Shown one piece after another: positions 1 through 63,524 of a DNA stretch of 63,524 nucleotides. A model generated the notes under the pieces. It searched no databases and was not told where the DNA came from. It saw only the letters and a program-made list of their open reading frames with translations. Positions within the stretch are counted from its first letter, which is position 1. Every line of letters begins with the position of its first letter. The DNA comes from a virus, in IMG/VR virus record IMGVR_UViG_3300049203_000318, positions 1 through 63,524 of that record; one strand, written 5' to 3'. Made by a program: the position numbers and the translations under genes.

Positions 1-1122
1 TTAGGCCGCTCGCCGAGCCGGCTTTGCTTTATGGTCAGATGCGCGGAAGCGCTCGGAGACGTTCGCGGCCAGGCGCTTGCGGTTCACCTTGCGCGAGTAG
101 TGTATGACGGTATTCACATCCATTCCATTGATTGCGCCGATCTCGTGTGCGCTGGCGCCCAGCTCAGCCAGATGGTTCGTGGAGCACTTGCGCAGCCCAT
201 GGAAGGTATAGAGCGCGCGCTTCTTGCGCTCGCCGTCGATCACAACCCATTCGTAATGCCCAAGCTCGATCATGAGCTCCTTTAGGCGGGTCTGGATCTG
301 GTCAGGCTTAGGAAAGGGAAGCCCGAAGCGATTGTAGAGCACCGTCGCGGCCTTCTCGGACGGCTCTATCTCCTCGACCTCCCGCAGAAGCTCCGGGTGG
401 ATCGGGATAAAGACGGTCACGCCGGTCTTCACCTGGGTCAGTTCAAGCGAATCCTCAGCGGCCGCGAGTAATGCCTCACGTTCGATCAGGATGCAGTCGG
501 AGATGCGCTGCCCGGTGTAGAGGCCCAAGATCACCGCAAGGCGCAGCATCGGGCTTGCGTGCGCAAGAACGGCCTCAATGACGTCCTCTGGCCAGGGATC
601 ATGCTCGCCAATGCGAGGCCGGCGCGCACCTTGAGCAGGGTTGAAGTTGTCCTTGCGATATTCCCAGCGGATGCCCGCATCGATCAGCGTCTTGAGGTGC
701 TTGATGAAGTTGATGGCCTTGCCAGGCTTGGCGGCCATATCCTCGCTTTCCAACACTTCATCAATCATCCGCGGCGTCAGCGAGGAAACCAGGGTATCTC
801 CCCAGCGCTCGTTGAATAGCCGAAAATAATAATCTGTGTTCACCTTCGTCGAGCGAGCAAGCTCTCTGTAGGCCAGACTGCGCTCATATGCGGCGATCAG
901 AGCCTTGAACGAGCCGGTGATGACATTGGTCTTAAATTCCTCGACCTTCTTCTTCGCTTCCTTTTTCGCCTGATGCTGGCGCGTCAGGCGGGCATATTCG
1001 GTGGCAAAGCGAGGGTCGCTCGGCAGCGGCAGCGGCTCATAGAGCTTTTTGCCGTTTACCTTCACGCTGAAGTAGAGCTTGCCCTTGATCCATACGGTAT
1101 AAGGGAATTTCTGCTGTTCCAT
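1..1122 (-). CDS. int: Tyrosine recombinase (phage integrase)
   Basis: Site-specific recombinase, 373 aa, expected to integrate and excise the phage genome at att sites. The catalytic pattern is visible: Arg206 in LYTGQRISD, the HxxR pair His308/Arg311 in FHGLRK, and Tyr342 in VIHYSRK. The N-terminal half (about 1-170) holds an arm-binding segment and a SAM-like core-binding domain. I chose ATG 1122 because it has GAGGAGG just upstream and follows the excisionase-like gene by 10 bp; a longer frame to 1269 would overlap that gene. No attP could be identified. The stop codon is the first three bases of the window, so an att site may lie across the window junction. Confidence 0.95.
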   Translation of the reverse strand: MEQQKFPYTVWIKGKLYFSVKVNGKKLYEPLPLPSDPRFATEYARLTRQHQAKKEAKKKVEEFKTNVITGSFKALIAAYERSLAYRELARSTKVNTDYYFRLFNERWGDTLVSSLTPRMIDEVLESEDMAAKPGKAINFIKHLKTLIDAGIRWEYRKDNFNPAQGARRPRIGEHDPWPEDVIEAVLAHASPMLRLAVILGLYTGQRISDCILIEREALLAAAEDSLELTQVKTGVTVFIPIHPELLREVEEIEPSEKAATVLYNRFGLPFPKPDQIQTRLKELMIELGHYEWVVIDGERKKRALYTFHGLRKCSTNHLAELGASAHEIGAINGMDVNTVIHYSRKVNRKRLAANVSERFRASDHKAKPARRAA

Positions 1123-1132
1123 CGCAACCTCC

Positions 1133-1363
1133 TCACATAGGCATACCCCTCCTGGGATCTGCAATCCCGAAGCCGGAGCGATCATCCAGATACTCATCCA
1201 GGATTTTGCGATCCCAGAGCGTGTTGCCACCATCCCGTGTAGGAGCGGGATATATGTGCGCGTCAACACGCGAGAGAAACTTGCTGCGAGAAACGCCCAT
1301 GTAAAGAGCTGCCCAATCCGCCGGGAGCATTCGGGGAGTGAAAGGAAGCGTCTGTTGGGTCAT
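1133..1363 (-). CDS. Excisionase-like small DNA-binding protein
   Basis: A 76-aa protein with a MerR/AlpA-like helix-turn-helix: a start such as LPADWAALYMGVSRSKF followed by a short wing that names a template such as GGNTLWDRKILDEYLDD. This layout is typical of phage Xis and AlpA proteins that bend att DNA and set recombination direction. It lies directly upstream of the integrase in the same orientation, 10 bp away, so the two are probably co-transcribed from the palindromic site at 1390-1409. Assignment rests on size, HTH pattern and position; a generic AlpA-type regulator is the alternative. Confidence 0.7.
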   Translation of the reverse strand: MTQQTLPFTPRMLPADWAALYMGVSRSKFLSRVDAHIYPAPTRDGGNTLWDRKILDEYLDDRSGFGIADPRRGMPM

Positions 1364-1389
1364 TGCCTTGCTATGCGATTCTCTGAATG

Positions 1390-1426
1390 TGTGTGTCGGT
1401 TACCATGCGCTTTCGCCGACTGTCAA
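1390..1426 (-). promoter_or_regulatory. Palindromic operator plus promoter for excisionase/integrase
   Basis: On the minus strand the 20-bp element reads CGCATGG-TAACCG-ACACACA (1409 down to 1390). A perfect TTGACA lies at 1426-1421, 24 bp before ACACACA, the same spacing as at 35309, 39722 and 48842. The start codon at 1363 is 26 bp further on. Promoter function is inferred. Confidence 0.6.
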
Positions 1427-1462
1427 GCGGCGCAGAGAGCACCCACGCCCAAAAGCTTAAAT

Positions 1463-1753
1463 TCAGAAGCTGACGGAACACTTGATTGCCCCCCATATGG
1501 ATCGACCGTTGAAGAGACGGCGCAGCACATATTGCCGCGTCATTGAGACGAGGGTGAAGAGGCTGACGAACGCCAGCGACTGCCCAGCGTGCATCTGAAC
1601 GCCGGTGATCCAGTTGATCAGCGGGATCGACGCCAGCGAGATTAAAAAGCCAAGGCCGGTGTTCAAACCGGCCTCGATCAGACTGTCGATTTTGGACTGG
1701 CTCACATTCGGCTCCAGTCTTTCGATCGCTTGCATGTGGGGCATTCCAACCAT
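1463..1753 (-). CDS. Small membrane protein, DUF7220-like
   Basis: A 96-aa protein with two hydrophobic segments (about residues 30-47 and 52-68), and the pattern QSKIDSLIEAGLNTGLG followed by FTLVSMTRQYVLRRLF. This matches small phage and plasmid membrane proteins that I recall as DUF7220 (QS..SL.EA..N...G ... R.Y.LRR.F). Function is unknown. Possible starts are ATG 1753, 1744 and 1735; none has a strong ribosome site. It is separated from the NUDIX gene by about 90 bp and reads in the same direction. Family call is from memory of the motif, not a search. Confidence 0.6.
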   Translation of the reverse strand: MVGMPHMQAIERLEPNVSQSKIDSLIEAGLNTGLGFLISLASIPLINWITGVQMHAGQSLAFVSLFTLVSMTRQYVLRRLFNGRSIWGAIKCSVSF

Positions 1754-1841
1754 GAGAAAGCGACATTCGCGCGGGCGTTGTAGGTGTGGACGCAAAAGGT
1801 CTGCCTGATGGCCTTGCGAAGCCAAAGAATGAGATCGCCGA

Positions 1842-2318
1842 TCATGCAGCCTTCGCCTCGTCAAAAGCAGCCCGCGTCATGTGGACGATGTCGAGATTGT
1901 CCCGATTGAGCGCCAGCGGGATCAGGAAGTCGAGATTGGGCACGCGCGGCCGGCTGAACAGCTGTCCTGTCGGCACGGCCACAATCTGCTCGCTCTCCAT
2001 GGTGCGCGCGAGGTTCCACTCGTGGCTGAAGGTGCGGAAGAAATGCACCCGGAAGTCAGGGCCGCTCAGCGTCGCAAACTCACGCCATTGGTCTGGATCG
2101 GTGTCGAGGCCAGCCTCTTCCTTGAACTCGCGGACCATCGCGTCACGCGGCTGCTCACCTGACTCGATCTTGCCGCCGACTCCATTGAGCTTGCCCGCCT
2201 GCCATACTGGTCGGTCCTTTAGGGTCATCACGACGATGCCACCCATCGGCTCGAACATAAAGCCGCAGACATAGGTGGTGGGCTGGCCGGCGGAAAACAT
2301 GTCAGCGTGCCCACTCAT
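1842..2318 (-). CDS. NUDIX hydrolase
   Basis: A 158-aa pyrophosphohydrolase of the NUDIX family. The signature G-x5-E-x7-REUxEExGU is intact: GGKIESGEQPRDAMVREF followed by KEEAG. MutT-like enzymes of this size cleave nucleoside diphosphates linked to another group, for example oxidised dNTPs or nucleotide sugars; the substrate here cannot be told from sequence. Its ATG overlaps the stop of the upstream membrane-protein gene as ATGA, so translation is probably coupled. It belongs to the minus-strand operon that runs from 6664 downward and also carries a nucleotide kinase-like protein. Confidence 0.9.
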   Translation of the reverse strand: MSGHADMFSAGQPTTYVCGFMFEPMGGIVVMTLKDRPVWQAGKLNGVGGKIESGEQPRDAMVREFKEEAGLDTDPDQWREFATLSGPDFRVHFFRTFSHEWNLARTMESEQIVAVPTGQLFSRPRVPNLDFLIPLALNRDNLDIVHMTRAAFDEAKAA

Positions 2319-2539
2319 GCGTGAGCCCGCCGTTCACGCTTTGCCTTGCGACGTGCGTTGCGGAAACGCCGGAGGCGCACGGCGGCCGGATGCTTGGAGT
2401 AATTCCGCCAGCTCTTGAAGGACTTCCAGAGCGCATAGACGATAAGACCCCAGAAGCACGCTCCGACCGTAGCAAGCGCCGTGTTGAACGCGATCGCCAC
2501 CGCCATCTGGCTCAATTGAAGAATATGACCCATAGCCAT
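2315..2539 (-). CDS. Small single-pass membrane protein with basic tail
   Basis: A 74-aa protein with one transmembrane helix (about 12-38, AVAIAFNTALATVGACFWGL) followed by a strongly basic tail rich in Arg and Lys. It starts at ATG 2539, overlapping the stop of the Rz1-like gene as ATGA, and its own stop overlaps the NUDIX start. A one-helix protein next to spanins could be a holin, antiholin or pinholin, but nothing in the sequence proves that. No family recognised. Confidence 0.6.
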   Translation of the reverse strand: MAMGHILQLSQMAVAIAFNTALATVGACFWGLIVYALWKSFKSWRNYSKHPAAVRLRRFRNARRKAKRERRAHA

Positions 2540-2847
2540 CACTTCGCACACTCCGAAACGTCTTTGCCTGCCGCGAGGCGAGCACGGGCGCAGTTCCACA
2601 AGGCACGCAGGCCATTGAAGCGGAGCGCCAGGTCGCCATATATCTGCGCGGTCACAGGCTGGTTGATGGCCAAGGTTCCCATGGTGCCGTCAGGCAGCTG
2701 ACCCAGAGGCTCCGGGTTGATGTTGATCTCACTTGGGATTGCTGGCAGCGATGCTGGCGTCGACGGCGGAACGCGCAGTGTTTGCGGCGTCGAGCACGCT
2801 GTCAGAGACGCGGCAATCGCGATAGCGATCATCACTCGCGACTTCAT
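2539..2847 (-). CDS. Rz1: Rz1-like outer-membrane spanin lipoprotein (o-spanin)
   Basis: A 102-aa secreted lipoprotein. The N-terminus is a signal peptide ending in a lipobox, LTACS, with the acylated cysteine at residue 18; the mature part is rich in Pro (for example RVPPSTPASLPAIP), as usual for o-spanins. It should sit in the inner leaflet of the outer membrane and contact the Rz-like protein through the periplasm to fuse the two membranes at lysis. The start ATG 2847 has AAAGGA upstream. The gene overlaps the Rz-like gene by about 120 bp in another frame, the classic nested Rz/Rz1 arrangement, which supports both calls. Confidence 0.8.
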   Translation of the reverse strand: MKSRVMIAIAIAASLTACSTPQTLRVPPSTPASLPAIPSEININPEPLGQLPDGTMGTLAINQPVTAQIYGDLALRFNGLRALWNCARARLAAGKDVSECAK

Positions 2848-3172
2848 CGGTGATCCTTTGGGTCTGGGGTGAAATGGATAGGTGCAGATCCTGGCCACGC
2901 TGACTAGTGAGCGAGCCGATGACCGATGCGAATGCGTCGATCGCCTTGTTATTGCCGGCAGTCACGGCGTTGGCCTTATCGACGGCCGCCTTGTATTGCT
3001 GCTCGGCCCGAGCGAAGCCGCGCTTCTCAGCGGCCTCAACCAGATTGTCGCGCCAGCTGTCGAACGCCCACCATGCGGCGAACACAGCGACGCCAATCGC
3101 GACCGGTTTCCACCAGGTTTTGATGAAGGGCTTGGCTACCGCCAATGCACCAGTGAGCGCGCCGGGAAACAT
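2729..3172 (-). CDS. Rz: Rz-like inner-membrane spanin (i-spanin)
   Basis: A 147-aa protein with an N-terminal transmembrane helix (about 22-40, KPVAIGVAVFAAWWAF) and a long polar helical region suited to a periplasmic coiled coil. This is the usual form of the i-spanin that bridges to the o-spanin during Gram-negative lysis. The o-spanin gene starts inside its 3' end. The ATG at 3172 overlaps the upstream stop as ATGA. The holin-like and endolysin genes are far away at 36374-37599 on the other strand, which is unusual for a lysis cassette. Confidence 0.8.
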   Translation of the reverse strand: MFPGALTGALAVAKPFIKTWWKPVAIGVAVFAAWWAFDSWRDNLVEAAEKRGFARAEQQYKAAVDKANAVTAGNNKAIDAFASVIGSLTSQRGQDLHLSISPQTQRITDEVASDDRYRDCRVSDSVLDAANTARSAVDASIAASNPK

Positions 3173-3609
3173 CAGTGCGTCACCATCGCAGCTTTGATGA
3201 AAGCCGGAACCTCGGTGCCCTGAAGGCGAGCGCGCAGGAAGGTGACCGCATGGACCATCGCGTCACGATCGACCGCCGTGGCCGCGTCGTTCAGCGAAAA
3301 CACCGGGGTTCCTCGATCGACCATGAGGTTCATGACCTCCATCAGCTGACGGGCGGCCTCTTCTACGCCGATCAGGTGCTCTATCGCCCCATTGGCCTCG
3401 TCGAGCTTGCGCACGGTCTGCTCGAGCTGATCGCTTTGATCAGCGTAGAGGGCTGCCCACTGATCGCGAACCTCTTCGATGGTAGGCTTGATCAGAAGCG
3501 GCGAGGCAATCCGCATATCGCCGATCTTAAAACCATCGATATGACCGTTCACGTCGAGCACTACCTCAACATTCGAATTCGCCTGACGCCGACCACGAAA
3601 CTTAAACAT
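3172..3609 (-). CDS. Conserved hypothetical protein
   Basis: A 145-aa soluble protein with no family I can name. The first third is basic (MFKFRGRRQ) and then beta-like (VEVVLDVNGHIDGFKIGD); the middle is helical and acidic with coiled-coil character (about 50-100). ATG 3609 has GGAG upstream; a TTG six bases earlier is in frame. It overlaps the neighbour upstream by 8 bp and the spanin downstream by 4 bp, so it is part of a tightly packed operon. Confidence 0.6.
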   Translation of the reverse strand: MFKFRGRRQANSNVEVVLDVNGHIDGFKIGDMRIASPLLIKPTIEEVRDQWAALYADQSDQLEQTVRKLDEANGAIEHLIGVEEAARQLMEVMNLMVDRGTPVFSLNDAATAVDRDAMVHAVTFLRARLQGTEVPAFIKAAMVTH

Positions 3610-3871
3610 GAACAATCTCCGGCTCCTGGACGGTCGCCGCGTCCATGTCTTTCACGTTTTGCAGAAACAGGTTCGCGATCATGAGGATCAGCGCGCGGCC
3701 CAGCGTGGGGTCAACGGCCCTGGCCAACGTCTCCACGCGAGCGGCATGCTCAGCTGCCATGAGCGCCATCACGTCATCGCTGACGTTGTGCTCGTTCAGC
3801 AGGGCGATGTCGGCCTGAAGGTAGCTCTCGCCGGCCTGTTTGATGAAGCTGCGGCGCTCTTCGCGATCCAT
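3602..3871 (-). CDS. Small helical hypothetical protein
   Basis: An 89-aa, mainly helical, acidic protein (starts MDREERRSFIKQAGES, ends EPEIVHV). There is a hydrophobic stretch near residues 62-75 (LGRALILMIANLFL), more likely a buried helix than a membrane segment. ATG 3871 overlaps the stop of the kinase-like gene as ATGA. No function can be assigned. Confidence 0.6.
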   Translation of the reverse strand: MDREERRSFIKQAGESYLQADIALLNEHNVSDDVMALMAAEHAARVETLARAVDPTLGRALILMIANLFLQNVKDMDAATVQEPEIVHV

Positions 3872-4470
3872 CACGACACCATCGCCGCGATCTGGATTTG
3901 CTGTTGGCGCCTGAGCAGGTGAAGGTTCGCGCTGACATTCAGATAATCCGCGACCGCCTCGACCACCCGGCGCTCGAGCGTCCACAGACTCCAGTCATTG
4001 AGGATAGTGGCTTCAACCCCGAAAGGATCATACTGGTCGAAATCGTGCTCTGATGCGGGCCGGTAGGGGTTCCGTATTTCCAGAACCAACCCACCGGCCT
4101 CGCGGATAGCATGGGCCTGTCCCATGCGCACACTGCCGAAGCTGACTGGAGAGCTGCCGTCGATTGATGCGATCGCACGCTCGATCCAGTAATTCGGCCC
4201 GTGTTCTTTCTCGAATTCCTTGCCAAGGTCGCCGAGCGCCTGGCGAATGGTGACGCTGTCACCATGTTCGGGTCGAAAGATGACCCGCTTCTTGCCTGCC
4301 TGGGTCGTGACATCGTCCCAGCTGAGGCCATATCGTTCCATGGTGGCTTCGCGCAGCGGCCGACTATCGTCGATGCTGCGGACACCAAGGAGTTCCAGGA
4401 AGCGCTGCGCAGTGGACTTTCCGTGCTCAGGATAACCACATATTCCAATGATTTTCACGGATGCAGACAT
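3871..4470 (-). CDS. P-loop kinase, deoxynucleoside monophosphate kinase-like
   Basis: A 199-aa protein with an N-terminal beta strand and a Walker A loop GYPEHGKST (residues 12-20). Size, the early P-loop and the presence in a phage metabolism operon fit the dNMP kinase group (T4 gp1-like and relatives), which phosphorylate dNMPs to supply replication. The later part (RNPYRPASEHDFDQYDPFG) would hold the substrate lid. Start ATG 4470 has AGGA upstream. It lies in one operon with the NUDIX enzyme. A different P-loop kinase, or a nucleic-acid 5-hydroxymethyluracil kinase-type enzyme, cannot be excluded. Confidence 0.65.
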   Translation of the reverse strand: MSASVKIIGICGYPEHGKSTAQRFLELLGVRSIDDSRPLREATMERYGLSWDDVTTQAGKKRVIFRPEHGDSVTIRQALGDLGKEFEKEHGPNYWIERAIASIDGSSPVSFGSVRMGQAHAIREAGGLVLEIRNPYRPASEHDFDQYDPFGVEATILNDWSLWTLERRVVEAVADYLNVSANLHLLRRQQQIQIAAMVS

Positions 4471-4490
4471 ACCAGCGCTTCCTGAAAGTC

Positions 4491-4736
4491 TTAGGCCGTC
4501 AGTTCGCGCAGCTTCTCGCCAACGCGAGCGGCACGGGCAGCGGAGGTGGCCGCTTCTTCAGCCTTGGCGACGAGTTCGTTCGCCTGCTTCGTCAGATCAG
4601 CCGCCTTCTTGTTTTCAGCAGCTTCGGCAGCGGCGAGCGCGGCTGCCGCTTTGGTCAGCGCATTGACCGCCTGATCGACGGTCTTGGTGGGGAGGAGCCG
4701 CGCGACCAAGGCGGCAATCAGGTTCGATAATGTCAT
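4491..4736 (-). CDS. Ala-rich coiled-coil small protein
   Basis: An 81-aa protein. After a short hydrophobic N-terminus (LSNLIAALVARLL) it is almost entirely Ala/Lys/Glu helix (residues 22-75), suited to a coiled coil. Similar small proteins are common near phage lysis genes but have no known role. GAGGG precedes the ATG at 4736, and the palindromic element at 4775-4794 lies about 40 bp upstream. Confidence 0.6.
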   Translation of the reverse strand: MTLSNLIAALVARLLPTKTVDQAVNALTKAAAALAAAEAAENKKAADLTKQANELVAKAEEAATSAARAARVGEKLRELTA

Positions 4737-4774
4737 CTAAGCCCTCGCTTGTGTGTGAATGCGTTGTTGTCGCC

Positions 4775-4794
4775 TTTGTGTTTAGCAACACACA
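4775..4794. promoter_or_regulatory. 20-bp palindromic element
   Basis: TTTGTGT-TTAGCA-ACACACA on the plus strand, nearly symmetric; on the minus strand TGTGTGT-TGCTAA-ACACAAA. It lies upstream of the minus-strand gene at 4736. On the minus strand TTGCGC, a 17-bp gap and TAAACA could form a promoter. Confidence 0.5.
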
Positions 4795-4811
4795 CAAAAG
4801 AGCGCAAGAGA

Positions 4812-5108
4812 TTATTTATCTTGTGGCGTAGATAGCATGTCGATGAGCATCTTTTTCTCATCGTCGCTCAACTTGTCAGCGTCGCGCATCATTCCGCGCA
4901 CTGACCGCGGAAGCGCGGCTACTGCCTTGTCCTGCTGCTCCAGGATTTCGATGAGCTTGTCCTCGGGCATGTAGAGCAGGCAGGCAGACACCACATCCGA
5001 AAGACGCTTGCCGGTCTTGTCCTTCAGCGCCTGCGCTCGCTCCCAAGCCGCCGGCGTTACCTTGGTGCTGACAGTTTTGAGGGCGAGTTCGAGGGGGATG
5101 TTGGTCAT
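4812..5108 (-). CDS. Ribbon-helix-helix-like small protein
   Basis: A 98-aa protein. The first half (VSTKVTPAAWERAQALKDK then TGKRLSDVVSACLLY) has the strand-helix-helix look of ribbon-helix-helix DNA-binding proteins; the second half is acidic and helical. It could be a small regulator. The start overlaps the helicase stop as ATGA, so expression is coupled to the helicase. Family call is tentative. Confidence 0.5.
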   Translation of the reverse strand: MTNIPLELALKTVSTKVTPAAWERAQALKDKTGKRLSDVVSACLLYMPEDKLIEILEQQDKAVAALPRSVRGMMRDADKLSDDEKKMLIDMLSTPQDK

Positions 5109-6664
5109 GCAGCCATTCCTATCGGGTTCGGACGCTGGAAGCCAAGCCCAGCGAAATCGAAATCCTTTCCGCGCGGGAGAATACCTTCCTTGAAACCCGC
5201 GGTCTGTTCAACGATCGCGCGCCGCGCCTTCGCGTGCTTGATCAGGTGCTTGTTCTGACCATCCTCGAAATCGACAATGAAGGCGAAGTTGGGCGTCTTG
5301 GATTTCCGACGCAGCGCACGACCAATGCGCTGGCGCACCGCAACCTCAGCCTTTCCACCACCGGCCAGGATCAGGATCTGAAGCGCCGGGACGTCCACGC
5401 CGACGTCGATGATGGTCGACCCGATGACATAATCGTATTCTCCCGTAGCGAGCTTTCGCAGCGCGATCTTGCGCTTGTCCTTGCCGCTGTCGCCGAAGAT
5501 GAACGTGCCCTTGAGGCCGCACTGCTGGAGTAGATCGTGAAGGATCTTGCCGTGCTTTTGGCGCTTCACCAGGATGCCGACCGGCAGACCCCATCGTGAG
5601 CCCCGGATCGTCTCTGCGCATATGTATTTGTTGCGGATCGTGTTGTTCATGATCCCGAGCTCTTCCGCCTTCTGCCAGGCGGTGCCGCGGCGAAGTGTGG
5701 TCGGCTGCTCCTTCGGGCCGATAGGAATGAACTTGAACCAAGGCTTGGCGAGAATGCCGCAACCGATCAAATATTCCTCTGTTACGCGCAGTCGGATAGG
5801 GCCAAACATCCCAACCAACCGTAGATCGCTTTCGCCGTCCCGCATCATCGGAGTTGCAGTCAACCCCAGACGGTAATGCGCCTTGCGGCAGGCCTTGAGC
5901 ACCTCGTAATAGCCGTTGCCGCCGGCCTCGTGCGCCTCTTCACCGATCACGAACTCCACGCCATCCAGAAACGCGATCGTTTCATCATAGCGGCGCTGCC
6001 ATCGTTCGGTCGCAGCGAGCTGCGCCTCCTGGGTCGCTTTAGGATCGGCCGTGAACGGCGCCAGCCGGTCAGCGACCGTGGGGATCATGACGCATACGAC
6101 ATCGCCGCTGGTATCCCACTGGCTGTCGCCCACATACGATACCTTGAAGCCCATCTCCTCGAGCGCTTCGCCCATCTGGTAGAAGAGGGCGGTGCGCGTG
6201 GTGACGAATGCAGTCTTGCGCCCAATGCGCTTGATGCAGAGCGCAGCGACCCGGCTCTTGCCACCACCGGTGGCGATCTGCGCGATGTAGCTGCCATGCT
6301 TCTCGAGCAGCTTCACGGCCTTGAATTGATAGGCGCGGTTCTCATCTGCGGGGAAGCTGTCGACGATCGGATTGTCGAGCGTCGGCATCGGCCCCAGCGG
6401 CATTGGCAGGGGGTGTTTGACCATCTGGGCCTGCCAGCCCTTCTGTTGAAGCACCGTCAGGGCGGTTGTGACGAATCCCGCGGGGAATTTGCCGGAGGCC
6501 CAATCGTAGAGCGTTGACCGGCCATCCCATCCGCCCATACCCATATGCTCGTGCCCCTCAACGAGGAAGGACATGGCGTCGGAGAGGGCAAGCCTGGTGG
6601 GATCGTCGATCCCTTCGACCTTAGCCACTACGGGGTTTGCGAGCACGCGAGCGATTCTTGTCAT
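5105..6664 (-). CDS. Superfamily 2 DNA/RNA helicase (UvsW/type III restriction-like)
   Basis: A 519-aa helicase with Walker A ATGGGKS (131-137), a DEAH variant EEAH (242-245), motif III TATP (270-273), and motif VI QRIGRALRR in the second RecA domain. The order and spacing fit phage UvsW-like or RE-ResA helicases that remodel branched DNA, fitting the UvsX/UvsY-type genes elsewhere here. The N-terminal 100 residues are family-specific. ATG 6664 has no Shine-Dalgarno and directly abuts the palindromic element, so the mRNA may be leaderless. It heads the minus-strand operon and is divergent from the ParB-like gene. Confidence 0.9.
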   Translation of the reverse strand: MTRIARVLANPVVAKVEGIDDPTRLALSDAMSFLVEGHEHMGMGGWDGRSTLYDWASGKFPAGFVTTALTVLQQKGWQAQMVKHPLPMPLGPMPTLDNPIVDSFPADENRAYQFKAVKLLEKHGSYIAQIATGGGKSRVAALCIKRIGRKTAFVTTRTALFYQMGEALEEMGFKVSYVGDSQWDTSGDVVCVMIPTVADRLAPFTADPKATQEAQLAATERWQRRYDETIAFLDGVEFVIGEEAHEAGGNGYYEVLKACRKAHYRLGLTATPMMRDGESDLRLVGMFGPIRLRVTEEYLIGCGILAKPWFKFIPIGPKEQPTTLRRGTAWQKAEELGIMNNTIRNKYICAETIRGSRWGLPVGILVKRQKHGKILHDLLQQCGLKGTFIFGDSGKDKRKIALRKLATGEYDYVIGSTIIDVGVDVPALQILILAGGGKAEVAVRQRIGRALRRKSKTPNFAFIVDFEDGQNKHLIKHAKARRAIVEQTAGFKEGILPRGKDFDFAGLGFQRPNPIGMAA

Positions 6665-6683
6665 TGTGTTATATTACACACAA
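6664..6683 (-). promoter_or_regulatory. Palindromic element/promoter of helicase operon
   Basis: On the minus strand TTGTGTG-TAATAT-AACACAA, ending on the ATG of the helicase gene. TATAAC inside it could be a -10, which would place the transcript start on or just beside the ATG. No convincing -35 was seen. Confidence 0.5.
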
Positions 6684-6773
6684 TAGAAAGATATGTCGAG
6701 TAGCAGCTAGCGCGGTAAGTTTCTGTTGGTAATCCATTTCGATGCAAACTTTTCTCTTCCGCATGGTCCGAAA

Positions 6774-6793
6774 TGTGTGTAGGATGACACACA
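6774..6793 (+). promoter_or_regulatory. Palindromic element upstream of ParB-like gene
   Basis: TGTGTGT-AGGATG-ACACACA, perfect 7-bp arms. TAGGAT in the centre could be a weak -10; the expected -35 position holds only TTCCGC. It faces the element at 6664-6683 across a 90-bp gap between divergent operons. Confidence 0.6.
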
Positions 6794-6815
6794 CAAGGAA
6801 GAGGTCAGAACCCTG

Positions 6816-7487
6816 ATGAAATTCGAATTGCGAGATCCACGCACGATCGAATCGAGCCCCTGGAACGCCAACGTCGTGAGCCATGAAAACGAGGAGAAGC
6901 TGCGCGCATCGATCGAGCGGCACGGCATGTTCAAGCCGATCCTTGTTCGTGAGATCGGGCCGGCGTCTCGGCTCCAGTGCATCGGCGGCTGGCACCGGTG
7001 CGAGCAAGCCATTGAGCTTGGCTACGATGAAATTCCCACCATCAACCTGGGCGAGATCAGCGACGAGAAGGCGAAGGAAATCAGCCTGGCCGACAATGCC
7101 CGCTACGGCATCGACGACACGCTGAAGCTGTCGGAGCTGCTTGAGGAACTGGACGCCGCGGCGCTCGAGGCCGTGCTTCCCTGGAGCCAGCGCGACCTCG
7201 CGGCGATCACACAGAGCCTCACGGTGGACATCGACGACCTCGATCTCGACGAGCCGAGCGTCGACAACGATGCCGATGATGAGGAGCCGGAAGAGGCCGC
7301 CCCCAAAGCCTCCAAGACCCATCAAACGATGCGCTTCCGCAACTCGCTGACTGATGCAGCGCGGATCGCAGACCTGATCACCAAGACGATGCGTGAGCAG
7401 GGCTTCACCAAGGAAGACGACCTGACGAACGCCGGCGATGCGCTGGCTTACCTGCTGCTTAAGGACGACAGCAATGCCGCTGATTGA
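6816..7487 (+). CDS. ParB/Srx-fold protein 1
   Basis: A 223-aa protein whose N-terminal 95 residues form a ParB/Srx-type domain: IERHGMFKPILVREIG, then IGGWHRCEQAIELGYDEIP and SLADNARYG. The GGWHR motif corresponds to the nucleotide-binding GxxR/ERR region of ParB-like domains. The middle is acidic, and there is no ParB DNA-binding HTH, so this is not a partition ParB. Phages use this fold as CTPase/ATPase, nuclease or base-modification enzymes. It starts at ATG 6816 with GGAAGAGG upstream and leads a plus-strand run with a second ParB-like protein, an ABC ATPase and a Mom-like acyltransferase. Confidence 0.85.
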   Translation: MKFELRDPRTIESSPWNANVVSHENEEKLRASIERHGMFKPILVREIGPASRLQCIGGWHRCEQAIELGYDEIPTINLGEISDEKAKEISLADNARYGIDDTLKLSELLEELDAAALEAVLPWSQRDLAAITQSLTVDIDDLDLDEPSVDNDADDEEPEEAAPKASKTHQTMRFRNSLTDAARIADLITKTMREQGFTKEDDLTNAGDALAYLLLKDDSNAAD

Positions 7488-7647
7488 CGACCTGGATGAC
7501 GAACCCGAGATCCTCGACCACTGGAAGTTCGACGATTGCTCGACGTGCTTGAACCGCCTCAAGGTTCGCACTTGCCGAGCCTGCGACAGCGGGGAATTTT
7601 TCGAAGAGGCTGAGCCGGCCGGCCTCGATACCCTCTTCCACGATTGA
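7474..7647 (+). CDS. Small zinc-ribbon-like protein
   Basis: A 57-aa acidic protein with two CxxC pairs (CSTC and CRAC, 10 residues between pairs), consistent with a treble-clef or zinc ribbon. It overlaps the first ParB-like gene by 14 bp in another frame and ends 5 bp before the second. Its role is unknown; position suggests it works with the ParB-like pair. Confidence 0.6.
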   Translation: MPLIDDLDDEPEILDHWKFDDCSTCLNRLKVRTCRACDSGEFFEEAEPAGLDTLFHD

Positions 7648-7649
7648 GG

Positions 7650-7669
7650 TGCATGGTGAGCAACACACA
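7650..7669 (+). promoter_or_regulatory. Palindromic element overlapping ParB-like gene 2 start
   Basis: TGCATGG-TGAGCA-ACACACA. The ATG inside the left arm (7653) is the start codon of the gene, so the element is also its first codons. No -35 or -10 match was seen. Confidence 0.55.
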
Positions 7670-8339
7670 AACATCTGACCCGTATGATCTGGTAAAGCTG
7701 CCCACGGAGATGTGGGACGTCGATAAGGTCAAGCCTTACCACCGCAACACCAAGGTCCATTCGCCGGCACATATCGCCAAGCTGAAGAAGTCGATCGCCG
7801 CGGACGGCCTGTTCGACGCGCTCATCGTGGATTTCGAAGGCTATCTGATCGCCGGCCATGGTCGTTACGAGGCACTCGTATCTCTGGGTCACACTCAGGT
7901 TCCGGTGAAGCATGCGGCCCACCTCACCAAGAACCAGGCTGACGCGGCGCGCATCGCGCACAACAAAACCGCCTCTACCGAATATGACAGTGGCTTCATG
8001 GCCGAAGAGCTGCGGCGCCTGTCCGAGGCCGACGACGTCGACGTAACGGCGCTTGGCTTCGAGGATCACGAGCTTGAATTCCTGGTCGAGGATCTGGGCG
8101 ACATGGACATGTCGGCGATCTCCCAGGATCTTGATGCGGACATCGACGCGCAGGACGAGGAAACCGAGCGCAAGGTGACCGCGACCGACAGCTCCGAAGA
8201 GAAGCTGGTCAAGGTGCTGGGCTTTAACACCATTCCGATTGCTGCGGCAAAAGACGTTCGTCGCTTCCTGGCTCAGATCGAGGCCGACACCGGACTCAAA
8301 GGGGCAGAGGCCTTCGTGGAATTCTGCCGTGGAAGGTGA
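7653..8339 (+). CDS. ParB/Srx-fold protein 2
   Basis: A 228-aa ParB-like protein: VKPYHRNTKVHSPAHIAKL, then GLFDALIVDFEGYLIAGHGR, HxxH-like HAAHLTKNQ and RIAHNKTAS. The AGHGR motif is typical of phage ParB/Srx domains found with methylases and DNA-modifying genes. The C-terminal half is acidic with a short helical end. It shares fold and layout with the gene at 6816 but is clearly divergent. ATG 7653 has GAGG immediately upstream (short spacing), and its first codons are the palindromic element. A partner of the ATPase and acyltransferase downstream is likely. Confidence 0.85.
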   Translation: MVSNTQTSDPYDLVKLPTEMWDVDKVKPYHRNTKVHSPAHIAKLKKSIAADGLFDALIVDFEGYLIAGHGRYEALVSLGHTQVPVKHAAHLTKNQADAARIAHNKTASTEYDSGFMAEELRRLSEADDVDVTALGFEDHELEFLVEDLGDMDMSAISQDLDADIDAQDEETERKVTATDSSEEKLVKVLGFNTIPIAAAKDVRRFLAQIEADTGLKGAEAFVEFCRGR

Positions 8340-8342
8340 CCG

Positions 8343-8570
8343 ATGGCATTCTGGAGGGATCTTGCGGAATGGCTCCGAGACTGTCCCATCAGTCCTTTCA
8401 AGCGGGTTCGACATTCCGGCGAACCAGATGAGGCGGCTGGAGGCGTCGGCTGGGAAGATTGGTCCGACGAGGAAGAGTGGATCGCCAGCCAGGAAGATTG
8501 GGAGCCGATCGACACCAATGAGGGCGGATATGCCGAAGATGTGTTCCTGAAGGATCGACATGAAAATTGA
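8343..8570 (+). CDS. Small acidic Trp-rich protein
   Basis: A 75-aa acidic protein rich in Trp and Glu/Asp (for example WEDWSDEEEWIASQEDW). No family recognised. It starts 3 bp after the second ParB-like gene and overlaps the ABC ATPase by 11 bp, so it is clearly part of this operon. A DNA-mimic or regulatory subunit is conceivable from composition alone. Confidence 0.55.
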   Translation: MAFWRDLAEWLRDCPISPFKRVRHSGEPDEAAGGVGWEDWSDEEEWIASQEDWEPIDTNEGGYAEDVFLKDRHEN

Positions 8571-9204
8571 ACTGCACAAATCATTCTCGACCCGCACCGA
8601 GCGGTCGGAGCGCGTCATCAAGGTGGCTGAGGCGTTCGGCCTGGGCCTAGAGGATCGCGAATTTACCGTGCTCGACGGTGTTGAGCTCGAGGTAAACCGC
8701 GGCGACGTGATCTACATTTGCGGCCAGTCTGGGGCCGGCAAATCCGTTCTCCTCCGGGAGCTGGCTCAGAAGCTCGAAGAGAATGGCGACCGGGTTGTCT
8801 CGATCGATGGGGTCGAACTGCTCGACAAGCCGCTGATAGACCAGCTGGGCGGGGATGGTCTGGCTGACGCCATCCGTCTGCTCTCGATTGCTGGCCTGTC
8901 CGACGCCTACCTCTACGTTCGCAAGCCCGCTGAACTGAGCGACGGGCAGCGCTATCGCTTCCGATTGGCCAAGCTGATCGAGGGTGATGCTGACGTGTGG
9001 GTGGCTGACGAATTCGGCGCTGTTCTGGATCGCGTCACTGCCAAGATCGTCGCGTGGAACCTGGCCAAGGTTGCCCGCTCGCTCGGCAAAACACTGATCG
9101 TCGCAACCACCCACACTGACCTCCAAGAGGAACTTGCCCCGTCCCTCACCATCACCAAGCGCTTTCACGAGCGCATCAAGATCGAGACGCTGCATGGTGA
9201 CTGA
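8560..9204 (+). CDS. Stand-alone ABC-type ATPase
   Basis: A 214-aa ABC ATPase without any membrane component. Walker A is GQSGAGKS (about residues 55-62), the signature is LSDGQRYR (a variant of LSGGQ), Walker B is VWVADEF with the catalytic Glu, and the H-loop is in ATTHTD. The text resembles ABC ATPases that in other bacteria and archaea occur fused to or beside a GNAT domain, as I recall the family. Here the GNAT protein is the next gene and overlaps by 11 bp. That pairing points to a nucleic-acid-related complex rather than transport. AAGGATC precedes ATG 8560. Confidence 0.85.
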   Translation: MKIELHKSFSTRTERSERVIKVAEAFGLGLEDREFTVLDGVELEVNRGDVIYICGQSGAGKSVLLRELAQKLEENGDRVVSIDGVELLDKPLIDQLGGDGLADAIRLLSIAGLSDAYLYVRKPAELSDGQRYRFRLAKLIEGDADVWVADEFGAVLDRVTAKIVAWNLAKVARSLGKTLIVATTHTDLQEELAPSLTITKRFHERIKIETLHGD

Positions 9205-9210
9205 CACGCA
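9191..9210 (+). promoter_or_regulatory. Palindromic element overlapping Mom-like gene start
   Basis: TGCATGG-TGACTG-ACACGCA. It sits across the end of the ABC ATPase gene, and its ATG (9194) is the start of the acyltransferase, the same arrangement as at 7650. Confidence 0.5.
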
Positions 9211-10117
9211 CATATCTTTGCGCTCGCTGGAGTGCAACCAGTTTTTTCCCTGGGAGACGCATCGCGTCGAAAATCCCAGACCCAAGCTGTCACTGCTCGA
9301 CAATATGACCGTGCAGCGCGGGACGATCGAGGACTGGCGCACGCTCGAAGCGCTCCACTACAAGCAATCCGGCAGTCTCCCGGCCGGCAGCCACCATTTC
9401 ACGCTGAAACTCGGCGACGAGCTGGTGGGCGTGCTGGTGATGGCCAGCCCCAAGCTGCTGCTGAAGGAACGACATGTCGTTCTGCCCAAGCTCAAGCCGA
9501 CCGGGCAGGACAACAAGATGACCAATCAGTATCGGATGAAATGGATCAACGCGAACATGTCAGTCGTGGCGCGTGTCGTGGTGGACACGATGTATCGTGG
9601 CGCCGGCCTGGCCTACCGGTTCACCAACATCGCGGCGCGGATGGAGGGCAAGCGGTTCATCGAGATCCAGTCCAGCATGTCGAAATACAACCAGTTCGCC
9701 CACAAGGCCGGGTTCCATTTCGTCAAGCCGATGCGGTCGAACAAATACGATGTCGGCATCCGGTTTTTCCGCTCAACCTTCACGAGCGACCCAGCCGACC
9801 TAGAAGCGATTCTGGAGGAATGGCTGGCCAAAGATCCGATCGAACGGACCGCCGTTGAGCGCGCGACAAAGGATTTCTACTATGCCCACTCGGCGCTGGA
9901 GAAGACCGGCAAGTCGCTCGGCGGGGTAGGAGAGCGCCGCGTCGAGAAAATGTCGATGCGCGATTGCCTCCACGCCCTCCAGCAGATGGTGCTCGCGAGC
10001 CCGCTCTACGGGATTTACACGAACCCCGATGTCGGCAGCTCTCTGCCTGCGGTTTTGCCCCTGACCGCCTTCGATGCCCAGAAACCTGCCGAGAAGCTGA
10101 TCCTGCCATGCCCCTGA
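9194..10117 (+). CDS. Mom-like GNAT acyltransferase
   Basis: A 307-aa protein with a GNAT core in the first 190 residues. The acyl-CoA loop is RVVVDTMYRGAGLAYRF, followed by SMSKYNQFAHKAGFHF. The N-terminal stretch LHYKQSGSLPAGSHHF then LGDELVGVLV recalls phage Mu Mom (xWHYSGKxPxG...GVV), whose established role is to modify adenine in DNA. The 120-residue C-terminal part is unassigned. Its gene overlaps the ABC ATPase, and two ParB-like proteins precede it, so a DNA-modifying complex that protects phage DNA is a reasonable hypothesis. A tRNA or protein acetyltransferase is the alternative. The start MVTDT lies in the palindromic element. Confidence 0.7.
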   Translation: MVTDTHISLRSLECNQFFPWETHRVENPRPKLSLLDNMTVQRGTIEDWRTLEALHYKQSGSLPAGSHHFTLKLGDELVGVLVMASPKLLLKERHVVLPKLKPTGQDNKMTNQYRMKWINANMSVVARVVVDTMYRGAGLAYRFTNIAARMEGKRFIEIQSSMSKYNQFAHKAGFHFVKPMRSNKYDVGIRFFRSTFTSDPADLEAILEEWLAKDPIERTAVERATKDFYYAHSALEKTGKSLGGVGERRVEKMSMRDCLHALQQMVLASPLYGIYTNPDVGSSLPAVLPLTAFDAQKPAEKLILPCP

Positions 10118-10437
10118 TGCCGCTTGAACCCAAACGCCGCGGACCCATGCTGACACCCAAGCAGCTGGCCGTGCTCAAGGCTCTGGTGAAGGGGAACGCC
10201 GATGGTTCTCTGCTCGATGTTTGGCAGCTGATCGAAGCTACGGCGCCAGGAACGACACGCGGATCGATGATCTGCACGCTGCGGCATCTGGCCATGCACG
10301 AGCTGGTTCGCGAAGACGAGCTTGTTATCCGACGATCGAGGAAAGTTCGGACGCTCGCGGCGACCGACAAGGGGCGAGATTTGGTTCGACCGGCGGCCCT
10401 GCCAGCGGCCTGTTCACCGCAACCTCGAACCCCCTAG
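10108..10437 (+). CDS. Winged-helix DNA-binding protein
   Basis: A 109-aa protein with a winged-helix pattern: LTPKQLAVLKALVKG, SLLDVWQLIEATAPGT, RGSMICTLRHLAMHELVRE and LVIRRSRKVRTLAATDKGR (the wing). It is probably a regulator or a packaging accessory. It overlaps the acyltransferase stop; ATG 10108 or the ATG at 10117 (in a TGATG overlap) could be the start. It is the last gene before the structured non-coding region and terminase, so it may bind there. Confidence 0.65.
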   Translation: MPLMPLEPKRRGPMLTPKQLAVLKALVKGNADGSLLDVWQLIEATAPGTTRGSMICTLRHLAMHELVREDELVIRRSRKVRTLAATDKGRDLVRPAALPAACSPQPRTP

Positions 10438-10678
10438 CGCGTGAGCGTGCGCATTATGCGCGCTCGCGTATGCGCACGCGCAGACATAAGAATCAAATAA
10501 TAAATATATATAATAATATTACTTAGATTCTTGAATCAGATTCGATTCAAGATTCGGTTATCTTCACTTCGTTCAGATAACCAGAGCGTCGCTTTCGCTC
10601 CGCTCTTATCGCCGATGGTTGAGAGAAGAGATTTAGGCTAACCATCGGAGTTCGCAAGCCTCCTGGAATTCATGGGGC
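10438..10678. other. Non-coding region with five inverted repeats and an AT-rich stretch
   Basis: This is the only long gap without a gene (10438-10763 in all). It holds in order: a repeat at 10443-10454/10470-10481 (12 bp, one mismatch, core CGTGCGCAT); an AT-rich run 10491-10526; a repeat at 10526-10537/10544-10555 (core CTTGAATC); GGTTATCT/AGATAACC at 10556-10563/10575-10582; AGAGCG/CGCTCT at 10583-10588/10601-10606; and CCGATGGTT/AACCATCGG at 10612-10620/10640-10648. Position just before the terminase genes suggests a cos or pac recognition region; the AT-rich stretch also fits an origin. Some hairpins could terminate the upstream operon, though none has a T-tract. Confidence 0.6.
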
Positions 10679-10716
10679 TTGACCGATCCCGGTGTTTGTG
10701 TGTATCATCACACACA
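10679..10716 (+). promoter_or_regulatory. Promoter/operator of terminase operon
   Basis: TTGACC (10679-10684), 18 bp, TATCAT (10703-10708) inside the palindrome TGTGTGT-ATCATC-ACACACA (10697-10716, perfect arms). The predicted transcript start is at about 10715, on the ATG of the leader peptide. Confidence 0.7.
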
Positions 10717-10760
10717 TGCAGAACGCTTCGACCCTCACCGTTGCCCCCGGAGTTCGTTGA
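10716..10760 (+). CDS. Possible 14-aa leader peptide
   Basis: ATG 10716 opens a short frame (MQNASTLTVAPGVR) ending with TGA three bases before the GTG of the small terminase gene. Its late codons contain the GGAG that would serve terminase. Because the predicted transcript starts on its ATG, it could be a leaderless leader peptide coupling to terminase. There is no homology to support it. Confidence 0.3.
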   Translation: MQNASTLTVAPGVR

Positions 10761-10763
10761 AGC

Positions 10764-11339
10764 GTGCCTGCCGCTCCGCGCCTGACGCCCTCCGATTGGG
10801 CTACCGTGGTTACGCTCTACGAGCGTGGCGAGAAGACGCTCCGCGAGCTTGCTGAGCAGTTCGGGGTGTCGCCGCAGGCGATCCAGAAAGGCTTGAAGCA
10901 GCGCGGTATCGAGAAGGCTTCCCGCCTCGACGAGGTGTCCAACGAGGTCGATGACGTCGCCCGCAAGGAGCGCGAACGCCGGGTTAAGCAGGCCGCGCAG
11001 CATGTCGAAACCTATGCCGCCTGGTATAATGTCCTCGCCAAGCTGGCGATGAAGAAGGTGATCGACGCCAATCAGGCCGGCGGCATCGCGACGGTCAACG
11101 CCGACGTCCTGACGATCAAGAACGCGATCGCCATCATTGAAAAGGCTCGCAATGAGAGTTGGGACATCCTTGGCATCGAAGATCTGCTGGGCGAAGGCTC
11201 CGAGCTGCCCGACCTGAACGTCGGCGAATACAGCGAGTCCGAGCTTGAGCGTATCCGCGAGGCCAACGAGCAGAGCTACCTCGAAGGCGTCGAGGAAGAG
11301 GAAAACGATCAGGGCGAAGAATACGATCAGGACGACTGA
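10764..11339 (+). CDS. terS: Terminase small subunit
   Basis: A 191-aa protein that recognises phage DNA for packaging. The N-terminus has an HTH (residues 10-45: WATVVTLYERGEKTLRELA then FGVSPQAIQKGLKQRGI), followed by a helical oligomerisation region and a very acidic tail (ELERIREANEQ, EEEENDQGEEYDQDD). This form is typical of TerS. It starts with GTG 10764; the GGAG about 12 bp upstream is loosely spaced. The large subunit follows after 2 bp. The structured region just upstream is the natural candidate for its binding site. Confidence 0.85.
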   Translation: MPAAPRLTPSDWATVVTLYERGEKTLRELAEQFGVSPQAIQKGLKQRGIEKASRLDEVSNEVDDVARKERERRVKQAAQHVETYAAWYNVLAKLAMKKVIDANQAGGIATVNADVLTIKNAIAIIEKARNESWDILGIEDLLGEGSELPDLNVGEYSESELERIREANEQSYLEGVEEEENDQGEEYDQDD

Positions 11340-11341
11340 TC

Positions 11342-12601
11342 GTGGTCTATTTCCCGCTCCCGAAGATCGATCTGAAGCTGCACCATGGCCAAGCCGCGGT
11401 GTTTCGCCATCCGGCCCGTTTCCGCATCCTGGTCGCCGGCCGGCGCTTCGGCAAGACCCACCTTTCACGCATTGAGCTGATCCGCGCCGCCAAGGGCAAG
11501 GGCCGCCGAACCATCTGGTATGTGGCCCCAACCTTCTCCATGGCTCGCGAAATTATGTGGGATGAGCTGATCGAGGCTCTCCCTTCATCTTGGGTTGCCA
11601 AAAAGCACGAGACGCGCCTCGAGATCCGTCTCATCAACGGCACGGTGATCCAGCTGAAGGGCGCCGACCGTCCCGACACGCTGCGCGGCCGCGCCCTGCA
11701 TTTCTGCATCTGCGACGAGTTCCAGGATTTCCGACCGGATGTGTGGGAGAAGGTGCTCTACCCGACCCTGACCACCACCAAGGGCCGCGCGCTGATAATC
11801 GGCACGCCCAAGAGCTACAACCACTTTTACGAGCTCTACTCCAAGGGCCAGATCAGGAAGAACCAGGAAAGTGGCCAGTGGTTTTCCTGGCAGTTTCCGA
11901 CGATCATGTCGCCCTTCTTTCCGCCGAGCGAAATCAAGCACGCGCGGGAGAACCTTGACCCCAAAACCTTCCGTCAGGAATTCATGGCCAGCTTCGAGAG
12001 CATGGCCGGCCGGGTCTATTATGCCTTCGACCGCGGGCGCCATGTTGGACGCTATCCGTTCAATCCGAACCTGCCGATCATCATAGGGCAGGACTTTAAC
12101 GTCGACCCCATGTCGAGCGTCATCATCCAGCAGCAGCCGAACGGCGAGGTATGGATTGTGGACGAAATCTACATGCCTTCGTCCAACGTGCTGGAGGTCT
12201 GCGAGGAGATCGACCGCCGCTATTTCCGGCACCGGAACAAGATTGCCCTCTACCCTGACCCCGCCGGCGCTAACCGCAGTTCCAGCCGCGGCGAGTCCGA
12301 CCTGGACGTCTTCCGCAACCGCGGCTTTAAGCGCATCTTCTACAAGAAGAAGCACCCGCTGGTGGCTGACCGTGTCGCGACCGTCAACAGCATGTTCCAG
12401 AACGTCGATGGCGAGTCCAAGATGTTTGTGGATGAGCGCTGCACAAAGCTGATCGAAAGCCTCGAGCAGACGATCTACAAGCCAGGAACCCCACAGGTGG
12501 ATAAGAGCCAGGGTGTCGAGCATATGTGTGACGCTCTCGGCTACCCGATCCATTTCATCTACGGCGAGCGCTTCAAGAAGCTGGTGGGCTGGTCTTATTG
12601 A
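11342..12601 (+). CDS. terL: Terminase large subunit
   Basis: A 419-aa packaging ATPase-nuclease. The ATPase half has Walker A AGRRFGKTH (about residue 33), Walker B CICDEFQDF (about 122) and the coupling motif GTPKSYNHF. The nuclease half has acidic residues in GQDFNVDP (about 250), DPAGANRSS and HMCDALGY, the RNase H-like pattern of TerL. Length is normal. It starts at GTG 11342, two bases after TerS. It should form a ring at the portal and cut concatemers. Confidence 0.95.
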   Translation: MVYFPLPKIDLKLHHGQAAVFRHPARFRILVAGRRFGKTHLSRIELIRAAKGKGRRTIWYVAPTFSMAREIMWDELIEALPSSWVAKKHETRLEIRLINGTVIQLKGADRPDTLRGRALHFCICDEFQDFRPDVWEKVLYPTLTTTKGRALIIGTPKSYNHFYELYSKGQIRKNQESGQWFSWQFPTIMSPFFPPSEIKHARENLDPKTFRQEFMASFESMAGRVYYAFDRGRHVGRYPFNPNLPIIIGQDFNVDPMSSVIIQQQPNGEVWIVDEIYMPSSNVLEVCEEIDRRYFRHRNKIALYPDPAGANRSSSRGESDLDVFRNRGFKRIFYKKKHPLVADRVATVNSMFQNVDGESKMFVDERCTKLIESLEQTIYKPGTPQVDKSQGVEHMCDALGYPIHFIYGERFKKLVGWSY

Positions 12602-12643
12602 CTTTTGCGTGTGCGTGACATAACGCACAAACTAAGCTATACT
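12598..12643 (+). promoter_or_regulatory. Promoter/operator of portal gene
   Basis: The palindrome is TGTGCGT-GACATA-ACGCACA (12610-12629). GTGACA (12615-12620), 17 bp and TATACT (12638-12643) form a good promoter whose start would be on the portal ATG at 12651. TTGACT also occurs at 12598. Confidence 0.55.
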
Positions 12644-12650
12644 GCGCGCC

Positions 12651-14285
12651 ATGGCGCTCGAACTCTCCTCTCTGCTGGCCGCTGGCAACGAGCAACTGCT
12701 CAAGCTGGTCGATCGCCGGCACCCCGAATTCAAGGATCACCTTGAGCATTGGAAGTTTCTCGAATCTTCCTATCGCGGCGGCCGCGACTGGATCGAGAAG
12801 AACCTGTTCACATACACAAAGGAGGGGCCGCGTGAATTTGCCGAACGCAAGAAGCGCGCCTTCCGCTTCCCGCATTCCAAGGAAGTCGTGACGCTGGTCA
12901 ACAAGTATGTCTTCAAGGGCGCGATCGAGCGATCCGAGGAGCTGCCCGCGCCGATCAAGGAATTCTGGGGCGCTTCCACGCTGCTGAAGCGGCCAATCAC
13001 CGACCTGATGGAATCCATCTCTCAATGGTCCAGCGCCTTCGGCCGGATCTGGGTTGTGGTCGACAACAACGTCCAGCCAGGCGTCAGGAGCGAGGCCGAT
13101 CGCAAAGAGTCGAAGGGGCGCTGCTACGCCTACTTTCTGAAGCCGACACAGGCCTACGACTTCGCCTATGATGAGGACGGCGAATTGGAGTGGTTCATCA
13201 ACGGCGAGTTCCGCCGCGATGATGCAGATCCGCTGGCAAGCTCGGGCCTGGTCGAGGAGGTTTTCCGCATCTGGACGAAGCAGTTTACCTGCATCATCCG
13301 GGTCAAGACCGAGAACAACGAACGCACGGCGGTTGTCGATCGGGCCTCTGTTCGCGAGCACAAGATGGGCCTGGTGCCAGTGTTTCCGGCCGACCACATA
13401 ACCTCCGATGAGCTCTACAAGGTCGACGGCCTGATTGAGGACGTTGCCTATATGGATCGGACGGTGGTCAACTACCTGTCCTGCCTCGACGTCATCATCA
13501 CCGATCAGACCTTCAGCCAGCTGGCAATCCCGTTCCAGGGCATGCTGCCGACCGAAGGCGGGAACGATGATGATCCTGACAACGAGGAGATGTCGAACGT
13601 CCAAGTGATGGGCACGAAGCGCGTCTTTGCCTATAATGCCGAAGGCGGCGCCGCTCCGCAGTATATCTCGCCCGACGTCGCCCAGCCGGAGATGATCCTC
13701 AAGGCCGTCACCAAGATTGTTGGTGAAATCTACCACTCGATCGGCATGGCCGGCGAGCGCACCAAGGAAGACAACGCAACCGGTATCGACAACAGCTCCG
13801 GCGTTGCGAAGGCCTATGACTTTGAGCGGCTGAACGCGATGCTCGCTGCGAAGGCTCGCGCACTTCAGAACGTCGAGCGGAATATCGTGCGCCTGGTCAA
13901 TGCCTGGTCGGGCGACGTGAAGGAGCTTCAGGAAACCGAGGAGCTCGTCACCTATCCGCAAACCTTCGACGTTCGCAACCTGGCCGATGAAATGGACAAC
14001 GCCCAGCGCATGTCCGTCATGAACGCGCCGAAGAAGTTGCGTCGCTTCCAGATGCAGCGGCTCGCCAGGAAGATGTTCCCGCAGGCGTCCGAGGCCGAGG
14101 TCAAAGAGATCGCCAAGGACATTGAAGAAAATTGGCTGGAGGAGATGGAGCTTGGGGTCGCGGCCGGCCTGCCGACCATCAATGGCGGAAAGACGCCTCC
14201 GAAGGGTCGCGTGCCTGGGAAGGGGAACAGTCAGGGCGAGAACAACAAGGGCAGCGTGAAGGCAGAGGATAAGGCCGACGCCTAA
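12651..14285 (+). CDS. Portal protein
   Basis: A 544-aa protein, placed between TerL and scaffold as expected for the portal that forms the dodecameric vertex for DNA entry and tail joining. Supporting text includes the N-terminal HWKFLESSYRGGRDWI, PITDLMESISQWSSAFG, and the helical region with VAYMDRTVVNYLSCLDVII and GVAKAYDFERLNAMLAAKA, the stem and crown pattern of siphovirus portals. The C-terminus is low-complexity and basic-acidic (PPKGRVPGKGNSQGENN). There is no Shine-Dalgarno; the ATG sits 7 bp after TATACT, so a leaderless mRNA is possible. Confidence 0.85.
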   Translation: MALELSSLLAAGNEQLLKLVDRRHPEFKDHLEHWKFLESSYRGGRDWIEKNLFTYTKEGPREFAERKKRAFRFPHSKEVVTLVNKYVFKGAIERSEELPAPIKEFWGASTLLKRPITDLMESISQWSSAFGRIWVVVDNNVQPGVRSEADRKESKGRCYAYFLKPTQAYDFAYDEDGELEWFINGEFRRDDADPLASSGLVEEVFRIWTKQFTCIIRVKTENNERTAVVDRASVREHKMGLVPVFPADHITSDELYKVDGLIEDVAYMDRTVVNYLSCLDVIITDQTFSQLAIPFQGMLPTEGGNDDDPDNEEMSNVQVMGTKRVFAYNAEGGAAPQYISPDVAQPEMILKAVTKIVGEIYHSIGMAGERTKEDNATGIDNSSGVAKAYDFERLNAMLAAKARALQNVERNIVRLVNAWSGDVKELQETEELVTYPQTFDVRNLADEMDNAQRMSVMNAPKKLRRFQMQRLARKMFPQASEAEVKEIAKDIEENWLEEMELGVAAGLPTINGGKTPPKGRVPGKGNSQGENNKGSVKAEDKADA

Positions 14286-14290
14286 CCAGG

Positions 14291-14326
14291 TTGTTTGCGG
14301 ATCTCGTGTGTGTTACATTACGCACA
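14291..14326 (+). promoter_or_regulatory. Promoter/operator of scaffold gene
   Basis: TTGTTT (14291-14296), 17 bp, TACATT (14314-14319) inside the palindrome TGTGTGT-TACATT-ACGCACA (14307-14326). Confidence 0.6.
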
Positions 14327-14353
14327 CTCGAAATCCAATCCAGGACAAGGTGA

Positions 14354-15184
14354 ATGAAGAAATCCAACATGGTCGCATTCCGCGGCTTCCGAATGACAGA
14401 AGCCGAACGGCGCAAGGGCCGTTTGATGCGTGCGCCTGATGGTCACCCCGACCCTGCACCCGAGCCCAAGGTCGACCCAAAGCCTGAGCCGAAGGTAGAT
14501 CCGCAGCCAGAGCCCAAGATCGACCCCAAACCCGACGCCGAGCTTGAGGCTCTGCGCGCTGAGCTTGCTGCCGCTCGCGAAGCAACCGCCAAGTTCGACG
14601 GTATCGACCCCGAGGTCGCTCGTGAGAACGCGCGGAAGATCGAAGAGGCCGCTGCTGCTGCTCGTGAAGCGGAAGAGGCCAAGGCTCGCGCCGAGGGCAA
14701 CTTCGAGCGTCTGCGCGAACTCCAGAACGAGGAATTTGAAGCGCGTCTCGCCGCTCTCACGGAGGAGCGCGATGCTGCTCGGGCCGAAGTGGTGGATCTC
14801 CGCACGACTGCGCAGAAGGCGACCGTCAGCAAGACCTTCGCTTCGTCTGAGTTCTTCTCGAAGGAAACCATCCTGTCGGTTTCGAAGGCCGAGCGGCTCT
14901 ATGGCGATTTCGTCGAGATCGAGGACGGTGAGGTGGTCGTCTATGATGCACCTCGCGGCACCGCCAAGCGCGCCAAGGTGATGGATGCCCGCGGCAATCC
15001 CCTGGCCTTTGACGTGGCGATCAAGAAGGTCGTGGATGCAGAGCCCGACAAGGACACGATTCTGAAGTCGAAGGTCAACCCCGGTGGTGGCTCAAAGACG
15101 GTCGATGGCAAGCAGACGCCCCCTCAGTCGAATGACCGTCTGGCCAAGCTGGCGAGCGGTCTGGCAGCCTTGCGCGGCCGCTGA
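14354..15184 (+). CDS. Capsid scaffolding protein
   Basis: A 276-aa protein just upstream of the capsid gene. A Pro-Glu-Pro-Lys repeat region (about 33-60: units such as PEPKVDPKPEP) leads into a long coiled coil (about 63-155, ELEALRAELAAAREA and onward) and a globular C-terminal part. This is the standard composition of internal scaffold proteins that guide procapsid assembly and then leave. AAGGTG precedes ATG 14354. There is no protease motif I can see, so maturation protease activity is not claimed. Confidence 0.75.
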   Translation: MKKSNMVAFRGFRMTEAERRKGRLMRAPDGHPDPAPEPKVDPKPEPKVDPQPEPKIDPKPDAELEALRAELAAAREATAKFDGIDPEVARENARKIEEAAAAAREAEEAKARAEGNFERLRELQNEEFEARLAALTEERDAARAEVVDLRTTAQKATVSKTFASSEFFSKETILSVSKAERLYGDFVEIEDGEVVVYDAPRGTAKRAKVMDARGNPLAFDVAIKKVVDAEPDKDTILKSKVNPGGGSKTVDGKQTPPQSNDRLAKLASGLAALRGR

Positions 15185-15188
15185 TTCA

Positions 15189-15234
15189 ATTAGGACTGTG
15201 TGTGCTTGCACACACAGTCCTAATTTGTTATGAT
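15189..15234 (+). promoter_or_regulatory. 17-bp-arm palindrome with capsid promoter
   Basis: Perfect arms at 15189-15205 and 15208-15224 with only TT between them; the 20-bp operator TGTGTGT-GCTTGC-ACACACA (15197-15216) is its core. TTGCAC (15206-15211), 17 bp and TATGAT (15229-15234) form a strong promoter for the capsid gene, with the -35 in the palindrome. The hairpin may also slow or end the upstream transcript, although the T-rich tail is poor. Confidence 0.65.
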
Positions 15235-15276
15235 GTGCGACATCAAGATTTCCATGAAATGGATTAGGAGAGATCA

Positions 15277-16179
15277 ATGCCCCTGCTTCGAGTAGAAGCC
15301 GAGAAGCTCTCGAACAACGTCCTCGAGCAGGGCGTGATCGAAGAGATCATCGATAACGATGCCATGTTTTCGCTGCTGCCGTTCAAGCGCATCGTCGGCA
15401 AGGCCTATGTCTATAACCGCGAGAAGTCGCTGAGCGAAGGCTCGTTCCTCGATCCCTACGACGTGATCCCGGAAGGCGGCGCCGAGTTCGACGAGGTCGT
15501 GGCCAAGCTGCGCATTCTGATCGGCGACGTCGACATCGATAACTTCCTGGACGAAACCATGTCCGACACCAACGACCAGACCGCGATCCAGATCGCGGCG
15601 AAGGCGAAGGGCATGTCGCGCAAGTTCCAGCGCACGCTGGCCACCGGTAACTCGGGCACCGACCCGAAGTCGTTCGACGGCATCGCCGAGCTTTGCGCCG
15701 ACAACCAGGTTATGGCAACCGATGGCGACGGCGAAGCGCTGACCTTCGAACGTCTCGACCAGCTGCTCCGCGCTGTTCCGCTGGGCGCTGACGCGCTGGT
15801 GATGCGCGGCGGCACGCACGACGCGATCCTCGCGATGCTGCGCAACCTGGGCGGCACGACCCCTGACCATGTGACCCTGCCGGGTTCCGGCGTGATGGTT
15901 CCGGCCTATCGCCGCACGCCGATCATCATCAACGACTTCCTGCCGGGTAACGAAGTCCAGGGCGCCGGCACCGAAACCTGCTCGATCTATGCGGTTCGTT
16001 TCAACGAAGCCGATGGTCTGCACGGTATCTTCGGTGGTCCGACCGCCGGTCTGCGCGTCAGCTCGGTTGGCGTGGTGCAGAACAAGGACGTCGAGCGCTA
16101 CCGCATGAAGTGGTATGTCGGCACGGCGCTGAAGTCGACCAAGTCGCTGGCCCGCCTGAAGGGCGTGACCAACATTTAA
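15277..16179 (+). CDS. Major capsid protein
   Basis: A 300-aa protein after the scaffold gene with its own strong promoter and a terminator after it, as expected for the most abundant virion protein. It has an N-arm (MPLLRVEAEKLSNNVLEQ), a beta-rich E-loop-like region (YNREKSLSEGSFLDPYDVIP), and a C-terminal part typical of HK97-fold capsids of this group (IYAVRFNEADGLHGIFGG, RYRMKWYVGTALKSTKSLAR). The ribosome site TTAGGAGAG is excellent. Proof would be virion mass spectrometry. Confidence 0.85.
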   Translation: MPLLRVEAEKLSNNVLEQGVIEEIIDNDAMFSLLPFKRIVGKAYVYNREKSLSEGSFLDPYDVIPEGGAEFDEVVAKLRILIGDVDIDNFLDETMSDTNDQTAIQIAAKAKGMSRKFQRTLATGNSGTDPKSFDGIAELCADNQVMATDGDGEALTFERLDQLLRAVPLGADALVMRGGTHDAILAMLRNLGGTTPDHVTLPGSGVMVPAYRRTPIIINDFLPGNEVQGAGTETCSIYAVRFNEADGLHGIFGGPTAGLRVSSVGVVQNKDVERYRMKWYVGTALKSTKSLARLKGVTNI

Positions 16180-16185
16180 TGTGGG

Positions 16186-16205
16186 TGCGTGCTGAGTGGC
16201 ACGCA
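16186..16205 (+). promoter_or_regulatory. Palindromic element after capsid gene
   Basis: TGCGTGC-TGAGTG-GCACGCA, perfect 7-bp arms (8 bp with flanks). It follows the capsid stop and precedes the terminator, so it cannot simply be the promoter for the capsid gene; no -10 was seen. Confidence 0.5.
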
Positions 16206-16225
16206 CACATAATGATTGCCCTGGG

Positions 16226-16259
16226 AAAGGGACCGGGCTTTCCGGTCCCTTTTTCTTTT
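16226..16259 (+). terminator. Rho-independent terminator after capsid gene
   Basis: Stem AAAGGGACCGG (16226-16236) with CCGGTCCCTTT (16242-16252), 5-base loop, then a T-rich tail to 16259. It should end most capsid transcripts. Confidence 0.9.
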
Positions 16260-16272
16260 GGAGGAAGTTAGA

Positions 16273-16536
16273 ATGGATTTCGGCGACGCTTTGAGACTGC
16301 TGAAAAAGGGGAGCAAGGTTGCCCGCGCAGGCTGGAACGGGAAGGGAATGTTTCTCTTTCTGGTCCCAGGTTCGGAGTTCCGGGTCAACAGGCCTCCGCT
16401 TCTCGGCATTTACCCGGAAGGGACGGTCATCAACTATCACGCGCACATCGACATGAAAACGGCTCAGGATACCGTAGTTCCCTGGCTCGCCAGTCAGACC
16501 GATGTTCTTGCCGAAGACTGGATCGAGGTAAATTGA
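16273..16536 (+). CDS. Tad2-like (DUF2829) anti-Thoeris protein
   Basis: An 87-aa protein that matches the DUF2829 pattern closely: MDFGDALRLLKKGSKVARAG, GWNGKGMFLFLVPG, and DMKTAQDTVVPWLASQTD followed by VLAEDWIEV. Members of this family include Tad2, established as a sponge that binds the cyclic ADP-ribose signal of Thoeris defence. It is in the structural operon between the capsid terminator and the head genes; GGAGGAAG precedes ATG 16273. Function as Tad2 is inferred from family; not all DUF2829 proteins have been tested. Confidence 0.8.
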   Translation: MDFGDALRLLKKGSKVARAGWNGKGMFLFLVPGSEFRVNRPPLLGIYPEGTVINYHAHIDMKTAQDTVVPWLASQTDVLAEDWIEVN

Positions 16537-16537
16537 A

Positions 16538-17059
16538 ATGAAGGTTCGCATCACCAGCAAGGGCTGGACAAATTTCACCGGCAGCCTCGGTTTTCAGGCT
16601 ATCTTCAAGAATGGAGTGTCGGTCGAGGATCTGACGCCTCGCCAGATTGCCCGCATTGGCTCGACGGTGCGCATCGTCGATGCTGAAACCGGAGAGCAGG
16701 TGGGGCCGGCTCAGGTTGCTCTGATGCTGCAAGGAAAGCCGATCGTCACCAAACCGCTTGCGAGGACACTTGACGTTGTCAAGCTCGACGAAGAGCGAGA
16801 ACGCGCCGCGTTGATCGCTGCCGAAAAGGCGCGCGAAAAGGCACAAGCTGAGGTGCTGGCCGAAGTCGAGCGCAAGGTCGAGGAGAAGAGCGACGAGGAG
16901 ATCGTCATCTATACCCGCGCCGAGCTCGAGGCGGTAGGTGCTAATAATGGCATCGGCGGTCTGCGTGACATCGCGAAGCCGCTGGGCGTGAAGGGTCGTG
17001 GCATCGTCGAGCTGGTCGAGGAAATCCTGAAGGCTCAGGCCAAGCAGGCTCTCGTCTAA
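16538..17059 (+). CDS. Virion-region hypothetical protein
   Basis: A 173-aa protein. The N-terminal part is beta-like (MKVRITSKGWTNFTGSLGF), the middle a charged coiled coil (about 85-125, EERERAALIAAEKAREKAQ), and the C-terminus has a small SAP/HeH-like helix pair (GGLRDIAKPLGVKGRGIVEL). It sits after the capsid gene, where head decoration and connector proteins are usual, and overlaps the next gene's start. No specific role assigned. Confidence 0.55.
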   Translation: MKVRITSKGWTNFTGSLGFQAIFKNGVSVEDLTPRQIARIGSTVRIVDAETGEQVGPAQVALMLQGKPIVTKPLARTLDVVKLDEERERAALIAAEKAREKAQAEVLAEVERKVEEKSDEEIVIYTRAELEAVGANNGIGGLRDIAKPLGVKGRGIVELVEEILKAQAKQALV

Positions 17060-17889
17060 TGCTGGATAACCGCATCTCGGGCAAAGCGTCTACCTTCAGC
17101 ATTCCTCTGGTGGACGCCTCCGGCGCCGCAATCGAGGGCACCGCTGCCAGCTGGGAACTGCGCGACGAGCGAGGCACGGTCATTGACGCTGGTGTGGTTA
17201 CTGACTTCGATCCAGCGGTAGCGACGGCCACATTCGAGATCGAGGCCGTCGCGTTGACGCTACCCGCCGGTCAACTGAGCCAGGGTCGGGAGATCGTGGT
17301 GGCTGTTACGACTGTCACTGATGAGGTCGAGGTGCGGGACTATTTCCTGCTGACTGACGCCAAGCCGCTGACTGTCATGGTCAACAGCTTCATTTCCTAT
17401 CCAGAAGCGTTGTCGATCCGGCAGAGTTTTGGGCCGACACTGGACGGCTGGGATACTGTGGCCGATGTCACCACGCGATCATCTGCCCTTGCCGACGCCT
17501 TTGAGCGGCTGCTGCGCATGAGCTTCAAGGTGCCGTTCCTGGACGCGATGACGCACGCATCGAATTATGCTGCCTATGGTGACGGGACCGACACGCCGTT
17601 CGGCTTATGCGGCCGGGTCAAGCTCCGAGGCATGTCGGTCGAGAGCTTCGACTTGCTGCCTGCGGGGTTCCTTCGTGCCATCAAGCGAGCGCAGCTGATC
17701 GAGGCCAATGTCATTCTGGGTGGCGATGTGGTCGGTCGCAAGCGGCAAGACGGCATTCTCTCTGAAACCATTGGCGAGAGTTCCGCGTCGTTCAGCGACA
17801 AGCCGTTCCTCAATCTTCCCATCAGTCGACAGGCCTATGAGGAACTCCGGCGCTACATCGTGATCAGGATTGGAGTTGCGCGCGGGTGA
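17059..17889 (+). CDS. Head-tail connector/structural protein with beta-rich N-terminus
   Basis: A 276-aa protein. Residues 1-110 look like an Ig-type beta sandwich (STFSIPLVDASGAAIEGTA, ATATFEIEAVALTLPAG). Residues 115-150 resemble the DNA-packaging adaptor helix pattern (SYPEALSIRQSFGPTLDGW). It lies between head and tail genes and overlaps its neighbours as ATGC at 17059 and GTGA at 17886. Likely a virion connector, but no homolog is named. Confidence 0.5.
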   Translation: MLDNRISGKASTFSIPLVDASGAAIEGTAASWELRDERGTVIDAGVVTDFDPAVATATFEIEAVALTLPAGQLSQGREIVVAVTTVTDEVEVRDYFLLTDAKPLTVMVNSFISYPEALSIRQSFGPTLDGWDTVADVTTRSSALADAFERLLRMSFKVPFLDAMTHASNYAAYGDGTDTPFGLCGRVKLRGMSVESFDLLPAGFLRAIKRAQLIEANVILGGDVVGRKRQDGILSETIGESSASFSDKPFLNLPISRQAYEELRRYIVIRIGVARG

Positions 17890-18647
17890 TCGCCGACCTC
17901 ACGGAGATGGCTGAGCGCAGCGTTCAGCGTTATGACGGATTTCTGGCCTCACTTCGCGGGGAGGCCGATCTCCTGTTCCGCCGGGGCGCTGTTGCTGAGG
18001 CGCTGCGCGACGAAATCTTCTACCGGTCGCTCGAGCTCGCCAGGGGCTTCTCAGCGCGCGAACAAGCTGAGTTGAACGATGATGCGCAAAAGATCGCAAT
18101 CGCTGCTCACGAGCGCGCTCTGAGCGATTTAGGGGCACGCAGCGAGACGATAGCTGATCGCTTCGCTGAGTTCATCTTCTCAGCAGCGCTCTACTCTGCG
18201 CGCTTGATCGCGGCACAGGCTGAGCGAGACGTGATGAATCTGTCGCAGCATGTCAGCACCAACAGCATGCGGGTAGATCTCTATGTGCGGAGCGGCCGAC
18301 ACACACCGTCGAGCGCAGCCGCCGCGGTAATGCTCGAGGACAGCGAGGCGCCGGCCTTCAATTTCATTGATCGCGTTGGCCGCCGTTACAAATCGACCAA
18401 GCACATTCGGGACATTTACCGCGCCAGCCTGCTCAACATCTATAACGAGGTTTATATGGATGTTGCCGTGTCCGCTGGGCACGACAGTATTTTCGTCCAG
18501 CATCCAGACCCCAGCTTCAAGTGGCATGGCGCCGAGCTTCTGGTCGTCTCAGGCGCTGAGGGGCTGCCTCTCTATTACGACGTGAAGGATGAGATTTTTC
18601 ATCCTTCGAGCAATGCAACCGTCACTATCGTCAATCCAGGAGCCTGA
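17886..18647 (+). CDS. Virion-region hypothetical protein (head morphogenesis-like)
   Basis: A 253-aa protein starting with GTG 17886. The first 120 residues are helical (MAERSVQRYDGFLASLRGE, ALRDEIFYRSLELARGFS), followed by STKHIRDIYRASLLNIYNEV and FVQHPDPSFKWHG, text that resembles phage minor head or morphogenesis proteins. It overlaps the preceding gene by 4 bp. Function unproven. Confidence 0.5.
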   Translation: MIADLTEMAERSVQRYDGFLASLRGEADLLFRRGAVAEALRDEIFYRSLELARGFSAREQAELNDDAQKIAIAAHERALSDLGARSETIADRFAEFIFSAALYSARLIAAQAERDVMNLSQHVSTNSMRVDLYVRSGRHTPSSAAAAVMLEDSEAPAFNFIDRVGRRYKSTKHIRDIYRASLLNIYNEVYMDVAVSAGHDSIFVQHPDPSFKWHGAELLVVSGAEGLPLYYDVKDEIFHPSSNATVTIVNPGA

Positions 18648-18648
18648 C

Positions 18649-18999
18649 ATGTTCACCCCGAACGCCACTGCCGTCTGGCTCAAGAAAGCCCCGCGCCGCA
18701 CTCTCACCGGAGGGGAAATATTCGAAGCCCCAAGACCCATTGCTATTGGGATCGTAGAGCTTGCAGACGCGGCCGCACCGACAACTGTTCGCGCGGACAG
18801 CTCTGCCTCCCGTGGCGCTGCCGACCAGCGCATCTCGGACGCAAAGATCCTGATACCGCCGGCATTCGCTATCAGCATCGGCGATGTTCTCAAAGTCGAT
18901 GGCATCAATCTCGAAATTGCCTCTGTCCAGCCGCGTCGGAGCGTGTTCGGCAAGCTCGATCATCGCGAGGTTCTATGCAATGCAAGGCCTGACCTCTGA
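18649..18999 (+). CDS. Head-tail joining-like protein
   Basis: A 116-aa beta-rich protein (IGIVELADAAAPTTVRAD, ISIGDVLKVDGINLEIAS). The pattern of 'GD.l.vdG...eI..v.p.r...GkldH.ev.c' fits small neck or head-closure proteins. Position between head and tail completion genes supports this. The next gene starts at its stop (ATGCT overlap at 18999). Confidence 0.5.
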   Translation: MFTPNATAVWLKKAPRRTLTGGEIFEAPRPIAIGIVELADAAAPTTVRADSSASRGAADQRISDAKILIPPAFAISIGDVLKVDGINLEIASVQPRRSVFGKLDHREVLCNARPDL

Positions 19000-19466
19000 T
19001 GCTGACCTTCCACGGACTGAGCGCGAACCAGCTCGCTGCGCACTTCACTCGTGAAGGGCAGACGACGAGCAAGCGTGCCTTGCGCCACATGCGCCAGGTG
19101 TCGAAGATGATCATGGAGACGTCGATCGCCTACAGTCCCGTGGATTGGCACGGACCCGGCGGCCCCTCATCTCCACCAGGGCATGAGTTGGAGAAGTCTC
19201 ACAAGATCATCGAGCAGTTTGGCGCCGCCGGTCGCCTGGAGGCCACGGTAGAAGTTGGGGGAACCGTAGGTGGGGTGAATGTCGACCTATATGCCTTCTG
19301 GCTGCATGACAGCTTCAACTGGAGCCTGGGCAAGGGCTCTTATGCCAAGATGATGCGCAGTCCCAAGAACAAGGTCGGGCCACTCTTCCTAGAGAGGGCG
19401 CTGGCCGAACATGACCACGAGTTTGACGACCTACTGGATGAGATTGTTGAAGGATTAGCGCTGTGA
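18999..19466 (+). CDS. Tail completion protein, HK97 gp10-like
   Basis: A 155-aa protein. Residues 20-60 (RALRHMRQVSKMIMETSIA then YSPVDWHGPGGPS) match the gp10 pattern in which a helix is followed by 'a.sPvdtG.l'. The C-terminus (VGPLFLERALAEHDHEFDDL) also fits, since gp10-like proteins end with a helix around 'fl..Al...'. It should join head and tail tube. It overlaps the tail terminator gene by 4 bp. Confidence 0.6.
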   Translation: MLTFHGLSANQLAAHFTREGQTTSKRALRHMRQVSKMIMETSIAYSPVDWHGPGGPSSPPGHELEKSHKIIEQFGAAGRLEATVEVGGTVGGVNVDLYAFWLHDSFNWSLGKGSYAKMMRSPKNKVGPLFLERALAEHDHEFDDLLDEIVEGLAL

Positions 19467-19852
19467 AGCATCTCTTTTTCGCCGCCGACAGGCTTGAGCA
19501 AGCAGGCCTTGGAACCTCCGGCGTGGATCTATTCGTCGGCACTATGCCGAGCGATGTAGCGCGCGGCATCATGCTGATCGATCCGCTGACGGGACACGAG
19601 ATAGACGATGGAATGGCCGGGTTCTTCAATACGCAGTTTCAGGCGATCGTGCGCGATCCTGTCCTCGAGCGCGCCTATGAGACTGGCCTCGCTATTTCGC
19701 AGGCGCTGACCCTCAACAATGTCGAGGGCGACGGTATCACGATCAGTTGGCTGCGACCCATGACACTGCCTGTCAACTATCCACGCGGCGATGCTGGTGA
19801 CATTGAGACGAGTGTCCGTTTCAGGATCGGATTTGGTCAATCTCCTGCATAG
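19463..19852 (+). CDS. Tail terminator-like protein
   Basis: A 129-aa alpha/beta protein located just before the major tail protein, where the gpU-type terminator normally lies. Text such as FFAADRLEQAGLGTSG, PVLERAYETGLAISQALTL and SWLRPMTLPVNYPRGD followed by ETSVRFRIGF fits minor-capsid or tail-terminator proteins with a C-terminal strand pair. Called mostly by synteny. Confidence 0.55.
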   Translation: MKHLFFAADRLEQAGLGTSGVDLFVGTMPSDVARGIMLIDPLTGHEIDDGMAGFFNTQFQAIVRDPVLERAYETGLAISQALTLNNVEGDGITISWLRPMTLPVNYPRGDAGDIETSVRFRIGFGQSPA

Positions 19853-19880
19853 TGACTCACACACACAATTATGGTATTCT
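19846..19880 (+). promoter_or_regulatory. Palindromic element and promoter of tail tube gene
   Basis: TGCATAG-TGACTC-ACACACA (19846-19865). GTGACT (19852-19857), 17 bp, TATTCT (19875-19880) is a plausible promoter; here the -35, not the -10, lies in the element. Confidence 0.55.
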
Positions 19881-19910
19881 TTGCGCCGATATAGATTTTA
19901 GGAGCGCGAG

Positions 19911-20426
19911 ATGCCTACCGCATTTGAGAATCTGGAGATGGGGCCTTGCAACATCACCTATAAGACGACCGACCTTGGCCTGACCAAGGGCGGCGTGGAA
20001 GTGGAATTTGCGACTGAGGTCACCCCGATCACGGTTGATCAGTTCGGCGATACCGTCGTGGACAACGTGATCAAGGGCCGTTCGGTTAAGGTCAAGGCAC
20101 CCCTGGCCGAAAATGATCTGGCTAAGCTGGCGGCCTGCGTGCCTGGCTCGACGCTGGTCGGAACCACGACCAAGAAGCTGGTGATCAATTCGGCTGTCGG
20201 CACCTCGCTTCGCGCGCTTGCCGGTGAGCTCATTCTGCACCCCAAGGCTCTTCCGGCCAACGACAAGAGCAAGGATGTCACGATCAGCCTGGCCAGCGTG
20301 AAGGGCGATTTCTCATTCGCCTTCAAGCATGACGACCAGAAGGTGTTCGCGGTGGAGTTCGAAGGCTTCGTCGACCTGACCAGCGGCGAGCTTTTCATCA
20401 TGGGCGATCCTGACGCGACCGCCTGA
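19911..20426 (+). CDS. Major tail protein (tail tube)
   Basis: A 171-aa beta-rich protein: GPCNITYKTTDLGLTKGGVE, TPITVDQFGDTVVDNVIKGR, KDVTISLASVKGDFSFAF, EFEGFVDLTSGELFIMGD. This is the characteristic pattern of siphovirus tube proteins of the DUF/gpV-like class. It has AGGAGCGCGAG before ATG 19911, its own element/promoter, and a strong terminator after it, as expected for an abundant virion protein. The gpG-type chaperone gene follows. Confidence 0.8.
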   Translation: MPTAFENLEMGPCNITYKTTDLGLTKGGVEVEFATEVTPITVDQFGDTVVDNVIKGRSVKVKAPLAENDLAKLAACVPGSTLVGTTTKKLVINSAVGTSLRALAGELILHPKALPANDKSKDVTISLASVKGDFSFAFKHDDQKVFAVEFEGFVDLTSGELFIMGDPDATA

Positions 20427-20434
20427 ACCTAATC

Positions 20435-20459
20435 GGGGAGGGCAACCCTCCCCATTCCT
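20435..20459 (+). terminator. Rho-independent terminator after tail tube gene
   Basis: GGGGAGGG (20435-20442), loop CAA, CCCTCCCC (20446-20453), then ATTCCTCTTTT. Confidence 0.85.
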
Positions 20460-20476
20460 CTTTTCAGTGAGTAACC

Positions 20477-20863
20477 ATGGGCAACAACACAACCTTCCTC
20501 GACCTGGATGATCTGGAGCCGGTTGAGAGCGAGATCCACCTGATCCACGAAGGCGCCAAGCATTTCATGCGCGTCCTGACGGTCGAAGGCTTTATCGAGC
20601 AGCAGAAGCGCTTCATCAAGCAGCAGAAGATGGTCGAGGAAGCCGAGAAGGTCGGCGATGATGAGATGGTCAGCGTGGTCGAACTGATCCGTGACAGCAT
20701 CGCAGAGTTCTTCCCGACCCTCCCGGTGGGCCAGCTGCCGACGCCCAAACTGTTTATCATCTTCGGGTGGCTCAACGAGGTCAGCCAGAAGCTGAACGAA
20801 GTGTCGGCGCCGACTGAAGGCGAGGGTGTCGAAACCCAGAGTGCGGAGGGAAAGGCGGAGTAA
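20477..20863 (+). CDS. Tail assembly chaperone gpG-like
   Basis: A 128-aa acidic, helical protein directly upstream of the tape measure region. It contains EGFIEQQKRFIKQQKMVEEA and ends in a low-complexity acidic segment. Position and composition match lambda gpG, the chaperone that coats the tape measure during assembly. A canonical GGGAAAG slippery heptamer sits in the right frame 7 bases before the stop, so part of the translation should shift -1 into the gpT-like frame. Confidence 0.85.
   Translation: MGNNTTFLDLDDLEPVESEIHLIHEGAKHFMRVLTVEGFIEQQKRFIKQQKMVEEAEKVGDDEMVSVVELIRDSIAEFFPTLPVGQLPTPKLFIIFGWLNEVSQKLNEVSAPTEGEGVETQSAEGKAE
20848..20854 (+). other. Programmed -1 frameshift site GGGAAAG
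   Basis: The heptamer is read G GGA AAG in the gpG frame (codons GGA 20849-20851, AAG 20852-20854). It is identical to the established slippery site of lambda gpG/gpGT. A -1 shift avoids the TAA at 20861 and enters the downstream frame. Confidence 0.85.
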
Positions 20864-21174
20864 TCGTCAAGTCCATTGATCTACCATTCTTCGTCGGCCG
20901 AATGTCTGCGGAGTTCGGGATGGACTATCGGACGGTGATGGCGATGCCGCTGCGGACCTTCTGGGCCTACAACCGCCAGATCAATCGGATCAGGGCAGAG
21001 CGGGACCAAAGAACGCTTCGCCTTCTCGTTGCCGCTCAGGCCAACACCGTCGACACGATCAAGCAGCTCAACGAAACTCTCAGACAGGAAGTCGAAATGC
21101 CGATTGTCGTCGAGAAGCAGTTCGATGCGGCGAAGTTCGATGAGCTGGCCAAGAAATTTAACAAGGGTGCATAG
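20854..21174 (+). CDS. gpT-like part of the gpGT tail assembly fusion
   Basis: After the -1 shift the frame continues GGVIVKSIDLPFFVGRMSAE to the stop at 21174, adding 106 residues to the first 126 of gpG (232 aa total). The T part (for example RTFWAYNRQINRIRAERDQ) is helical and charged. In lambda only gpGT binds the tail tube protein, while gpG binds the tape measure. An internal ATG at 20902 exists but lacks a convincing ribosome site, so the fused product is the better reading. Confidence 0.8.
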   Translation, partial: GGVIVKSIDLPFFVGRMSAEFGMDYRTVMAMPLRTFWAYNRQINRIRAERDQRTLRLLVAAQANTVDTIKQLNETLRQEVEMPIVVEKQFDAAKFDELAKKFNKGA

Positions 21175-21187
21175 TAGCCCACACACA
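21168..21187 (+). promoter_or_regulatory. Palindromic element before tape measure gene
   Basis: TGCATAG-TAGCCC-ACACACA, starting at the end of the gpT-like frame and 15 bp before the tape measure GTG. No -35 was seen. Confidence 0.5.
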
Positions 21188-21202
21188 TAAGAGGATTGAG
21201 CG

Positions 21203-24200
21203 GTGACATCGAGGCGTCTTAGCATTGTCCTGGACCTGGATACGGGCAGGTATAGTGGGCGCCTCGGCACCGCCGGTTCTCAGATGCGCACCTTCGGCGG
21301 AACCGTCGATAAGACCAACCGGTCGGTGCGCGACCTCACAGACTCCTTCGAGCGGATGGGCAACAAGGCGTCGAGCCCGCGCCAGATGCTACGGGACTAT
21401 GTCCTGATCCTGGGCAACCTGCGCCTCGCCATGCTCAACGTCCGCGACATCGCGGTGGGCTGGGTCGCCTCATTGATGAAGCAGGCAGGTGAGCTTGAGC
21501 GCGTCACTATGCTGATGCGTGGCCTCTCCACCTCGACGACTGAGTTCGGAAAGAACCAGGAGGCGAAGAAGAATCTGTCCGAGCTCATGGACATGGCTCG
21601 GTCGACTGGCTTCGAGCTGGGTGCGCTGACGGACTCATTCGTGAAGTTCAAGTCGGCCGGCCTCGACACCAAGCAATACTCTTTGAAGGGTCTGGTCGAT
21701 GCCACTGCGGCGTTCGGCGGCAATAGCGACGTCCTCAAGCGCGCCTCGATCGCCATCCAGCAGATGGCTGGTAAGGGCGTCATCTCGATGGAAGAGCTTC
21801 GCCAGCAGTTGGGTGAAGCCGTTCCGTCCGCGATGAAGATCATGGCGCTCGCGGCCAACAAGACCATGGCTCAGTTTGCCAAGGAAGTTGCGACCGGAAC
21901 CGTGCAGGCCAAGCCGCACCTCCAGGCGATGCTCCGCGACATGGAGCTCATGTATGCTGGCTCCGGCGCCCGTCTGGCCAACACGCTGTTTGGTCAGCTG
22001 GCGCAGATGAAGACGAACATGATGGAGCTGTCGGCCGACTTCTCCTCCTTGGGCAACAAGGAAGGCGGTCTGTTCGCTACCAGCGTGTCGAGCCTCAAGC
22101 AGTTCAATCAGATGCTGCGGTCGGGCGAGGCCAAGCAATTCATTGCTGATCTCGGCAATGGGGTCGCGAGCGTCATTTCATGGCTTTCGCAGGCTGCCAA
22201 GTTCACGTTCGAGTGGCGCAACGAAATTGGAGCGCTTGCAAAGGGTATGGTGGCGATCGCAGCCGCTATGGCCGTCAGCAACACCTCTCAGTGGCTCATG
22301 GGCGTTGTTAGCAGCGCAAAGCAGGCCTCCAGCGCCTTTGCTACCACAATGGGTCAGATGCGCACCGCCAGCGGCAGCTTCGTCGATGCGATCCGTGGCC
22401 GCGGAACTGACCTGACGACCGCATGGGGCCGGGAACTTTCCGCCGTCGAGCAGAACATTGCTGCCTCGCGCGTGGCCGTTGCTACCGCCCGTGAGGAAGC
22501 TGTCGTTAAGATGCAGGCTGTGGGCACCGCTCGTGCTGCGGAGGCCTCTGCGCGCATCGCCGCTGCGACCAAGGCTCAGGAAGCGGCCGCCGCTCTTGCC
22601 AACGTCCGCGCGATCGAAGCCGAACGCATCGCCATCATCTCGGAGATCACCGCTCAGCGCCAGCGCGTGGTTGCGGCACAGTCAGGCATCATGTTTGCTC
22701 AGCGCAACATCGACCTTCTGGGCTCCAACAAGGCGCGCACGGATGCGCTGCGCTTCGCGAAGACCCAGCTGATGATGGAGGAGGCCAAGCTCACCGCGCT
22801 TCAAGCTGACCAGGCTGCGATGCAAGGTCGCCTGGCAACGGCGACGACGACCGCAACAGCGGCACAGAATGCCTCCACGACCGCAAAGCGCGCTGCTGTC
22901 CTGGCTGCACGCGATGTGACGGCCGCCGATTACGCCGCAACGACCTCCGTCACCGCTTTGGCCACAGCCGAAGTAGGGGCCACGGTTACGACGGGTCAGC
23001 TAACCACTGCGCTGCGCGTCAAGGCTGCCGCTTCAGCCGCTGCGACCGCCGCAGGTCAAATCCTCCGCGGCGCTCTCGTGCTACTAAGCAACCCGCTCAC
23101 CATGATCGCCGGCGGTCTGCTTTACGCAGCCTATGCGGCCGGCGTTTTCTCGGACAAGGCCGAGCTAGCCGCGGCATCGGCCGACAAGCTGCGCAAGAAG
23201 ATCGGCGACCTGAATGACGCCAAGAAGGTGGGCGTCGCAATCAACGCGCTCGGGTCCAAGCTGGACGACCTCTACAAGAAGAGGGCGAACGCCCAGGCTC
23301 GCTTCGGCGCCACCGAGGCCATCGATCGGGAGATCAAGGAAACCCAGGCTAAGATGGACAGCCTCAAGGGTGCGCTGAGCACGGGCATGGAAGGTGTCAT
23401 GTCGCGTGCGGGTGACAGCCGCTATAACGACGCGATCCGCAGTCGCATGGAGCTGATCAAGGCAGATCTCGCCGCGCGCACCAATGCCACCATTCAGAAG
23501 GAGAATCTGGAGGAGCGGGCTCTCAACGGTGACAAGGCGGCCGGCCTTCGTCGCCAGCAGCTGTTGCAGACCCAGGCCAACAAAGAGCTGGCGATCCAGC
23601 AGAACTTTGTGGATCGCATCCAGAATGGTTGGAATGCGGCCAAGGCCCGCGGCGATAAGGGTCAAATGTCCTTCTTCGCGGGCATGCTGAAGCCGGCGAA
23701 TGAAGAGCTCACTCGCCTGAAAACCGGCATGACTGCCTCAGCTGAAGCAGCCGCCGCTATGGGCGCTAAGGGCTCTGAAGGCCTGGGTAAGATGGAGCGT
23801 GCCGCGGTCACTGCCGATGGCAAGGTGGCTCAGCTGACTGCTCGTATGCACGGTGCCAATGGCGCGGTCGAGAAGTTCCAGGCTGAGCTCGCGGGTGGAA
23901 AGTATGCTGGTGCCACAGAGGACCAGATTGGTCGCATGCGTCGCGCCGCCGTCGCTGCTGACGCTCTCGCTGCCACCCGCAAGGCTGCCGCTGCGGATAA
24001 CGGCTATAACAGCATGCTCCAGCAGATGACGGGACAGCTGGCTCAGCTGGAGGACACGCTCGACGGCGGTAAGGGAACGCTCGCCAAGTTCAATGCCCAG
24101 CTGGCTGCGAGCTCCGATCAGCTGGGGCTGACAGCAGATCAGATCGCAAGGTTGCGCGACCTCGCCCAGCATATCGACGAGGCAAAGAAGGACATGGACT

Positions 24201-25438
24201 TCAAGCGGCTGACCGATGGTCTGGCCGACGACCTGGCTAAAGCTAAAGCTGAGGCTGACCAACTGTGGACGAGCTTCAACAATGGGACGATGGAGGCCGA
24301 CCAGCGTCTCGCCCAGATCAAGGGTCGTTTTGCGGACAAGCTGGTCGGACTGTCTGGACCGGAGCTCGAAGAGGCTAAGCACAAGATCGATGAGATCGTC
24401 GCTGCCATGCAACGGGCCGACGCCGCGGAAACTACTGATCGGTGGCGCGACCAAGCCGAACAGATCCGCACCTCCCTCCTGAGCGAGGATGAGGCGCGCG
24501 AAGCGAACTACCAACGCGAACTGGCGCGTCAGCAGAGCCTGCTCGATGCGATCAGGACCAACTCTGCCATGACGGCCATGGAGAAGCAGCGAGCCGAAGA
24601 GCAGTTCCTGAATTGGAAGCGTGCGGCTGAAGCTCGAAATGCTCGCGAGAGCGAGGGTGCAATCGCGCGCCAGGCTCGCCAGTGGGCGAACCTCAGCACC
24701 AACATGCGTGAGGTGATGGCCGACTCCCTGCGCACGATGGTCGACGCCATGTTCAGCGCCAATGCAAGCCTCGACGACATTGTGAAGGACATGATCAAGT
24801 CGATCCTGAAGGTCATCCTTCAGGCGATGATCGCTTATGCCATCCTCTCGGCGATCGGAATGGCGAACAACGCCGCAGGTGAACCCGTGTCGCTTGGCAG
24901 TTTCATGAAGGGGCAGCTGGGTGGCGGTCTGACCGGCTCAACCTCGGGCTCGATCGGTTATGGCGCCTCTGGGGCCGCAGCACCAATCTACAGCGGGTCC
25001 GCGGACATCAGTTCGCTTAGCTCCGGGATCGGCGCAATCACCGCTCCAGTCGGCACCAATCACAAGGGCGGACTTATGGGTCGTGGAGATGTTGCAAATG
25101 TTGCGGCCAGCCTCTTCACCGGCGCCAAAACCTATCACGGTGGCGGCTGGATAGGCGGTCGGCAGCTTCGTTCGGGAGAGGTGCCTATCGTCGGTCTGGA
25201 AGATGAGCTCGTGCTCACGGAAACGCAGCAGCGGCTGTTGGGCGACCAACTTAACCAGCCTGGCGGCCAGCTACCCAACGTCCACGTCAACATCATCAAC
25301 AACAGCGGCACGGAGCTCGATGCTGAGCAGGGCGAGCCGCAGTTCAACGGAAAGGACATGATCGTCGATGTTGTGGTCGAGGGCATTCAGCGCCAGGGCC
25401 GGCTTCGTGAAGCGATCATGGGAGTGAAGAATGGCTGA
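21203..25438 (+). CDS. Tail tape measure protein
   Basis: A 1411-aa protein that sets tail length and is ejected with DNA. The N-terminal 250 residues carry the tape-measure domain (LSELMDMARSTGFELGAL, GKGVISMEELRQQLGEAVPS, PHLQAMLRDMELMYAGSG). A hydrophobic segment near 620-650 (LLSNPLTMIAGGLLYAAYAA) is the usual membrane-active region. Long Ala-rich coiled coils fill the middle. The C-terminus is Gly/Ser rich and ends with HVNIINNSGTELDAEQGE. GTG 21203 has GAGG upstream. It overlaps the next gene by 8 bp. Confidence 0.95.
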   Translation: MTSRRLSIVLDLDTGRYSGRLGTAGSQMRTFGGTVDKTNRSVRDLTDSFERMGNKASSPRQMLRDYVLILGNLRLAMLNVRDIAVGWVASLMKQAGELERVTMLMRGLSTSTTEFGKNQEAKKNLSELMDMARSTGFELGALTDSFVKFKSAGLDTKQYSLKGLVDATAAFGGNSDVLKRASIAIQQMAGKGVISMEELRQQLGEAVPSAMKIMALAANKTMAQFAKEVATGTVQAKPHLQAMLRDMELMYAGSGARLANTLFGQLAQMKTNMMELSADFSSLGNKEGGLFATSVSSLKQFNQMLRSGEAKQFIADLGNGVASVISWLSQAAKFTFEWRNEIGALAKGMVAIAAAMAVSNTSQWLMGVVSSAKQASSAFATTMGQMRTASGSFVDAIRGRGTDLTTAWGRELSAVEQNIAASRVAVATAREEAVVKMQAVGTARAAEASARIAAATKAQEAAAALANVRAIEAERIAIISEITAQRQRVVAAQSGIMFAQRNIDLLGSNKARTDALRFAKTQLMMEEAKLTALQADQAAMQGRLATATTTATAAQNASTTAKRAAVLAARDVTAADYAATTSVTALATAEVGATVTTGQLTTALRVKAAASAAATAAGQILRGALVLLSNPLTMIAGGLLYAAYAAGVFSDKAELAAASADKLRKKIGDLNDAKKVGVAINALGSKLDDLYKKRANAQARFGATEAIDREIKETQAKMDSLKGALSTGMEGVMSRAGDSRYNDAIRSRMELIKADLAARTNATIQKENLEERALNGDKAAGLRRQQLLQTQANKELAIQQNFVDRIQNGWNAAKARGDKGQMSFFAGMLKPANEELTRLKTGMTASAEAAAAMGAKGSEGLGKMERAAVTADGKVAQLTARMHGANGAVEKFQAELAGGKYAGATEDQIGRMRRAAVAADALAATRKAAAADNGYNSMLQQMTGQLAQLEDTLDGGKGTLAKFNAQLAASSDQLGLTADQIARLRDLAQHIDEAKKDMDFKRLTDGLADDLAKAKAEADQLWTSFNNGTMEADQRLAQIKGRFADKLVGLSGPELEEAKHKIDEIVAAMQRADAAETTDRWRDQAEQIRTSLLSEDEAREANYQRELARQQSLLDAIRTNSAMTAMEKQRAEEQFLNWKRAAEARNARESEGAIARQARQWANLSTNMREVMADSLRTMVDAMFSANASLDDIVKDMIKSILKVILQAMIAYAILSAIGMANNAAGEPVSLGSFMKGQLGGGLTGSTSGSIGYGASGAAAPIYSGSADISSLSSGIGAITAPVGTNHKGGLMGRGDVANVAASLFTGAKTYHGGGWIGGRQLRSGEVPIVGLEDELVLTETQQRLLGDQLNQPGGQLPNVHVNIINNSGTELDAEQGEPQFNGKDMIVDVVVEGIQRQGRLREAIMGVKNG

Positions 25439-25781
25439 TTTCCCGACGCTAACTCAGGGGGAGAGTCCCTCCCTCTATGGCAACAATTTTGAGGACACGT
25501 CGATCAAGGCTGACACGGACGGCGGCTATGAGTTTCGCCGCGACCGTTTCACCAGAAACATGCGCCGGCTGCTCGAGACGGGGTTCCTGTCCCTGCCGCA
25601 CGACCAGTTTGAGATCCTGGAAGCGTTCTATGAGGACCACAGGAAAACGGAGCCCTTCACTTACTACGACTATATGCGGGGCGTGACCCGCACCGTCCGG
25701 TTCGATGAGTTCAAGTCCGATTACGTGGGTATCGGACAGAACCGGATGTGGACCGTAAAGATCAAGATGAGCGAGGTCTAA
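25431..25781 (+). CDS. Minor tail protein, gpM-like
   Basis: A 116-aa protein directly after the tape measure. The pattern SPSLYGNNFEDTSIKADTDG, ETGFLSLPHDQFEILEAFYE and MWTVKIKMSEV matches lambda gpM-type distal tail proteins (a strand-rich N-terminus, the 'f...eh.....F.f...' centre and a terminal strand). It overlaps the tape measure end by 8 bp and is followed immediately by the gpL-like gene. Confidence 0.7.
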   Translation: MADFPTLTQGESPSLYGNNFEDTSIKADTDGGYEFRRDRFTRNMRRLLETGFLSLPHDQFEILEAFYEDHRKTEPFTYYDYMRGVTRTVRFDEFKSDYVGIGQNRMWTVKIKMSEV

Positions 25782-26423
25782 GTGGCTAATCACCTGTCAG
25801 TCGAAAGCGTGATCGACAAGAACCGGATCAGTAGCGGGAACGCATGGGTCGCGCTGTTGGACATTTATGTCGCTGACCCCAACACCCGCGAGGTAGTCGA
25901 TGTGCTGCATATCGCCAGAAACAACGAGGAACTTCTCTACGGCACCGACGAGGAAAATAATCCTATTGTCTATGTCCCTGGAAACTTCGAGATCAATATC
26001 AGCCAGCGGCAAAACGAAACGCCGAGCGTCAGCATCAGTGCGCGCGATGAAACGCGAATGATCGAAAGCCGTATGGAGGCCATGGCTGGCGGCATCTTCT
26101 CGGAGGTGGTCATGACGGTCATCAACACCGCGCGCCTCGACAAGCCGCCTGAGCTTCAGGAGCGGTTCCAGATCATCACGTCCAGCGTGAAGAACTATGT
26201 GGTGAATTTTACCTTGGGCTCAGAAAATCCACTGGCGATCCAGTTCCCTCGCTCCCGGCAGTTCAAGGACAGGTGCGCGCGCCAGTTCAAGGGCTATGGC
26301 TGCCCCTATGTCGGCCTGCTCACTACCTGCGATTATACGAAGGATGGACCAAACGGCTGCGCGGCACACGGCATGACCGAATGGTTCCGCGGTCTGCCTG
26401 GGCTGGTCAAAATGAACATCTGA
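25782..26423 (+). CDS. Minor tail protein, gpL-like (DUF1833/DUF2163-type)
   Basis: A 213-aa protein starting at GTG 25782. The N-terminal half (WVALLDIYVADPNTREVVD, PVYVPGNF-like NPIVYVPGNFEINI) is a tail-domain beta sandwich. The C-terminus holds several cysteines (CARQFKGYGCPYVG, TTCDYTKDGPNGCAAHG), like lambda gpL, whose C-terminal cysteines bind an iron-sulfur cluster. It would link the tail tip to the peptidase and host-specificity proteins. Confidence 0.75.
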   Translation: MANHLSVESVIDKNRISSGNAWVALLDIYVADPNTREVVDVLHIARNNEELLYGTDEENNPIVYVPGNFEINISQRQNETPSVSISARDETRMIESRMEAMAGGIFSEVVMTVINTARLDKPPELQERFQIITSSVKNYVVNFTLGSENPLAIQFPRSRQFKDRCARQFKGYGCPYVGLLTTCDYTKDGPNGCAAHGMTEWFRGLPGLVKMNI

Positions 26424-26425
26424 AA

Positions 26426-26458
26426 TGTGTGGCAACTAACACACACAATCGTTATAAT
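26426..26458 (+). promoter_or_regulatory. Palindromic element with TATAAT before gpK-like gene
   Basis: TGTGTGG-CAACTA-ACACACA (26426-26445), then a perfect TATAAT at 26453-26458. The predicted start is on the ATG at 26464. The -35 position (TGGCAA) is weak. Confidence 0.55.
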
Positions 26459-26463
26459 GGGGC

Positions 26464-26841
26464 ATGCCTCATGCTCCAGAATATATTGACCTGCTTGGTG
26501 CTCCGTTCGAGCGTGGCGCTCGCGGACCCAAGAGCTTCGACTGCTATGGCCTGGCTATCGAGATGTTCCGCCGGATCGGCGTGACCATCCCCGATTTTGA
26601 GAGCCCTGGCACGCTCGAGGAGGTTGCCAGCCTGATCGCCTCGAATGAGGTTCGCTGGAGCAAGGTTCCTTTCGGAACCCCCAATTCGCTCGTGACCCTG
26701 CGCGTCGAAGGCATCGGCGCCCATGTCGGTTTCATGATCGAGCCTGACCGGTTCGTCCATGCTTTCGATCCGATCGGCGTCACGACCGAGCGGCTGCGAG
26801 GCGGCCAGTTCACCCCGCTGGGCTTCTACACCTATGGTTGA
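26464..26841 (+). CDS. NlpC/P60 tail peptidase, gpK-like
   Basis: A 125-aa cysteine peptidase. The nucleophile lies in SFDCYGLAIEMFRR (Cys about 25) and the catalytic His in IGAHVGFMIEPDRFVH, the NlpC/P60 pattern. Tail-tip K proteins of lambdoid phages use this domain to open peptidoglycan during DNA entry. No Shine-Dalgarno is present; GGGG is too close, and the ATG is 5 bp after TATAAT. It overlaps the gpJ-like gene by 8 bp. Confidence 0.85.
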   Translation: MPHAPEYIDLLGAPFERGARGPKSFDCYGLAIEMFRRIGVTIPDFESPGTLEEVASLIASNEVRWSKVPFGTPNSLVTLRVEGIGAHVGFMIEPDRFVHAFDPIGVTTERLRGGQFTPLGFYTYG

Positions 26842-29800
26842 GCAGAGCCTGTCCAAGAGCGTGGTCTACCTGCGTCTGCTTTACGATGCCTTCGCACCTG
26901 AGACGGTCGAGACGCATGAGCTTCAATGGCGCCCTGGGGCGACGCTGAAGGACTACCTCAAGGGTCTGCCGGAAGATTGCGAGTGGATGATCTTCCACGA
27001 CGGCGAGGAAGTCGACGCGATAGCGGATGGCGACCGGGTCATCGCTCGTGACGAAGTGATCGGCCTCATTCTCGTTCCGCAGGGTGGCGGCAGCTTCAAG
27101 TCGGTTCTGCGCATCGCCCTCCAGGCAGCCGCGGTCGCTGCCGCCTTCATCCCTGGGATTGGCTGGGCCGGTGCGCTCGCGATCAACCTTGGTGTCGGAC
27201 TGGTCAACGCCTTCCTGCTGGTTCCGAAGCCGCCCAAGAACAGCGGCGATGACTCCAAGAGCTACGGCATCGACGGCGCTAAGAACAGTGCGACCGAGAA
27301 CATCCCGTATCCCGTCGTTTATGGTGAGTTCAGGACCGCCGGCAACTTCTCCGATTGCTTTACGCAGAATGTCGGCGATGATCAGTATCTCTATATCCGC
27401 GCAATCTTGAATGATGGCGAGATCCATAGCGTCAGCGACATCGAGATCAACGAGCAGCCGGCGTCCAGCTTCGAGGATGTTGAGGCTCGGATTGCATATG
27501 GCACTCTCGAGCAGGGTGTAAACGACTGGTTCGCCAACAGCGTCGTCCAGATCAACAAGAGTCAGCGGATCGACACCGGCTGGGTTGAGCACATCACCAC
27601 GACCGAAGTGGACAAGGTCCGCTTTGACGTCACGTTCACGACCGGTCTCGTCCACATCACCGACAAGGGCAAATACAAGGATCGCTCTGTCACCTTCAAC
27701 ATGGAGGTGCAGCAGATCGACCCGGAAACCGGCTTGTCGCTCTCCGAATGGGCCAACGCTGGGACAAGCAGCCCTAGCACGCTTCCCCTCGACGCCAATG
27801 GAGACGGCAAGGTTACCATCTGGGAAGCCGCCGCGGCAAAGATCAGAGCCAGCAAGATATTCGGCTCCAGCGGGACCGTCGAATATCGTGAGGTTGGGAC
27901 CACTGCATGGGTTAGCGCCGGCGTTTTCTCGGCAGCGGATGCCAGCGGCTACATTTTCGACCAGGCGAACGACGGCTCGATTGCTGGCAATACCGACATC
28001 ACCCCTGCGCACACGGGCGTCTTCTCGATCAATCTCGACAGCGAGAAGACCTACGAGGTCCGTGCAACCGAGGGCGTTACGCTGGAGGAGGTTACCTCCT
28101 ATCCGAGCGCGGCAAGCTCGCTTGTGACGGTAACGGACAAGCGGACCCGGCAGATCCGCAAATCGTTCGAAACGGGACGGCTGGAGCGCGGCTATTACAA
28201 GGCTCGTATCCGCCGCACGAATGCGACGTCCACCAGCGACAAGGATCTCGACGAAGTCTATCTGACGGACGTCGCGGAGATCGAGATGGATCGGATCGCC
28301 CTCAAGGGCACCGCCAATCTCGCGCTGAAGATCAAGCTGTCTGAGCAGCTGAATGGCATTCCTTCGCTGACCGGTATCGTGAAGGGCTCGATCCTTCAGG
28401 AATACGACATCGAGGGCACCCCGACCATTCGCCGGTGGTCTGCAAATCCCGCTTGGATCGGCCTCGATCTCCTGTGTGGCATCGAGCGTGGTTCGCGTAT
28501 TAAGACGAGCCGTATTGACTGGCCCCGCTGGGTCGAGTTTGCCGAATATTGCGATCAGAACGGCATCACCTTTAATGGCGTGTTCGATACCGGCACCAAT
28601 GTCGGTGATGCGCTTCAGCAGGTGCTCCGCATCGGCCATGCGGCGCCGGTTCCGTTTGGCACGAAGATCTCCGTCGCCATCGATCGGCCGCGGCTCCCCA
28701 CCGCCGTTTTCACCTCCGCAAACATCCTCAAGGACACGTTCGAAGTCGGCTACATGTCGATGGCCGATCGGTCCAACGAGTATGAGGTCACCTATTACGA
28801 CAAGACGGATCGCAACAAGGCGAAGGCACTCCGCTATGTTGATCCTAAAGCCGTAACTTTCAACGAAGTGCCACGCACCGCCCAGGTGCAGCTGGTTGGC
28901 GTCGATAATCACGAGCAGGCCAAGGTCGAGCTCTGGCGGATGATCTATGCCAACCGCTTGCTGATCAGAACGGTCAATTTCGAGTCCTTTATGGACTCGA
29001 TCAACATGAACATGGGTGAGGTCGCGCTGATCCAGCACGACCAGATGGAGTGGGCCGACTCTGGCCGGCTGCTCGCGGGCAACACTGACTTTGTCATTCG
29101 GCTCGATAGGAACGTCGATTACCAGCCGGAACAGTCCTACTCCGCGCTTGTTCACTTCGACAGCTACATGGCCGGTGTCCGCGAGATTAGTGGCATCGTG
29201 GGCCAGAAAATCCTCGTAACCGGCGCGGGCATCGCCGCGACCAATGCCTCGCGCATCATCATCGCCGGCCGCGATTTCGAGGTTGTTAAGCTGGCGGACG
29301 GGTCCAGCGTCCACACGATCACTGTCGCCGGTGATCTGACCGGCATCAACATCGGCTCTGAAGCTCAGCTTTGGATTACTGACGCGCTATTTGAGCGGCC
29401 GGTGAGCAACGTCGAGCTCGATGCCGGTGGGCGCGCGGTAGTCACCCTAGCGATACCTTTGCCTGCGGCGCCTGGTCAGCATGCTAACTTCGTGTTCGGC
29501 AAGGTCGAGAACGTCCGCAAGCCCTTCGTGCTGACGGGTATCTCGGGTAATGGTATTGAGAAACGCAAGCTGACTTTCGTTGAGTATCACGAGGGCGTCT
29601 ATGGGCCTCCCGAGGTCGAGATCCCGATCCCAACGTCGGAAATTTCATTGCGCGATGTTGGCCAGGTGCAGACGCTCCTGTTCGACTACGAACCGTTTAC
29701 CGATGCGGCGAAGAAGACAGTTAGCTGCCGGGTCCACTGGACGGCCGGCTCTATCCGAAACTATGCCGGTGCAGACGTTTACATGTCGCTCAACGGCTCT

Positions 29801-32800
29801 GCCTTCCGCGCCGTGGGCTCCGCGGCAGGCCTGACCGAATATCACCTCCAGCTCTCTGCTGGCGACGACGTTGTGTTCCGCGTTGTGGCCTACAATGACA
29901 AGGGTGACCGAGCGCCGGCCAGCACAGCTCCGGTGGTGAGAGGGTCTATAAACGCCGCCTCGCTGCCGGTAGATGCCCCGCCCGAGGGAGAATGGACAGC
30001 CGAAGCGGTCCATTTGACCCAAGGTAATGCGACGATAAACGCGATCAAGGTTAGCGGAGAAAACTCAAATCCTGCTGCTACCGGGATTGCCGTCTTCTTT
30101 CGCGAAAAGAACGGCCTGACATGGATTTCCGCGGGTTCACTAGATCCTGCCGCCACTGATATGTTGATCACGGCGATAAAGCAAAAGACGCTCTATGAAG
30201 TCGGCGTCGCTTATGTCGTCAATCAAGTTACCGGCGAAATTCTAAATGTCGGAGATGTGACGACGCTCGAGAGCATGGTGGGCGCTACGCCGGCTGACGA
30301 GATCGAAAATAGGCTCGCCGAGCTTGAGGCGGATGCATCCGCAGCAGTGCAGCTTACCAATGACCTTCAAATTCAGGTCGATGCGGACATTTTAAGTATG
30401 CAGTCGCAGGTGTCCGGCGTCCAGTCAGACATAGCATCACTTTCGTCCTCTGTTCAGTCCGACATCTCGGCACTCGAAACCGAGATCGCGGGCATCAATC
30501 CCTCCGCGACTCCGAACCTTCTGGAGAATGGCGGGTTTGAAAATGGCCTTACAGGCTGGAGTCATGATGGCAACTGGGCGCCCATCAATGACAAGAACTG
30601 GGGCGTTTACGCTTTCCGCACCTCCTCTGCAAATGGCACTTTCGTCCTTCAAAAGCAGGTCAGCGTAACCGCTGGCAACACCTATACGCTGTCGGCGGAC
30701 ACCTCGTTCTGGGCCTCTGGTGGGCTCGCCTATGTCGACATGGTTTTTCAAAACGACGCAGGCACCAACCTGCTTGATGGCGTCCAGAACCCGCCGCCGC
30801 GCAATACCGACTTCTCTGTCAGTGATACAAATCGCAAGGCGTTCAAATGCACTGCCACCGCCCCTACCGGCGCTACAAAGGTTTGGTGTCGCTTCGTCTT
30901 GGATGGCATGACCGGGATGGCAGGTGCTGCTGTTCGCCGCATGAAGCTGGAGCTCGGAGATAAGGCGACCAGCTTCACGTCCGATGCTTCCGCCTACACC
31001 GCTTACCAGACCGGTGTCAGCAACGCAGGCACACTCGCCTCGTTGAGTAGCACGGTTTCGACGCAGGGCAGCAGCATTACCACGCTACAGTCGTCGATGA
31101 CCTCTGCCAATACCAGCATCGCTTCGCTCCAGACGACGATCAATGCGAGCTCGAACCCCAACCTCCTGGTGAACGGTGGCTTCGAGAACCAGATCCTCGG
31201 CTGGACGCCGCTCAATGCCGCGGCCGGTGGCTGGGCTCAGGGGGTTTGGAATTGGGGCCGCTACGCTGGCAATAACACCCCTTGGAGTGGTCAGAACTGG
31301 GCGACGCTTCAGTCCAGTTCCATGCCTTCCGGTGCCGGCGACACTTATACCGCCTCAGCTGACAGCGAGGTCGGCGTTAGCGCTGGCTCAGGCGTCGTTG
31401 CCTACATTGAGTTCGCATGGTTCAACAGCTCGGGCACCCTGATCTCGCAGTCTAGCGGTGCCAGCCGTGCAGCTCCTCACTCCTTTGACGTCACCGGGAC
31501 AAGCAGGTCCATACTGAAGTGGACGGCGACTTCCCCAGCCAACACTGCGTCGTTCAAGGTGTCCTTGATCGTCTATGCGCCGTCTGGTGCAACCGTGACG
31601 AGCATGAACTGGCGACAGGCGAAGGTTGAAAAGGGAACGATCGCTACGCCCTACTCTGGCGAGGCGACCGCCAGCCAAATGTATAGCGCCTATTCGACGC
31701 TTAACAGTAGCTATGCATCCACGGTCAGCACCGTGGCCTCGCAGGGTAGCTCTATTACTGCCCTTCAGACCAGCATGACGACCGCGCAGGGCAACATCTC
31801 CACGATGGACACCCTGCTCAAGGCGTCAAGCAATGCTAACATGCTCCAAAATGCGTCTGGTGAAAACGGTTTGACGAACTGGAGCTCAGGCTACGGTCCT
31901 TGGAGCACCAATAATGCCGTTAATCAGTGGGGGCAGTATTTCCACACCTGGAATACTGCGTCTGGTGATCGGTGGAATCATCTCGTATCGGACGTCATAT
32001 ACGTAGATGCAGGAATGACTGTCACGTTGTCCGCAGACGCATACATGTGGATGACTAGCGGCTCGGGCACTCTCAATCTGGAGATCAGGTGGCTCAACGC
32101 AAGTAGCACCTACATGAGTTCATCCTACGGTGTCAGTAAGGCGTCTGGATTTGGTTTCGACACCACGGGCGCAAATAGGGTGCAGCTCAAGGTGACCGGC
32201 ACGGCCCCCGCCAATACGGTATTTGCGCAAGCCGTTCTCGTCGCTTTCTGCCCCAACGGCTCGGTCCTCAATAGCGCAGGCTTCCGGCAGGTTAAAATGG
32301 AGTTGGGGAGCGTCGCCACGCCTTACTCGAACGAGGCGACCCTGCGGTCGGTCTATTCGGTGGCCAACACAGCAAATAGTTCGGTCGCATCCCTGTCGAC
32401 GACCGTGTCGACGCAAGGGTCGAGCATAAGCACCCTCCAATCGTCGATGACGACGGTTCAGGGAAGCGTCGCCACCCTTCAGCAGAAGGTAACGAGCGGC
32501 TCGGGTAATTTGATGTATAACTCTGAGTTCGCCATCAGCAGCACTGGTTGGGGGACCTACGGCAGCACCGGGAGCTTTTCCTTCTCCCGCGATCTGGCCG
32601 GCGATGACTGGCGCCCCCTTGGCGAGCACACCCTCGGCATTTATCAGGGTGACGCAGCAGCCGGATACGGCGAGTGGACGATGTCGACGGCCATGGCGGT
32701 CAGCCAGAACGCATGGTATGAATATAGCGCCAGCGTTGCCTGTCATCGCAGCTATGCGTCGATGTATATCGCATGGCTGGACGTTAACGGCGCCGTCATA

Positions 32801-33295
32801 ACCTACTCAGGCCTCGCATATCAGACCGTTGGGGCCGGCGGTAAGGCGCTGAGCAGCTGGACGCGCCTTTCACTCAAAGCTCAGGCGCCCGCTAATGCAT
32901 ATGGCGCGAACGTCCTTATGCGTAAGGAGGCAACGATTGCGGGTAACGGCGACAGCTACCTTTGGTTTTGTCGCCCCATGTTCCGTGAGGTTGACTCCAA
33001 TTTTATAGGACCGTCTGCCTATACGCCATCGGGTAATCGAGCCAGCATTGAGACGATGAACACGAGCGTCAACGGCGTCCTGGCCAAGTATGGCGTGACG
33101 TTGGACGTCAACGGCTATGTGACTGGTTTTCAGCAGCTCAATAACGGTTCCACCGGGAGCTTCCAGATCAACGCCGATTACTTCGCGATCGTAAAGCCTG
33201 GCGGCGGCGCGAGGACAACTTACGCGAACGGCGCTTGGAAGGTTTACGATCAGAACGGCGTCCTGAGAGCTCAATTCGGTAATTTGGACGTATAA
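26834..33295 (+). CDS. Tail tip/host-specificity protein, gpJ-like with tandem sugar-binding-like repeats
   Basis: A 2153-aa protein. The N-terminus carries a ubiquitin-like segment then a hydrophobic stretch (about 88-135, LQAAAVAAAFIPGIGW and AINLGVGLVNAFLLVPKP), as in gpI-gpJ fusions. Residues about 155-830 are the J-type baseplate hub (NIPYPVVYGEFRTAGNFSD). Residues about 920-1110 have fibronectin-like strands. From about 1226, four modules start NLLxNGGFEN-like text at roughly 1226, 1442, 1666 and 1890, separated by Ser/Thr coiled-coil linkers (STVSTQGSSITTLQSS). The modules look like carbohydrate-binding jelly rolls, so this is the likely receptor-binding protein. Confidence 0.9.
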   Translation: MVEQSLSKSVVYLRLLYDAFAPETVETHELQWRPGATLKDYLKGLPEDCEWMIFHDGEEVDAIADGDRVIARDEVIGLILVPQGGGSFKSVLRIALQAAAVAAAFIPGIGWAGALAINLGVGLVNAFLLVPKPPKNSGDDSKSYGIDGAKNSATENIPYPVVYGEFRTAGNFSDCFTQNVGDDQYLYIRAILNDGEIHSVSDIEINEQPASSFEDVEARIAYGTLEQGVNDWFANSVVQINKSQRIDTGWVEHITTTEVDKVRFDVTFTTGLVHITDKGKYKDRSVTFNMEVQQIDPETGLSLSEWANAGTSSPSTLPLDANGDGKVTIWEAAAAKIRASKIFGSSGTVEYREVGTTAWVSAGVFSAADASGYIFDQANDGSIAGNTDITPAHTGVFSINLDSEKTYEVRATEGVTLEEVTSYPSAASSLVTVTDKRTRQIRKSFETGRLERGYYKARIRRTNATSTSDKDLDEVYLTDVAEIEMDRIALKGTANLALKIKLSEQLNGIPSLTGIVKGSILQEYDIEGTPTIRRWSANPAWIGLDLLCGIERGSRIKTSRIDWPRWVEFAEYCDQNGITFNGVFDTGTNVGDALQQVLRIGHAAPVPFGTKISVAIDRPRLPTAVFTSANILKDTFEVGYMSMADRSNEYEVTYYDKTDRNKAKALRYVDPKAVTFNEVPRTAQVQLVGVDNHEQAKVELWRMIYANRLLIRTVNFESFMDSINMNMGEVALIQHDQMEWADSGRLLAGNTDFVIRLDRNVDYQPEQSYSALVHFDSYMAGVREISGIVGQKILVTGAGIAATNASRIIIAGRDFEVVKLADGSSVHTITVAGDLTGINIGSEAQLWITDALFERPVSNVELDAGGRAVVTLAIPLPAAPGQHANFVFGKVENVRKPFVLTGISGNGIEKRKLTFVEYHEGVYGPPEVEIPIPTSEISLRDVGQVQTLLFDYEPFTDAAKKTVSCRVHWTAGSIRNYAGADVYMSLNGSAFRAVGSAAGLTEYHLQLSAGDDVVFRVVAYNDKGDRAPASTAPVVRGSINAASLPVDAPPEGEWTAEAVHLTQGNATINAIKVSGENSNPAATGIAVFFREKNGLTWISAGSLDPAATDMLITAIKQKTLYEVGVAYVVNQVTGEILNVGDVTTLESMVGATPADEIENRLAELEADASAAVQLTNDLQIQVDADILSMQSQVSGVQSDIASLSSSVQSDISALETEIAGINPSATPNLLENGGFENGLTGWSHDGNWAPINDKNWGVYAFRTSSANGTFVLQKQVSVTAGNTYTLSADTSFWASGGLAYVDMVFQNDAGTNLLDGVQNPPPRNTDFSVSDTNRKAFKCTATAPTGATKVWCRFVLDGMTGMAGAAVRRMKLELGDKATSFTSDASAYTAYQTGVSNAGTLASLSSTVSTQGSSITTLQSSMTSANTSIASLQTTINASSNPNLLVNGGFENQILGWTPLNAAAGGWAQGVWNWGRYAGNNTPWSGQNWATLQSSSMPSGAGDTYTASADSEVGVSAGSGVVAYIEFAWFNSSGTLISQSSGASRAAPHSFDVTGTSRSILKWTATSPANTASFKVSLIVYAPSGATVTSMNWRQAKVEKGTIATPYSGEATASQMYSAYSTLNSSYASTVSTVASQGSSITALQTSMTTAQGNISTMDTLLKASSNANMLQNASGENGLTNWSSGYGPWSTNNAVNQWGQYFHTWNTASGDRWNHLVSDVIYVDAGMTVTLSADAYMWMTSGSGTLNLEIRWLNASSTYMSSSYGVSKASGFGFDTTGANRVQLKVTGTAPANTVFAQAVLVAFCPNGSVLNSAGFRQVKMELGSVATPYSNEATLRSVYSVANTANSSVASLSTTVSTQGSSISTLQSSMTTVQGSVATLQQKVTSGSGNLMYNSEFAISSTGWGTYGSTGSFSFSRDLAGDDWRPLGEHTLGIYQGDAAAGYGEWTMSTAMAVSQNAWYEYSASVACHRSYASMYIAWLDVNGAVITYSGLAYQTVGAGGKALSSWTRLSLKAQAPANAYGANVLMRKEATIAGNGDSYLWFCRPMFREVDSNFIGPSAYTPSGNRASIETMNTSVNGVLAKYGVTLDVNGYVTGFQQLNNGSTGSFQINADYFAIVKPGGGARTTYANGAWKVYDQNGVLRAQFGNLDV
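30511..32990 (+). repeat. Four diverged tandem modules in the gpJ-like gene
   Basis: Module starts near 30511, 31157, 31831 and 32503, a period of about 650-675 bp (about 220 aa). Shared text is N-(L/M)-L-x-N-(G/A)-x-x-E-N-x-x-x-x-W at the start, and A-T-P-Y-S-x-E-A-T with a QGSSIxTLQ linker at the end. The fourth module is most diverged. Confidence 0.75.
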
Positions 33296-33297
33296 CG

Positions 33298-33639
33298 ATG
33301 GCGCGATACGGATTTAGAGCTTGGGGTGCCGACAGCTCGCTGCAAATGGATGAGTCTGGTCGCTACGGTCGAGTGGCCGGCATATTCACCATTTCCGCAT
33401 CCAACTCAACGCTGTCTGGCACGAGTTGGATAGGTTCGTTCCAAGACGACATATTCTTGACTGGAACAGCCTTTTGGGCACCTTCCTATACCTACAACAC
33501 CTCACCGAGCCGCCCGCCATCCGGCATTAGCATATCGGTCAGCGGGAACACGCTTTCGTGGAACGTGAACCGCGCCACGGTTCTGGGCGGCACATCCAAC
33601 GTCCTCTCTATTAAACTTCTCTATGGGGTCTATTCCTAA
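33298..33639 (+). CDS. Tail-tip associated beta-rich protein
   Basis: A 113-aa Ser/Thr-rich beta protein, starting MARYGFRAWGADSS. It follows the gpJ-like gene by 2 bp and overlaps the next gene by 1 bp (TAATG). The start MxYGF(R/K)A is shared with its neighbour, so they are probably paralogous accessory fibre or tip proteins. Composition (GTSNVLSIKLLYGVYS) fits a virion component. Confidence 0.6.
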   Translation: MARYGFRAWGADSSLQMDESGRYGRVAGIFTISASNSTLSGTSWIGSFQDDIFLTGTAFWAPSYTYNTSPSRPPSGISISVSGNTLSWNVNRATVLGGTSNVLSIKLLYGVYS

Positions 33640-34379
33640 TGGGCTACGGGTTCAAAGCAACAAACCAGGATACGGGTGGCGTCGCTGTCGACGACACCTA
33701 TCGCAATCTGATGTTGCGAGGCGTCTATAACCTCACGACGGACTCTCCGAACAAGGCGAATTACGCCACATTCACGGAATATCCCAAGAACGGTTACAGC
33801 TATGCAGGCGTGCCGGCGTCAGATCCTGCCGTCGCTCCTTTGATGTTCTTCCCGGCAGACGTCTATATGGGCGCTGCATCGCAAGGCTGGCTGGTTGCGA
33901 ACAAGGCAAGAGGGAGCGCGGTAAAGGTCGCCCTATTCGATGTTCCGTTAACGCCGGTGGCGCCCCTGGGCCACGGCACGCTTACCAGAACGGCAGCAGG
34001 AGATGTCGCATATTATTCTGGTTATAGATATTTGAAGGTGCATCAGGTCATCTCTGGAAGCGATTATGTGGCTACGCCAATTAATGTCAGCCTCGATCCG
34101 GCAAAGAAGTGGGCGTTCTGCTCGTTCAAATGGTCGGGACGCTGGCGTATGGATGACGACCGCGCCTATGACAGCATCGGAAGTAATTTGCGCTTCTATA
34201 GAGTGCGACGTGAAATCTTAGGGCTTCGACTGTCAGCCGGTAGCCTAACTTCTATTGATATGTCCTACATGGATGACAGCGATTACGCGATGCCTGACTC
34301 AGCCAGTGATCATTACGAAAGCCTTGATCGGTCTTACGCCGTTTTGATCGCTGACATGACCCACATAGCGGAGTGGTGA
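33639..34379 (+). CDS. Tail-tip associated protein, paralogue of previous gene
   Basis: A 246-aa beta-rich protein starting MGYGFKATNQDTGG. The N-terminal 15 residues resemble the previous protein. The middle (RGVYNLTTDSPNK, YPKNGYSYAGVPASDP) recalls small tail proteins that follow J in many siphoviruses. Probably a virion surface component; the receptor or enzymatic role cannot be judged. Confidence 0.6.
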   Translation: MGYGFKATNQDTGGVAVDDTYRNLMLRGVYNLTTDSPNKANYATFTEYPKNGYSYAGVPASDPAVAPLMFFPADVYMGAASQGWLVANKARGSAVKVALFDVPLTPVAPLGHGTLTRTAAGDVAYYSGYRYLKVHQVISGSDYVATPINVSLDPAKKWAFCSFKWSGRWRMDDDRAYDSIGSNLRFYRVRREILGLRLSAGSLTSIDMSYMDDSDYAMPDSASDHYESLDRSYAVLIADMTHIAEW

Positions 34380-34410
34380 ACGATTCCACAGCAAACTCGA
34401 GGATTTTACC

Positions 34411-35037
34411 ATGCACTTTTCCCACGCTTTCGTGGCGCCAAACGGCGCCAGGACCATTCTGCACCAACTGGCGAGAATTGATATTTCCGCAGGCAAAGCC
34501 CTCGCGGTGGTCAGCAGTTACGCTTCGGAGGAGGCTACCATGATCAGCTGGCAAGACAGCTATGCGATACCGCTCGCTGCATTGTCCAGCGAGCCAGAGT
34601 TGAGCGTGGCTAACTGGCTAATAGGCACAGAGGGGCCATTCGCCGGCGGTCTGATCACCGACGAGGGAGAGGTGGATCTTCAGTCGGCCCAAACCCGTGC
34701 GAGGGCGGCGGTTAAGCAGAAGCGTGATGAGGTCGAATGGGGCGGGTGCGCAACCCCGCTTGGTCGAGTGAATACGGACCCCACCAGCCAGCGCAAGATC
34801 GGCGGCGCGGTCCAGATGGCCATCATACTTGGCGATGCCTTCACCATCGACTGGCGCATGGAGGATGATAGCGTGGTGACCCATGACAAGAACGCCATGA
34901 TAAATATGGGTGTGCTGGCTGGTCAGCATGTGTCGCTGTGTCAGGCGAACAAAAACACGTTGGATGCAGCCGTGGAAGCAGCAGAGAGCGTGGAGGATGT
35001 CGAGGCCGTTGATATTAGCCTGGGGTGGCCGGCATGA
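34411..35037 (+). CDS. DUF4376-containing tail protein
   Basis: A 208-aa protein. The C-terminal part (LQSAQTRARAAVKQKRDEVE then WGGCATPLGRVNTDPTSQRK, LAGQHVSLCQANKN) matches the DUF4376 domain seen in tail fibre or fibre-assembly proteins. The N-terminus (FVAPNGARTILHQLARIDIS) is unassigned. It overlaps the next gene as ATGA at 35034. Confidence 0.7.
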   Translation: MHFSHAFVAPNGARTILHQLARIDISAGKALAVVSSYASEEATMISWQDSYAIPLAALSSEPELSVANWLIGTEGPFAGGLITDEGEVDLQSAQTRARAAVKQKRDEVEWGGCATPLGRVNTDPTSQRKIGGAVQMAIILGDAFTIDWRMEDDSVVTHDKNAMINMGVLAGQHVSLCQANKNTLDAAVEAAESVEDVEAVDISLGWPA

Positions 35038-35312
35038 TCGCCGACAGAATCCGAGCTTCGATCTGGGCCATGCTCAAGGCGATCGACATTCTGCTATGCA
35101 CGATATGGCTGGCGCCCCTCTACATCTGCAATCTAGCTGACAAGCCGAGCGGTCGGCAAATGATCAGCAGCTACGTTGGCCAGGCTGACTTTTATGGCAC
35201 GCGCTGGGGCCGGCGTGCAGCGGCATTCATTGATTGGGGCGCCAAGCTGCTCGGTGATGAGCCGGATCACTGTCGGCGTGCTTTCCTAGCCTATCGAGAT
35301 CTCGACGATTGA
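35034..35312 (+). CDS. Small membrane-associated hypothetical protein
   Basis: A 92-aa protein with one hydrophobic segment (about 14-34, LKAIDILLCTIWLAPLYI) and a charged C-terminus. It overlaps the DUF4376 gene by 4 bp and is the last gene of the tail operon. Such small proteins occur after tail fibres in other phages; the role is unknown. Confidence 0.5.
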   Translation: MIADRIRASIWAMLKAIDILLCTIWLAPLYICNLADKPSGRQMISSYVGQADFYGTRWGRRAAAFIDWGAKLLGDEPDHCRRAFLAYRDLDD

Positions 35313-35345
35313 ATTCTCTTCGGCGTGTGTGTATAACGACACACA
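35309..35345 (+). promoter_or_regulatory. Promoter/operator, best match to the model
   Basis: TTGAAT (35309-35314), 17 bp, TATAAC (35332-35337) inside TGTGTGT-ATAACG-ACACACA (35326-35345); with flanks the arms are 8 bp and perfect. The gene at 35364 follows. Confidence 0.7.
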
Positions 35346-35363
35346 CATTTCAAGGAGGCAAGA

Positions 35364-35627
35364 TTGTCTGATACGAACCATATTTTGAGCGACGACGAGC
35401 GGCAGGAACTTCAGAACCGCCTGGCCGCCGACGAGGCTGCGCGCGCCATCATCAAGGCTGAGCGGGACGCAGCTGCGAAGATTGCTGCGGTTGCACTTAT
35501 CTCAGAGCCTGAGTGGGTCGCCCTTCGTCAAAAGATCAACGCGACCGACGTGTCGGGAACCGATTTCCAGACGCACTTCATGGCCCTGGATAATGTCATG
35601 GGCAACATCGAAGCCGCAGCCGTCTAA
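35364..35627 (+). CDS. Small acidic hypothetical protein
   Basis: An 87-aa helical protein (DTNHILSDDERQELQNRLAA). It starts with TTG 35364, supported by a perfect AGGAGG six bases upstream; no ATG is available in a good position. No family recognised. It begins a new transcription unit after the tail operon, so it may belong to a head or lysis accessory set. Confidence 0.6.
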   Translation: MSDTNHILSDDERQELQNRLAADEAARAIIKAERDAAAKIAAVALISEPEWVALRQKINATDVSGTDFQTHFMALDNVMGNIEAAAV

Positions 35628-35645
35628 CGTCCCGAAGGAATAACG

Positions 35646-36137
35646 ATGCGGAACAACATCAAGCTATCGCAGGTCACCGGTCAGTCGATGCTCATCGAGC
35701 CGCATGCGATCGAGATTATCGAAACGGTCGTGAGCGACGACGGCGCGGCAAAGACGGGCGTGTGGATCTCTTTCGAAGACGGGTTTGTCCGGTCGGCGAT
35801 CCTTACGGACAAGTTCGGCTGGTTGACCTCGCGACTCAATAAGGATCGCCAGCGCCTCCAGCTGACAGCTGTAAACGGTGCTAAGATGTCCATTCCGGCA
35901 GACATCATCCGCCGAGTAATCGAACGGCCCGATTGCACGGTCATCTATACGACGCTTCGGCGCGAGGACGGCCCACTGAATGTTGCGGTCAAGGAAAGCG
36001 TCGAGGATATCATGGACCTGGCCGGCCTCGAAGATCCGGCAGAACCGATCGAATACCAGACTGAGCTCGTCGAACCCGCGGATGCAGATACCGATGAGGT
36101 TCCTGACGAGGTTACCTTCCCTGAAGCAGTAGCCTAA
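35646..36137 (+). CDS. Hypothetical protein
   Basis: A 163-aa protein. It has beta-strand text in the first 60 residues (MRNNIKLSQVTGQSMLIEPH, GVWISFEDGFVRSAILTDK) and a very acidic C-terminus (DTDEVPDEVTFPEAVA). A second stretch (LNKDRQRLQLTAVNGAKM) may be a small beta domain. No function can be named. It is 18 bp from the previous gene. Confidence 0.55.
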   Translation: MRNNIKLSQVTGQSMLIEPHAIEIIETVVSDDGAAKTGVWISFEDGFVRSAILTDKFGWLTSRLNKDRQRLQLTAVNGAKMSIPADIIRRVIERPDCTVIYTTLRREDGPLNVAVKESVEDIMDLAGLEDPAEPIEYQTELVEPADADTDEVPDEVTFPEAVA

Positions 36138-36153
36138 CGGGGCTTCTGCGGCG

Positions 36154-36199
36154 TTGCCAGCATACGCCGCCCATGGTATAGTGCGTTACATAACACACA
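36154..36199 (+). promoter_or_regulatory. Promoter and palindromic element before lysis genes
   Basis: TTGCCA (36154-36159), 17 bp, TATAGT (36177-36182); the element AGTGCGT-TACATA-ACACACA (36180-36199) overlaps and follows the -10. Confidence 0.65.
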
Positions 36200-36215
36200 A
36201 TATCGTGAGTGGCGT

Positions 36216-36380
36216 ATGAACCCCTGGCCCATTGCAGCTGCGCTTCTGGTAGTCGGCGCAATCGTATTATTCTGGCGTCGCGACGATGACGACGGTCAAG
36301 GTGGCGCCGGTCTTGTTTATGTCGAGGATGAGCCAAGCGTCCCGATGGGCTTTCACAGTCCGCAGGCCGCAGCATGCTGA
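36216..36380 (+). CDS. Small single-pass membrane protein
   Basis: A 54-aa protein with one N-terminal transmembrane helix (about 3-19, PWPIAAALLVVGAIVLF), then an acidic stretch WRRDDDDGQGG and an exposed tail. It is the first gene of the lysis-region operon and overlaps the next gene by 7 bp. It could be a holin regulator or pinholin, but there is no proof. Confidence 0.55.
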   Translation: MNPWPIAAALLVVGAIVLFWRRDDDDGQGGAGLVYVEDEPSVPMGFHSPQAAAC

Positions 36381-36736
36381 TTGCATTTGCCATCCTCTGC
36401 ACCTCCATGGCTGCATTCACCGGCATCATAGCCGTTGGATCGGGTCGCCATTGGCAATTCCAGGTGTCAGACTATTTCCGCGGGAAGCGGAATGCGATCC
36501 TTTATTTCTGGGTGACCGTCTCAACCATATTGTCGGTCTATCACTCCGGCGTTCTGCTCGAGCATGCTCTTCGGAATAATTGGACCACAGACATCTCCCA
36601 AGGGCTGAAATGGATCGTCGTCCATTGCAGCGTCGGCGTCCTTTTCATCGCCGCCCATCTGTTCGTCGCGACTGTCCTCTCCAAGCAGGTTGGACCGGTC
36701 GACAAATACCTCTGGGGAAGCAGCCGTGCCCGCTAA
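36374..36736 (+). CDS. Holin-like membrane protein
   Basis: A 120-aa protein with three hydrophobic helices (about 2-20, 43-60, 80-103), the topology of class I holins. It lies upstream of the amidase with another membrane protein between. The overlap with the genes on both sides (7 and 11 bp) suggests one operon. The holin role is inferred from position and topology. The cysteine-rich start MLIAFAILCTSMAAF is unusual. Confidence 0.5.
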   Translation: MLIAFAILCTSMAAFTGIIAVGSGRHWQFQVSDYFRGKRNAILYFWVTVSTILSVYHSGVLLEHALRNNWTTDISQGLKWIVVHCSVGVLFIAAHLFVATVLSKQVGPVDKYLWGSSRAR

Positions 36737-37088
36737 CAATACCCACCTGATCGAGCAGGTCTGGTTTTTCACCGGCGGCGCAATCACCGTTTTGCTTCAG
36801 AGCCTGGTGAGTGGCGTCAAGCGCCGCTGGCACTCGCTGCTGATTGGCTGCCTCTTCGGCGGCTTTGGCTCCTGGGTCGCTGGTTCGATCTGGGGCGAGA
36901 GCTCCTACGTCTATATCATCTGCGGCGTTGCGGCGGTCGTGACGGAAAATCTGTTCGCCGGCATGGTCAATGCCTCGAAACAGTTCGCGGACAATCCGAT
37001 CAAGGTGGCGACCCATTTCGCCAAGGTGTTTCTGCCCACGTTCGGCAAGAGCGTCGGAGATAACACCAACACAGACGGCCTCAAGTAA
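36726..37088 (+). CDS. Second holin-like membrane protein
   Basis: A 120-aa protein starting at GTG 36726, overlapping the previous gene. It has three hydrophobic stretches (HLIEQVWFFTGGAITVLLQS, LLIGCLFGGFGSWVAGSI, SSYVYIICGVAAVVTENLF). It is the gene nearest to the endolysin. Phage LydA-like or other holins have this size. Which of the two membrane proteins forms the lesion cannot be told. Confidence 0.55.
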   Translation: MPANNTHLIEQVWFFTGGAITVLLQSLVSGVKRRWHSLLIGCLFGGFGSWVAGSIWGESSYVYIICGVAAVVTENLFAGMVNASKQFADNPIKVATHFAKVFLPTFGKSVGDNTNTDGLK

Positions 37089-37118
37089 CCGGCAGCGACG
37101 GGCTCATTGCGTCTGCGG

Positions 37119-37151
37119 TGCATGGTAAACCACACAACATCTGGAGAGTAA
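37119..37151 (+). promoter_or_regulatory. Palindromic element with a 9-codon leader frame before endolysin
   Basis: TGCATGG-TAAACC-ACACAAC (37119-37138). The ATG in its left arm (37122) opens MVNHTTSGE with TAA one base before the endolysin ATG; the leader contains the endolysin ribosome site GGAGAG. Confidence 0.45.
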
Positions 37152-37152
37152 A

Positions 37153-37599
37153 ATGGCCATCGCATGGATGAATCCCAAGGCGATCAAGTTCATCACCATC
37201 CACTGCGCCGCCACGCCGCGCGGCCGGAACGTGACCGCGGCCACCATCTCAAAGTGGGATCAGGATAAGTTCGGGCAGACGAGCTATCATTATGTGATCG
37301 AGCTGGACGGTAAGGTCGTCCAGACACTTCGTCATGATCAGCGCGGAGCCCACACAGGCGGCGCCAACACGGGTAACATTGGCATCTGCTACGTCGGCGG
37401 TGTCGAGAACGACAAAGCCATGACGCCTGCGGACACGCGCACGGACGCTCAGAAGAAGGCAATGGCCGAACTGGTCAAGAAGCTGAAGGGCGAATTCCCC
37501 CAGGCAGTTGTTCGGGGTCATCGCGACTGGCCAGGCGTCAAAAAGGCTTGCCCGAGTTTTTCGGTGTCGGATTGGCTGAAGCAGGTGGGCCTGGCGTGA
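37153..37599 (+). CDS. N-acetylmuramoyl-L-alanine amidase (endolysin)
   Basis: A 148-aa T7-lysozyme-type amidase_2 domain. Zinc ligands and catalytic residues appear in ITIHCAATP (His about 17), SYHYVIELDGKVVQ, GAHTGGANTGNIGICY and VVRGHRDWPGVKKACPSF (His and Cys). It cleaves the amide between MurNAc and L-Ala of peptidoglycan at lysis. There is no signal peptide, so it depends on the holin. GGAGAG precedes ATG 37153. It overlaps the endonuclease gene by 4 bp. Confidence 0.95.
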   Translation: MAIAWMNPKAIKFITIHCAATPRGRNVTAATISKWDQDKFGQTSYHYVIELDGKVVQTLRHDQRGAHTGGANTGNIGICYVGGVENDKAMTPADTRTDAQKKAMAELVKKLKGEFPQAVVRGHRDWPGVKKACPSFSVSDWLKQVGLA

Positions 37600-38006
37600 C
37601 CCATAAGCTCTGTCTGATGTGCCTTGAAGAAAAGCCAATTGATGATTTCCATAAATGCCGCAGGCAAGGAAATCAGTCACGGTGCAAGGAATGTCGCAGA
37701 AAACATTCTGCCGACAAATATGCAAACGACGCTGATCTACGCGAACGCATCCGTGACGGTCACTACAAGTATAAATATGGAATGACACGCCAAGCGCTTG
37801 ATGTGCTGCGTGAGCAGCAGGGTGCTACCTGCGCTCTCTGTGAGGGCGGTCTTCAAGGCGGCCGTAAGGAACATGTCGATCATTGTCATGAAACCGGCAA
37901 GGTGCGCGGTATCCTCTGCTCGGAATGCAACACTGGCATTGGCAAGTTGCGGGACGACCCGGCCTTACTTCGTAGGGCGGCCAATTACATTGAGGGAGTG
38001 CTCTGA
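37596..38006 (+). CDS. Endonuclease VII-like HNH nuclease
   Basis: A 136-aa protein starting at GTG 37596 in a GTGA overlap. It has the recombination endonuclease VII pattern: CLMCLEEKPIDDFHKC at the start with an extra zinc knuckle (CKECRRKH), then CALCEGGLQGGRKEHVDHCH and GILCSECNTGIGKLRDDP, the Cys4 zinc plus His-Asp-His catalytic block. T4 endonuclease VII resolves branched DNA for packaging, but many small relatives are mobile homing endonucleases. Position between lysis and phosphoesterase genes does not decide between them. Confidence 0.85.
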   Translation: MTHKLCLMCLEEKPIDDFHKCRRQGNQSRCKECRRKHSADKYANDADLRERIRDGHYKYKYGMTRQALDVLREQQGATCALCEGGLQGGRKEHVDHCHETGKVRGILCSECNTGIGKLRDDPALLRRAANYIEGVL

Positions 38007-39694
38007 TGCGCGCCTTCGATCAGCTCTTCGCCAACATCTACAACGACATCGAGAGCTTCCCTTCGATCCGTCATGTTGCAGAGCGATTGGGAATATCGGT
38101 CAAGACGGTGCGCAACCGAGCTGGCGAGATGCGCTCGCTCGCCCGTGCGGGGGAGGATGGGGTTCCTGATCTCGTGAGCCGCCTGGGCACTGGTCAGCCG
38201 GCGCCCACGGCTCAGGTTCAGGAGGAGGCTGAGGAGCCCAAGTTCTTCAAGCGCGATCTCATTGCGCCGCTTCAGGAAGAGCCTCACGCCACACGCACCC
38301 GATATTTCATCTTCAGCTCCGCACAGGACGGGTCTCTGATCCACGAGGATTTCATACGCAACCTGGAAGCCTATGCGGAGTGGCTGGGCGACTGCAAAAT
38401 CATGATCGCCGGCTTCACCTATTCCAAGAAGCTGTTTGAGGATCACGACAAGGGTTCGGACGCGATCTATTATCACGAACAGGTGATGCCGTATCTGGTC
38501 AACACCCAGATAGCGATCGGGGACGGCTTGACCTTCTGTGGCGAGATGAACACGCTGCCGACCGCGACCATGCCACTGTCGGGGTTCGAAACCTATACGC
38601 GCGATCGGTGGGGCATTTTCCCGCACGCTAAGATCCAATTGCAATCGGTTGCCACGGCCAAACTCGCCCGCACCAAGCAGCTGATGACCACCGGCGCTGT
38701 CACCCTGCCCAACTATGTCCAGAAGAAAGCGGGCATAAAGGCGAGCTTTCATCACCAGATCGGCGCCGTGCTGGTGGAGCTGATGCCTGATGGCACGTTC
38801 TTCTGCCGCCATCTTCAGGCTGACGGCCTGGGAGAGCATGAGGGCGGCTTCTACGACCTCGACCGGCGGGTCGAAGCGGGTCTTGTCTCCACCGGGCACC
38901 GGGTCGCGTCCCTGACCTACGGCGACATCCACAATGAAAAGCTCGACCCCGTCGTGGCCAAGACCACCTGGGGCATCGGCGCTCAGCCTGGCGACACGCC
39001 GCTCCTCGACTATCTGCGTCCCGAGCATCAGTTTTTTCATGACCTGTCTGATTTCTCAGCGCGCAACCATCACAATATCAAAGATCCCCATTTCATCTTT
39101 CGCACGCACGCTCAGGGCGTCGACAACGTCGAAGATGCGCTCAAGGGATGCGCACGCTTTCTCAGCACCACATCGCGCCCCTGGTGTCGCTCTGTGGTCG
39201 TGCAATCGAACCATGATAATGCGCTGCTGCGCTGGCTGAAGACCGCTGAGTTCAAGGAAGATCCGGTCAACGCAATCTTCTACCTGGAAACCCAGCTGAG
39301 CTATTACCAGCAGCTCAAGGCCGGCGTGGGTGACCCGCCGATCTTCGAGCAGGTGCTCCGCGACCATGCCCCGATCGAGGACGTCCGGTTCGTATCTGAG
39401 GACGATAGCTACATGGTGCTCGGCGTCGAGCACGCCATGCACGGTCACCTCGGGGCAAATGGCGCACGCGGCAACCCGCGGCACTATACCAAGATGGGCG
39501 CCAAGAGCACGACCGGTCACACGCACTCGCCACAGATCATCGACGGCGCTTACGTGGTGGGCGTTTCGGGCTCACTCGACCAAGGGTATAATAAAGGCCT
39601 GAGCAGCTGGGCACATGCTCACTCCATCACTTACGGGAACGGCACGCGAGCGATCCTGACGATGATGAATGGGCGGTGGTTCGCTCCCCGATAA
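38006..39694 (+). CDS. Winged-helix plus metallophosphoesterase protein (A1-like)
   Basis: A 562-aa protein. Residues 1-45 form an HTH (FPSIRHVAERLGISVKTVRN). Residues about 300-520 carry metallophosphoesterase motifs GDIH, QSNHDN and GHTHSP with the ligand pattern of calcineurin-like enzymes. I recall T5 A1 and related phage proteins with this layout; A1 acts in host DNA degradation and shutoff in T5, but the role here is inferred only. It starts one base before the previous stop. Confidence 0.65.
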   Translation: MRAFDQLFANIYNDIESFPSIRHVAERLGISVKTVRNRAGEMRSLARAGEDGVPDLVSRLGTGQPAPTAQVQEEAEEPKFFKRDLIAPLQEEPHATRTRYFIFSSAQDGSLIHEDFIRNLEAYAEWLGDCKIMIAGFTYSKKLFEDHDKGSDAIYYHEQVMPYLVNTQIAIGDGLTFCGEMNTLPTATMPLSGFETYTRDRWGIFPHAKIQLQSVATAKLARTKQLMTTGAVTLPNYVQKKAGIKASFHHQIGAVLVELMPDGTFFCRHLQADGLGEHEGGFYDLDRRVEAGLVSTGHRVASLTYGDIHNEKLDPVVAKTTWGIGAQPGDTPLLDYLRPEHQFFHDLSDFSARNHHNIKDPHFIFRTHAQGVDNVEDALKGCARFLSTTSRPWCRSVVVQSNHDNALLRWLKTAEFKEDPVNAIFYLETQLSYYQQLKAGVGDPPIFEQVLRDHAPIEDVRFVSEDDSYMVLGVEHAMHGHLGANGARGNPRHYTKMGAKSTTGHTHSPQIIDGAYVVGVSGSLDQGYNKGLSSWAHAHSITYGNGTRAILTMMNGRWFAPR

Positions 39695-39721
39695 TAAGGG
39701 AAAGTCAAGCCGCGAAGAATC

Positions 39722-39758
39722 TTGTTGCATCGTGTATTATTGTGCGTAACAACACACA
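39722..39758 (+). promoter_or_regulatory. Promoter/operator of PhoH-like gene
   Basis: TTGTTG (39722-39727), then TTGTGCG-TAACA-ACACACA (39740-39758). The -35 to ACACACA distance is 24 bp as at other class I sites. TATTAT at 39735 is an alternative -10. Confidence 0.55.
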
Positions 39759-39782
39759 TACACATAGCGTCAGGAGTGACCA

Positions 39783-40637
39783 ATGACCAAGCAGGCTCGC
39801 CAAACCGGGAAGCGCGCGCGACGCGACCAGCAGTTCGCTCTCCCAGGTGACGGCCTCCAAGTTCCCGCCCCTCGTGCGCAAAAGGCCAAAAGGCCCCTAG
39901 AAGCGCGCACTGACGCACAGAACGCCTATATCAATGCCATCGACGTTTACGACATCATTTTCGGGATAGGTCCGCTAGGCACCGGTAAGACTTATGTCGC
40001 GGTATCGAAAGCGGCTGATGAGCTCGCCGCTGGCCGCATCGACCAGCTCATCGTAACCCGGCCGGCCGTCAACGCCGACGAGGAATACGGCTTCCTCCCC
40101 GGCGATATGCTCGACGACAACGGCGGCAAGTTCGCGCCCTATTTCGCGCCTGTTCGAGCAATCCTCGAGCGGCGGCTGGGTGCCGGTCATGTCGAATATC
40201 TGCTCAAGGCGGGCAAGATACAGATCGCCCCGCTGGGCCATCTGCGCGGCCATACCTTCGAGAACGCATGGGTGCTCTTCGATGAGGCGCAGAACTGCAC
40301 TCCCAAGCAGATGGAGTTGTTCCTCGGCCGCATGGGTGAACGCTGCAAGGTGATCATTGACGGCGACTTTGTGCAGAAGGACATCACCGGCAAATCGGGC
40401 CTGGAGGACGCGCTGGAGGTTATGGAAGACCATCCCCAGGTCGGCATTGTCGAGTTCACCCTGGACGACATCGTCCGCTCGGGCCTCGCTCGAGACATCG
40501 CCATTCGTTACCACAATAGGGCAAGCAAGCGTGGCACCGCACATGAAAAGATCGACATCGGCCTCGACTCCCTCCGCGGGATCGTCAGCCAATCGGCAAC
40601 CAACACTCGGGGTTTTCAGCCCGACCGACCACACTGA
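39783..40637 (+). CDS. phoH: PhoH-like ATPase
   Basis: A 284-aa PhoH-family P-loop ATPase. The Walker A is GPLGTGKT (about 63-70), followed by LIVTRPAVNADEEYGFLPGD, the family-specific motif, and Walker B VLFDEAQNC. C-terminal IDGDFVQKDITGKSGLEDAL is also characteristic. PhoH proteins are common in phages and have been linked to RNA helicase-nuclease activity; the role in infection is not settled. It starts a new operon after a palindromic promoter. Confidence 0.95.
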   Translation: MTKQARQTGKRARRDQQFALPGDGLQVPAPRAQKAKRPLEARTDAQNAYINAIDVYDIIFGIGPLGTGKTYVAVSKAADELAAGRIDQLIVTRPAVNADEEYGFLPGDMLDDNGGKFAPYFAPVRAILERRLGAGHVEYLLKAGKIQIAPLGHLRGHTFENAWVLFDEAQNCTPKQMELFLGRMGERCKVIIDGDFVQKDITGKSGLEDALEVMEDHPQVGIVEFTLDDIVRSGLARDIAIRYHNRASKRGTAHEKIDIGLDSLRGIVSQSATNTRGFQPDRPH

Positions 40638-40650
40638 CGACCCCGTGCTT

Positions 40651-41385
40651 ATGGCAGCCGTGCAGGGAGCGTTCTACGGGGCGAACCTGCCGGCCGCTCG
40701 GCTTGAGGGTCTGATCGCAGCGCACGTCCCCAAGAAGCATATTTTGGACGTCGCGCGATCCTACGGCACGAAATGGTGGGACTATCGCCGCCTCACGCCA
40801 GGGCACAGCTTCTTTCTTTTCGCGCACCACTATTACAAGGCGCTCAAGGTGTCTGCGCGCCAGTCGCTATGGCATCGCACGCAGCGCGGACAGAACGGCG
40901 CTGGCGTCGGCATTCTCGGCGTTAACTCGATCCACTTCACGGTAGATACGATTTGGGAGCGCGAGCGCAAGCACATCACTGGCATGTGGACGGCTATGAC
41001 CGTCGCGGATGCAGCAGGCATTCCCTATGATCAATATTGTCGCCTGGCCAACCAGACAGCACTCGACACACTTTGGAAGCGGCTACCCACTCCGGCACAG
41101 CTCTATAGCGATAAGCTCGGCGCCGCGATCCTGAGCAAGTGGGAAGGCATGATTGGCAATCGCCTCATACTGGCAACGCACCCGCTTTATGCCGCCGAAA
41201 ATTACGCCGGTTTGCCGGTTCAGGACGCATACCATGACTGGCTCGTCGAGCGGGTCAGGGAGAGGGTAGATCCCGCACCGGCGCTCGCCAACTGCGTTTA
41301 CCGGACGCCTCAGCTGCCAGAGGCAATCGCGCTCAAGGAATTTCCTCAACCAACGATCGTTCGCGCCCGCTTGATGGCTAACTGA
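40651..41385 (+). CDS. Conserved hypothetical protein
   Basis: A 244-aa soluble protein, no domain recognised. Notable text: MAAVQGAFYGANLPAARLEG, HTITGMWTAMTVADAAGIP-like ITGMWTAMTVADAAG, and a tail with TYRTPQ-like VYRTPQLPEAIALKEFPQP. It lies between PhoH and the replicative helicase, 13 bp after the former, so it may be a replication accessory. GTG 40645 is an alternative start; neither has a clear ribosome site. Confidence 0.55.
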   Translation: MAAVQGAFYGANLPAARLEGLIAAHVPKKHILDVARSYGTKWWDYRRLTPGHSFFLFAHHYYKALKVSARQSLWHRTQRGQNGAGVGILGVNSIHFTVDTIWERERKHITGMWTAMTVADAAGIPYDQYCRLANQTALDTLWKRLPTPAQLYSDKLGAAILSKWEGMIGNRLILATHPLYAAENYAGLPVQDAYHDWLVERVRERVDPAPALANCVYRTPQLPEAIALKEFPQPTIVRARLMAN

Positions 41386-41399
41386 ATAGCGCAATCATG

Positions 41400-41443
41400 T
41401 TGACAGCGATCGCTCGCTGCATGTATGTGCGTAATAACACACA
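41400..41443 (+). promoter_or_regulatory. Promoter and palindromic element of helicase-primase operon
   Basis: Perfect TTGACA (41400-41405), 17 bp, GTATGT (41423-41428); element ATGTGCG-TAATA-ACACACA (41425-41443) overlaps the -10 and start. Confidence 0.65.
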
Positions 41444-41454
41444 CAAGAGGTTTC

Positions 41455-42783
41455 ATGTCACAGTTTGACCAGGCTTTCCAGGAGCAACTGGCGGCCCACT
41501 ATCTGCGTGATGACACGTTCGTCCAGGCTGCCGGCTCCCTCGTTCTTCCCGAATATTTCGAGAACGAGACGCTGGCAGCCTTGGTGGCTGTCCAGGCGAT
41601 CTACCTGGAGCGCTATGGCGCATGCTGCACGCTGGGCACCTTTGTTCAGGTCATGAAGCGCCTGATCACCGGGAAGAAGGTGAAGATCGCCGACATGGTC
41701 GAGGCGAAGCGGCTTCTGGGTGTGATCCACCGCGACCCGCTCAAGGATCGCCAGTTTGTCATCGACACTGTGGCCGAGTTCGCGCGAAACCAGGCGCTGC
41801 TTAATGCCACGCTGACGCTGGCCGACAGCCTTGATACCAGCGACCGAAGCAAGATCGACACGGCGCTCGCTCGAGTGGAGCAGGCCAAGCAGATCGGCGC
41901 CACCGACCAGCGCCCCCAGATGGACTATCGTCGGTCACGGCAAGAACGGCAGCAGAAGCGCTCGCAGCGCGCTGCCGGCGGATTTACGAACGGCGGCATA
42001 ACTACCGGCTTCCCCGAGCTCGACAATCAGCTGACGCCGCACCGCGGCTGGGGGCGCAAGGAGCTCAATATTCTGATGGGGCCGCCAAAGGCTGGTAAGA
42101 CAGCGGCTAAGATCACCTTTGCAGAGGCTGCCGCTCGAGCAGGCTTCAAGGTTTTCTACGCCTCCTGCGAAGTGTCCGAGGAGATCATCGGCGAGCGTCT
42201 CGACGCAAACATCTCCGGCGTTCCGCTCAAGGAGCTGGTGAAGCGCCAGGCTGAGGTCGACAAGGTCGTCGAGGATTGGGAGAATAATCCGGGCCTGGGC
42301 GAGCTAAAGGTCGAGGCCTTTCCGATCCGCACCCTCAAGGTGTCGGAGCTCATGCGCATCCTCAAGCAATATGAGGCGCAAGGGCTCTCGTTCGACCTGA
42401 TCATCGTCGACTATCTGGGCATCATGAAGCCCGAGACGCACTATACGGAAAAGCGCTACGGACTTGCCGAGATCGGTCAGGATCTTCGCGCGCTGGGCAC
42501 GGTCTTCAATGCCGCGGTCCTGACCGGTTATCAGACCAACCGCTCAGGCACACAGAAGGCTCAGCGCAATGTCTCAGAGGGCACGGACGCGGCAGATGAC
42601 TATGAAGTCGTCCGCACTGCCGACGTGCTGATCACGATCAACCAATCGCGCGAGGAGCGGGCAGACGGCGAGGTCGTGCTGTTCCTGTCTGAAATGCGTA
42701 ACGCCGAAAGCGGGGTGAAAATGCGATACAAGCAGGATCTTGCCTGCGCTCGCTTCATGACGACCTTCGTCGGGTTCGACTGA
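41455..42783 (+). CDS. Replicative DNA helicase, DnaB-like
   Basis: A 442-aa helicase. The N-terminal 150 residues resemble a helical DnaB-N region. The RecA core has Walker A GPPKAGKT (about residue 207), Walker B LIIVDYLGIM (about 318), an arginine-finger region and ESGVKMRYKQDL. It unwinds DNA ahead of the fork. GAGG precedes ATG 41455; an ATG upstream at 41425 lies in the palindrome and is less likely. It overlaps the primase by TGATG. Confidence 0.85.
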   Translation: MSQFDQAFQEQLAAHYLRDDTFVQAAGSLVLPEYFENETLAALVAVQAIYLERYGACCTLGTFVQVMKRLITGKKVKIADMVEAKRLLGVIHRDPLKDRQFVIDTVAEFARNQALLNATLTLADSLDTSDRSKIDTALARVEQAKQIGATDQRPQMDYRRSRQERQQKRSQRAAGGFTNGGITTGFPELDNQLTPHRGWGRKELNILMGPPKAGKTAAKITFAEAAARAGFKVFYASCEVSEEIIGERLDANISGVPLKELVKRQAEVDKVVEDWENNPGLGELKVEAFPIRTLKVSELMRILKQYEAQGLSFDLIIVDYLGIMKPETHYTEKRYGLAEIGQDLRALGTVFNAAVLTGYQTNRSGTQKAQRNVSEGTDAADDYEVVRTADVLITINQSREERADGEVVLFLSEMRNAESGVKMRYKQDLACARFMTTFVGFD

Positions 42784-43874
42784 TGAATCTCCAGGACAGC
42801 GGCTACGAGAATGTCACCCCAGAGGATTTCCTCGAGCACGAGGGCATCGAGTATCGGACGACGTCAGGCTCGCGCGGCCGCCAGTTCAACATACGGGAGT
42901 GCCCCGCATGCGGCGGGGCCGGGTGGAAGGTCTATCTGGGCGTCGACAGCGGATACGGGAACTGTTTCCATGGCTCGTGCAGCCGCAACTTCAATCTGTG
43001 GACGTTTGCCGGCGCACACCTGGGCACCGAAGATAATCGTCAGATCGGTGAGCTATTCAACACGATTGCGAAGGGCGGCGGCTGGCGACCGAAGAAGCGC
43101 GAGCTAAAGGTCATCGCCCCGGCGGTGTCAGGCAGTCTCAAGCTGCCCATGAGCTTCCCCGTGCCTGATGCCAATCTGCCCTATCTGAGCAATCGAGGCG
43201 TCTCTGTCGGGGTCGCTCGGGAATTCGGCTTGCGCATGTGTCAGGACGGTGCCTTCTTCTACAAGGACGAGGAGGGGAATGATCGCCGCAAGGTTTTCTC
43301 GGGTCGCATCATCATTCCGATCTACGACATCGACGGAACTTTGGTCACGTTCCAGGGGCGAGACATCACCGGTGCCTCGGAAACAAAATATCTCTTCCCT
43401 CCGAGGCTCCCTTCGACCGGTCGCTATATCTACAATGCCCACAGAGCGAAGGTAGAGGGTTGGAGCCACATCGTCATGGGTGAAGGCGCCTTCGACGTGA
43501 TCGCGACCCAAGCAGCGATCGAGGGCGATCGGAGCTGGCGAGGCATCGGCGCAGTCGGATCGTTCGGTAAAAATCTGAGTCTCGATTTCGAACCTGGCAT
43601 GCCCACGCAGTTGCAAGCGCTGATGGAGCTCAAGGCCGCTGGCGTTCACACGATCACGATCCTTTGGGACGGCGAGAAAAGCGCGCTAAATTCTGCCGTG
43701 AAGGCGGCCGAAAAGCTCATAAGATATGGCTTCATCGTGCGAATCGCCTTTCTTCCAAAAGGAAGAGACCCTGCCGAAGTTTCACCCGACGTTGTGAGGA
43801 AAGCCATAACAACTGCAATGCCTTATACCCGCTCACTTGGTATCAAGATAAAGTTACGCAACCCCTACGGGTAG
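42783..43874 (+). CDS. DNA primase with zinc finger and TOPRIM domain
   Basis: A 363-aa protein. The zinc finger is CPACGG ... CFHGSC (about 39-64). The TOPRIM catalytic motifs are VMGEGAFDVI (about 231) and ILWDGEKSALNSA (about 295). Layout fits small phage primases that act with a DnaB-like helicase, here encoded by the overlapping gene. It lacks a C-terminal helicase domain. LGIKIKLRNPYG ends the protein. Confidence 0.85.
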   Translation: MNLQDSGYENVTPEDFLEHEGIEYRTTSGSRGRQFNIRECPACGGAGWKVYLGVDSGYGNCFHGSCSRNFNLWTFAGAHLGTEDNRQIGELFNTIAKGGGWRPKKRELKVIAPAVSGSLKLPMSFPVPDANLPYLSNRGVSVGVAREFGLRMCQDGAFFYKDEEGNDRRKVFSGRIIIPIYDIDGTLVTFQGRDITGASETKYLFPPRLPSTGRYIYNAHRAKVEGWSHIVMGEGAFDVIATQAAIEGDRSWRGIGAVGSFGKNLSLDFEPGMPTQLQALMELKAAGVHTITILWDGEKSALNSAVKAAEKLIRYGFIVRIAFLPKGRDPAEVSPDVVRKAITTAMPYTRSLGIKIKLRNPYG

Positions 43875-44084
43875 CTCTGATCGAACGAGTTCGTTTGTGT
43901 TACCCAGATTTCCCATCATGCGGATTCTACCGCAATTCTGCGGGCTTTGATCGCGCGTTCTTTGTTTGTTCACCGTAATGATGCTTAATGGTTGTGTTTG
44001 CTTGTTGACACAGACCGGGAGAGCGTTAGTCATGTGTGTCGTAACAACAGCGCATCGTCGCTGCGGAGTGAGGGAGACAATTTG
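43875..44084 (+). promoter_or_regulatory. Non-coding gap with promoter for the XRE-type gene
   Basis: TTGACA lies at 44005-44010; TAGTCA at 16-bp spacing is a weak -10. A degenerate element TGTGTGT-CGTAAC-AACAGCG is at 44033-44052, right half mostly lost. A short weak hairpin (CCGCA/TGCGG) lies near 43930. Nothing else is seen in these 210 bp. Confidence 0.4.
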
Positions 44085-44660
44085 ATGGTAAATGCAGCTA
44101 CGGCTGTCGACTTGAATGAGGCGCAGGGAGATTATCCATATGCGTCCACTCGTGCGACCAAGATGTTGGCCGAAGGCCTGGAGAAAGCTGAGAGCGACAA
44201 GGGCTGGAGCCAGCGCCAGGTCGCCAAGCTCATGAACTACAAGACGTCCGTAGTGCTCTCGCACATGGCGTCTGGACGGGTGCCGATCCCCATCGAGCGC
44301 GCTCCCGATTTCTGCCGACTGCTCGGCATAGCACCGGGAGAATTCCTGTTTGCCGTTCTTCAGCAGCGCTATCCTGAGATCGATTGGAACCGGCTCCTCT
44401 CGGGTCCGAAGAAGACGACTGCCAAGGTGTCGAAGGGCTACCTGGCCGAGGAGCTCGAAGCTCTGGCCGGCGCGGAGTTGGACGAGCTGCCGCAATCGAT
44501 CACGGAGATCCTGCGAGAAGTCGTCTCGAATCGGAATGCCCCGAAGCGGTGGATTTCGCTAACCGAGCTGCCTGTGATCGAAAGCCTTCGAAAGACCCAT
44601 CCGGCTGGCTTGACGGTGGCTCAGCGCAAATCCCTCGAGGAATTTCTCGCTCAGCTTTGA
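44085..44660 (+). CDS. XRE-type HTH regulator (candidate phage repressor)
   Basis: A 191-aa protein. An HTH of the lambda-repressor/XRE kind lies at about 35-95: GWSQRQVAKLMNYKTSVVLS, GRVPIPIERAPDFCRLLGI. The C-terminal 90 residues are a separate helical domain, perhaps for oligomerisation; there is no LexA-like peptidase. It has its own TTGACA promoter with a degenerate operator-like site, and a terminator follows. It is the best candidate for the protein that binds the dispersed palindromes; this is inference. GGGAG precedes ATG 44085. Confidence 0.75.
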   Translation: MVNAATAVDLNEAQGDYPYASTRATKMLAEGLEKAESDKGWSQRQVAKLMNYKTSVVLSHMASGRVPIPIERAPDFCRLLGIAPGEFLFAVLQQRYPEIDWNRLLSGPKKTTAKVSKGYLAEELEALAGAELDELPQSITEILREVVSNRNAPKRWISLTELPVIESLRKTHPAGLTVAQRKSLEEFLAQL

Positions 44661-44693
44661 GTCCCTTGTTAAGCTCCGCATCGCATTAAACCT

Positions 44694-44733
44694 AGAGCGC
44701 GAAGCCACTAGACAGGTTCGCGCTCTCTCTTTA
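44694..44733 (+). terminator. Rho-independent terminator after XRE-type gene
   Basis: Perfect 10-bp stem AGAGCGCGAA (44694-44703) with TTCGCGCTCT (44717-44726), then CTCTTTA. Confidence 0.75.
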
Positions 44734-44740
44734 CTGCGAG

Positions 44741-44760
44741 TGCATACAAAGCAACACACA
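44741..44760 (+). promoter_or_regulatory. Palindromic element before CobT/CobS-like operon
   Basis: TGCATAC-AAAGCA-ACACACA, 13 bp before the ATG. TACAAA could be a -10, but no -35 is visible. Confidence 0.5.
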
Positions 44761-44772
44761 CACGAGGAAGTT

Positions 44773-46050
44773 ATGAGCGCACCGGCAGCATTGAAGGCGA
44801 TCTCGCATCGCGACAGTCTCGCAAAAACCGTCCGTATGCTGACGCGCGATGGCGTGTCGGTGCGGTTCCGCGGTCACCAGCCGCATGTGGTGGCGAAGGG
44901 TAACAAGGCGGTCGCGCTCGTGCTGCCCGAGCTCAATAATAACGCCTCGCCCGAGTTGATTGCGGCAATCCAGGGTTACCTCGACCATGAGGTTGGCCAC
45001 ATCTTCTACACCCCCTTCGCGAAAGCGGCTCGAGCGGGTGAGTTCGATCCGACTGCGCCGGTCCTGATCAATGTGGTTGAGGACATACGCCTAGAGAAGC
45101 TGCTTCCTCGCGATCTTCCCGGCACTCGGGAGAACCTCGAGCGGATGTATGAGCGCTTCATACCTTCCATGGTGCATCCGCCGATGGCGGCCGCCGTCGA
45201 GAGTGGTAACCCGGCCAAGGCCCTGGCGGGCGTCATGGTTTGTGCCATGCGCGCTCTCGCAGGTCAGAAGGCGTTCCAGAAGCACATGGACGACCACGGA
45301 TACTGGAAGCACTTCATGCCTCTCCTGAGCCGCATGCCGACGCTCTCGCGCCGCCTGAAGGAGATGGAGCGCTTCGAGGATGTCGAGGATCTCGTGCGCG
45401 ACATCGTGGAGCAGCTGAACGACATGGCGCCCAAGCCGCAGCAGCCTGAGCCTGCCCAGGGTCAGGAAGAGGACAGCGATCCGTATCACAGCCCGCCGCC
45501 GATGGGAGGAGGTGGCGACGATGAGGATGATGGCGACAGCGACGACGCCTCTGACGATGACCAGGACTGCACCCCCACAGATGGCGATGGTGACGGCGAA
45601 GCTGGCGACGATGAGGATCAGGATAGCGACAGCTCGCCCACCGCGGACGCTGAGGATGAGGAAGAGGGTGAAGGTGCGTCCGACGACAGCGACGACGCCT
45701 CTGATACCGCCGGCGATGACGGTGACGCATCCGAGCAGAATGGCGACGATCAGGAAGACGGCGAGGCCGGTGATGACGGTGATGAGCCTGGCGAAGGAAA
45801 GGCCGGCAAGGAGGAAGGTCAGGAAGAAAGTTTGAAACCAGGGGAAGGTGGAAAAACCAATATGACCACCACGGAAGCTCTCAAGCAGCTAGAACCCACT
45901 CAACGCAAAGCGCTTTTCATGTATAAAAAAGAAAGAAAGACGGTCGCACAGATCGCGCAGGAGATGAGCGCAACAGAGGATGTTGTGCTTGATCTTCTTC
46001 GCAATGCTCGCCGTCATTTTGGTGAAATCATGAAGGGAGCGCGGGCGTGA
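44773..46050 (+). CDS. HExxH protein with acidic linker and sigma4-like HTH (CobT-like N half)
   Basis: A 425-aa protein. Residues 1-220 have the metallopeptidase-like fold of phage CobT relatives: DHEVGHIFYTPF (HExxH at 72-76) and NVVEDIRLEKLL (the downstream Glu). Residues about 230-360 are a low-complexity Asp/Glu linker. Residues about 364-425 look like a sigma70 region-4/HTH: LEPTQRKALFMYKKERKTVA, AQEMSATEDVVLDLLRNAR. An in-frame ATG at 45862 has GGGGAAGGTGGA upstream, so a 62-aa HTH protein may also be made alone. It overlaps the VWA gene by GTGA. No cobalamin genes are near, so cobalt chelation is unlikely. Confidence 0.7.
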   Translation: MSAPAALKAISHRDSLAKTVRMLTRDGVSVRFRGHQPHVVAKGNKAVALVLPELNNNASPELIAAIQGYLDHEVGHIFYTPFAKAARAGEFDPTAPVLINVVEDIRLEKLLPRDLPGTRENLERMYERFIPSMVHPPMAAAVESGNPAKALAGVMVCAMRALAGQKAFQKHMDDHGYWKHFMPLLSRMPTLSRRLKEMERFEDVEDLVRDIVEQLNDMAPKPQQPEPAQGQEEDSDPYHSPPPMGGGGDDEDDGDSDDASDDDQDCTPTDGDGDGEAGDDEDQDSDSSPTADAEDEEEGEGASDDSDDASDTAGDDGDASEQNGDDQEDGEAGDDGDEPGEGKAGKEEGQEESLKPGEGGKTNMTTTEALKQLEPTQRKALFMYKKERKTVAQIAQEMSATEDVVLDLLRNARRHFGEIMKGARA

Positions 46051-47438
46051 TTACAGCTTTGTCTTTGGATGATGCAAAAGACATCATCGACATCTATGGC
46101 CCCGACGAGATATTCTGGCCCACTGAGCACAAGGCCGAACTCCGTCAGCTCCAGGCGAACAACTCGGAGTTCCGCGAGTTCGTCGAGGATGCCCGCTGGC
46201 TCGAGTCGATGCTCGAGAATTGGGACGAAGATGAGGATGGCGCCTCGATCGAAATGGACGACTCCGACTGGAAGCAGCAGGACACGCCCCCACCGCCGCC
46301 CGAGCGTAACGAGGATCGGGATGAAGACGAGGATGAGCCTGAGCAGGACGGCGACGCCGAAGATGAGGAAGAGGAGCGTGATCGCCCCGAGCCCCAACCC
46401 CTCGATGCTGAGCCGATCGAGATCGACCCCGATGATATTCAGGACATGGACGGCATGCTCGCCCAGGTCATCATGAAGGAGGTTCAGTCCTATGACTCAG
46501 AGGAGTTCCGCGTTTTCACCCGCGACTTCGACGAGATCGTGGACATCGTCGTTCCCGATGGCGTGAACCTGGAGCCGCTGGAGCAGAAGGTCGCCAAGAC
46601 CACCGGCCCGTTGCAGAAGGATATGCGCCGGCTGATCGCTGCTCGCAGCCAGGTAAAGCGGATGCCGGGTATGCGCTCCGGCCGCCTCCACTCACCCAAC
46701 CTGCACCGCATCATGGCCGGCGATGACCGCGTGTTTACGCGGCGAGAGGAAGCTCCGTCGCTCGACACTGCAATCTCCCTCGTGATCGACTGCTCGGGAT
46801 CGATGAATGGCAACCGCATGGTGTTGGCGACCGAGACGGCCTACGCGATTGGCAGCGTGCTCGCGCGCCTCAATGTTGCATTCGAGTGCCTGGGCTTCAC
46901 TGACAACGGCAGCGACCCTCGCGTCGCCACCAAAGAATATAAGCAGGCGCTCGCTGAGGCTGACGCCATCGCAAAGATCATCCGTCCGATCCCGATCGTG
47001 ATGCCCAAGTTCAAGACGTTCGACGAGCGATGGACGCAGCCGACCCAGCGGCGCTTTGCTCACGTCTTCAATCAGCTTGGCTACAGCGATAACTGCGGCT
47101 TCAAGATGGGTTCAACTCCCGAAGGCTGCGGGATAGAGTTTGCAGCGCGCCGCCTGGTTGCGCGGCCCGAGCAGCGGAAGATCATGCTGGTGATGACGGA
47201 CGGCGAGCCTTGTGGTCACGTCTATAATCCGCGCGGCATGGAGGACTATCATGCGTATCAGCGGCAGTCCGAGCAGGTCGTGAAGGCAATCGCCGCCGCC
47301 GGCATCGATCTTGTCGGCATAGGCATCCAGCATAACGGCCCCGAAGGCTACTATCCGCATCACATGACGATCCAGGACGTGTCGGAAATGCCTAAGCAGC
47401 TGCTCCAGCTCCTCAAGAAGTTCATGACGGGCAACTGA
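46047..47438 (+). CDS. VWA-domain protein, CobT-like
   Basis: A 463-aa protein starting at GTG 46047. The N-terminal third is acidic (DEDEDEPEQDGDAEDEEEE). The C-terminal VWA domain holds an intact MIDAS: DCSGSMNG (about 248-255) and MTDGEP (about 383-388). This matches the CobT subunit type that pairs with a CobS-like AAA ATPase; established MoxR-VWA pairs act as chaperone-like complexes that load metals or mature proteins. No CobN is present, so the target is unknown. It lies between the HExxH gene and the AAA gene. Confidence 0.85.
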   Translation: MITALSLDDAKDIIDIYGPDEIFWPTEHKAELRQLQANNSEFREFVEDARWLESMLENWDEDEDGASIEMDDSDWKQQDTPPPPPERNEDRDEDEDEPEQDGDAEDEEEERDRPEPQPLDAEPIEIDPDDIQDMDGMLAQVIMKEVQSYDSEEFRVFTRDFDEIVDIVVPDGVNLEPLEQKVAKTTGPLQKDMRRLIAARSQVKRMPGMRSGRLHSPNLHRIMAGDDRVFTRREEAPSLDTAISLVIDCSGSMNGNRMVLATETAYAIGSVLARLNVAFECLGFTDNGSDPRVATKEYKQALAEADAIAKIIRPIPIVMPKFKTFDERWTQPTQRRFAHVFNQLGYSDNCGFKMGSTPEGCGIEFAARRLVARPEQRKIMLVMTDGEPCGHVYNPRGMEDYHAYQRQSEQVVKAIAAAGIDLVGIGIQHNGPEGYYPHHMTIQDVSEMPKQLLQLLKKFMTGN

Positions 47439-47439
47439 C

Positions 47440-47459
47440 TGCATAGTAAGCCACACAAT
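47440..47459 (+). promoter_or_regulatory. Palindromic element, first of a pair
   Basis: TGCATAG-TAAGCC-ACACAAT, starting one base past the VWA stop codon. ATGACG at 47424 could be a -35 (23 bp to ACACAAT). Confidence 0.5.
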
Positions 47460-47465
47460 TCCCAC

Positions 47466-47500
47466 TTGCACGAATCGCGGTGCATGGTAAGTAACACACA
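47466..47500 (+). promoter_or_regulatory. Palindromic element, second of the pair, with promoter
   Basis: TGCATGG-TAAGTA-ACACACA (47481-47500) preceded by TTGCAC at 47466. This is the only place with two elements within 42 bp; the CobS-like gene starts at 47536. Confidence 0.55.
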
Positions 47501-47535
47501 TCAACAGCGCGCAGACGCGATCAAGGAGCTAAGAC

Positions 47536-48768
47536 ATGAGCACTGCAACGGCTATGAAGATGACCACTGCCACCGCCACCGACAAGATCGAATGCAAGAT
47601 CTGCGGCTCGCTCGAGCACTATATCCCCAAGCACCTGACGCAGGCACACCCTGATGTCAGCCAGGAGGAATATGAGGCGCGCTTCCCCGGCGCCCCGATC
47701 ATGAGCGAGAAGTTCGCACAGGCCGCCAATAAAAAGGTCGCGGAGAACAAGCAGCAGGACGCCGCTGCTCAGCAGATGGTCGCCAAGATCCTGCCGTTCT
47801 CGCAGCCCGGATCGTCGGTGAAGCGTCCGATGCACGAGGTCTTCGAGCTCCCGCTGAGTGACATTCTCCGATCGCCGGCCCGCCGAAATCAGCAGCAGGG
47901 CGAACCCCGCCAGGTTGATGTGCTGGAAAATCTGCCGGCCGAGTTGCAGGAGCTCGTGCCCGACATCGACGCCAGCTATGTCTTCCGTCCTGAAGAGCTC
48001 GTCGATCTCGTGATGGCACTTCAGCTAAATATGCCCTCGCTCGCTTGGGGTATGCACGGCACGGGCAAGACGACGCTGTGGGAACAAATCTGTGCCCGCA
48101 TGAATCGCCCCTGGCTCCGCGTCCAGCACACCGACACGACCGAGGAGGCGCATATCGTAGGGCAGATGCTGGTGCGCGACGGCGCCACCGTCTTCGAATA
48201 TGGGCCGCTGGCCGAGGCGATGATCCACGGTCTGGTCTATTGCGCCGACGAATATGACTTCGCCCATCCGGCGGTCATCGCGGTCTATCAGCCGATCCTG
48301 GAGGGTAAGCCGCTCTACATCAAGGAAGCGCCGGCCGGTCAGCGCATGATCAAGCCGCATCCGAACTTCCGCTTCATCGCAACGGGCAACACCAACGGTT
48401 CGGGCGACGATACCGGCCTCTATTCGGGCACGAAGATCGGTAACGCCGCTGCCTATTCTCGCTTCGGCGTAACCGTTCAGGTCCACTATCCCGAGAAGAA
48501 CACGGAGATCGCCATCCTGCGCCAACGCATTGGCGTGACGCAGGAGGTGGCCGACAAGCTGGTCGACTTCGCCGAGCGGGTGCGCACCATGTATGGAAAT
48601 GGCGAGCTGTCGCTGCCGATCTCTCCGCGCGAGCTGATCCGCGCTGCTACCATCGGCATGGTTCGCGGTGGTGAGTTCCGCAAGGGCATCGATCTGTCCT
48701 ACACCAACCGTCTCGACACCACGCAGGGCGAGGCTGTCCGTCAGACCGCGCAGCGCATCTTCGGCTAA
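47536..48768 (+). CDS. MoxR/CobS-like AAA ATPase with N-terminal zinc finger
   Basis: A 410-aa protein. The N-terminus has a C2H2-like finger (CKICGSLEHYIPKHLTQAH, residues 20-38). The AAA core has Walker A GMHGTGKTT (about 171-179), Walker B YCADEYD (about 236), sensor 1 FIATGNTNG and an arginine finger region. CobS and MoxR ATPases form rings that work with VWA partners, here the preceding gene. A strong terminator follows. Confidence 0.9.
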   Translation: MSTATAMKMTTATATDKIECKICGSLEHYIPKHLTQAHPDVSQEEYEARFPGAPIMSEKFAQAANKKVAENKQQDAAAQQMVAKILPFSQPGSSVKRPMHEVFELPLSDILRSPARRNQQQGEPRQVDVLENLPAELQELVPDIDASYVFRPEELVDLVMALQLNMPSLAWGMHGTGKTTLWEQICARMNRPWLRVQHTDTTEEAHIVGQMLVRDGATVFEYGPLAEAMIHGLVYCADEYDFAHPAVIAVYQPILEGKPLYIKEAPAGQRMIKPHPNFRFIATGNTNGSGDDTGLYSGTKIGNAAAYSRFGVTVQVHYPEKNTEIAILRQRIGVTQEVADKLVDFAERVRTMYGNGELSLPISPRELIRAATIGMVRGGEFRKGIDLSYTNRLDTTQGEAVRQTAQRIFG

Positions 48769-48810
48769 GGGTTCGTTGTCAGGGGCGCTCACCTCTGGCT
48801 TCCTCACCTG

Positions 48811-48840
48811 GAGGGTGGTGTCACAGCCACCCTCATTTTT
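48811..48840 (+). terminator. Rho-independent terminator after CobS-like gene
   Basis: GAGGGTGG (48811-48818) pairs with CCACCCTC (48827-48834), 8-base loop, then ATTTTTC. Confidence 0.9.
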
Positions 48841-48841
48841 C

Positions 48842-48878
48842 TTGAACTGCTGGGCGAGTTTGTGTATGACAACACACA
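48842..48878 (+). promoter_or_regulatory. Promoter/operator of DNA polymerase operon
   Basis: TTGAAC (48842-48847), 17 bp, TATGAC (48865-48870) within TTTGTGT-ATGACA-ACACACA (48859-48878). The predicted transcript start (48876-48878) coincides with the ATG at 48878. Confidence 0.7.
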
Positions 48879-49120
48879 TGCAGCCATTGGGATGTTTCGG
48901 TTCGTCGCTCGCCTTCGATGGTGAATCAGATGTGTGTGGCCACTGTGTCGCGCAGGCCGAATGCTCGAAGATCGTGGAGGATCGCCGGCCGAACGTGCTG
49001 CGGCTCCTCGATCGCTTTTTAGACGCATCGGGCAAGCCGATGAGCTTTCCATGGATGACGCGCGCGGAAAGGAAAGCCGCTCGCGATGCTATGAACCAAT
49101 CCCTCCCGGAGACAGAATGA
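48878..49120 (+). CDS. Small Cys-containing protein upstream of DnaE
   Basis: An 80-aa protein with the cysteines CFGSSLAFDGESDVCGHC and AECS, possibly a zinc site, then a basic helical C-terminus (FPWMTRAERKAARDAMNQ). It has no Shine-Dalgarno and probably a leaderless mRNA. It overlaps the polymerase gene as ATGA, so it may control or couple to DnaE synthesis. ATG 48866 within the operator is a less likely start. Confidence 0.6.
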   Translation: MQPLGCFGSSLAFDGESDVCGHCVAQAECSKIVEDRRPNVLRLLDRFLDASGKPMSFPWMTRAERKAARDAMNQSLPETE

Positions 49121-52100
49121 TCCAGCCTCTTCTCAGCGTCCGCACCGACTTCTCCCTGGGGGAGTCGATCCTTGGCATCAAAGACCTGTCTGCTGTTGCG
49201 GACAAGGCTGGCGCGAAAGTGGTTGGCATCTGCGATACGATGTCGATCTCCTCGGTTGTTGAGGCGACAAACGCGCTCAAGAAATCCGACCGCCGATTAC
49301 TGGCCGGCGTTCGCATCCGGGTGATTATGGCCGACGACACTGGTCGCGGTAAGGAGGAGCGCGAAAGCCCGTGCTATCTCAAGCTCTACCCGGTCAACGA
49401 TGACGGAATGCGGAGCATCTACCGTCTGCTGACCCGCGCGTTCGATACCGACCGCTTCTATTTCGTCCCGCGCGTGACATGGGATGACCTTGCGACGCTG
49501 CTCGATCATGATTGTCTGGTCATCAGCACCGGTGACCTAGAGAGCGTCGCTCAGCGCGAGGACATGCTTCAAGCGATGTCTGACCTAGTCGCGCGCGTTC
49601 GCTTCTCAGCGCGCTTCTATGAGCTCGTGCCGAGCGATACGCCATATTACTCGCGACAGAACAGGCGTGTGATCGATTGGGCCACAGCGATCAATGAGAG
49701 CGGCACGATCCACGACTGGCGCCCGCTGGTGGTCAACCCGGCATTCTGGCTAGAGAATGACGTCGAGGCCTTCAGCTGCAACGCGGGTATAGCCGATCGT
49801 CGACCATATCAGGACTATCTGCGGCCGGTTCCGAAATATGAGCCGATGACCGTGCGCGATCTCGCCCATGCGACCGTGAAGGCCAACACTGCCATTCAAA
49901 CGCGCTATGGCACTGGCTTTGGCGGGCAGTTCAAGGAAGGGCTCGAGAACACGGCCAAGCTGGTCGATCTGTGCCAATATTCCTGGGCAAAGCTCGATCC
50001 GTCCCTTCCGGTGCTCGCCGACGATCCAGACGAGGCATTGAAGGATCTCTGCAAGAAAGGCTGGTCCGAGCGCTTCACCACGCCCATCTTCAGCTACATT
50101 CCCGACAAGCAGACGCTGGTGGCCGAATATCTCCCGCGGCTCCAGTTCGAGCTGGATACGCTGAAACGCCTGGGCTTCGCGCCATACTTCCTGCTCGTGT
50201 CCGATCTGGTGCGATGGTCCAAGAGCCAGAACATCTATGTCGGCCCCGGTCGAGGGTCGGTCGGCGGCAGCCTGGTCGCGTATCTTGTCGGCATCACCGA
50301 TGTCGATCCGATCCGCTTCAACCTCCTGTTCGAGCGCTTCATCAACCCCGACCGTCTCGATCTCCCTGACGCCGACCTCGACTTCATGTCCACGCGCCGC
50401 GAGGAGGTGATCGCCTATCTGGCCAAGCGCTACGGTTCCGACCGGGTGGCGGGCATCGTCAACTACAATACCATGGGCGCGCGCGGTGCGATCCGCGACG
50501 TGGCGCGTATCTACGGCCTTTCGCAGGATGATCTGGGCGCCACCAAGTTCATCGGCGATACGCACGGCGTCTCGGCCGGACTGGAAGAAGCGCATGCAAG
50601 CACGCCGGAGATCCAGGAGTTCGCCAGACGCTTCCCTGGGGTCTGGAGCAAGGCACTCAAGCTCGAGGGCAAGATGCGCGCCTATGGCACTCACGCAGGC
50701 GGTGTCGTCGTTGCTGGCGAGCCTTTGGCGAACCGTGCGGTGGTCGAGAAGCGCGGCGATGCCCGTGTCATCAATTGGGATAAGCGCGTCAGCGAGGAAC
50801 AGGGCCTTATCAAGCTCGACGTTCTGGGCCTCTCTACGCTCGATATGTTCGATCATGCCATCAAGTTGATCTTCAGTCGGCGGGCAATGAAGCTCGACAT
50901 CAACAAGCTGCCGCTCGATGACCCTGAAACGCTGGACATCTTCAACGCCGCCAAGACCGCCGGCGTGTTCCAGTTCGAAGGCGGTTCTGTGCGTCGTCTT
51001 CTCAAGGAGATGGCGAAGACCGACAGCTTGACCTTCGAGGATCTTGTGGCGCTGAATGCGCTAAACCGTCCTGGTCCGCTCGACGCCGGCCTGACCGAAG
51101 CCTATATCCGACGCCGCGCCGGGACAGAGGCGGTCACCTACCCCCACGACGTTCTCGAGCCGATCCTCAAGGATACCTACGGCGTCATTTGCTATCAGGA
51201 GCAGGTGATGCAGGTGAGCCGGGATCTGTGCGGCTTTACGCCTGGTGAGGCCGACTATCTCCGAAAGGCGATGGGTAAGAAGGACGCCGACATCATGGCC
51301 AAGATGCGCGACAAGTTCGTGTCTGGCGCCGTGAATGTGTCGGGCATGCCGCAGGCCGATGCCGACCGGCTCTTCACCGATATTGAGGGCTTTGCCGGTT
51401 ACGCCTTCAACCGATCGCACGCCGTCGAATACACGATCATCGCCTATCAGGCCGCCTACCTAAAGGCACACTATCTGGTGGAGTTCTATTCTGCCTCAAT
51501 GGGCATCGCCGACAGCGACAAGCTCTCTGGGATCGTGAAGCAGGCGCTCAAGGATGGCATCAAGGTCATTCCGCCAGACGTGAACGTCTCGACCAACCGC
51601 TTCGAGCCGCTGAACGACGTCCTCATCATCGCACCGCTCTCGGCGATCAAGAATGTGTCCGAGAAAGGTGCCGCGGCAATCATGGAGGCTCGGTCCAAAA
51701 CCGAACCGACAGAGGTGGAGGAGAAGGTCAAGGTTCCAGGCCAGCGTCGGCTCCAGGTCGTTCAGAAGACCTATGGTCCCGGCCGCTTCGTCAGCATGGA
51801 GGACTTCAGGGCGCGAGTGTCAGCGCGCGCCGTCAACTCGAAGGCAATAGATCACCTCAACAGGGTGGGCGCATTCGCGAGGATCGAGCCAGGACAACCG
51901 AAGTCCACGCACCCATCCCGTCAGCGCGACCAGATCGAACTGATGCCCGAGATCAGCGATCAGGGCGTCGTGGCCAATCGGGCAATTGAGTTTGATGATC
52001 TGGTGGCCGATAAGGTGATCGAGATCGAGGGAGAAATGCGCGAGGTGCTGGGCGACGGCATCGTGCCGTGCCACCTGGGCTCAGCTCCCAAGATGATGGT

Positions 52101-52539
52101 CATTCTCGATGCGCCGTTCAACGATCGCGAAGAGCTCAGGCAGCAATGGTCCTACATGAACTATGTGGCGCCGAGCCTGCATGAAGCCGGCCTGACGATC
52201 GATGACGCCGTCTGGACCTGGATCTTGCGCCGACCCCTGCGCAAGGGCGAGGATATGCCTTCCGCTGAAGCCGCCCGGTCACTGCTGTTTCTCCGCAAGG
52301 AGATCGACATCATGAAGCCGCCGGTGATCGTCTTGCTCGGGCCGCAGGCCATCAAGACATTCTTCCCGGAGATAAAGGGGCTGGCGGATCATGTCGGCCG
52401 CAAGAGCTTCTCCGCGGAACTCGACGCCACCGTGATCGTCGGATTCAAGCCCACGCAGATCTATCATGACGCTGAAAAGCGCGAGACGCTCACGAAAGTT
52501 TTCTCCGAAGCGAAAGCATTGGTCGACGAATCTTATTGA
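49117..52539 (+). CDS. dnaE: DNA polymerase III alpha subunit with C-terminal UDG-like extension
   Basis: A 1140-aa C-family replicative polymerase. The N-terminal PHP domain is degenerate: the usual HxHxxYS block reads SVRTDFSLGES, so the metal site is probably lost. Catalytic core motifs include GPGRGSVGGS (about 376), PDADLDF (about 417) and THAGGVVVAG. A helix-hairpin-helix region follows (AIDHLNRVGAF). From about 990 to the end the text MVILDAPFNDREE, IMKPPVIVLLGPQAIKTFFP and FKPTQIYHD resembles the uracil-DNA glycosylase fold in place of the usual OB and tau-binding parts. Catalysis by that part is uncertain because key motifs are altered. Confidence 0.9.
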   Translation: MIQPLLSVRTDFSLGESILGIKDLSAVADKAGAKVVGICDTMSISSVVEATNALKKSDRRLLAGVRIRVIMADDTGRGKEERESPCYLKLYPVNDDGMRSIYRLLTRAFDTDRFYFVPRVTWDDLATLLDHDCLVISTGDLESVAQREDMLQAMSDLVARVRFSARFYELVPSDTPYYSRQNRRVIDWATAINESGTIHDWRPLVVNPAFWLENDVEAFSCNAGIADRRPYQDYLRPVPKYEPMTVRDLAHATVKANTAIQTRYGTGFGGQFKEGLENTAKLVDLCQYSWAKLDPSLPVLADDPDEALKDLCKKGWSERFTTPIFSYIPDKQTLVAEYLPRLQFELDTLKRLGFAPYFLLVSDLVRWSKSQNIYVGPGRGSVGGSLVAYLVGITDVDPIRFNLLFERFINPDRLDLPDADLDFMSTRREEVIAYLAKRYGSDRVAGIVNYNTMGARGAIRDVARIYGLSQDDLGATKFIGDTHGVSAGLEEAHASTPEIQEFARRFPGVWSKALKLEGKMRAYGTHAGGVVVAGEPLANRAVVEKRGDARVINWDKRVSEEQGLIKLDVLGLSTLDMFDHAIKLIFSRRAMKLDINKLPLDDPETLDIFNAAKTAGVFQFEGGSVRRLLKEMAKTDSLTFEDLVALNALNRPGPLDAGLTEAYIRRRAGTEAVTYPHDVLEPILKDTYGVICYQEQVMQVSRDLCGFTPGEADYLRKAMGKKDADIMAKMRDKFVSGAVNVSGMPQADADRLFTDIEGFAGYAFNRSHAVEYTIIAYQAAYLKAHYLVEFYSASMGIADSDKLSGIVKQALKDGIKVIPPDVNVSTNRFEPLNDVLIIAPLSAIKNVSEKGAAAIMEARSKTEPTEVEEKVKVPGQRRLQVVQKTYGPGRFVSMEDFRARVSARAVNSKAIDHLNRVGAFARIEPGQPKSTHPSRQRDQIELMPEISDQGVVANRAIEFDDLVADKVIEIEGEMREVLGDGIVPCHLGSAPKMMVILDAPFNDREELRQQWSYMNYVAPSLHEAGLTIDDAVWTWILRRPLRKGEDMPSAEAARSLLFLRKEIDIMKPPVIVLLGPQAIKTFFPEIKGLADHVGRKSFSAELDATVIVGFKPTQIYHDAEKRETLTKVFSEAKALVDESY

Positions 52540-52568
52540 CGTTTACAGAGTGTGCGTTACAACACACA
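52536..52568 (+). promoter_or_regulatory. Promoter/palindromic element of recombination operon
   Basis: TTGACG (52536-52541) overlapping the dnaE stop, then GTGTGCG-TTACA-ACACACA (52550-52568). The -35 to ACACACA distance is 20 bp, shorter than at the class I sites. Confidence 0.5.
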
Positions 52569-52585
52569 AACATAGAGGGATACCG

Positions 52586-53137
52586 ATGCAGCTTCAGGAA
52601 TTTATCGACGTCGCCAAGTTCACCGAAGAGGTGAACGAAAACTTGGAAGACATTACCGAGGCCATGCGGACGCAGACTGCCCGCGCCGCTTGGTATGGGA
52701 TTTGCCACTCCAAGGCGAAGAAGCAGAAGAACAAGGTCGAGCTCTTGGTCAAGGCTGTCGATGCCAAGCTGACCACGAAGCACCGCAAGATCCTCCAGGA
52801 TGAAGCCGTGAAAGTGGCTGAAGAAGAAGGCTCCAAACCTGAGCGGATCACCGTCGATATGGTGAAGGCTGCCGTGGCGCTCGATCCACAGATGCTGAAC
52901 CTCCAGAAAATTCAACTGGAGGCGGATGAGATCGAAAGCATCTGTCGCGTCGCGATGGACGCCTTCCGCACGCGGAGTTCCATGATCGTCTCGCTGGGCA
53001 ACCTGGCGCGAGATCAGCTCAAGACCAACGTCCAGATCCAGTCCGCGCGCCAAGCCGTATCCGGCTACGATCAGCGCCGACAGGCTCGAGGCAACGCTGC
53101 GCGCCCCGCGGCGCGAGGAGGTGAAGCCCCCGAATAA
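52586..53137 (+). CDS. UvsY-like recombination mediator (tentative)
   Basis: A 183-aa helical protein. The layout recalls T4 UvsY: an early helix pair (EVNENLEDITEAMRTQTARA then AWYGICHSKAKKQKNKVELL), a middle linker, and ALDPQMLNLQKIQLEADEIE followed by MDAFRTRSSMIVSLGNLAR. UvsY loads UvsX on gp32-coated ssDNA, and a gp32-like protein and a UvsX-like recombinase follow in the same region. The C-terminus is basic and disordered (DQRRQARGNAARPAARGG). GAGGGA precedes ATG 52586. Call rests on pattern and context only. Confidence 0.5.
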   Translation: MQLQEFIDVAKFTEEVNENLEDITEAMRTQTARAAWYGICHSKAKKQKNKVELLVKAVDAKLTTKHRKILQDEAVKVAEEEGSKPERITVDMVKAAVALDPQMLNLQKIQLEADEIESICRVAMDAFRTRSSMIVSLGNLARDQLKTNVQIQSARQAVSGYDQRRQARGNAARPAARGGEAPE

Positions 53138-53172
53138 GCCAACGGGAAGCCACGCGACAAGTGCGTCTTGAG

Positions 53173-53192
53173 CGCGTTATAAACAACACACA
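53173..53192 (+). promoter_or_regulatory. Palindromic element before SSB gene
   Basis: CGCGTTA-TAAACA-ACACACA; TATAAA (53178-53183) is a good -10 candidate, -35 weak (GCGACA at 53154). Confidence 0.5.
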
Positions 53193-53229
53193 CACGAATC
53201 GATTAAGAGCAACACAGGAGTTTTTGAGT

Positions 53230-54264
53230 ATGTTGACTGCCCGTGAGCGCATCCAACAGCAGCGCCAGAAGATCGCCGCCAACCGCAGCAAGGGGCTGAA
53301 GCCCTACAAGTGGAAGGGTGGCACCACCAGCTTCCGCATTCTGCCGGCGCTCGACACCGCCGCCACCCCGACCAATTCGGGCGCCTTCTCCCGTCGTTAT
53401 GGTAAGACCTACCTGAAGTCCTTCGACGGCCAGAATTTCTTCGGCATCGGCGACCGCGACATCACCTATGGCGAAAGCGATCCGATCAAGGAGCTGATCT
53501 TCGACGCCATGCGTCAGGCTCCCGACCCGGAAACCCGCGATCACTATCGCAAGATGCTTTCCTCGCCGCGCGAGATTTTCTGCGCCCTCATCCTCGACGA
53601 CAAGGATCAGTCGCCGACCGAACCCGTGCTGATCGAGGTCAGCGAAGGCGCGTTCGACGGCATTCTGTCGCAGTTCGAGGCGTGGACGGACGAAGATCCC
53701 GACTATGACATCGCCAGCCTGTCGAACGGCCACGTCTTCAAGTGCGAGAAGACCGGCACCGGTATGGACACCAAATATACCTTCACGGTGACCCCGAAGA
53801 AGGCGCCGCTCGATGCCAAAATCCTTGAGAAGGCGATCGACCTGGATGCGTGGATCGCGTCGCAGTTCGAGGGCCTGGAACAGAAGGCGCTGGAATTCCT
53901 CGGCCGTCTGAACGGTGCGGCTGGCATCCCCATGTCTGCCAATCTGCTGAGCGCAGCCTCGCAGCCGCGCATCGCTTCGAGCAACACCGTCGGTTCGGCT
54001 CAGTCCGCTGGTGCCACATCGAATTCTTCGATATCGCCCGCAGCAGTGACGGAGATCCTAGACGACATCGATGATGAGGTGCCATTCCTCGAGCCGGTCG
54101 AGGCGGACATCGAGGACGCAGTGGTCGAGGCTGTTGTCGAAGAGCCGACCCCGGTCGCTGAGCCGGAACCGGTTGCCGCCCCCGAGCCTGAGCCGGTCGC
54201 TTCGCCTGTTACCGCGCCGGCGGCGTCGGACGAGATCGACGACATTCTGGCAAGCCTGCAATAA
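53230..54264 (+). CDS. gp32-like single-stranded DNA-binding protein
   Basis: A 344-aa protein. The N-terminus is basic (MLTARERIQQQRQKIAANRS), followed by an OB-like core (YKWKGGTTSFRILPAL, PREIFCALILDDKDQSPTEP) without an obvious zinc site. The C-terminal 90 residues are acidic and Pro-rich and end in SDEIDDILASLQ, the usual protein-interaction tail of SSBs. Its gene sits between UvsY-like and exonuclease/UvsX-like genes. AGGAG precedes ATG 53230. Confidence 0.75.
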   Translation: MLTARERIQQQRQKIAANRSKGLKPYKWKGGTTSFRILPALDTAATPTNSGAFSRRYGKTYLKSFDGQNFFGIGDRDITYGESDPIKELIFDAMRQAPDPETRDHYRKMLSSPREIFCALILDDKDQSPTEPVLIEVSEGAFDGILSQFEAWTDEDPDYDIASLSNGHVFKCEKTGTGMDTKYTFTVTPKKAPLDAKILEKAIDLDAWIASQFEGLEQKALEFLGRLNGAAGIPMSANLLSAASQPRIASSNTVGSAQSAGATSNSSISPAAVTEILDDIDDEVPFLEPVEADIEDAVVEAVVEEPTPVAEPEPVAAPEPEPVASPVTAPAASDEIDDILASLQ

Positions 54265-54280
54265 GAAGGTGCTTCGGTCC

Positions 54281-54871
54281 ATGATCGAAGTGAGCGGCAA
54301 GTCCGCTGTTGAAGGTGGAGGGGCAGTCGCCCCTCCACAATCAGCCGAGATTTGGTTGCCGGTCGTTGGGTGGGAAGGCTACTATGAAGTGTCTAACCAA
54401 GGTCGCGTCCGCAACCTGGCTCGAGAAGGCCTTCGTGGTCGCGCGGCTATTCATCACCGTATCCTAAAGAACACCATACAAACGCCACAGGCTGGTGGGT
54501 ATGCGGTGGTCGATTTGAAGGCTGGAAAACGGCGAAGGAACGCCAAGGTTCACATTCTTGTGCTCGAGGCTTTCATCGGCCCGCGTCCGAAAGGGATGAA
54601 GGGCTGCCACCGCAACAATGACCGCACGGATGCTCGTCTCTCGAATCTCCGCTGGGGCACTAATTCGAGCAATCAGCTGGATAGACGGGAGCACGGAACA
54701 TCTAATCAAGGATCGAGATCAGCTTCCGCCAGACTGACTGAAAAGGATGTTCGCAACATACGACAGGAATGTCTTGTTCGAACGCAGGCGTCAGTTGCTG
54801 AACAATACGACGTCTCTCCCGGAACGGTGAGCGACATTGTTAGACGAAAGACATGGGCTCATCTATCATGA
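54281..54871 (+). CDS. HNH homing endonuclease with NUMOD4-type start
   Basis: A 196-aa protein. NUMOD4-like text EIWLPVVGWEGYYEVSNQGR followed by an HNH block (KVHILVLEAFIGPRPKGMKG, CHRNNDRTDARLSNLRWGTN) and a C-terminal HTH (TEKDVRNIRQECLVRT, AEQYDVSPGTVSDIVRRK). It is a free-standing mobile endonuclease, typical of phage genomes, probably inserted between the SSB and exonuclease genes. A hairpin near its start may be the old terminator of the SSB transcript. Confidence 0.85.
   Translation: MIEVSGKSAVEGGGAVAPPQSAEIWLPVVGWEGYYEVSNQGRVRNLAREGLRGRAAIHHRILKNTIQTPQAGGYAVVDLKAGKRRRNAKVHILVLEAFIGPRPKGMKGCHRNNDRTDARLSNLRWGTNSSNQLDRREHGTSNQGSRSASARLTEKDVRNIRQECLVRTQASVAEQYDVSPGTVSDIVRRKTWAHLS
54315..54338 (+). 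other. 10-bp GC hairpin within the HNH gene start
   Basis: GTGGAGGGGC (54315-54324) and GCCCCTCCAC (54329-54338) with a 4-base loop. It has no T-tract. It lies about 50 bp after the SSB stop. Confidence 0.5.
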
Positions 54872-55824
54872 GACGGCTATATATTGATGCCAATTCAATC
54901 GGTCATGCGGCACAGCATGGAAATGCCCGATCCGGCAAGCTCTATGCCGGTGACCGTGAGACGACGGCGATTTTTGGTATGCTGAGATCAGCCAACAAGC
55001 TGCTTCGGACGCGGCTTTCGTCAACCCCTATCTGGCTGTGGGACGGTCGCTCTCATCGCTTTGAGGAGCATCCTGATTACAAGGGGAACCGTTCCGATAC
55101 CGCCGACAAGGTAAAGGCGAAGGAAGAATATAAGTCTCAGCGTCGAGATATGTTTCGCGGGCTTCACCTTCTCGGACAGTCTCAGCTGGTGGCAGCCAAC
55201 ATGGAAGCTGATGATATGGCAGCCATATTGACCCGCAAGGCGCTTGCTGCCGGCGATACAGTGACACTGATCACCGCTGACCGTGACTGGTTGCAGCTGG
55301 TGGAACATGGCGTTGCTTGGTTCGACCCGCGCACCGAAAAGAAATGCAATGTCTCCAACTTCGAGAAGTTCACCGGCTACCGCACGCAAAAGGCCTTCAT
55401 TCATTCGAAGGCGCTTCAGGGCGATGCTGGCGATAACATCAAGCCCAAGACGGGCGTCGGTGAGAAGGGCGCTCTCGATCTTCTTGCCGCCTTCGATGAC
55501 GTCCATGAGTTCCTGCGCACCCCGCTCGACCAGGCGCTCAACCGGTTCGTGGCGCATCACGTCGAGAAGCCCAAGACGTGGGCCGGTCTCGCCAAATTTC
55601 ACGGCAATCAGGAGGCTCATGAACGCTTCGAGTTCGCCCTCAAGATGATGGATCTGGGGCATCCCGAGATCCCCGCGCCCAAGAACATTCGCGGCACAAA
55701 GGCCAAGGTCGATCGGGACGGCTTTGTGAAGTTTTGTTCCGAATTTGGGTTCGCGTCGATTCTCAAGGACGTCGACGCCTTCCTCTCGCCATTCATTCAG
55801 CTTGAACAGGAGTTTTCCAACTAA
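54868..55824 (+). CDS. 5'-3' exonuclease (FEN-like)
   Basis: A 318-aa flap/5' nuclease. Metal-binding acids are in LYIDAN, NMEADDMAAILTRKA, ITADRDWLQL and the helix-hairpin-helix GDAGDNIKPKTGVGEKGALD. T4 RNase H and T5 D15 act on RNA primers and flaps; no DNA polymerase I is encoded, so it works with the C-family polymerase or as recombination exonuclease. ATG 54868 overlaps the HNH stop as ATGA. It overlaps the recombinase gene by TAATG. Confidence 0.9.
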   Translation: MRRLYIDANSIGHAAQHGNARSGKLYAGDRETTAIFGMLRSANKLLRTRLSSTPIWLWDGRSHRFEEHPDYKGNRSDTADKVKAKEEYKSQRRDMFRGLHLLGQSQLVAANMEADDMAAILTRKALAAGDTVTLITADRDWLQLVEHGVAWFDPRTEKKCNVSNFEKFTGYRTQKAFIHSKALQGDAGDNIKPKTGVGEKGALDLLAAFDDVHEFLRTPLDQALNRFVAHHVEKPKTWAGLAKFHGNQEAHERFEFALKMMDLGHPEIPAPKNIRGTKAKVDRDGFVKFCSEFGFASILKDVDAFLSPFIQLEQEFSN

Positions 55825-56858
55825 TGAGTATCGCAAACGCACTCGCCGCCGCGCTGACGAAGGGCGGCGTGAAGTCCGACGAGGCCAGGGACGACGGGCT
55901 TTTCCTGTCGACCGGTGTGCCCAATCTCGATTACGCCCTCTCGGGTAAGTATCGCGGCGGCGGCATAAAGACCGGCCGCATCGTCGAGATTGCCGGCCCT
56001 CCATCCGCGGGCAAGACGCAGCTGGCAACGGCAGTCATGGCGCAAGCTCAGAAAGCTGGTGGCGCCGCCGGTTTCAAGGATCATGAAGGCTCGTTCATGC
56101 TCGACCTTGCGAAGGGTCTGGGTCTGGACGACACGCCCGGTATCTGGAACTATAAGCGCCCGCGCAGCTTCGAGCAGTCGCTGGATCAGGCGATCGACTG
56201 GATGGAAACCATTCGCAAGGCTGACGTCATTCCCTTCGAAGCGCCGCTCGTCATGGTATTCGACTCCTTCGCGGGCATGGTGCCGGCCGCCAAGCTCAAC
56301 CGCGACAAGAAGGAGGGTGAGGGCCAGAACATGAAGGACAATCTGGCCTTGGCGATGGCCGCCAGCCAGGAACTCCCGGCGTTCAACCAGTTTGTCACCG
56401 AAAACAATGTGCTGGCGATCTTCCTCAATCAGCTGCGCATGAAGCCTGGCGTTGCATATGGCGATCCCCGCTATACGGTTGGCGGTGAGGCCCTGCCTTA
56501 CTATGCCTCGCTGCGGCTTTTCCTGGGTCGTGAGATGGAGCGGGACAAGAAGACCAAGGAGGTCGTCGCTCAGAAGATCAAGGCCGAGGCGATCAAGAAC
56601 AAGACCTACCGGCCGTTCCAGAAGACCAGCTGGGAATTCAAGTGGCGGGCAGATGGCACCGGCTACATCGACGTGATGGACTCCATGGTCGATCATATTG
56701 GCGCGGCCCATCTGACCGATCTCGGTATTCAGGGCGGTGCCTGGTTCACCTGGGAGGGTAAGCGCCTTCAGGGCAGGGATAATTTCATCGCGCACCTGCA
56801 TGAAGATCCAGAGAACCTCGATCGCCTGATCGACATCGCGGAGGCAATGCCGGCATGA
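55824..56858 (+). CDS. RecA/UvsX-like recombinase
   Basis: A 344-aa strand-exchange protein. The Walker A is AGPPSAGKTQLA (about 57-66), followed by GFKDHEGSFMLDLAKGLG, Walker B-like LVMVFDSFAGMV and L2-like FLNQLRMKPGVAYGDPRYTV. The C-terminal half has additional helices (YRPFQKTSWEFKWRADG). It catalyses homologous pairing, probably for recombination-dependent replication and repair. It lies in an operon with FEN, SSB and a possible UvsY. Confidence 0.9.
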   Translation: MSIANALAAALTKGGVKSDEARDDGLFLSTGVPNLDYALSGKYRGGGIKTGRIVEIAGPPSAGKTQLATAVMAQAQKAGGAAGFKDHEGSFMLDLAKGLGLDDTPGIWNYKRPRSFEQSLDQAIDWMETIRKADVIPFEAPLVMVFDSFAGMVPAAKLNRDKKEGEGQNMKDNLALAMAASQELPAFNQFVTENNVLAIFLNQLRMKPGVAYGDPRYTVGGEALPYYASLRLFLGREMERDKKTKEVVAQKIKAEAIKNKTYRPFQKTSWEFKWRADGTGYIDVMDSMVDHIGAAHLTDLGIQGGAWFTWEGKRLQGRDNFIAHLHEDPENLDRLIDIAEAMPA

Positions 56859-57268
56859 AGATCTGGGAATGCAAGATCGGGGAGGTGGATGCTGCAAAGC
56901 TCCCCTCTGGCGCCGACCTTCCGATGCGTCAGGCTGTTTCTGACGCCTATTTCAATATCACCGGCGAACGTCCTGAGTTCATCTTCTCGGGGTGGGGCGG
57001 TGAACTTGACGAAGTCGAGCGCCATGTGGTCGACAACAAGCAGGTTCATCCTGCAACCGAGCAGGCGCCGGTGGATGCGGTTCTGAAGGAGGCGAGCATT
57101 CATGACATGGGGCGCGGACCCATTGCCTTCGGGAAGGTTTACGCTGACCGGAAGGGTCGTTTCAAGAACGGAGAGTCCATTCGCACGAGCCTCATCATCT
57201 CTGGCCCTGATGCCAATGGCGTCATTCGCACACGCAATAGCGTCTATCAGCTGGAGATGGCAGCATGA
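56855..57268 (+). CDS. Hypothetical protein in recombination operon
   Basis: A 137-aa alpha/beta protein, no family recognised. Some text suggests a small enzyme fold (VVDNKQVHPATEQAPVDA, DMGRGPIAFGKVYADRKG). It overlaps the recombinase and the next gene as ATGA at both ends, so it is co-translated. Possible accessory factor. Confidence 0.6.
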   Translation: MKIWECKIGEVDAAKLPSGADLPMRQAVSDAYFNITGERPEFIFSGWGGELDEVERHVVDNKQVHPATEQAPVDAVLKEASIHDMGRGPIAFGKVYADRKGRFKNGESIRTSLIISGPDANGVIRTRNSVYQLEMAA

Positions 57269-57594
57269 ACGCAATCCCCTTTCCGCTGATGCTGGCGCTC
57301 TTTGCGATCGTCGCCTTCATCCAGAACATGGCCTTCACCTGGGTCAGCCGGTCGCGCAATGGCGGTGATGTCGCCCATCATCGCAAGGCAGCCTACTGCT
57401 CGAATGGCATCTGGTTCTTCACCCAGATCCTGCTGTTCGGACAGCTGACTCAGGCGCTGACCACCGGCGCTTGGTGGAAGATCGCGGTCGTCGGCCTCGT
57501 CTATATGGCGGCCACCACTGAAGGGTCGGTTGTCATGATGCGCCGTCTCCTCAAGATTGAGACTGGCAAGCGTCGCGTCGGCGCATATAACTAA
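57265..57594 (+). CDS. Three-helix membrane protein
   Basis: A 109-aa protein with hydrophobic helices at about 5-27, 48-66 and 71-88 (LMLALFAIVAFIQNMAFTW, WFFTQILLFGQLTQAL, WWKIAVVGLVYMAA). Similar small membrane proteins occur in phage replication regions; their function is unknown. It overlaps the previous gene as ATGA. A long hairpin follows its stop. Confidence 0.6.
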   Translation: MNAIPFPLMLALFAIVAFIQNMAFTWVSRSRNGGDVAHHRKAAYCSNGIWFFTQILLFGQLTQALTTGAWWKIAVVGLVYMAATTEGSVVMMRRLLKIETGKRRVGAYN

Positions 57595-57608
57595 ATTGCC
57601 AAGTTGAA

Positions 57609-57648
57609 AGTGACGTTCACATGGGCGTATACCTGTGTGAATGTCACT
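57609..57648 (+). terminator. Large hairpin, probable terminator or attenuator
   Basis: AGTGACGTTCACA (57609-57621) pairs with TGTGAATGTCACT (57636-57648), 13 bp with one G-U pair, then CTTTATTTAGG. The U-tract is only partial. Confidence 0.5.
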
Positions 57649-58214
57649 CTTTATTTAGGTGGACTTTGATAAATACAGATACGAGGCAGCTCAGGAAGAA
57701 TGAGCAGGGAGAATTTCGCTCTGGTGCAGGCAAGATAGTTTGCGATCACTGCGGGTTGACCCAGACGTGCAACATAAAGCCTCGGAATATGTGCAACAAG
57801 TTCCTCCCGGTCATCCCATTTGTGGATGAAATTGGACTGGATAGCTTCGCCAACACTGTGCGCGTTGGGGTGGCCTGGTCGAGGCGCTTGCATCTTCGTC
57901 AAGTCGTCGGGTTATACAACTCAAAGAGCCGCCAGATTTTCGGCCTGGCGCATGTGGTCAGCCTTCACGTCGGCCCGATCGATGACATCCTGGCTGCCCA
58001 CGCACACATGAATCACATCATGCTGGAGCAGCCGGTCGAGGAAGCTCCGGCGCTCCTCAAAGAATGGCAGCTCAGAAACTATGGCCCACGCATCATCAAC
58101 GAAAGCACGCGCCTTACCGCCATTTACCTTCAGCGCGAGCCTGTGGAGGATGTTGCGGCCCGTCTGCGCGAGTATGAAGCGCTGCGGTTTGCTGAAGATT
58201 GCGCCGCGGGTTAG
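57621..58214 (+). CDS. Cys-rich conserved hypothetical protein
   Basis: A 197-aa protein from ATG 57621, but the start is doubtful: that ATG sits inside a strong hairpin, and TTG 57666 with AGGTGG upstream is an alternative. A zinc-ribbon-like part (VCDHCGLTQTCN, CNKF) is followed by LPVIPFVDEIGLDSFANTVR and GLYNSKSRQIFGLAHVVSLH, like phage ASCH or PUA-type nucleic-acid-binding proteins. No function is proven. Confidence 0.6.
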   Translation: MGVYLCECHSLFRWTLINTDTRQLRKNEQGEFRSGAGKIVCDHCGLTQTCNIKPRNMCNKFLPVIPFVDEIGLDSFANTVRVGVAWSRRLHLRQVVGLYNSKSRQIFGLAHVVSLHVGPIDDILAAHAHMNHIMLEQPVEEAPALLKEWQLRNYGPRIINESTRLTAIYLQREPVEDVAARLREYEALRFAEDCAAG

Positions 58215-58224
58215 GGGTAAGATC

Positions 58225-58587
58225 ATGGAGACGGAAGCGGGCACCCGCTTCCTGATCGTCGAGCAGAAGGGTAGGGACATCTGGTGCGGCGGATTGAAAT
58301 CGATCCACGAGGCCATTGAGAACGGAGCAGCAGCGCTCGGCGTTGAGCGTGCTCTTCTGTCCGCGGCCCGAGACAAGCACAGCGTTACGGTCGTCATGAT
58401 CACCGTCGAGGAACAGCGACGCATTTTCCTGACGCCGATCGATGACTTCTTCAACGATGAGATGGCGCGCTCTCGCACCAACTTCAAAGGCTGGTCGGTG
58501 CGCATGGTGCCTTACCAGCGTTTCACGCAAAAATATCTCGGTCCCAACTTGCAGAAGCGAAAACGACTCGCTAGTAAGAGTGCATAG
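58225..58587 (+). CDS. Hypothetical protein
   Basis: A 120-aa alpha/beta protein (ETEAGTRFLIVEQKGRDIW, VTVVMITVEEQRRIFLTP). ATG 58225 has GGGG upstream, 10 bp after the previous stop. No family recognised. The palindromic element at its end begins the next unit. Confidence 0.55.
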   Translation: METEAGTRFLIVEQKGRDIWCGGLKSIHEAIENGAAALGVERALLSAARDKHSVTVVMITVEEQRRIFLTPIDDFFNDEMARSRTNFKGWSVRMVPYQRFTQKYLGPNLQKRKRLASKSA

Positions 58588-58600
58588 AAAACAACACACA
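58581..58600 (+). promoter_or_regulatory. Palindromic element before SbcCD operon
   Basis: TGCATAG-AAAACA-ACACACA, overlapping the previous stop and 13 bp before ATG 58614. -35 weak. Confidence 0.5.
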
Positions 58601-58613
58601 CACAGGAACGCTA

Positions 58614-58889
58614 ATGTCGCGACTGTCGCAAACGCTCTCGAAGGAAGAGTGCAGGTTCATTCACAAGGCAAAGATGGCAGGTAAGAAGGCCGACCGTGAG
58701 CGCCGCTTCCAAGCTGAGCGCCAGAAGATCGACCGCCTGGGTGACATTTTCACCTCTGACGGCACGGAGCTCATGGAGGATTGGCTTCTCACGCATCCCC
58801 TGCATGCCAACGAGCACACACAAAACATTTCAAATAATGTCGGTGAAATTGTTCGCCGGCAGAGCACTGAAGGGAAGACTGATGAATAA
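58614..58889 (+). CDS. Small charged hypothetical protein
   Basis: A 91-aa, mostly helical charged protein (FIHKAKMAGKKADRERRFQA). It overlaps the next gene by 8 bp. It opens the operon that ends with SbcC/RuvC. No function assigned. Confidence 0.55.
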   Translation: MSRLSQTLSKEECRFIHKAKMAGKKADRERRFQAERQKIDRLGDIFTSDGTELMEDWLLTHPLHANEHTQNISNNVGEIVRRQSTEGKTDE

Positions 58890-59304
58890 GACGCTCGCAT
58901 TTCTGATCGCTGGCGATCGCCTGCATGAGATTATGGCCGCCAGCCAGCGAGCGGTTGCGGATCAGCAGGGCGACACCAACGGTTCGCCGATCTTCGCGGC
59001 CGCTGCCGAGATGGCTGAGCAGGAAGAGGGTCAGAAGGGTTCGCCGGAAGCAGATCAGGAAGGTCCGTGCATCGTTTATGCGCAGGCTGTTTTCGACAAG
59101 GCTCAGGCGCCGCTCCAACTGGCGCAGCAGTATGATGCGATGAGCTCCGATCTCGATGCCCGCGCCGACACGCTCACTCTCAAGGGAGACGCCTTGATCT
59201 CCATTTCTGTGCGCAACGCCGCCGCAGAATTGACCGATGCCGCAACCTCGGCCCGCGAACAGGCTGATGAGCTTCTCGCCGAAATCCGCCCCGCAGCCGC
59301 ATAA
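58882..59304 (+). CDS. Hypothetical helical protein
   Basis: A 140-aa Ala/Glu-rich helical protein (VFDKAQAPLQLAQQYDAMSS, AATSAREQADELLAEI). No family recognised. AAGGGAAG precedes ATG 58882. It is 15 bp upstream of the SbcD-like gene. Confidence 0.55.
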   Translation: MNKTLAFLIAGDRLHEIMAASQRAVADQQGDTNGSPIFAAAAEMAEQEEGQKGSPEADQEGPCIVYAQAVFDKAQAPLQLAQQYDAMSSDLDARADTLTLKGDALISISVRNAAAELTDAATSAREQADELLAEIRPAAA

Positions 59305-59319
59305 GGAGCGTCTGAACCA

Positions 59320-60372
59320 ATGATCCCTTATTCCGTCAGTAGCGACCAGCATCTTCATGGGTGGTCTGCATTCTCGCAGACGAATGATGATGGAGTGAAC
59401 AGTCGCCTCGCCACCATTCTCAGCGAATTAAAGCGGCAGGCCCGAACACTCGTTGCCGCTGGCGGAAAGGATATGTTCCTGGGCGGCGATCTTTACCACG
59501 TCCGCGGTAAGATCGACCCAGAGGTTCAGAACCCCGCAATCGACACATTTCGCGAGATTTGCGGAATGGGAGTTCGGGTCTGGGCGATCGCGGGCAACCA
59601 CGATCTCACCGGCAAGCACAGCGACAAGCTGGGTAATGCCATGCAGGCGCTCGATGAGCTTGATGGCTTCACGGCGATCACAGATTTCAGGGTGGTGACG
59701 GCTGACGGCGGTCAGGAGGTCGTAATGATCCCTTGGGTCGAGGATCTTGATGATCTTCGCTCGATCGCCATCAACAACGCGGGTTCCACCCGCGACCTGA
59801 TCATCCACGCGCCGCTAAACGGCGTGATCAAGGGTTTGCCTGACCACGGCCTCGATCCTGTAGAGGTGAAGCAGTGGGGTTATCGCCGCGTGTTCGTGGG
59901 TCACTACCATCACCATAACGAGCAGGCGAAGGATGTATATTCGATAGGGGCTTCTAGCCACCAGACGTGGAGCGACCCCGGCACTAACGCAGGCTTCCTG
60001 ATGGTCGGCGATAAGGTGGAATTTCACGAGAGCCTGGCGCCGCAATTCGTCAACATCGACGATGTGGATGAGATCGACCCCGTCAGCGTGTCGGGCAACT
60101 ATGTCCGCTTGCGTCTCAAGGATGCTGATGCTGATCTGCTGGCAAAGGCCCGTGAAGCGCTGAAGGATGCTGGCGCGCTCAATTGGGTCGATCACAGCAC
60201 CAAGAAGCGGGAAGTTACGCGCGGCTCCTCCTCGACCAAGAACGTCACGCTGGAGGTGTCCGTCGCCTCCTATGTCGCCAATCATCTCGACGCCGGCAAG
60301 CTGTCGAAAAAGCGGATCGCCGTCGAAGCGCTCGATGTTCTGCGCGAGGCCCGCACCCTGGGGAGTGAATAA
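59320..60372 (+). CDS. sbcD: SbcD/Mre11-like nuclease (T4 gp47-type)
   Basis: A 350-aa metallophosphoesterase. The motifs SDQHLHG, FLGGDLYH, IAGNHDLTG, LIIHAPLNG and GHYHHHNE are in order. It forms a complex with the SbcC-like ATPase encoded next (1-bp overlap) to process double-strand ends, T4 gp46/47 style, which feeds the recombinase. Confidence 0.9.
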   Translation: MIPYSVSSDQHLHGWSAFSQTNDDGVNSRLATILSELKRQARTLVAAGGKDMFLGGDLYHVRGKIDPEVQNPAIDTFREICGMGVRVWAIAGNHDLTGKHSDKLGNAMQALDELDGFTAITDFRVVTADGGQEVVMIPWVEDLDDLRSIAINNAGSTRDLIIHAPLNGVIKGLPDHGLDPVEVKQWGYRRVFVGHYHHHNEQAKDVYSIGASSHQTWSDPGTNAGFLMVGDKVEFHESLAPQFVNIDDVDEIDPVSVSGNYVRLRLKDADADLLAKAREALKDAGALNWVDHSTKKREVTRGSSSTKNVTLEVSVASYVANHLDAGKLSKKRIAVEALDVLREARTLGSE

Positions 60373-62351
60373 TGAAAATCACAGAATTCCACGTCGAGAA
60401 TATACTCGCGATCGGTGAGGCGAAGCTGACGCTCGACGGCTTGGGCCTCGTGCATGTCTCGGGCGTCAACAACGATGAAACCAGCGCCGACAGCAACGGT
60501 TCGGGCAAGAGCTCGTTGGGTGATGCGCTGCACTGGTGTCTGTGGGGCTCGACCGCTCGCGGCGTCTCCGGCGATGACATCGTCAACACGATCGCGGGCA
60601 AAGGCGCGGCCGCTCGCATCACCATCGACGATGATGGCGAGCTTTACCGGGTCGAGCGCTACCGGAAATATCCCAAGCACAAGAACAATCTCCTCTTGTT
60701 CAAGCAGAACGATCAGGGCGAGTGGGACGACATCACCAAGGGCACCACTGCGCTGACGCAGAAGGCGGTCGAGCGTCTGCTGGGCTGTTCGGAGGAGGTG
60801 TTCGCCGCCGCGGTCTATTCCGGCCAGGAGATGCTGCCTGACATTCCGCGGATGACCGATAAGCAGCTCAAGCTCCTTGTCGAGCAAGCTGCGGGCGTCG
60901 ACGTGCTTGCCGGTGCATATGATGTTGCGCGTGAACGGTCGCGAGAACGCGCTGAGACGCGCGCACAAGCGCAAATCGCGCATGACCGGGCAACCGAGCG
61001 TCACCGCGACGCAATCGCGTCTGTCGAGCGTCTGAGCGACCAATCCAAGCAATGGGAGGGCAGTCAGGCGGGGAAGATCGCCCAGCTGAAGACCGACACC
61101 ACTACCGCCGTCACGGCCTTCAAGAAGGCGCAGGACGATCTGGACCCCGCTGGCGAGCAGCAGGTGCGCGACGACATCCAGGCCACCCAGGCGAAGATTG
61201 CCGCCGTGCAGAGCGAGGTCCAGCGCGAACGCCAGTTGGCTGCCGACGTCGACACCGCCAAGAACAACATGGCTGCTATCAACCGTAAGCTCGCTACCCA
61301 CGAGGCACAGGTGCAGGCCGCGACCCGTGCGGTGCAGCAGGCAGAGGATGCCCTGGAGCGAACTCGCAACGGCGTCGGTAAGCCCTGTGATGACTGCGGC
61401 CGGCCGCTGGAAGACGAGCACCTGGCAGATGCGATCTCGGCTGGCGACCTTCGACTGAAGGCGCAGAAGGACGATCAGGAGCGCGTCATGACCACCCACG
61501 CGGAGGTCAAGAAGAAGGTTCCGGCATTCGAGCGTGCTGTCGCTGCCGCTGAGAAGGCGCTGTCCGATCACCGTGCATCCATGACAGATGTGTCGGCCGA
61601 AGGCGCACGCCTCAAGAACCTCCAGCGAGAGCTCCAGCTGATCGACGCGGCGAAGAACGAAGTCGAGCGGCTGCGTGTAGCTGCGCAGAACGTCGGCGCC
61701 CGGTGGAAGCAGGAAGCTGCGGCACAGAACCCGTTCAAGTCGATGATCGACACTGCCGACAAGGAAGTGATCAAGCGTGCTCAGGAAGTATCAGCGGCGC
61801 ATGACGCGCTGGCCACGGCCGGAGAGGAACTCGCATACGCCCAGGCCGTCGCCGATGTGTTCGCTCCCGCCGGTGTCCGCGCGCACCGCCTGGACGAAGC
61901 AACGCCGTATCTCAATGAGCGCACCGCACACTATCTCGGCAGCCTCGCTGACGGCGCGATCGATGCCTTCTGGACGACTCTGACTGAAATGAAGGGTAAG
62001 GCCGGTCAGCTGCGCGAGAAGTTCTCTGTCACGGTCGAGAAGGCAGGCTCAGCACCGAGCTTCAACGCCCTATCTGGTGGTGAGAAGCGGAAGGTTCGGC
62101 TCGCATGCGCTCTTGCTCTCCAGGATCTGGTGGCGACCCGCGCGAGCAAGAGCATCGAGCTTTGGCTCGGCGACGAGATCGATGACGCTCTCGACCCTGC
62201 CGGCCTCGAACGGCTGATGGGCGTGCTTGAGGAGAAGGCGCGGGATCGCGGCACAGTCCTCGTGATCAGCCACAACGACATCGCGGCATATGCCCGCAAA
62301 ACCATTGTGGTCGAGAAGTCCAATGGGCTTGCGACCGTCACCGTTCAATAA
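60372..62351 (+). CDS. sbcC: SbcC/Rad50-like ATPase (T4 gp46-type)
   Basis: A 659-aa SMC-like ATPase. Walker A is NGSGKSSLGD (about 38-46), two coiled-coil arms flank a zinc hook CDDCG (about 338-342), then signature LSGGEKRKVRLA (about 567) and Walker B WLGDEIDDALD (about 596). It partners with the SbcD-like nuclease. Length is short for bacterial SbcC but normal for phages. Confidence 0.95.
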   Translation: MKITEFHVENILAIGEAKLTLDGLGLVHVSGVNNDETSADSNGSGKSSLGDALHWCLWGSTARGVSGDDIVNTIAGKGAAARITIDDDGELYRVERYRKYPKHKNNLLLFKQNDQGEWDDITKGTTALTQKAVERLLGCSEEVFAAAVYSGQEMLPDIPRMTDKQLKLLVEQAAGVDVLAGAYDVARERSRERAETRAQAQIAHDRATERHRDAIASVERLSDQSKQWEGSQAGKIAQLKTDTTTAVTAFKKAQDDLDPAGEQQVRDDIQATQAKIAAVQSEVQRERQLAADVDTAKNNMAAINRKLATHEAQVQAATRAVQQAEDALERTRNGVGKPCDDCGRPLEDEHLADAISAGDLRLKAQKDDQERVMTTHAEVKKKVPAFERAVAAAEKALSDHRASMTDVSAEGARLKNLQRELQLIDAAKNEVERLRVAAQNVGARWKQEAAAQNPFKSMIDTADKEVIKRAQEVSAAHDALATAGEELAYAQAVADVFAPAGVRAHRLDEATPYLNERTAHYLGSLADGAIDAFWTTLTEMKGKAGQLREKFSVTVEKAGSAPSFNALSGGEKRKVRLACALALQDLVATRASKSIELWLGDEIDDALDPAGLERLMGVLEEKARDRGTVLVISHNDIAAYARKTIVVEKSNGLATVTVQ

Positions 62352-62360
62352 GAGGATCTC

Positions 62361-62921
62361 ATGGCAAAAAGTAAGGCACCGCCGATCAAGGCAACGCCGG
62401 AAATGATTGGGAAGGCGGCCGACACGTCGGTCGTCAAATCTTTGGTCCGTCTCGCTGAAGCGTTCGCCCGCGCCGGCGCCCACGGGCCTTTCACCATCGA
62501 GCTCCCGCTATTCTGCGCGTGCGCGATCAAGGACAAGGGTTATCGTCGGCATAGCGTGCCCTCCGATACAAAGGTGGATGCTGGCACGATTAAGATCGGC
62601 AAGCGCGACGGCCTCATCTTCCTTTTCCCCATCAATGGCAGCTGGACATGCGACAAAGGGGAGGTCGACTGGATCGAGCTCTCGTGGGAGGATGTGATCA
62701 ACACCTTCGCCGATCTGGCCGATCGCATCGAAGGCTATCTCAACACCTCGGACGCCGCCCTCAAGGTCGAGGAGATCGACGCCCAGGTTCGCACGGCGAT
62801 CGAGAAGAACGCCGCGATGCACGAGATCCTCAGCAAGGGTTTCGAGTCGGCGCAGCTGGAGGCGAAGGAGGTGGCCAAGGCCGTCGTCGAGGAAGAGAAC
62901 CCTCTCTGGGGAGCGTTTTAA
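62361..62921 (+). CDS. Hypothetical protein in SbcCD-RuvC operon
   Basis: A 186-aa protein. The N-terminus is basic (MAKSKAPPIKATPEMIGKA), a middle region may be an alpha/beta domain (GLIFLFPINGSWTCDKGEV), and the C-terminus is a coiled coil (about 125-175). It lies between SbcC and RuvC-like genes, so a recombination accessory role is plausible but unproven. Confidence 0.55.
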   Translation: MAKSKAPPIKATPEMIGKAADTSVVKSLVRLAEAFARAGAHGPFTIELPLFCACAIKDKGYRRHSVPSDTKVDAGTIKIGKRDGLIFLFPINGSWTCDKGEVDWIELSWEDVINTFADLADRIEGYLNTSDAALKVEEIDAQVRTAIEKNAAMHEILSKGFESAQLEAKEVAKAVVEEENPLWGAF

Positions 62922-63524
62922 TTGTCCATGATCACCATGCTCGGGATTGACCCGAGCCTTACGCATACCGGGTGGGCGGTGTCTGAAGTCGATCTGCAAA
63001 AGCGCGAGCTAGTGCGCGTGATCGATTGGGGAACGGTCGTCACCGCTAAATCAAAGGTCAAGAGCGTTCGACGCAATAGCGATGACCTAGAGCGCTCGCG
63101 CAGCATCGTGACGACGCTGCAAGACGTCATCGAGCGTCACGGTATCAAGATCGCTGCAAGCGAGGTGCCCTCCGGCGCTCAGTCTGCCCGCGCGGCGCTC
63201 TCGTTCGGCATTGCCGTCGGCATTCTTGCGTCCCTGCCGATCCCGCTCATTCAGGTGATGCCATCTGAGACGAAGCTGGCGACCCATGGAACGAAGACCG
63301 CTGACAAGGAAGACATCGTTCGCTGGGTTCTGGCTAAGACGGAGGGGCATCCGATCAAATGGCCGACCGGCAAGAAGAAGAACGATTGGGAGATCGAGCA
63401 CAACGGCGAATATATCGTTCTGGGTGTCGAGCACCAGGCTGACGCGGTAGCCGTCACCCAAGCGTCCCTTCAAACAGAGCAGTTTCGCCAGCTCGCGGGC
63501 ATGATGGCGGCTCTTATTTCGTAA
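62922..63524 (+). CDS. RuvC-like Holliday junction resolvase
   Basis: A 200-aa RNase H-fold nuclease. The catalytic acids appear in MLGIDPSLTHTGWAVSE, SEVPSGAQSA (Glu) and GVEHQADAVAV (Asp). It resolves branched DNA before packaging. The frame opens with TTG 62922, 8 bp after GGAG; ATG 62928 is an alternative start. The gene ends exactly at the last base of the window. Confidence 0.85.
   Translation: MSMITMLGIDPSLTHTGWAVSEVDLQKRELVRVIDWGTVVTAKSKVKSVRRNSDDLERSRSIVTTLQDVIERHGIKIAASEVPSGAQSARAALSFGIAVGILASLPIPLIQVMPSETKLATHGTKTADKEDIVRWVLAKTEGHPIKWPTGKKKNDWEIEHNGEYIVLGVEHQADAVAVTQASLQTEQFRQLAGMMAALIS

What the first reader, a model, noticed from the sequence alone, without database searches (positions are those of the whole stretch)
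6816..10117. ParB-ParB-ABC ATPase-Mom-like GNAT cassette, possible DNA hypermodification system
Two ParB/Srx-fold proteins without DNA-binding HTH, a Zn-ribbon peptide, an acidic Trp-rich peptide, a soluble ABC ATPase and a GNAT protein resembling Mu Mom are packed with overlaps just upstream of the packaging genes. Mom is established to modify adenine in DNA. A multi-protein version with an ATPase and ParB-fold enzymes could make a different modification that evades restriction.
Basis: partly seen in the sequence, partly recalled or inferred. Interest (0 to 1): 0.8.

Follow-up and report, generated by a model that had tools for sequence, protein, structure and literature searches.

The report
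Phage ParB–ABC–acyltransferase DNA-marking module
A block of four conserved genes, locked in place beside the DNA-packaging genes of a large phage family, most likely attaches a small acyl group to phage DNA; the function is unproven, but related phages carry extra enzymes next to it that suggest which chemical groups to look for.

Summary
The genes are real and at the stated coordinates. ParB1, ParB2, ABC ATPase and GNAT are a core module of an SSU5/nickie/RHEph10-like phage lineage. The order UvsW(−)-ParB1-ParB2-ABC-GNAT-(wHTH)-TerL held in all of ~90 loci (some duplicates) wherever the fragment was long enough. The Zn-ribbon peptide is variable and the acidic peptide was found nowhere else. 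The ABC and GNAT are the split form of an ABC–GNAT fusion (phrog_11143) of unrelated phages, usually with ParB directly upstream (62/76 and 46/61 loci). The GNAT is not a Mom by Pfam or profile comparison, but it shares Mom's His-Tyr…Arg register and Mu Mom is among its top fold matches; unlike Mom it keeps the acyl-CoA (R/Q)GxG loop. GNAT plus ABC ATPase as a DNA-base acylation system was already predicted (Iyer 2013, cited in PMC7824862), so the kind is known and the double-ParB split form is a variant. New here: two accessory enzymes are almost never found without the fusion in viral contigs: CoA-transferase III, usually with PanD (33/33), and a formyltransferase (69/70). They suggest the acyl group. 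Restriction evasion is untested: the window avoids palindromes strongly (GTAC 0 seen, 67 expected), but so does Mom-modified Mu.

The parts
6816..7487 (+). ParB1: ParB/Srx-fold protein, 223 aa, no HTH; GG-x-HR nucleotide-pocket motif
   Evidence: Pfam ParB_N 4.2e-9; phrog_723 1.6e-53; Arg of GGxHR 99%, His 100% in 85 homologues
7474..7647 (+). Small CxxC...CxxC (Zn-ribbon-like) peptide, 57 aa, optional
   Evidence: Sequence; homologues in about two thirds of near relatives, not found in SSU5 and nickie
7653..8339 (+). ParB2: ParB/Srx-fold protein, 228 aa, GHGR motif; related to the ParB domain of ParB-DNA methyltransferase fusions
   Evidence: phrog_930 3e-58; phrog_498 'DNA methyltransferase' positions 35-187 of 633, 3.8e-32; GHGR Arg 100% in 93 homologues
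8343..8570 (+). Acidic Trp-rich peptide, 75 aa; not conserved, probably not essential to the module
   Evidence: No family; no homologue in the 23 related loci tested
8560..9204 (+). Soluble ABC ATPase, 214 aa: Walker A GQSGAGKS, signature LSDGQ, Walker B/D-loop ADEFGAVLDR, H-loop ATTH; no membrane partner in the module
   Evidence: All four motifs in 54/54 homologues; AlphaFold2 pLDDT 91, nearest folds MJ0796/YbbA/MacB-type NBDs; profile match to fusion ABC domain 99.8%
9194..10117 (+). GNAT acyltransferase, 307 aa: His55-Tyr56, Arg127, acyl-CoA loop R135-G-A-G138, EIQSSMSKYN; extra, mostly helical C-terminal region (~185-305)
   Evidence: phrog_886 6.3e-106; invariant columns; AlphaFold2 pLDDT 90; GNAT folds incl. 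Mu Mom 8bv8; profile match to fusion GNAT 96.1%
10108..10437 (+). Small winged-HTH-like protein, 109 aa, usual last gene of the module (phrog_900)
   Evidence: phrog_900 1.1e-12; weak PadR-like hit; recurs after GNAT in most relatives
5105..6664 (-). UvsW-like DEAD/ResIII helicase, divergent conserved neighbour
   Evidence: Pfam ResIII 3.9e-13; same place and strand in relatives
10764..11339 (+). TerS-like DNA-binding protein
   Evidence: phrog_867 2.1e-29 and terminase small subunit phrog_1206 3.1e-9
11342..12601 (+). Terminase large subunit (TerL)
   Evidence: Pfam Terminase_6N 4.1e-8; conserved downstream in relatives

Best explanation
The cassette is a ParB-targeted, ATPase-gated acyltransferase that marks phage DNA before packaging. 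Inferred mechanism: (1) the two ParB-fold proteins bind a nucleotide and sit on DNA, acting as the adaptor or clamp that recruits the modifying enzyme, as ParB domains may do when fused to phage DNA methyltransferases; (2) the ABC ATPase dimerises on ATP and, through hydrolysis, licenses or moves the complex on DNA or exposes the base; (3) the GNAT binds an acyl-CoA through its R-G-A-G loop and, using the His-Tyr...Arg site shared with Mom, transfers the acyl group to an exocyclic amine of a base. In this lineage the acyl donor would come from the host, because no dedicated supply gene was found. Relatives add PanD plus CoA-transferase III (predicted beta-alanyl-CoA) or a formyltransferase. 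Shown here: gene conservation, fusion, ParB linkage, intact ATPase and GNAT motifs, fold, accessory-gene linkage. Inferred: that the substrate is DNA, which base, which acyl group, the role of ATP, and the benefit to the phage.
For: ABC and GNAT are the split form of ABC-GNAT fusions in LE4, Jace, BiggityBass, P12024S, vB_VmeM-32 (hhalign). ParB lies directly upstream of the fusion in 62/76 genome and 46/61 viral loci, while other ParB genes in those loci are rare. ParB2 is homologous to the ParB part of ParB-DNA methyltransferases, and a ParB gene also precedes a Mom-like gene in Microbacterium phage Appa. TerL lies within 3.5 kb downstream in 38/62 and 33/59 fusion loci and upstream in 1 and 0. 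His-Tyr and Arg fall in one register in the window family, the fusions and Mom. Starting from CoA-transferase III alone 33/33 loci, and from the formyltransferase alone 69/70, have ABC-GNAT directly upstream. Mom 8bv8 and the nucleobase acetyltransferase TmcA 2zpa are among the top folds. The same class of system was predicted to acylate DNA bases (PMC7824862).
Against: No biochemical or mass-spectrometric evidence exists in anything I could read. The GNAT fold search also returns polyamine, arylalkylamine and protein acetyltransferases at equal or better scores. Sequence profiles do not join it to Mom. The window and its relatives avoid palindromic restriction sites (window 6-mer obs/exp 0.84, nickie 0.53, against T4 0.96), so any mark does not give complete protection. 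The SSU5-like genomes searched, and the window, carry no PanD, CoA-transferase III or formyltransferase, so the acyl group there is unknown.
Confidence: 0.66

Rival explanations
1. Packaging or partition complex: ParB proteins and the ABC ATPase act on the phage or plasmid chromosome (site recognition, segregation, concatemer handling) and the GNAT acylates a protein partner such as terminase, a ParB or a nucleoid protein.
For: Position next to TerS/TerL throughout; some relatives are phage-plasmid-like; the ABC ATPase is soluble.
Against: SSU5 carries a separate ParA-like partition gene elsewhere and Rhizobium relatives carry parA/parB/repC. Linked PanD, CoA-transferase III and formyltransferase genes point to small-molecule acyl chemistry. 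The ParB-fusion-TerL arrangement also occurs in phages with different portal types (Phage_portal, Portal_Mu).
Confidence: 0.13
2. Host-takeover acetyltransferase acting on host protein or RNA (ribosome, RNA polymerase, tRNA), with the ATPase as a remodeller, like phiKMV Rac or TmcA.
For: Generic GNAT and TmcA/NAT10 fold matches; acyl-CoA loop retained; many phage GNATs are predicted to act this way (PMC7824862).
Against: Near-constant pairing with ParB and placement beside the packaging genes.
Confidence: 0.11
3. True Mom system: the GNAT makes the Mu-type carbamoylmethyl-adenine and the other genes are auxiliary.
For: His-Tyr...Arg register shared with Mom; Mom structures rank 6th in PDB and 2nd in BFVD; ParB next to a Mom-like gene in Appa.
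Against: No Mom Pfam match in 65 members or in whole genomes of the lineage at E<=10; profile probability 2.8%; the canonical CoA loop is present here and absent in Mom; Mom's SFAD motif is absent.
Confidence: 0.05

Closest known systems
GNAT coupled to an ABC ATPase, predicted DNA-base acylation system (Iyer et al. 2013, gkt573; restated in PMC7824862 with Tenacibaculum phage pT24; called 'MK0520, ABC-type ATPase fused to a predicted acetyltransferase' in phage Cyrano)
   Same: Same pairing of ABC ATPase and GNAT; profile-level homology of both parts to phrog_11143; pT24 carries the same family
   Different: Separate genes, two ParB partners, extra ~120-aa C-terminal region on the GNAT, fixed place in a ~110-kb phage lineage. 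The 2013 paper itself was not held, so details that it may already give could not be checked
Mu Mom (PF25680, PDB 8bv8)
   Same: GNAT fold, His-Tyr...Arg register, phage gene, ParB neighbour in at least one Mom phage
   Different: No family-level sequence match; canonical acyl-CoA loop present; ABC ATPase partner; lacks Mom's SFAD motif
Phage ParB-DNA methyltransferase fusions (phrog_498)
   Same: ParB2 matches their N-terminal ParB domain at 3.8e-32
   Different: Acyltransferase plus ABC ATPase in place of the methyltransferase; ParB not fused
TmcA / NAT10 (N4-acetylcytidine on RNA; 2zpa)
   Same: GNAT working with a P-loop ATPase on a nucleobase amine; fold match
   Different: RNA substrate, helicase-type rather than ABC ATPase, no ParB
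SSU5 / nickie / RHEph10 phage lineage
   Same: Identical gene order; GNAT 43-49% and ABC 53-61% identical
   Different: Accessory small genes differ

Membership tests
Predicted GNAT-ABC ATPase DNA-modification systems | ABC ATPase with complete motifs next to or fused with a GNAT | tested here: met
   All four ABC motifs in 54/54 and GNAT motif R.V.D..(F/Y)RG.G in 65/65; overlapping genes
Predicted GNAT-ABC ATPase DNA-modification systems | Homology of both parts to the fused family (phrog_11143) | tested here: met
   hhalign 99.8% (ABC) and 96.1% (GNAT)
Predicted GNAT-ABC ATPase DNA-modification systems | Acylates a DNA base | not testable with these tools
   Needs nucleoside mass spectrometry
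Mom family (PF25680) | Match to the family model | tested here: not met
   0 of 65 GNATs; 0 of 7 genomes at E<=10; hhalign 2.8%
Mom family (PF25680) | His-Tyr and beta-strand Arg in the active-site register | tested here: met
   H55, Y56 and R127 invariant in the window family (a motif count finds HY in 64/65); HY in 154/154 fusions; H58, Y59, R111 invariant in 7 Mom proteins; same register in the joint alignment
Mom family (PF25680) | Mom-type loop (no canonical acyl-CoA RGxG) and SFAD motif | tested here: not met
   Window has R135-G-A-G138 and EIQSSMSKYN instead
GNAT superfamily | GNAT fold | tested here: met
   AlphaFold2 pLDDT 90, 42 PDB matches at E<=0.001; the top-ranked are nearly all GNATs
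ParB (partition CTPase) | ParB_N fold with conserved Box-II Arg | tested here: met
   ParB2 Pfam score below the curated cut-off but PHROG match strong
ParB (partition CTPase) | HTH and C-terminal dimer domain | tested here: not met
   No such family found
SSU5-like phage lineage | UvsW(-)-ParB1-ParB2-ABC-GNAT-(wHTH)-TerL order | tested here: met

The most novel reading that the evidence does not exclude
ParB-ABC-GNAT is the core of a widespread family of phage DNA acylation systems with exchangeable acyl supply: aspartate decarboxylase plus CoA-transferase III making beta-alanyl-CoA in one branch, a formyltransferase tailoring the adduct in another, and a host acyl-CoA in the window's double-ParB branch. 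It would write DNA modifications not described before.
Probability: 0.33. Interest if true: 0.87.

Novelty: new variant of a known kind. Interest (0 to 1): 0.6.

Why it matters
A prediction standing since 2013 (GNAT plus ABC ATPase acylates DNA) becomes directly testable. The linked PanD/CoA-transferase III and formyltransferase genes name candidate adducts with definite masses, and the module occurs in phages of E. coli K-12, Salmonella LT2, Rhizobium and Gordonia that can be grown. If confirmed it adds acyl-CoA-driven, ATP-gated base acylation to the known phage DNA modifications and gives a role to some of the many ParB-like phage proteins that lack a partition function.

Tried and rejected
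1) Filing the GNAT as a Mom: rejected on Pfam and profile tests. 2) A sequence search for solved relatives of the GNAT gave only spurious repeat-protein hits; searches with the ABC and the fusion profile list only ABC ATPases among the matches shown, no ABC-GNAT. 3) Palindrome avoidance as a test for protective modification: the window avoids sites strongly, but the Mu control (Mom-modified) does too (6-mer obs/exp 0.60), so it excludes only T4-type full protection. 4) Stenotrophomonas phage DLP3, whose DNA resisted 15 restriction enzymes, looked like supporting evidence but was not among the 30 phage records matched by the GNAT, so it was dropped. 5) Searches for restriction or mass-spectrometry data on SSU5, Nican01, phiK7B1, RHEph10, B1VFA, BUCTxx99 and LE4 found none in the papers opened. 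6) Iyer et al. 2013 is not in the library. 7) ABC lineage: fold search points to transporter-type NBDs (MJ0796, YbbA, MacB), not SMC/Rad50.
Full report
Observation. The window is an IMG/VR virus record of 63,524 bases, shorter than its ~103-122 kb relatives, so probably a fragment. PHROGs gives strong matches over nearly the full length for ParB1, ParB2 and GNAT and a strong match for ABC. The phrog_886 label 'ABC transporter ATP-binding subunit' on the GNAT is misleading: the protein has no P-loop match and folds as a GNAT.

Conservation. tblastn of the GNAT found 30 phage records, all covering more than 80% of the query, in phages of Rhizobium, Pseudomonas, Klebsiella, Escherichia, Salmonella and Stenotrophomonas, and 296 relatives in viral contigs. 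In every locus with enough flank the order is UvsW helicase (minus strand), ParB1, ParB2, ABC, GNAT, usually a wHTH, then TerL (about 90 loci, some the same contig fetched twice). The Zn peptide is patchy and the acidic peptide was not found elsewhere. GNAT residues H55, Y56, R127, D131, R135, G136, G138, E157, S160, M162 and N166 are invariant in 65 aligned sequences (a motif count on the unaligned sequences finds HY in 64). Both ParBs keep the Box-II arginine in 99-100% of homologues (ParB1 GGxHR, ParB2 GHGR). All ABC motifs are intact in 54 of 54.

Link to a wider family. The ABC domain recovers distant phages in which ABC and GNAT are one protein (phrog_11143): Leptospira LE4, Gordonia Jace and BiggityBass, Nonlabens P12024S, Vibrio vB_VmeM-32; jumbo phage pT24 has a split version. 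Profile comparison ties window ABC to fusion ABC (99.8%, 8e-29) and window GNAT to fusion GNAT (96.1%, 2.8e-9). Among fusion loci, a ParB gene lies directly upstream in 62 of 76 (genome contigs) and 46 of 61 (viral contigs), with other ParB genes in only 7 and 5 of them. TerL lies within 3.5 kb downstream in 38 of 62 and 33 of 59, upstream in 1 and 0.

Relation to Mom. The GNAT model matches many GNATs; the crystal structure of Mu Mom (8bv8) is sixth in the PDB (E 1.8e-4) and a Mom is second in BFVD, the LE4 fusion fourth. A joint alignment puts the His-Tyr pair and a strand arginine of the window family, the fusions and Mom in one register. But no member matches the Pfam Mom model, hhalign gives 2.8%, and the window keeps the acyl-CoA loop RGAG where Mom has a different loop. 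Conclusion: it may work like Mom, but it is not a Mom.

What the acyl group might be. Genes directly downstream of fusions include aspartate 1-decarboxylase PanD (Pfam 2e-33 in Jace), a CoA-transferase family III protein, and a formyltransferase. I then searched viral contigs with the CoA-transferase alone and the formyltransferase alone. ABC-GNAT was directly upstream in 33 of 33 and 69 of 70 eligible loci, mostly with ParB before it and, in the first set, usually PanD between. The queries came from such neighbourhoods, so the searches may favour that branch of each enzyme family; even so, this near-obligate linkage is the strongest new evidence. GNAT, PanD and CoA-transferase III together read as aspartate to beta-alanine to beta-alanyl-CoA to acylated target. 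In the formyltransferases the canonical Asn before His-Pro-Ser-Leu-Leu-Pro is Gly in 75 of 75 scanned; one of the two search motifs contained that Gly, so the count is biased. None of these genes occurs in the window or in six larger genomes of its lineage, which would use a host acyl-CoA.

Restriction. The window has no GTAC in 63.5 kb (67 expected; in 35 kb of coding sequence 0 against 66 in synonymous-codon shuffles, minimum 48) and none of GGATCC, CTGCAG, ACGCGT, GTGCAC. Six-base palindromes are at 0.84 of expectation in the window, 0.53 in nickie, 0.51 in BiggityBass, 0.56 in Jace, 0.59 in T7, 0.60 in Mu and 0.96 in T4. So the module does not give T4-type blanket protection; a partial mark like Mom's is neither supported nor excluded.

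Known or new. PMC7824862 (2021) states that a GNAT coupled with an ABC ATPase was predicted earlier (Iyer 2013) to make an uncharacterised acyl modification of a DNA base. I could not read the 2013 paper, so the PanD, CoA-transferase and formyltransferase linkage may be partly described there; my search of the held library did not surface a paper describing it. Steps shown here: gene content, conservation, fusion, motif integrity, fold and linkage. Steps inferred: DNA as substrate, base, acyl group, role of ATP hydrolysis, and benefit to the phage.

Noticed in passing
whole window; L395 (RHEph10 20000-69990): GTAC is completely absent from the 63.5-kb window (67 expected) and from 50 kb of RHEph10 (50 expected), both with this module; SSU5 and nickie have ~145 each in 50 kb. 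Points to strong selection by a GTAC-specific restriction enzyme or nuclease.
   Followed up: partly
L108:6095-7203, L227, L235, L174, L278-L312: PanD aspartate decarboxylase plus CoA-transferase III directly after ParB-ABC-GNAT; 33/33 viral CoA-transferase loci carry ABC-GNAT.
   Followed up: yes
L107:1823-2473, L177, L190, L194, L197, L165, L313-L392: Formyltransferase-fold protein directly after ABC-GNAT in 69/70 viral loci; annotated 'tRNA-methyltransferase' in BiggityBass; lacks the canonical catalytic Asn (GYH for NxH).
   Followed up: partly
L117:1969-3228 (Microbacterium phage Appa): ParB gene overlapping a Mom-like gene, with a tRNA-Gly gene just after; suggestive given Mom's glycine-derived group.
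   Followed up: no
window 44740-48768: Genes in the place of the CobT/CobS-like (porphyrin biosynthesis) pair that is annotated beside the DNA polymerase in SSU5, nickie and RHEph10; conserved, role unclear.
   Followed up: no
window 48934-52539: Large ORF at the place of the phage-encoded DnaE-type DNA polymerase annotated in SSU5, nickie and RHEph10.
   Followed up: no
window 1-1269 (minus strand): ORF that reads like a phage integrase, at the edge of the record; some relatives are phage-plasmid-like, so the lysogenic mode of this phage is unclear.
   Followed up: no
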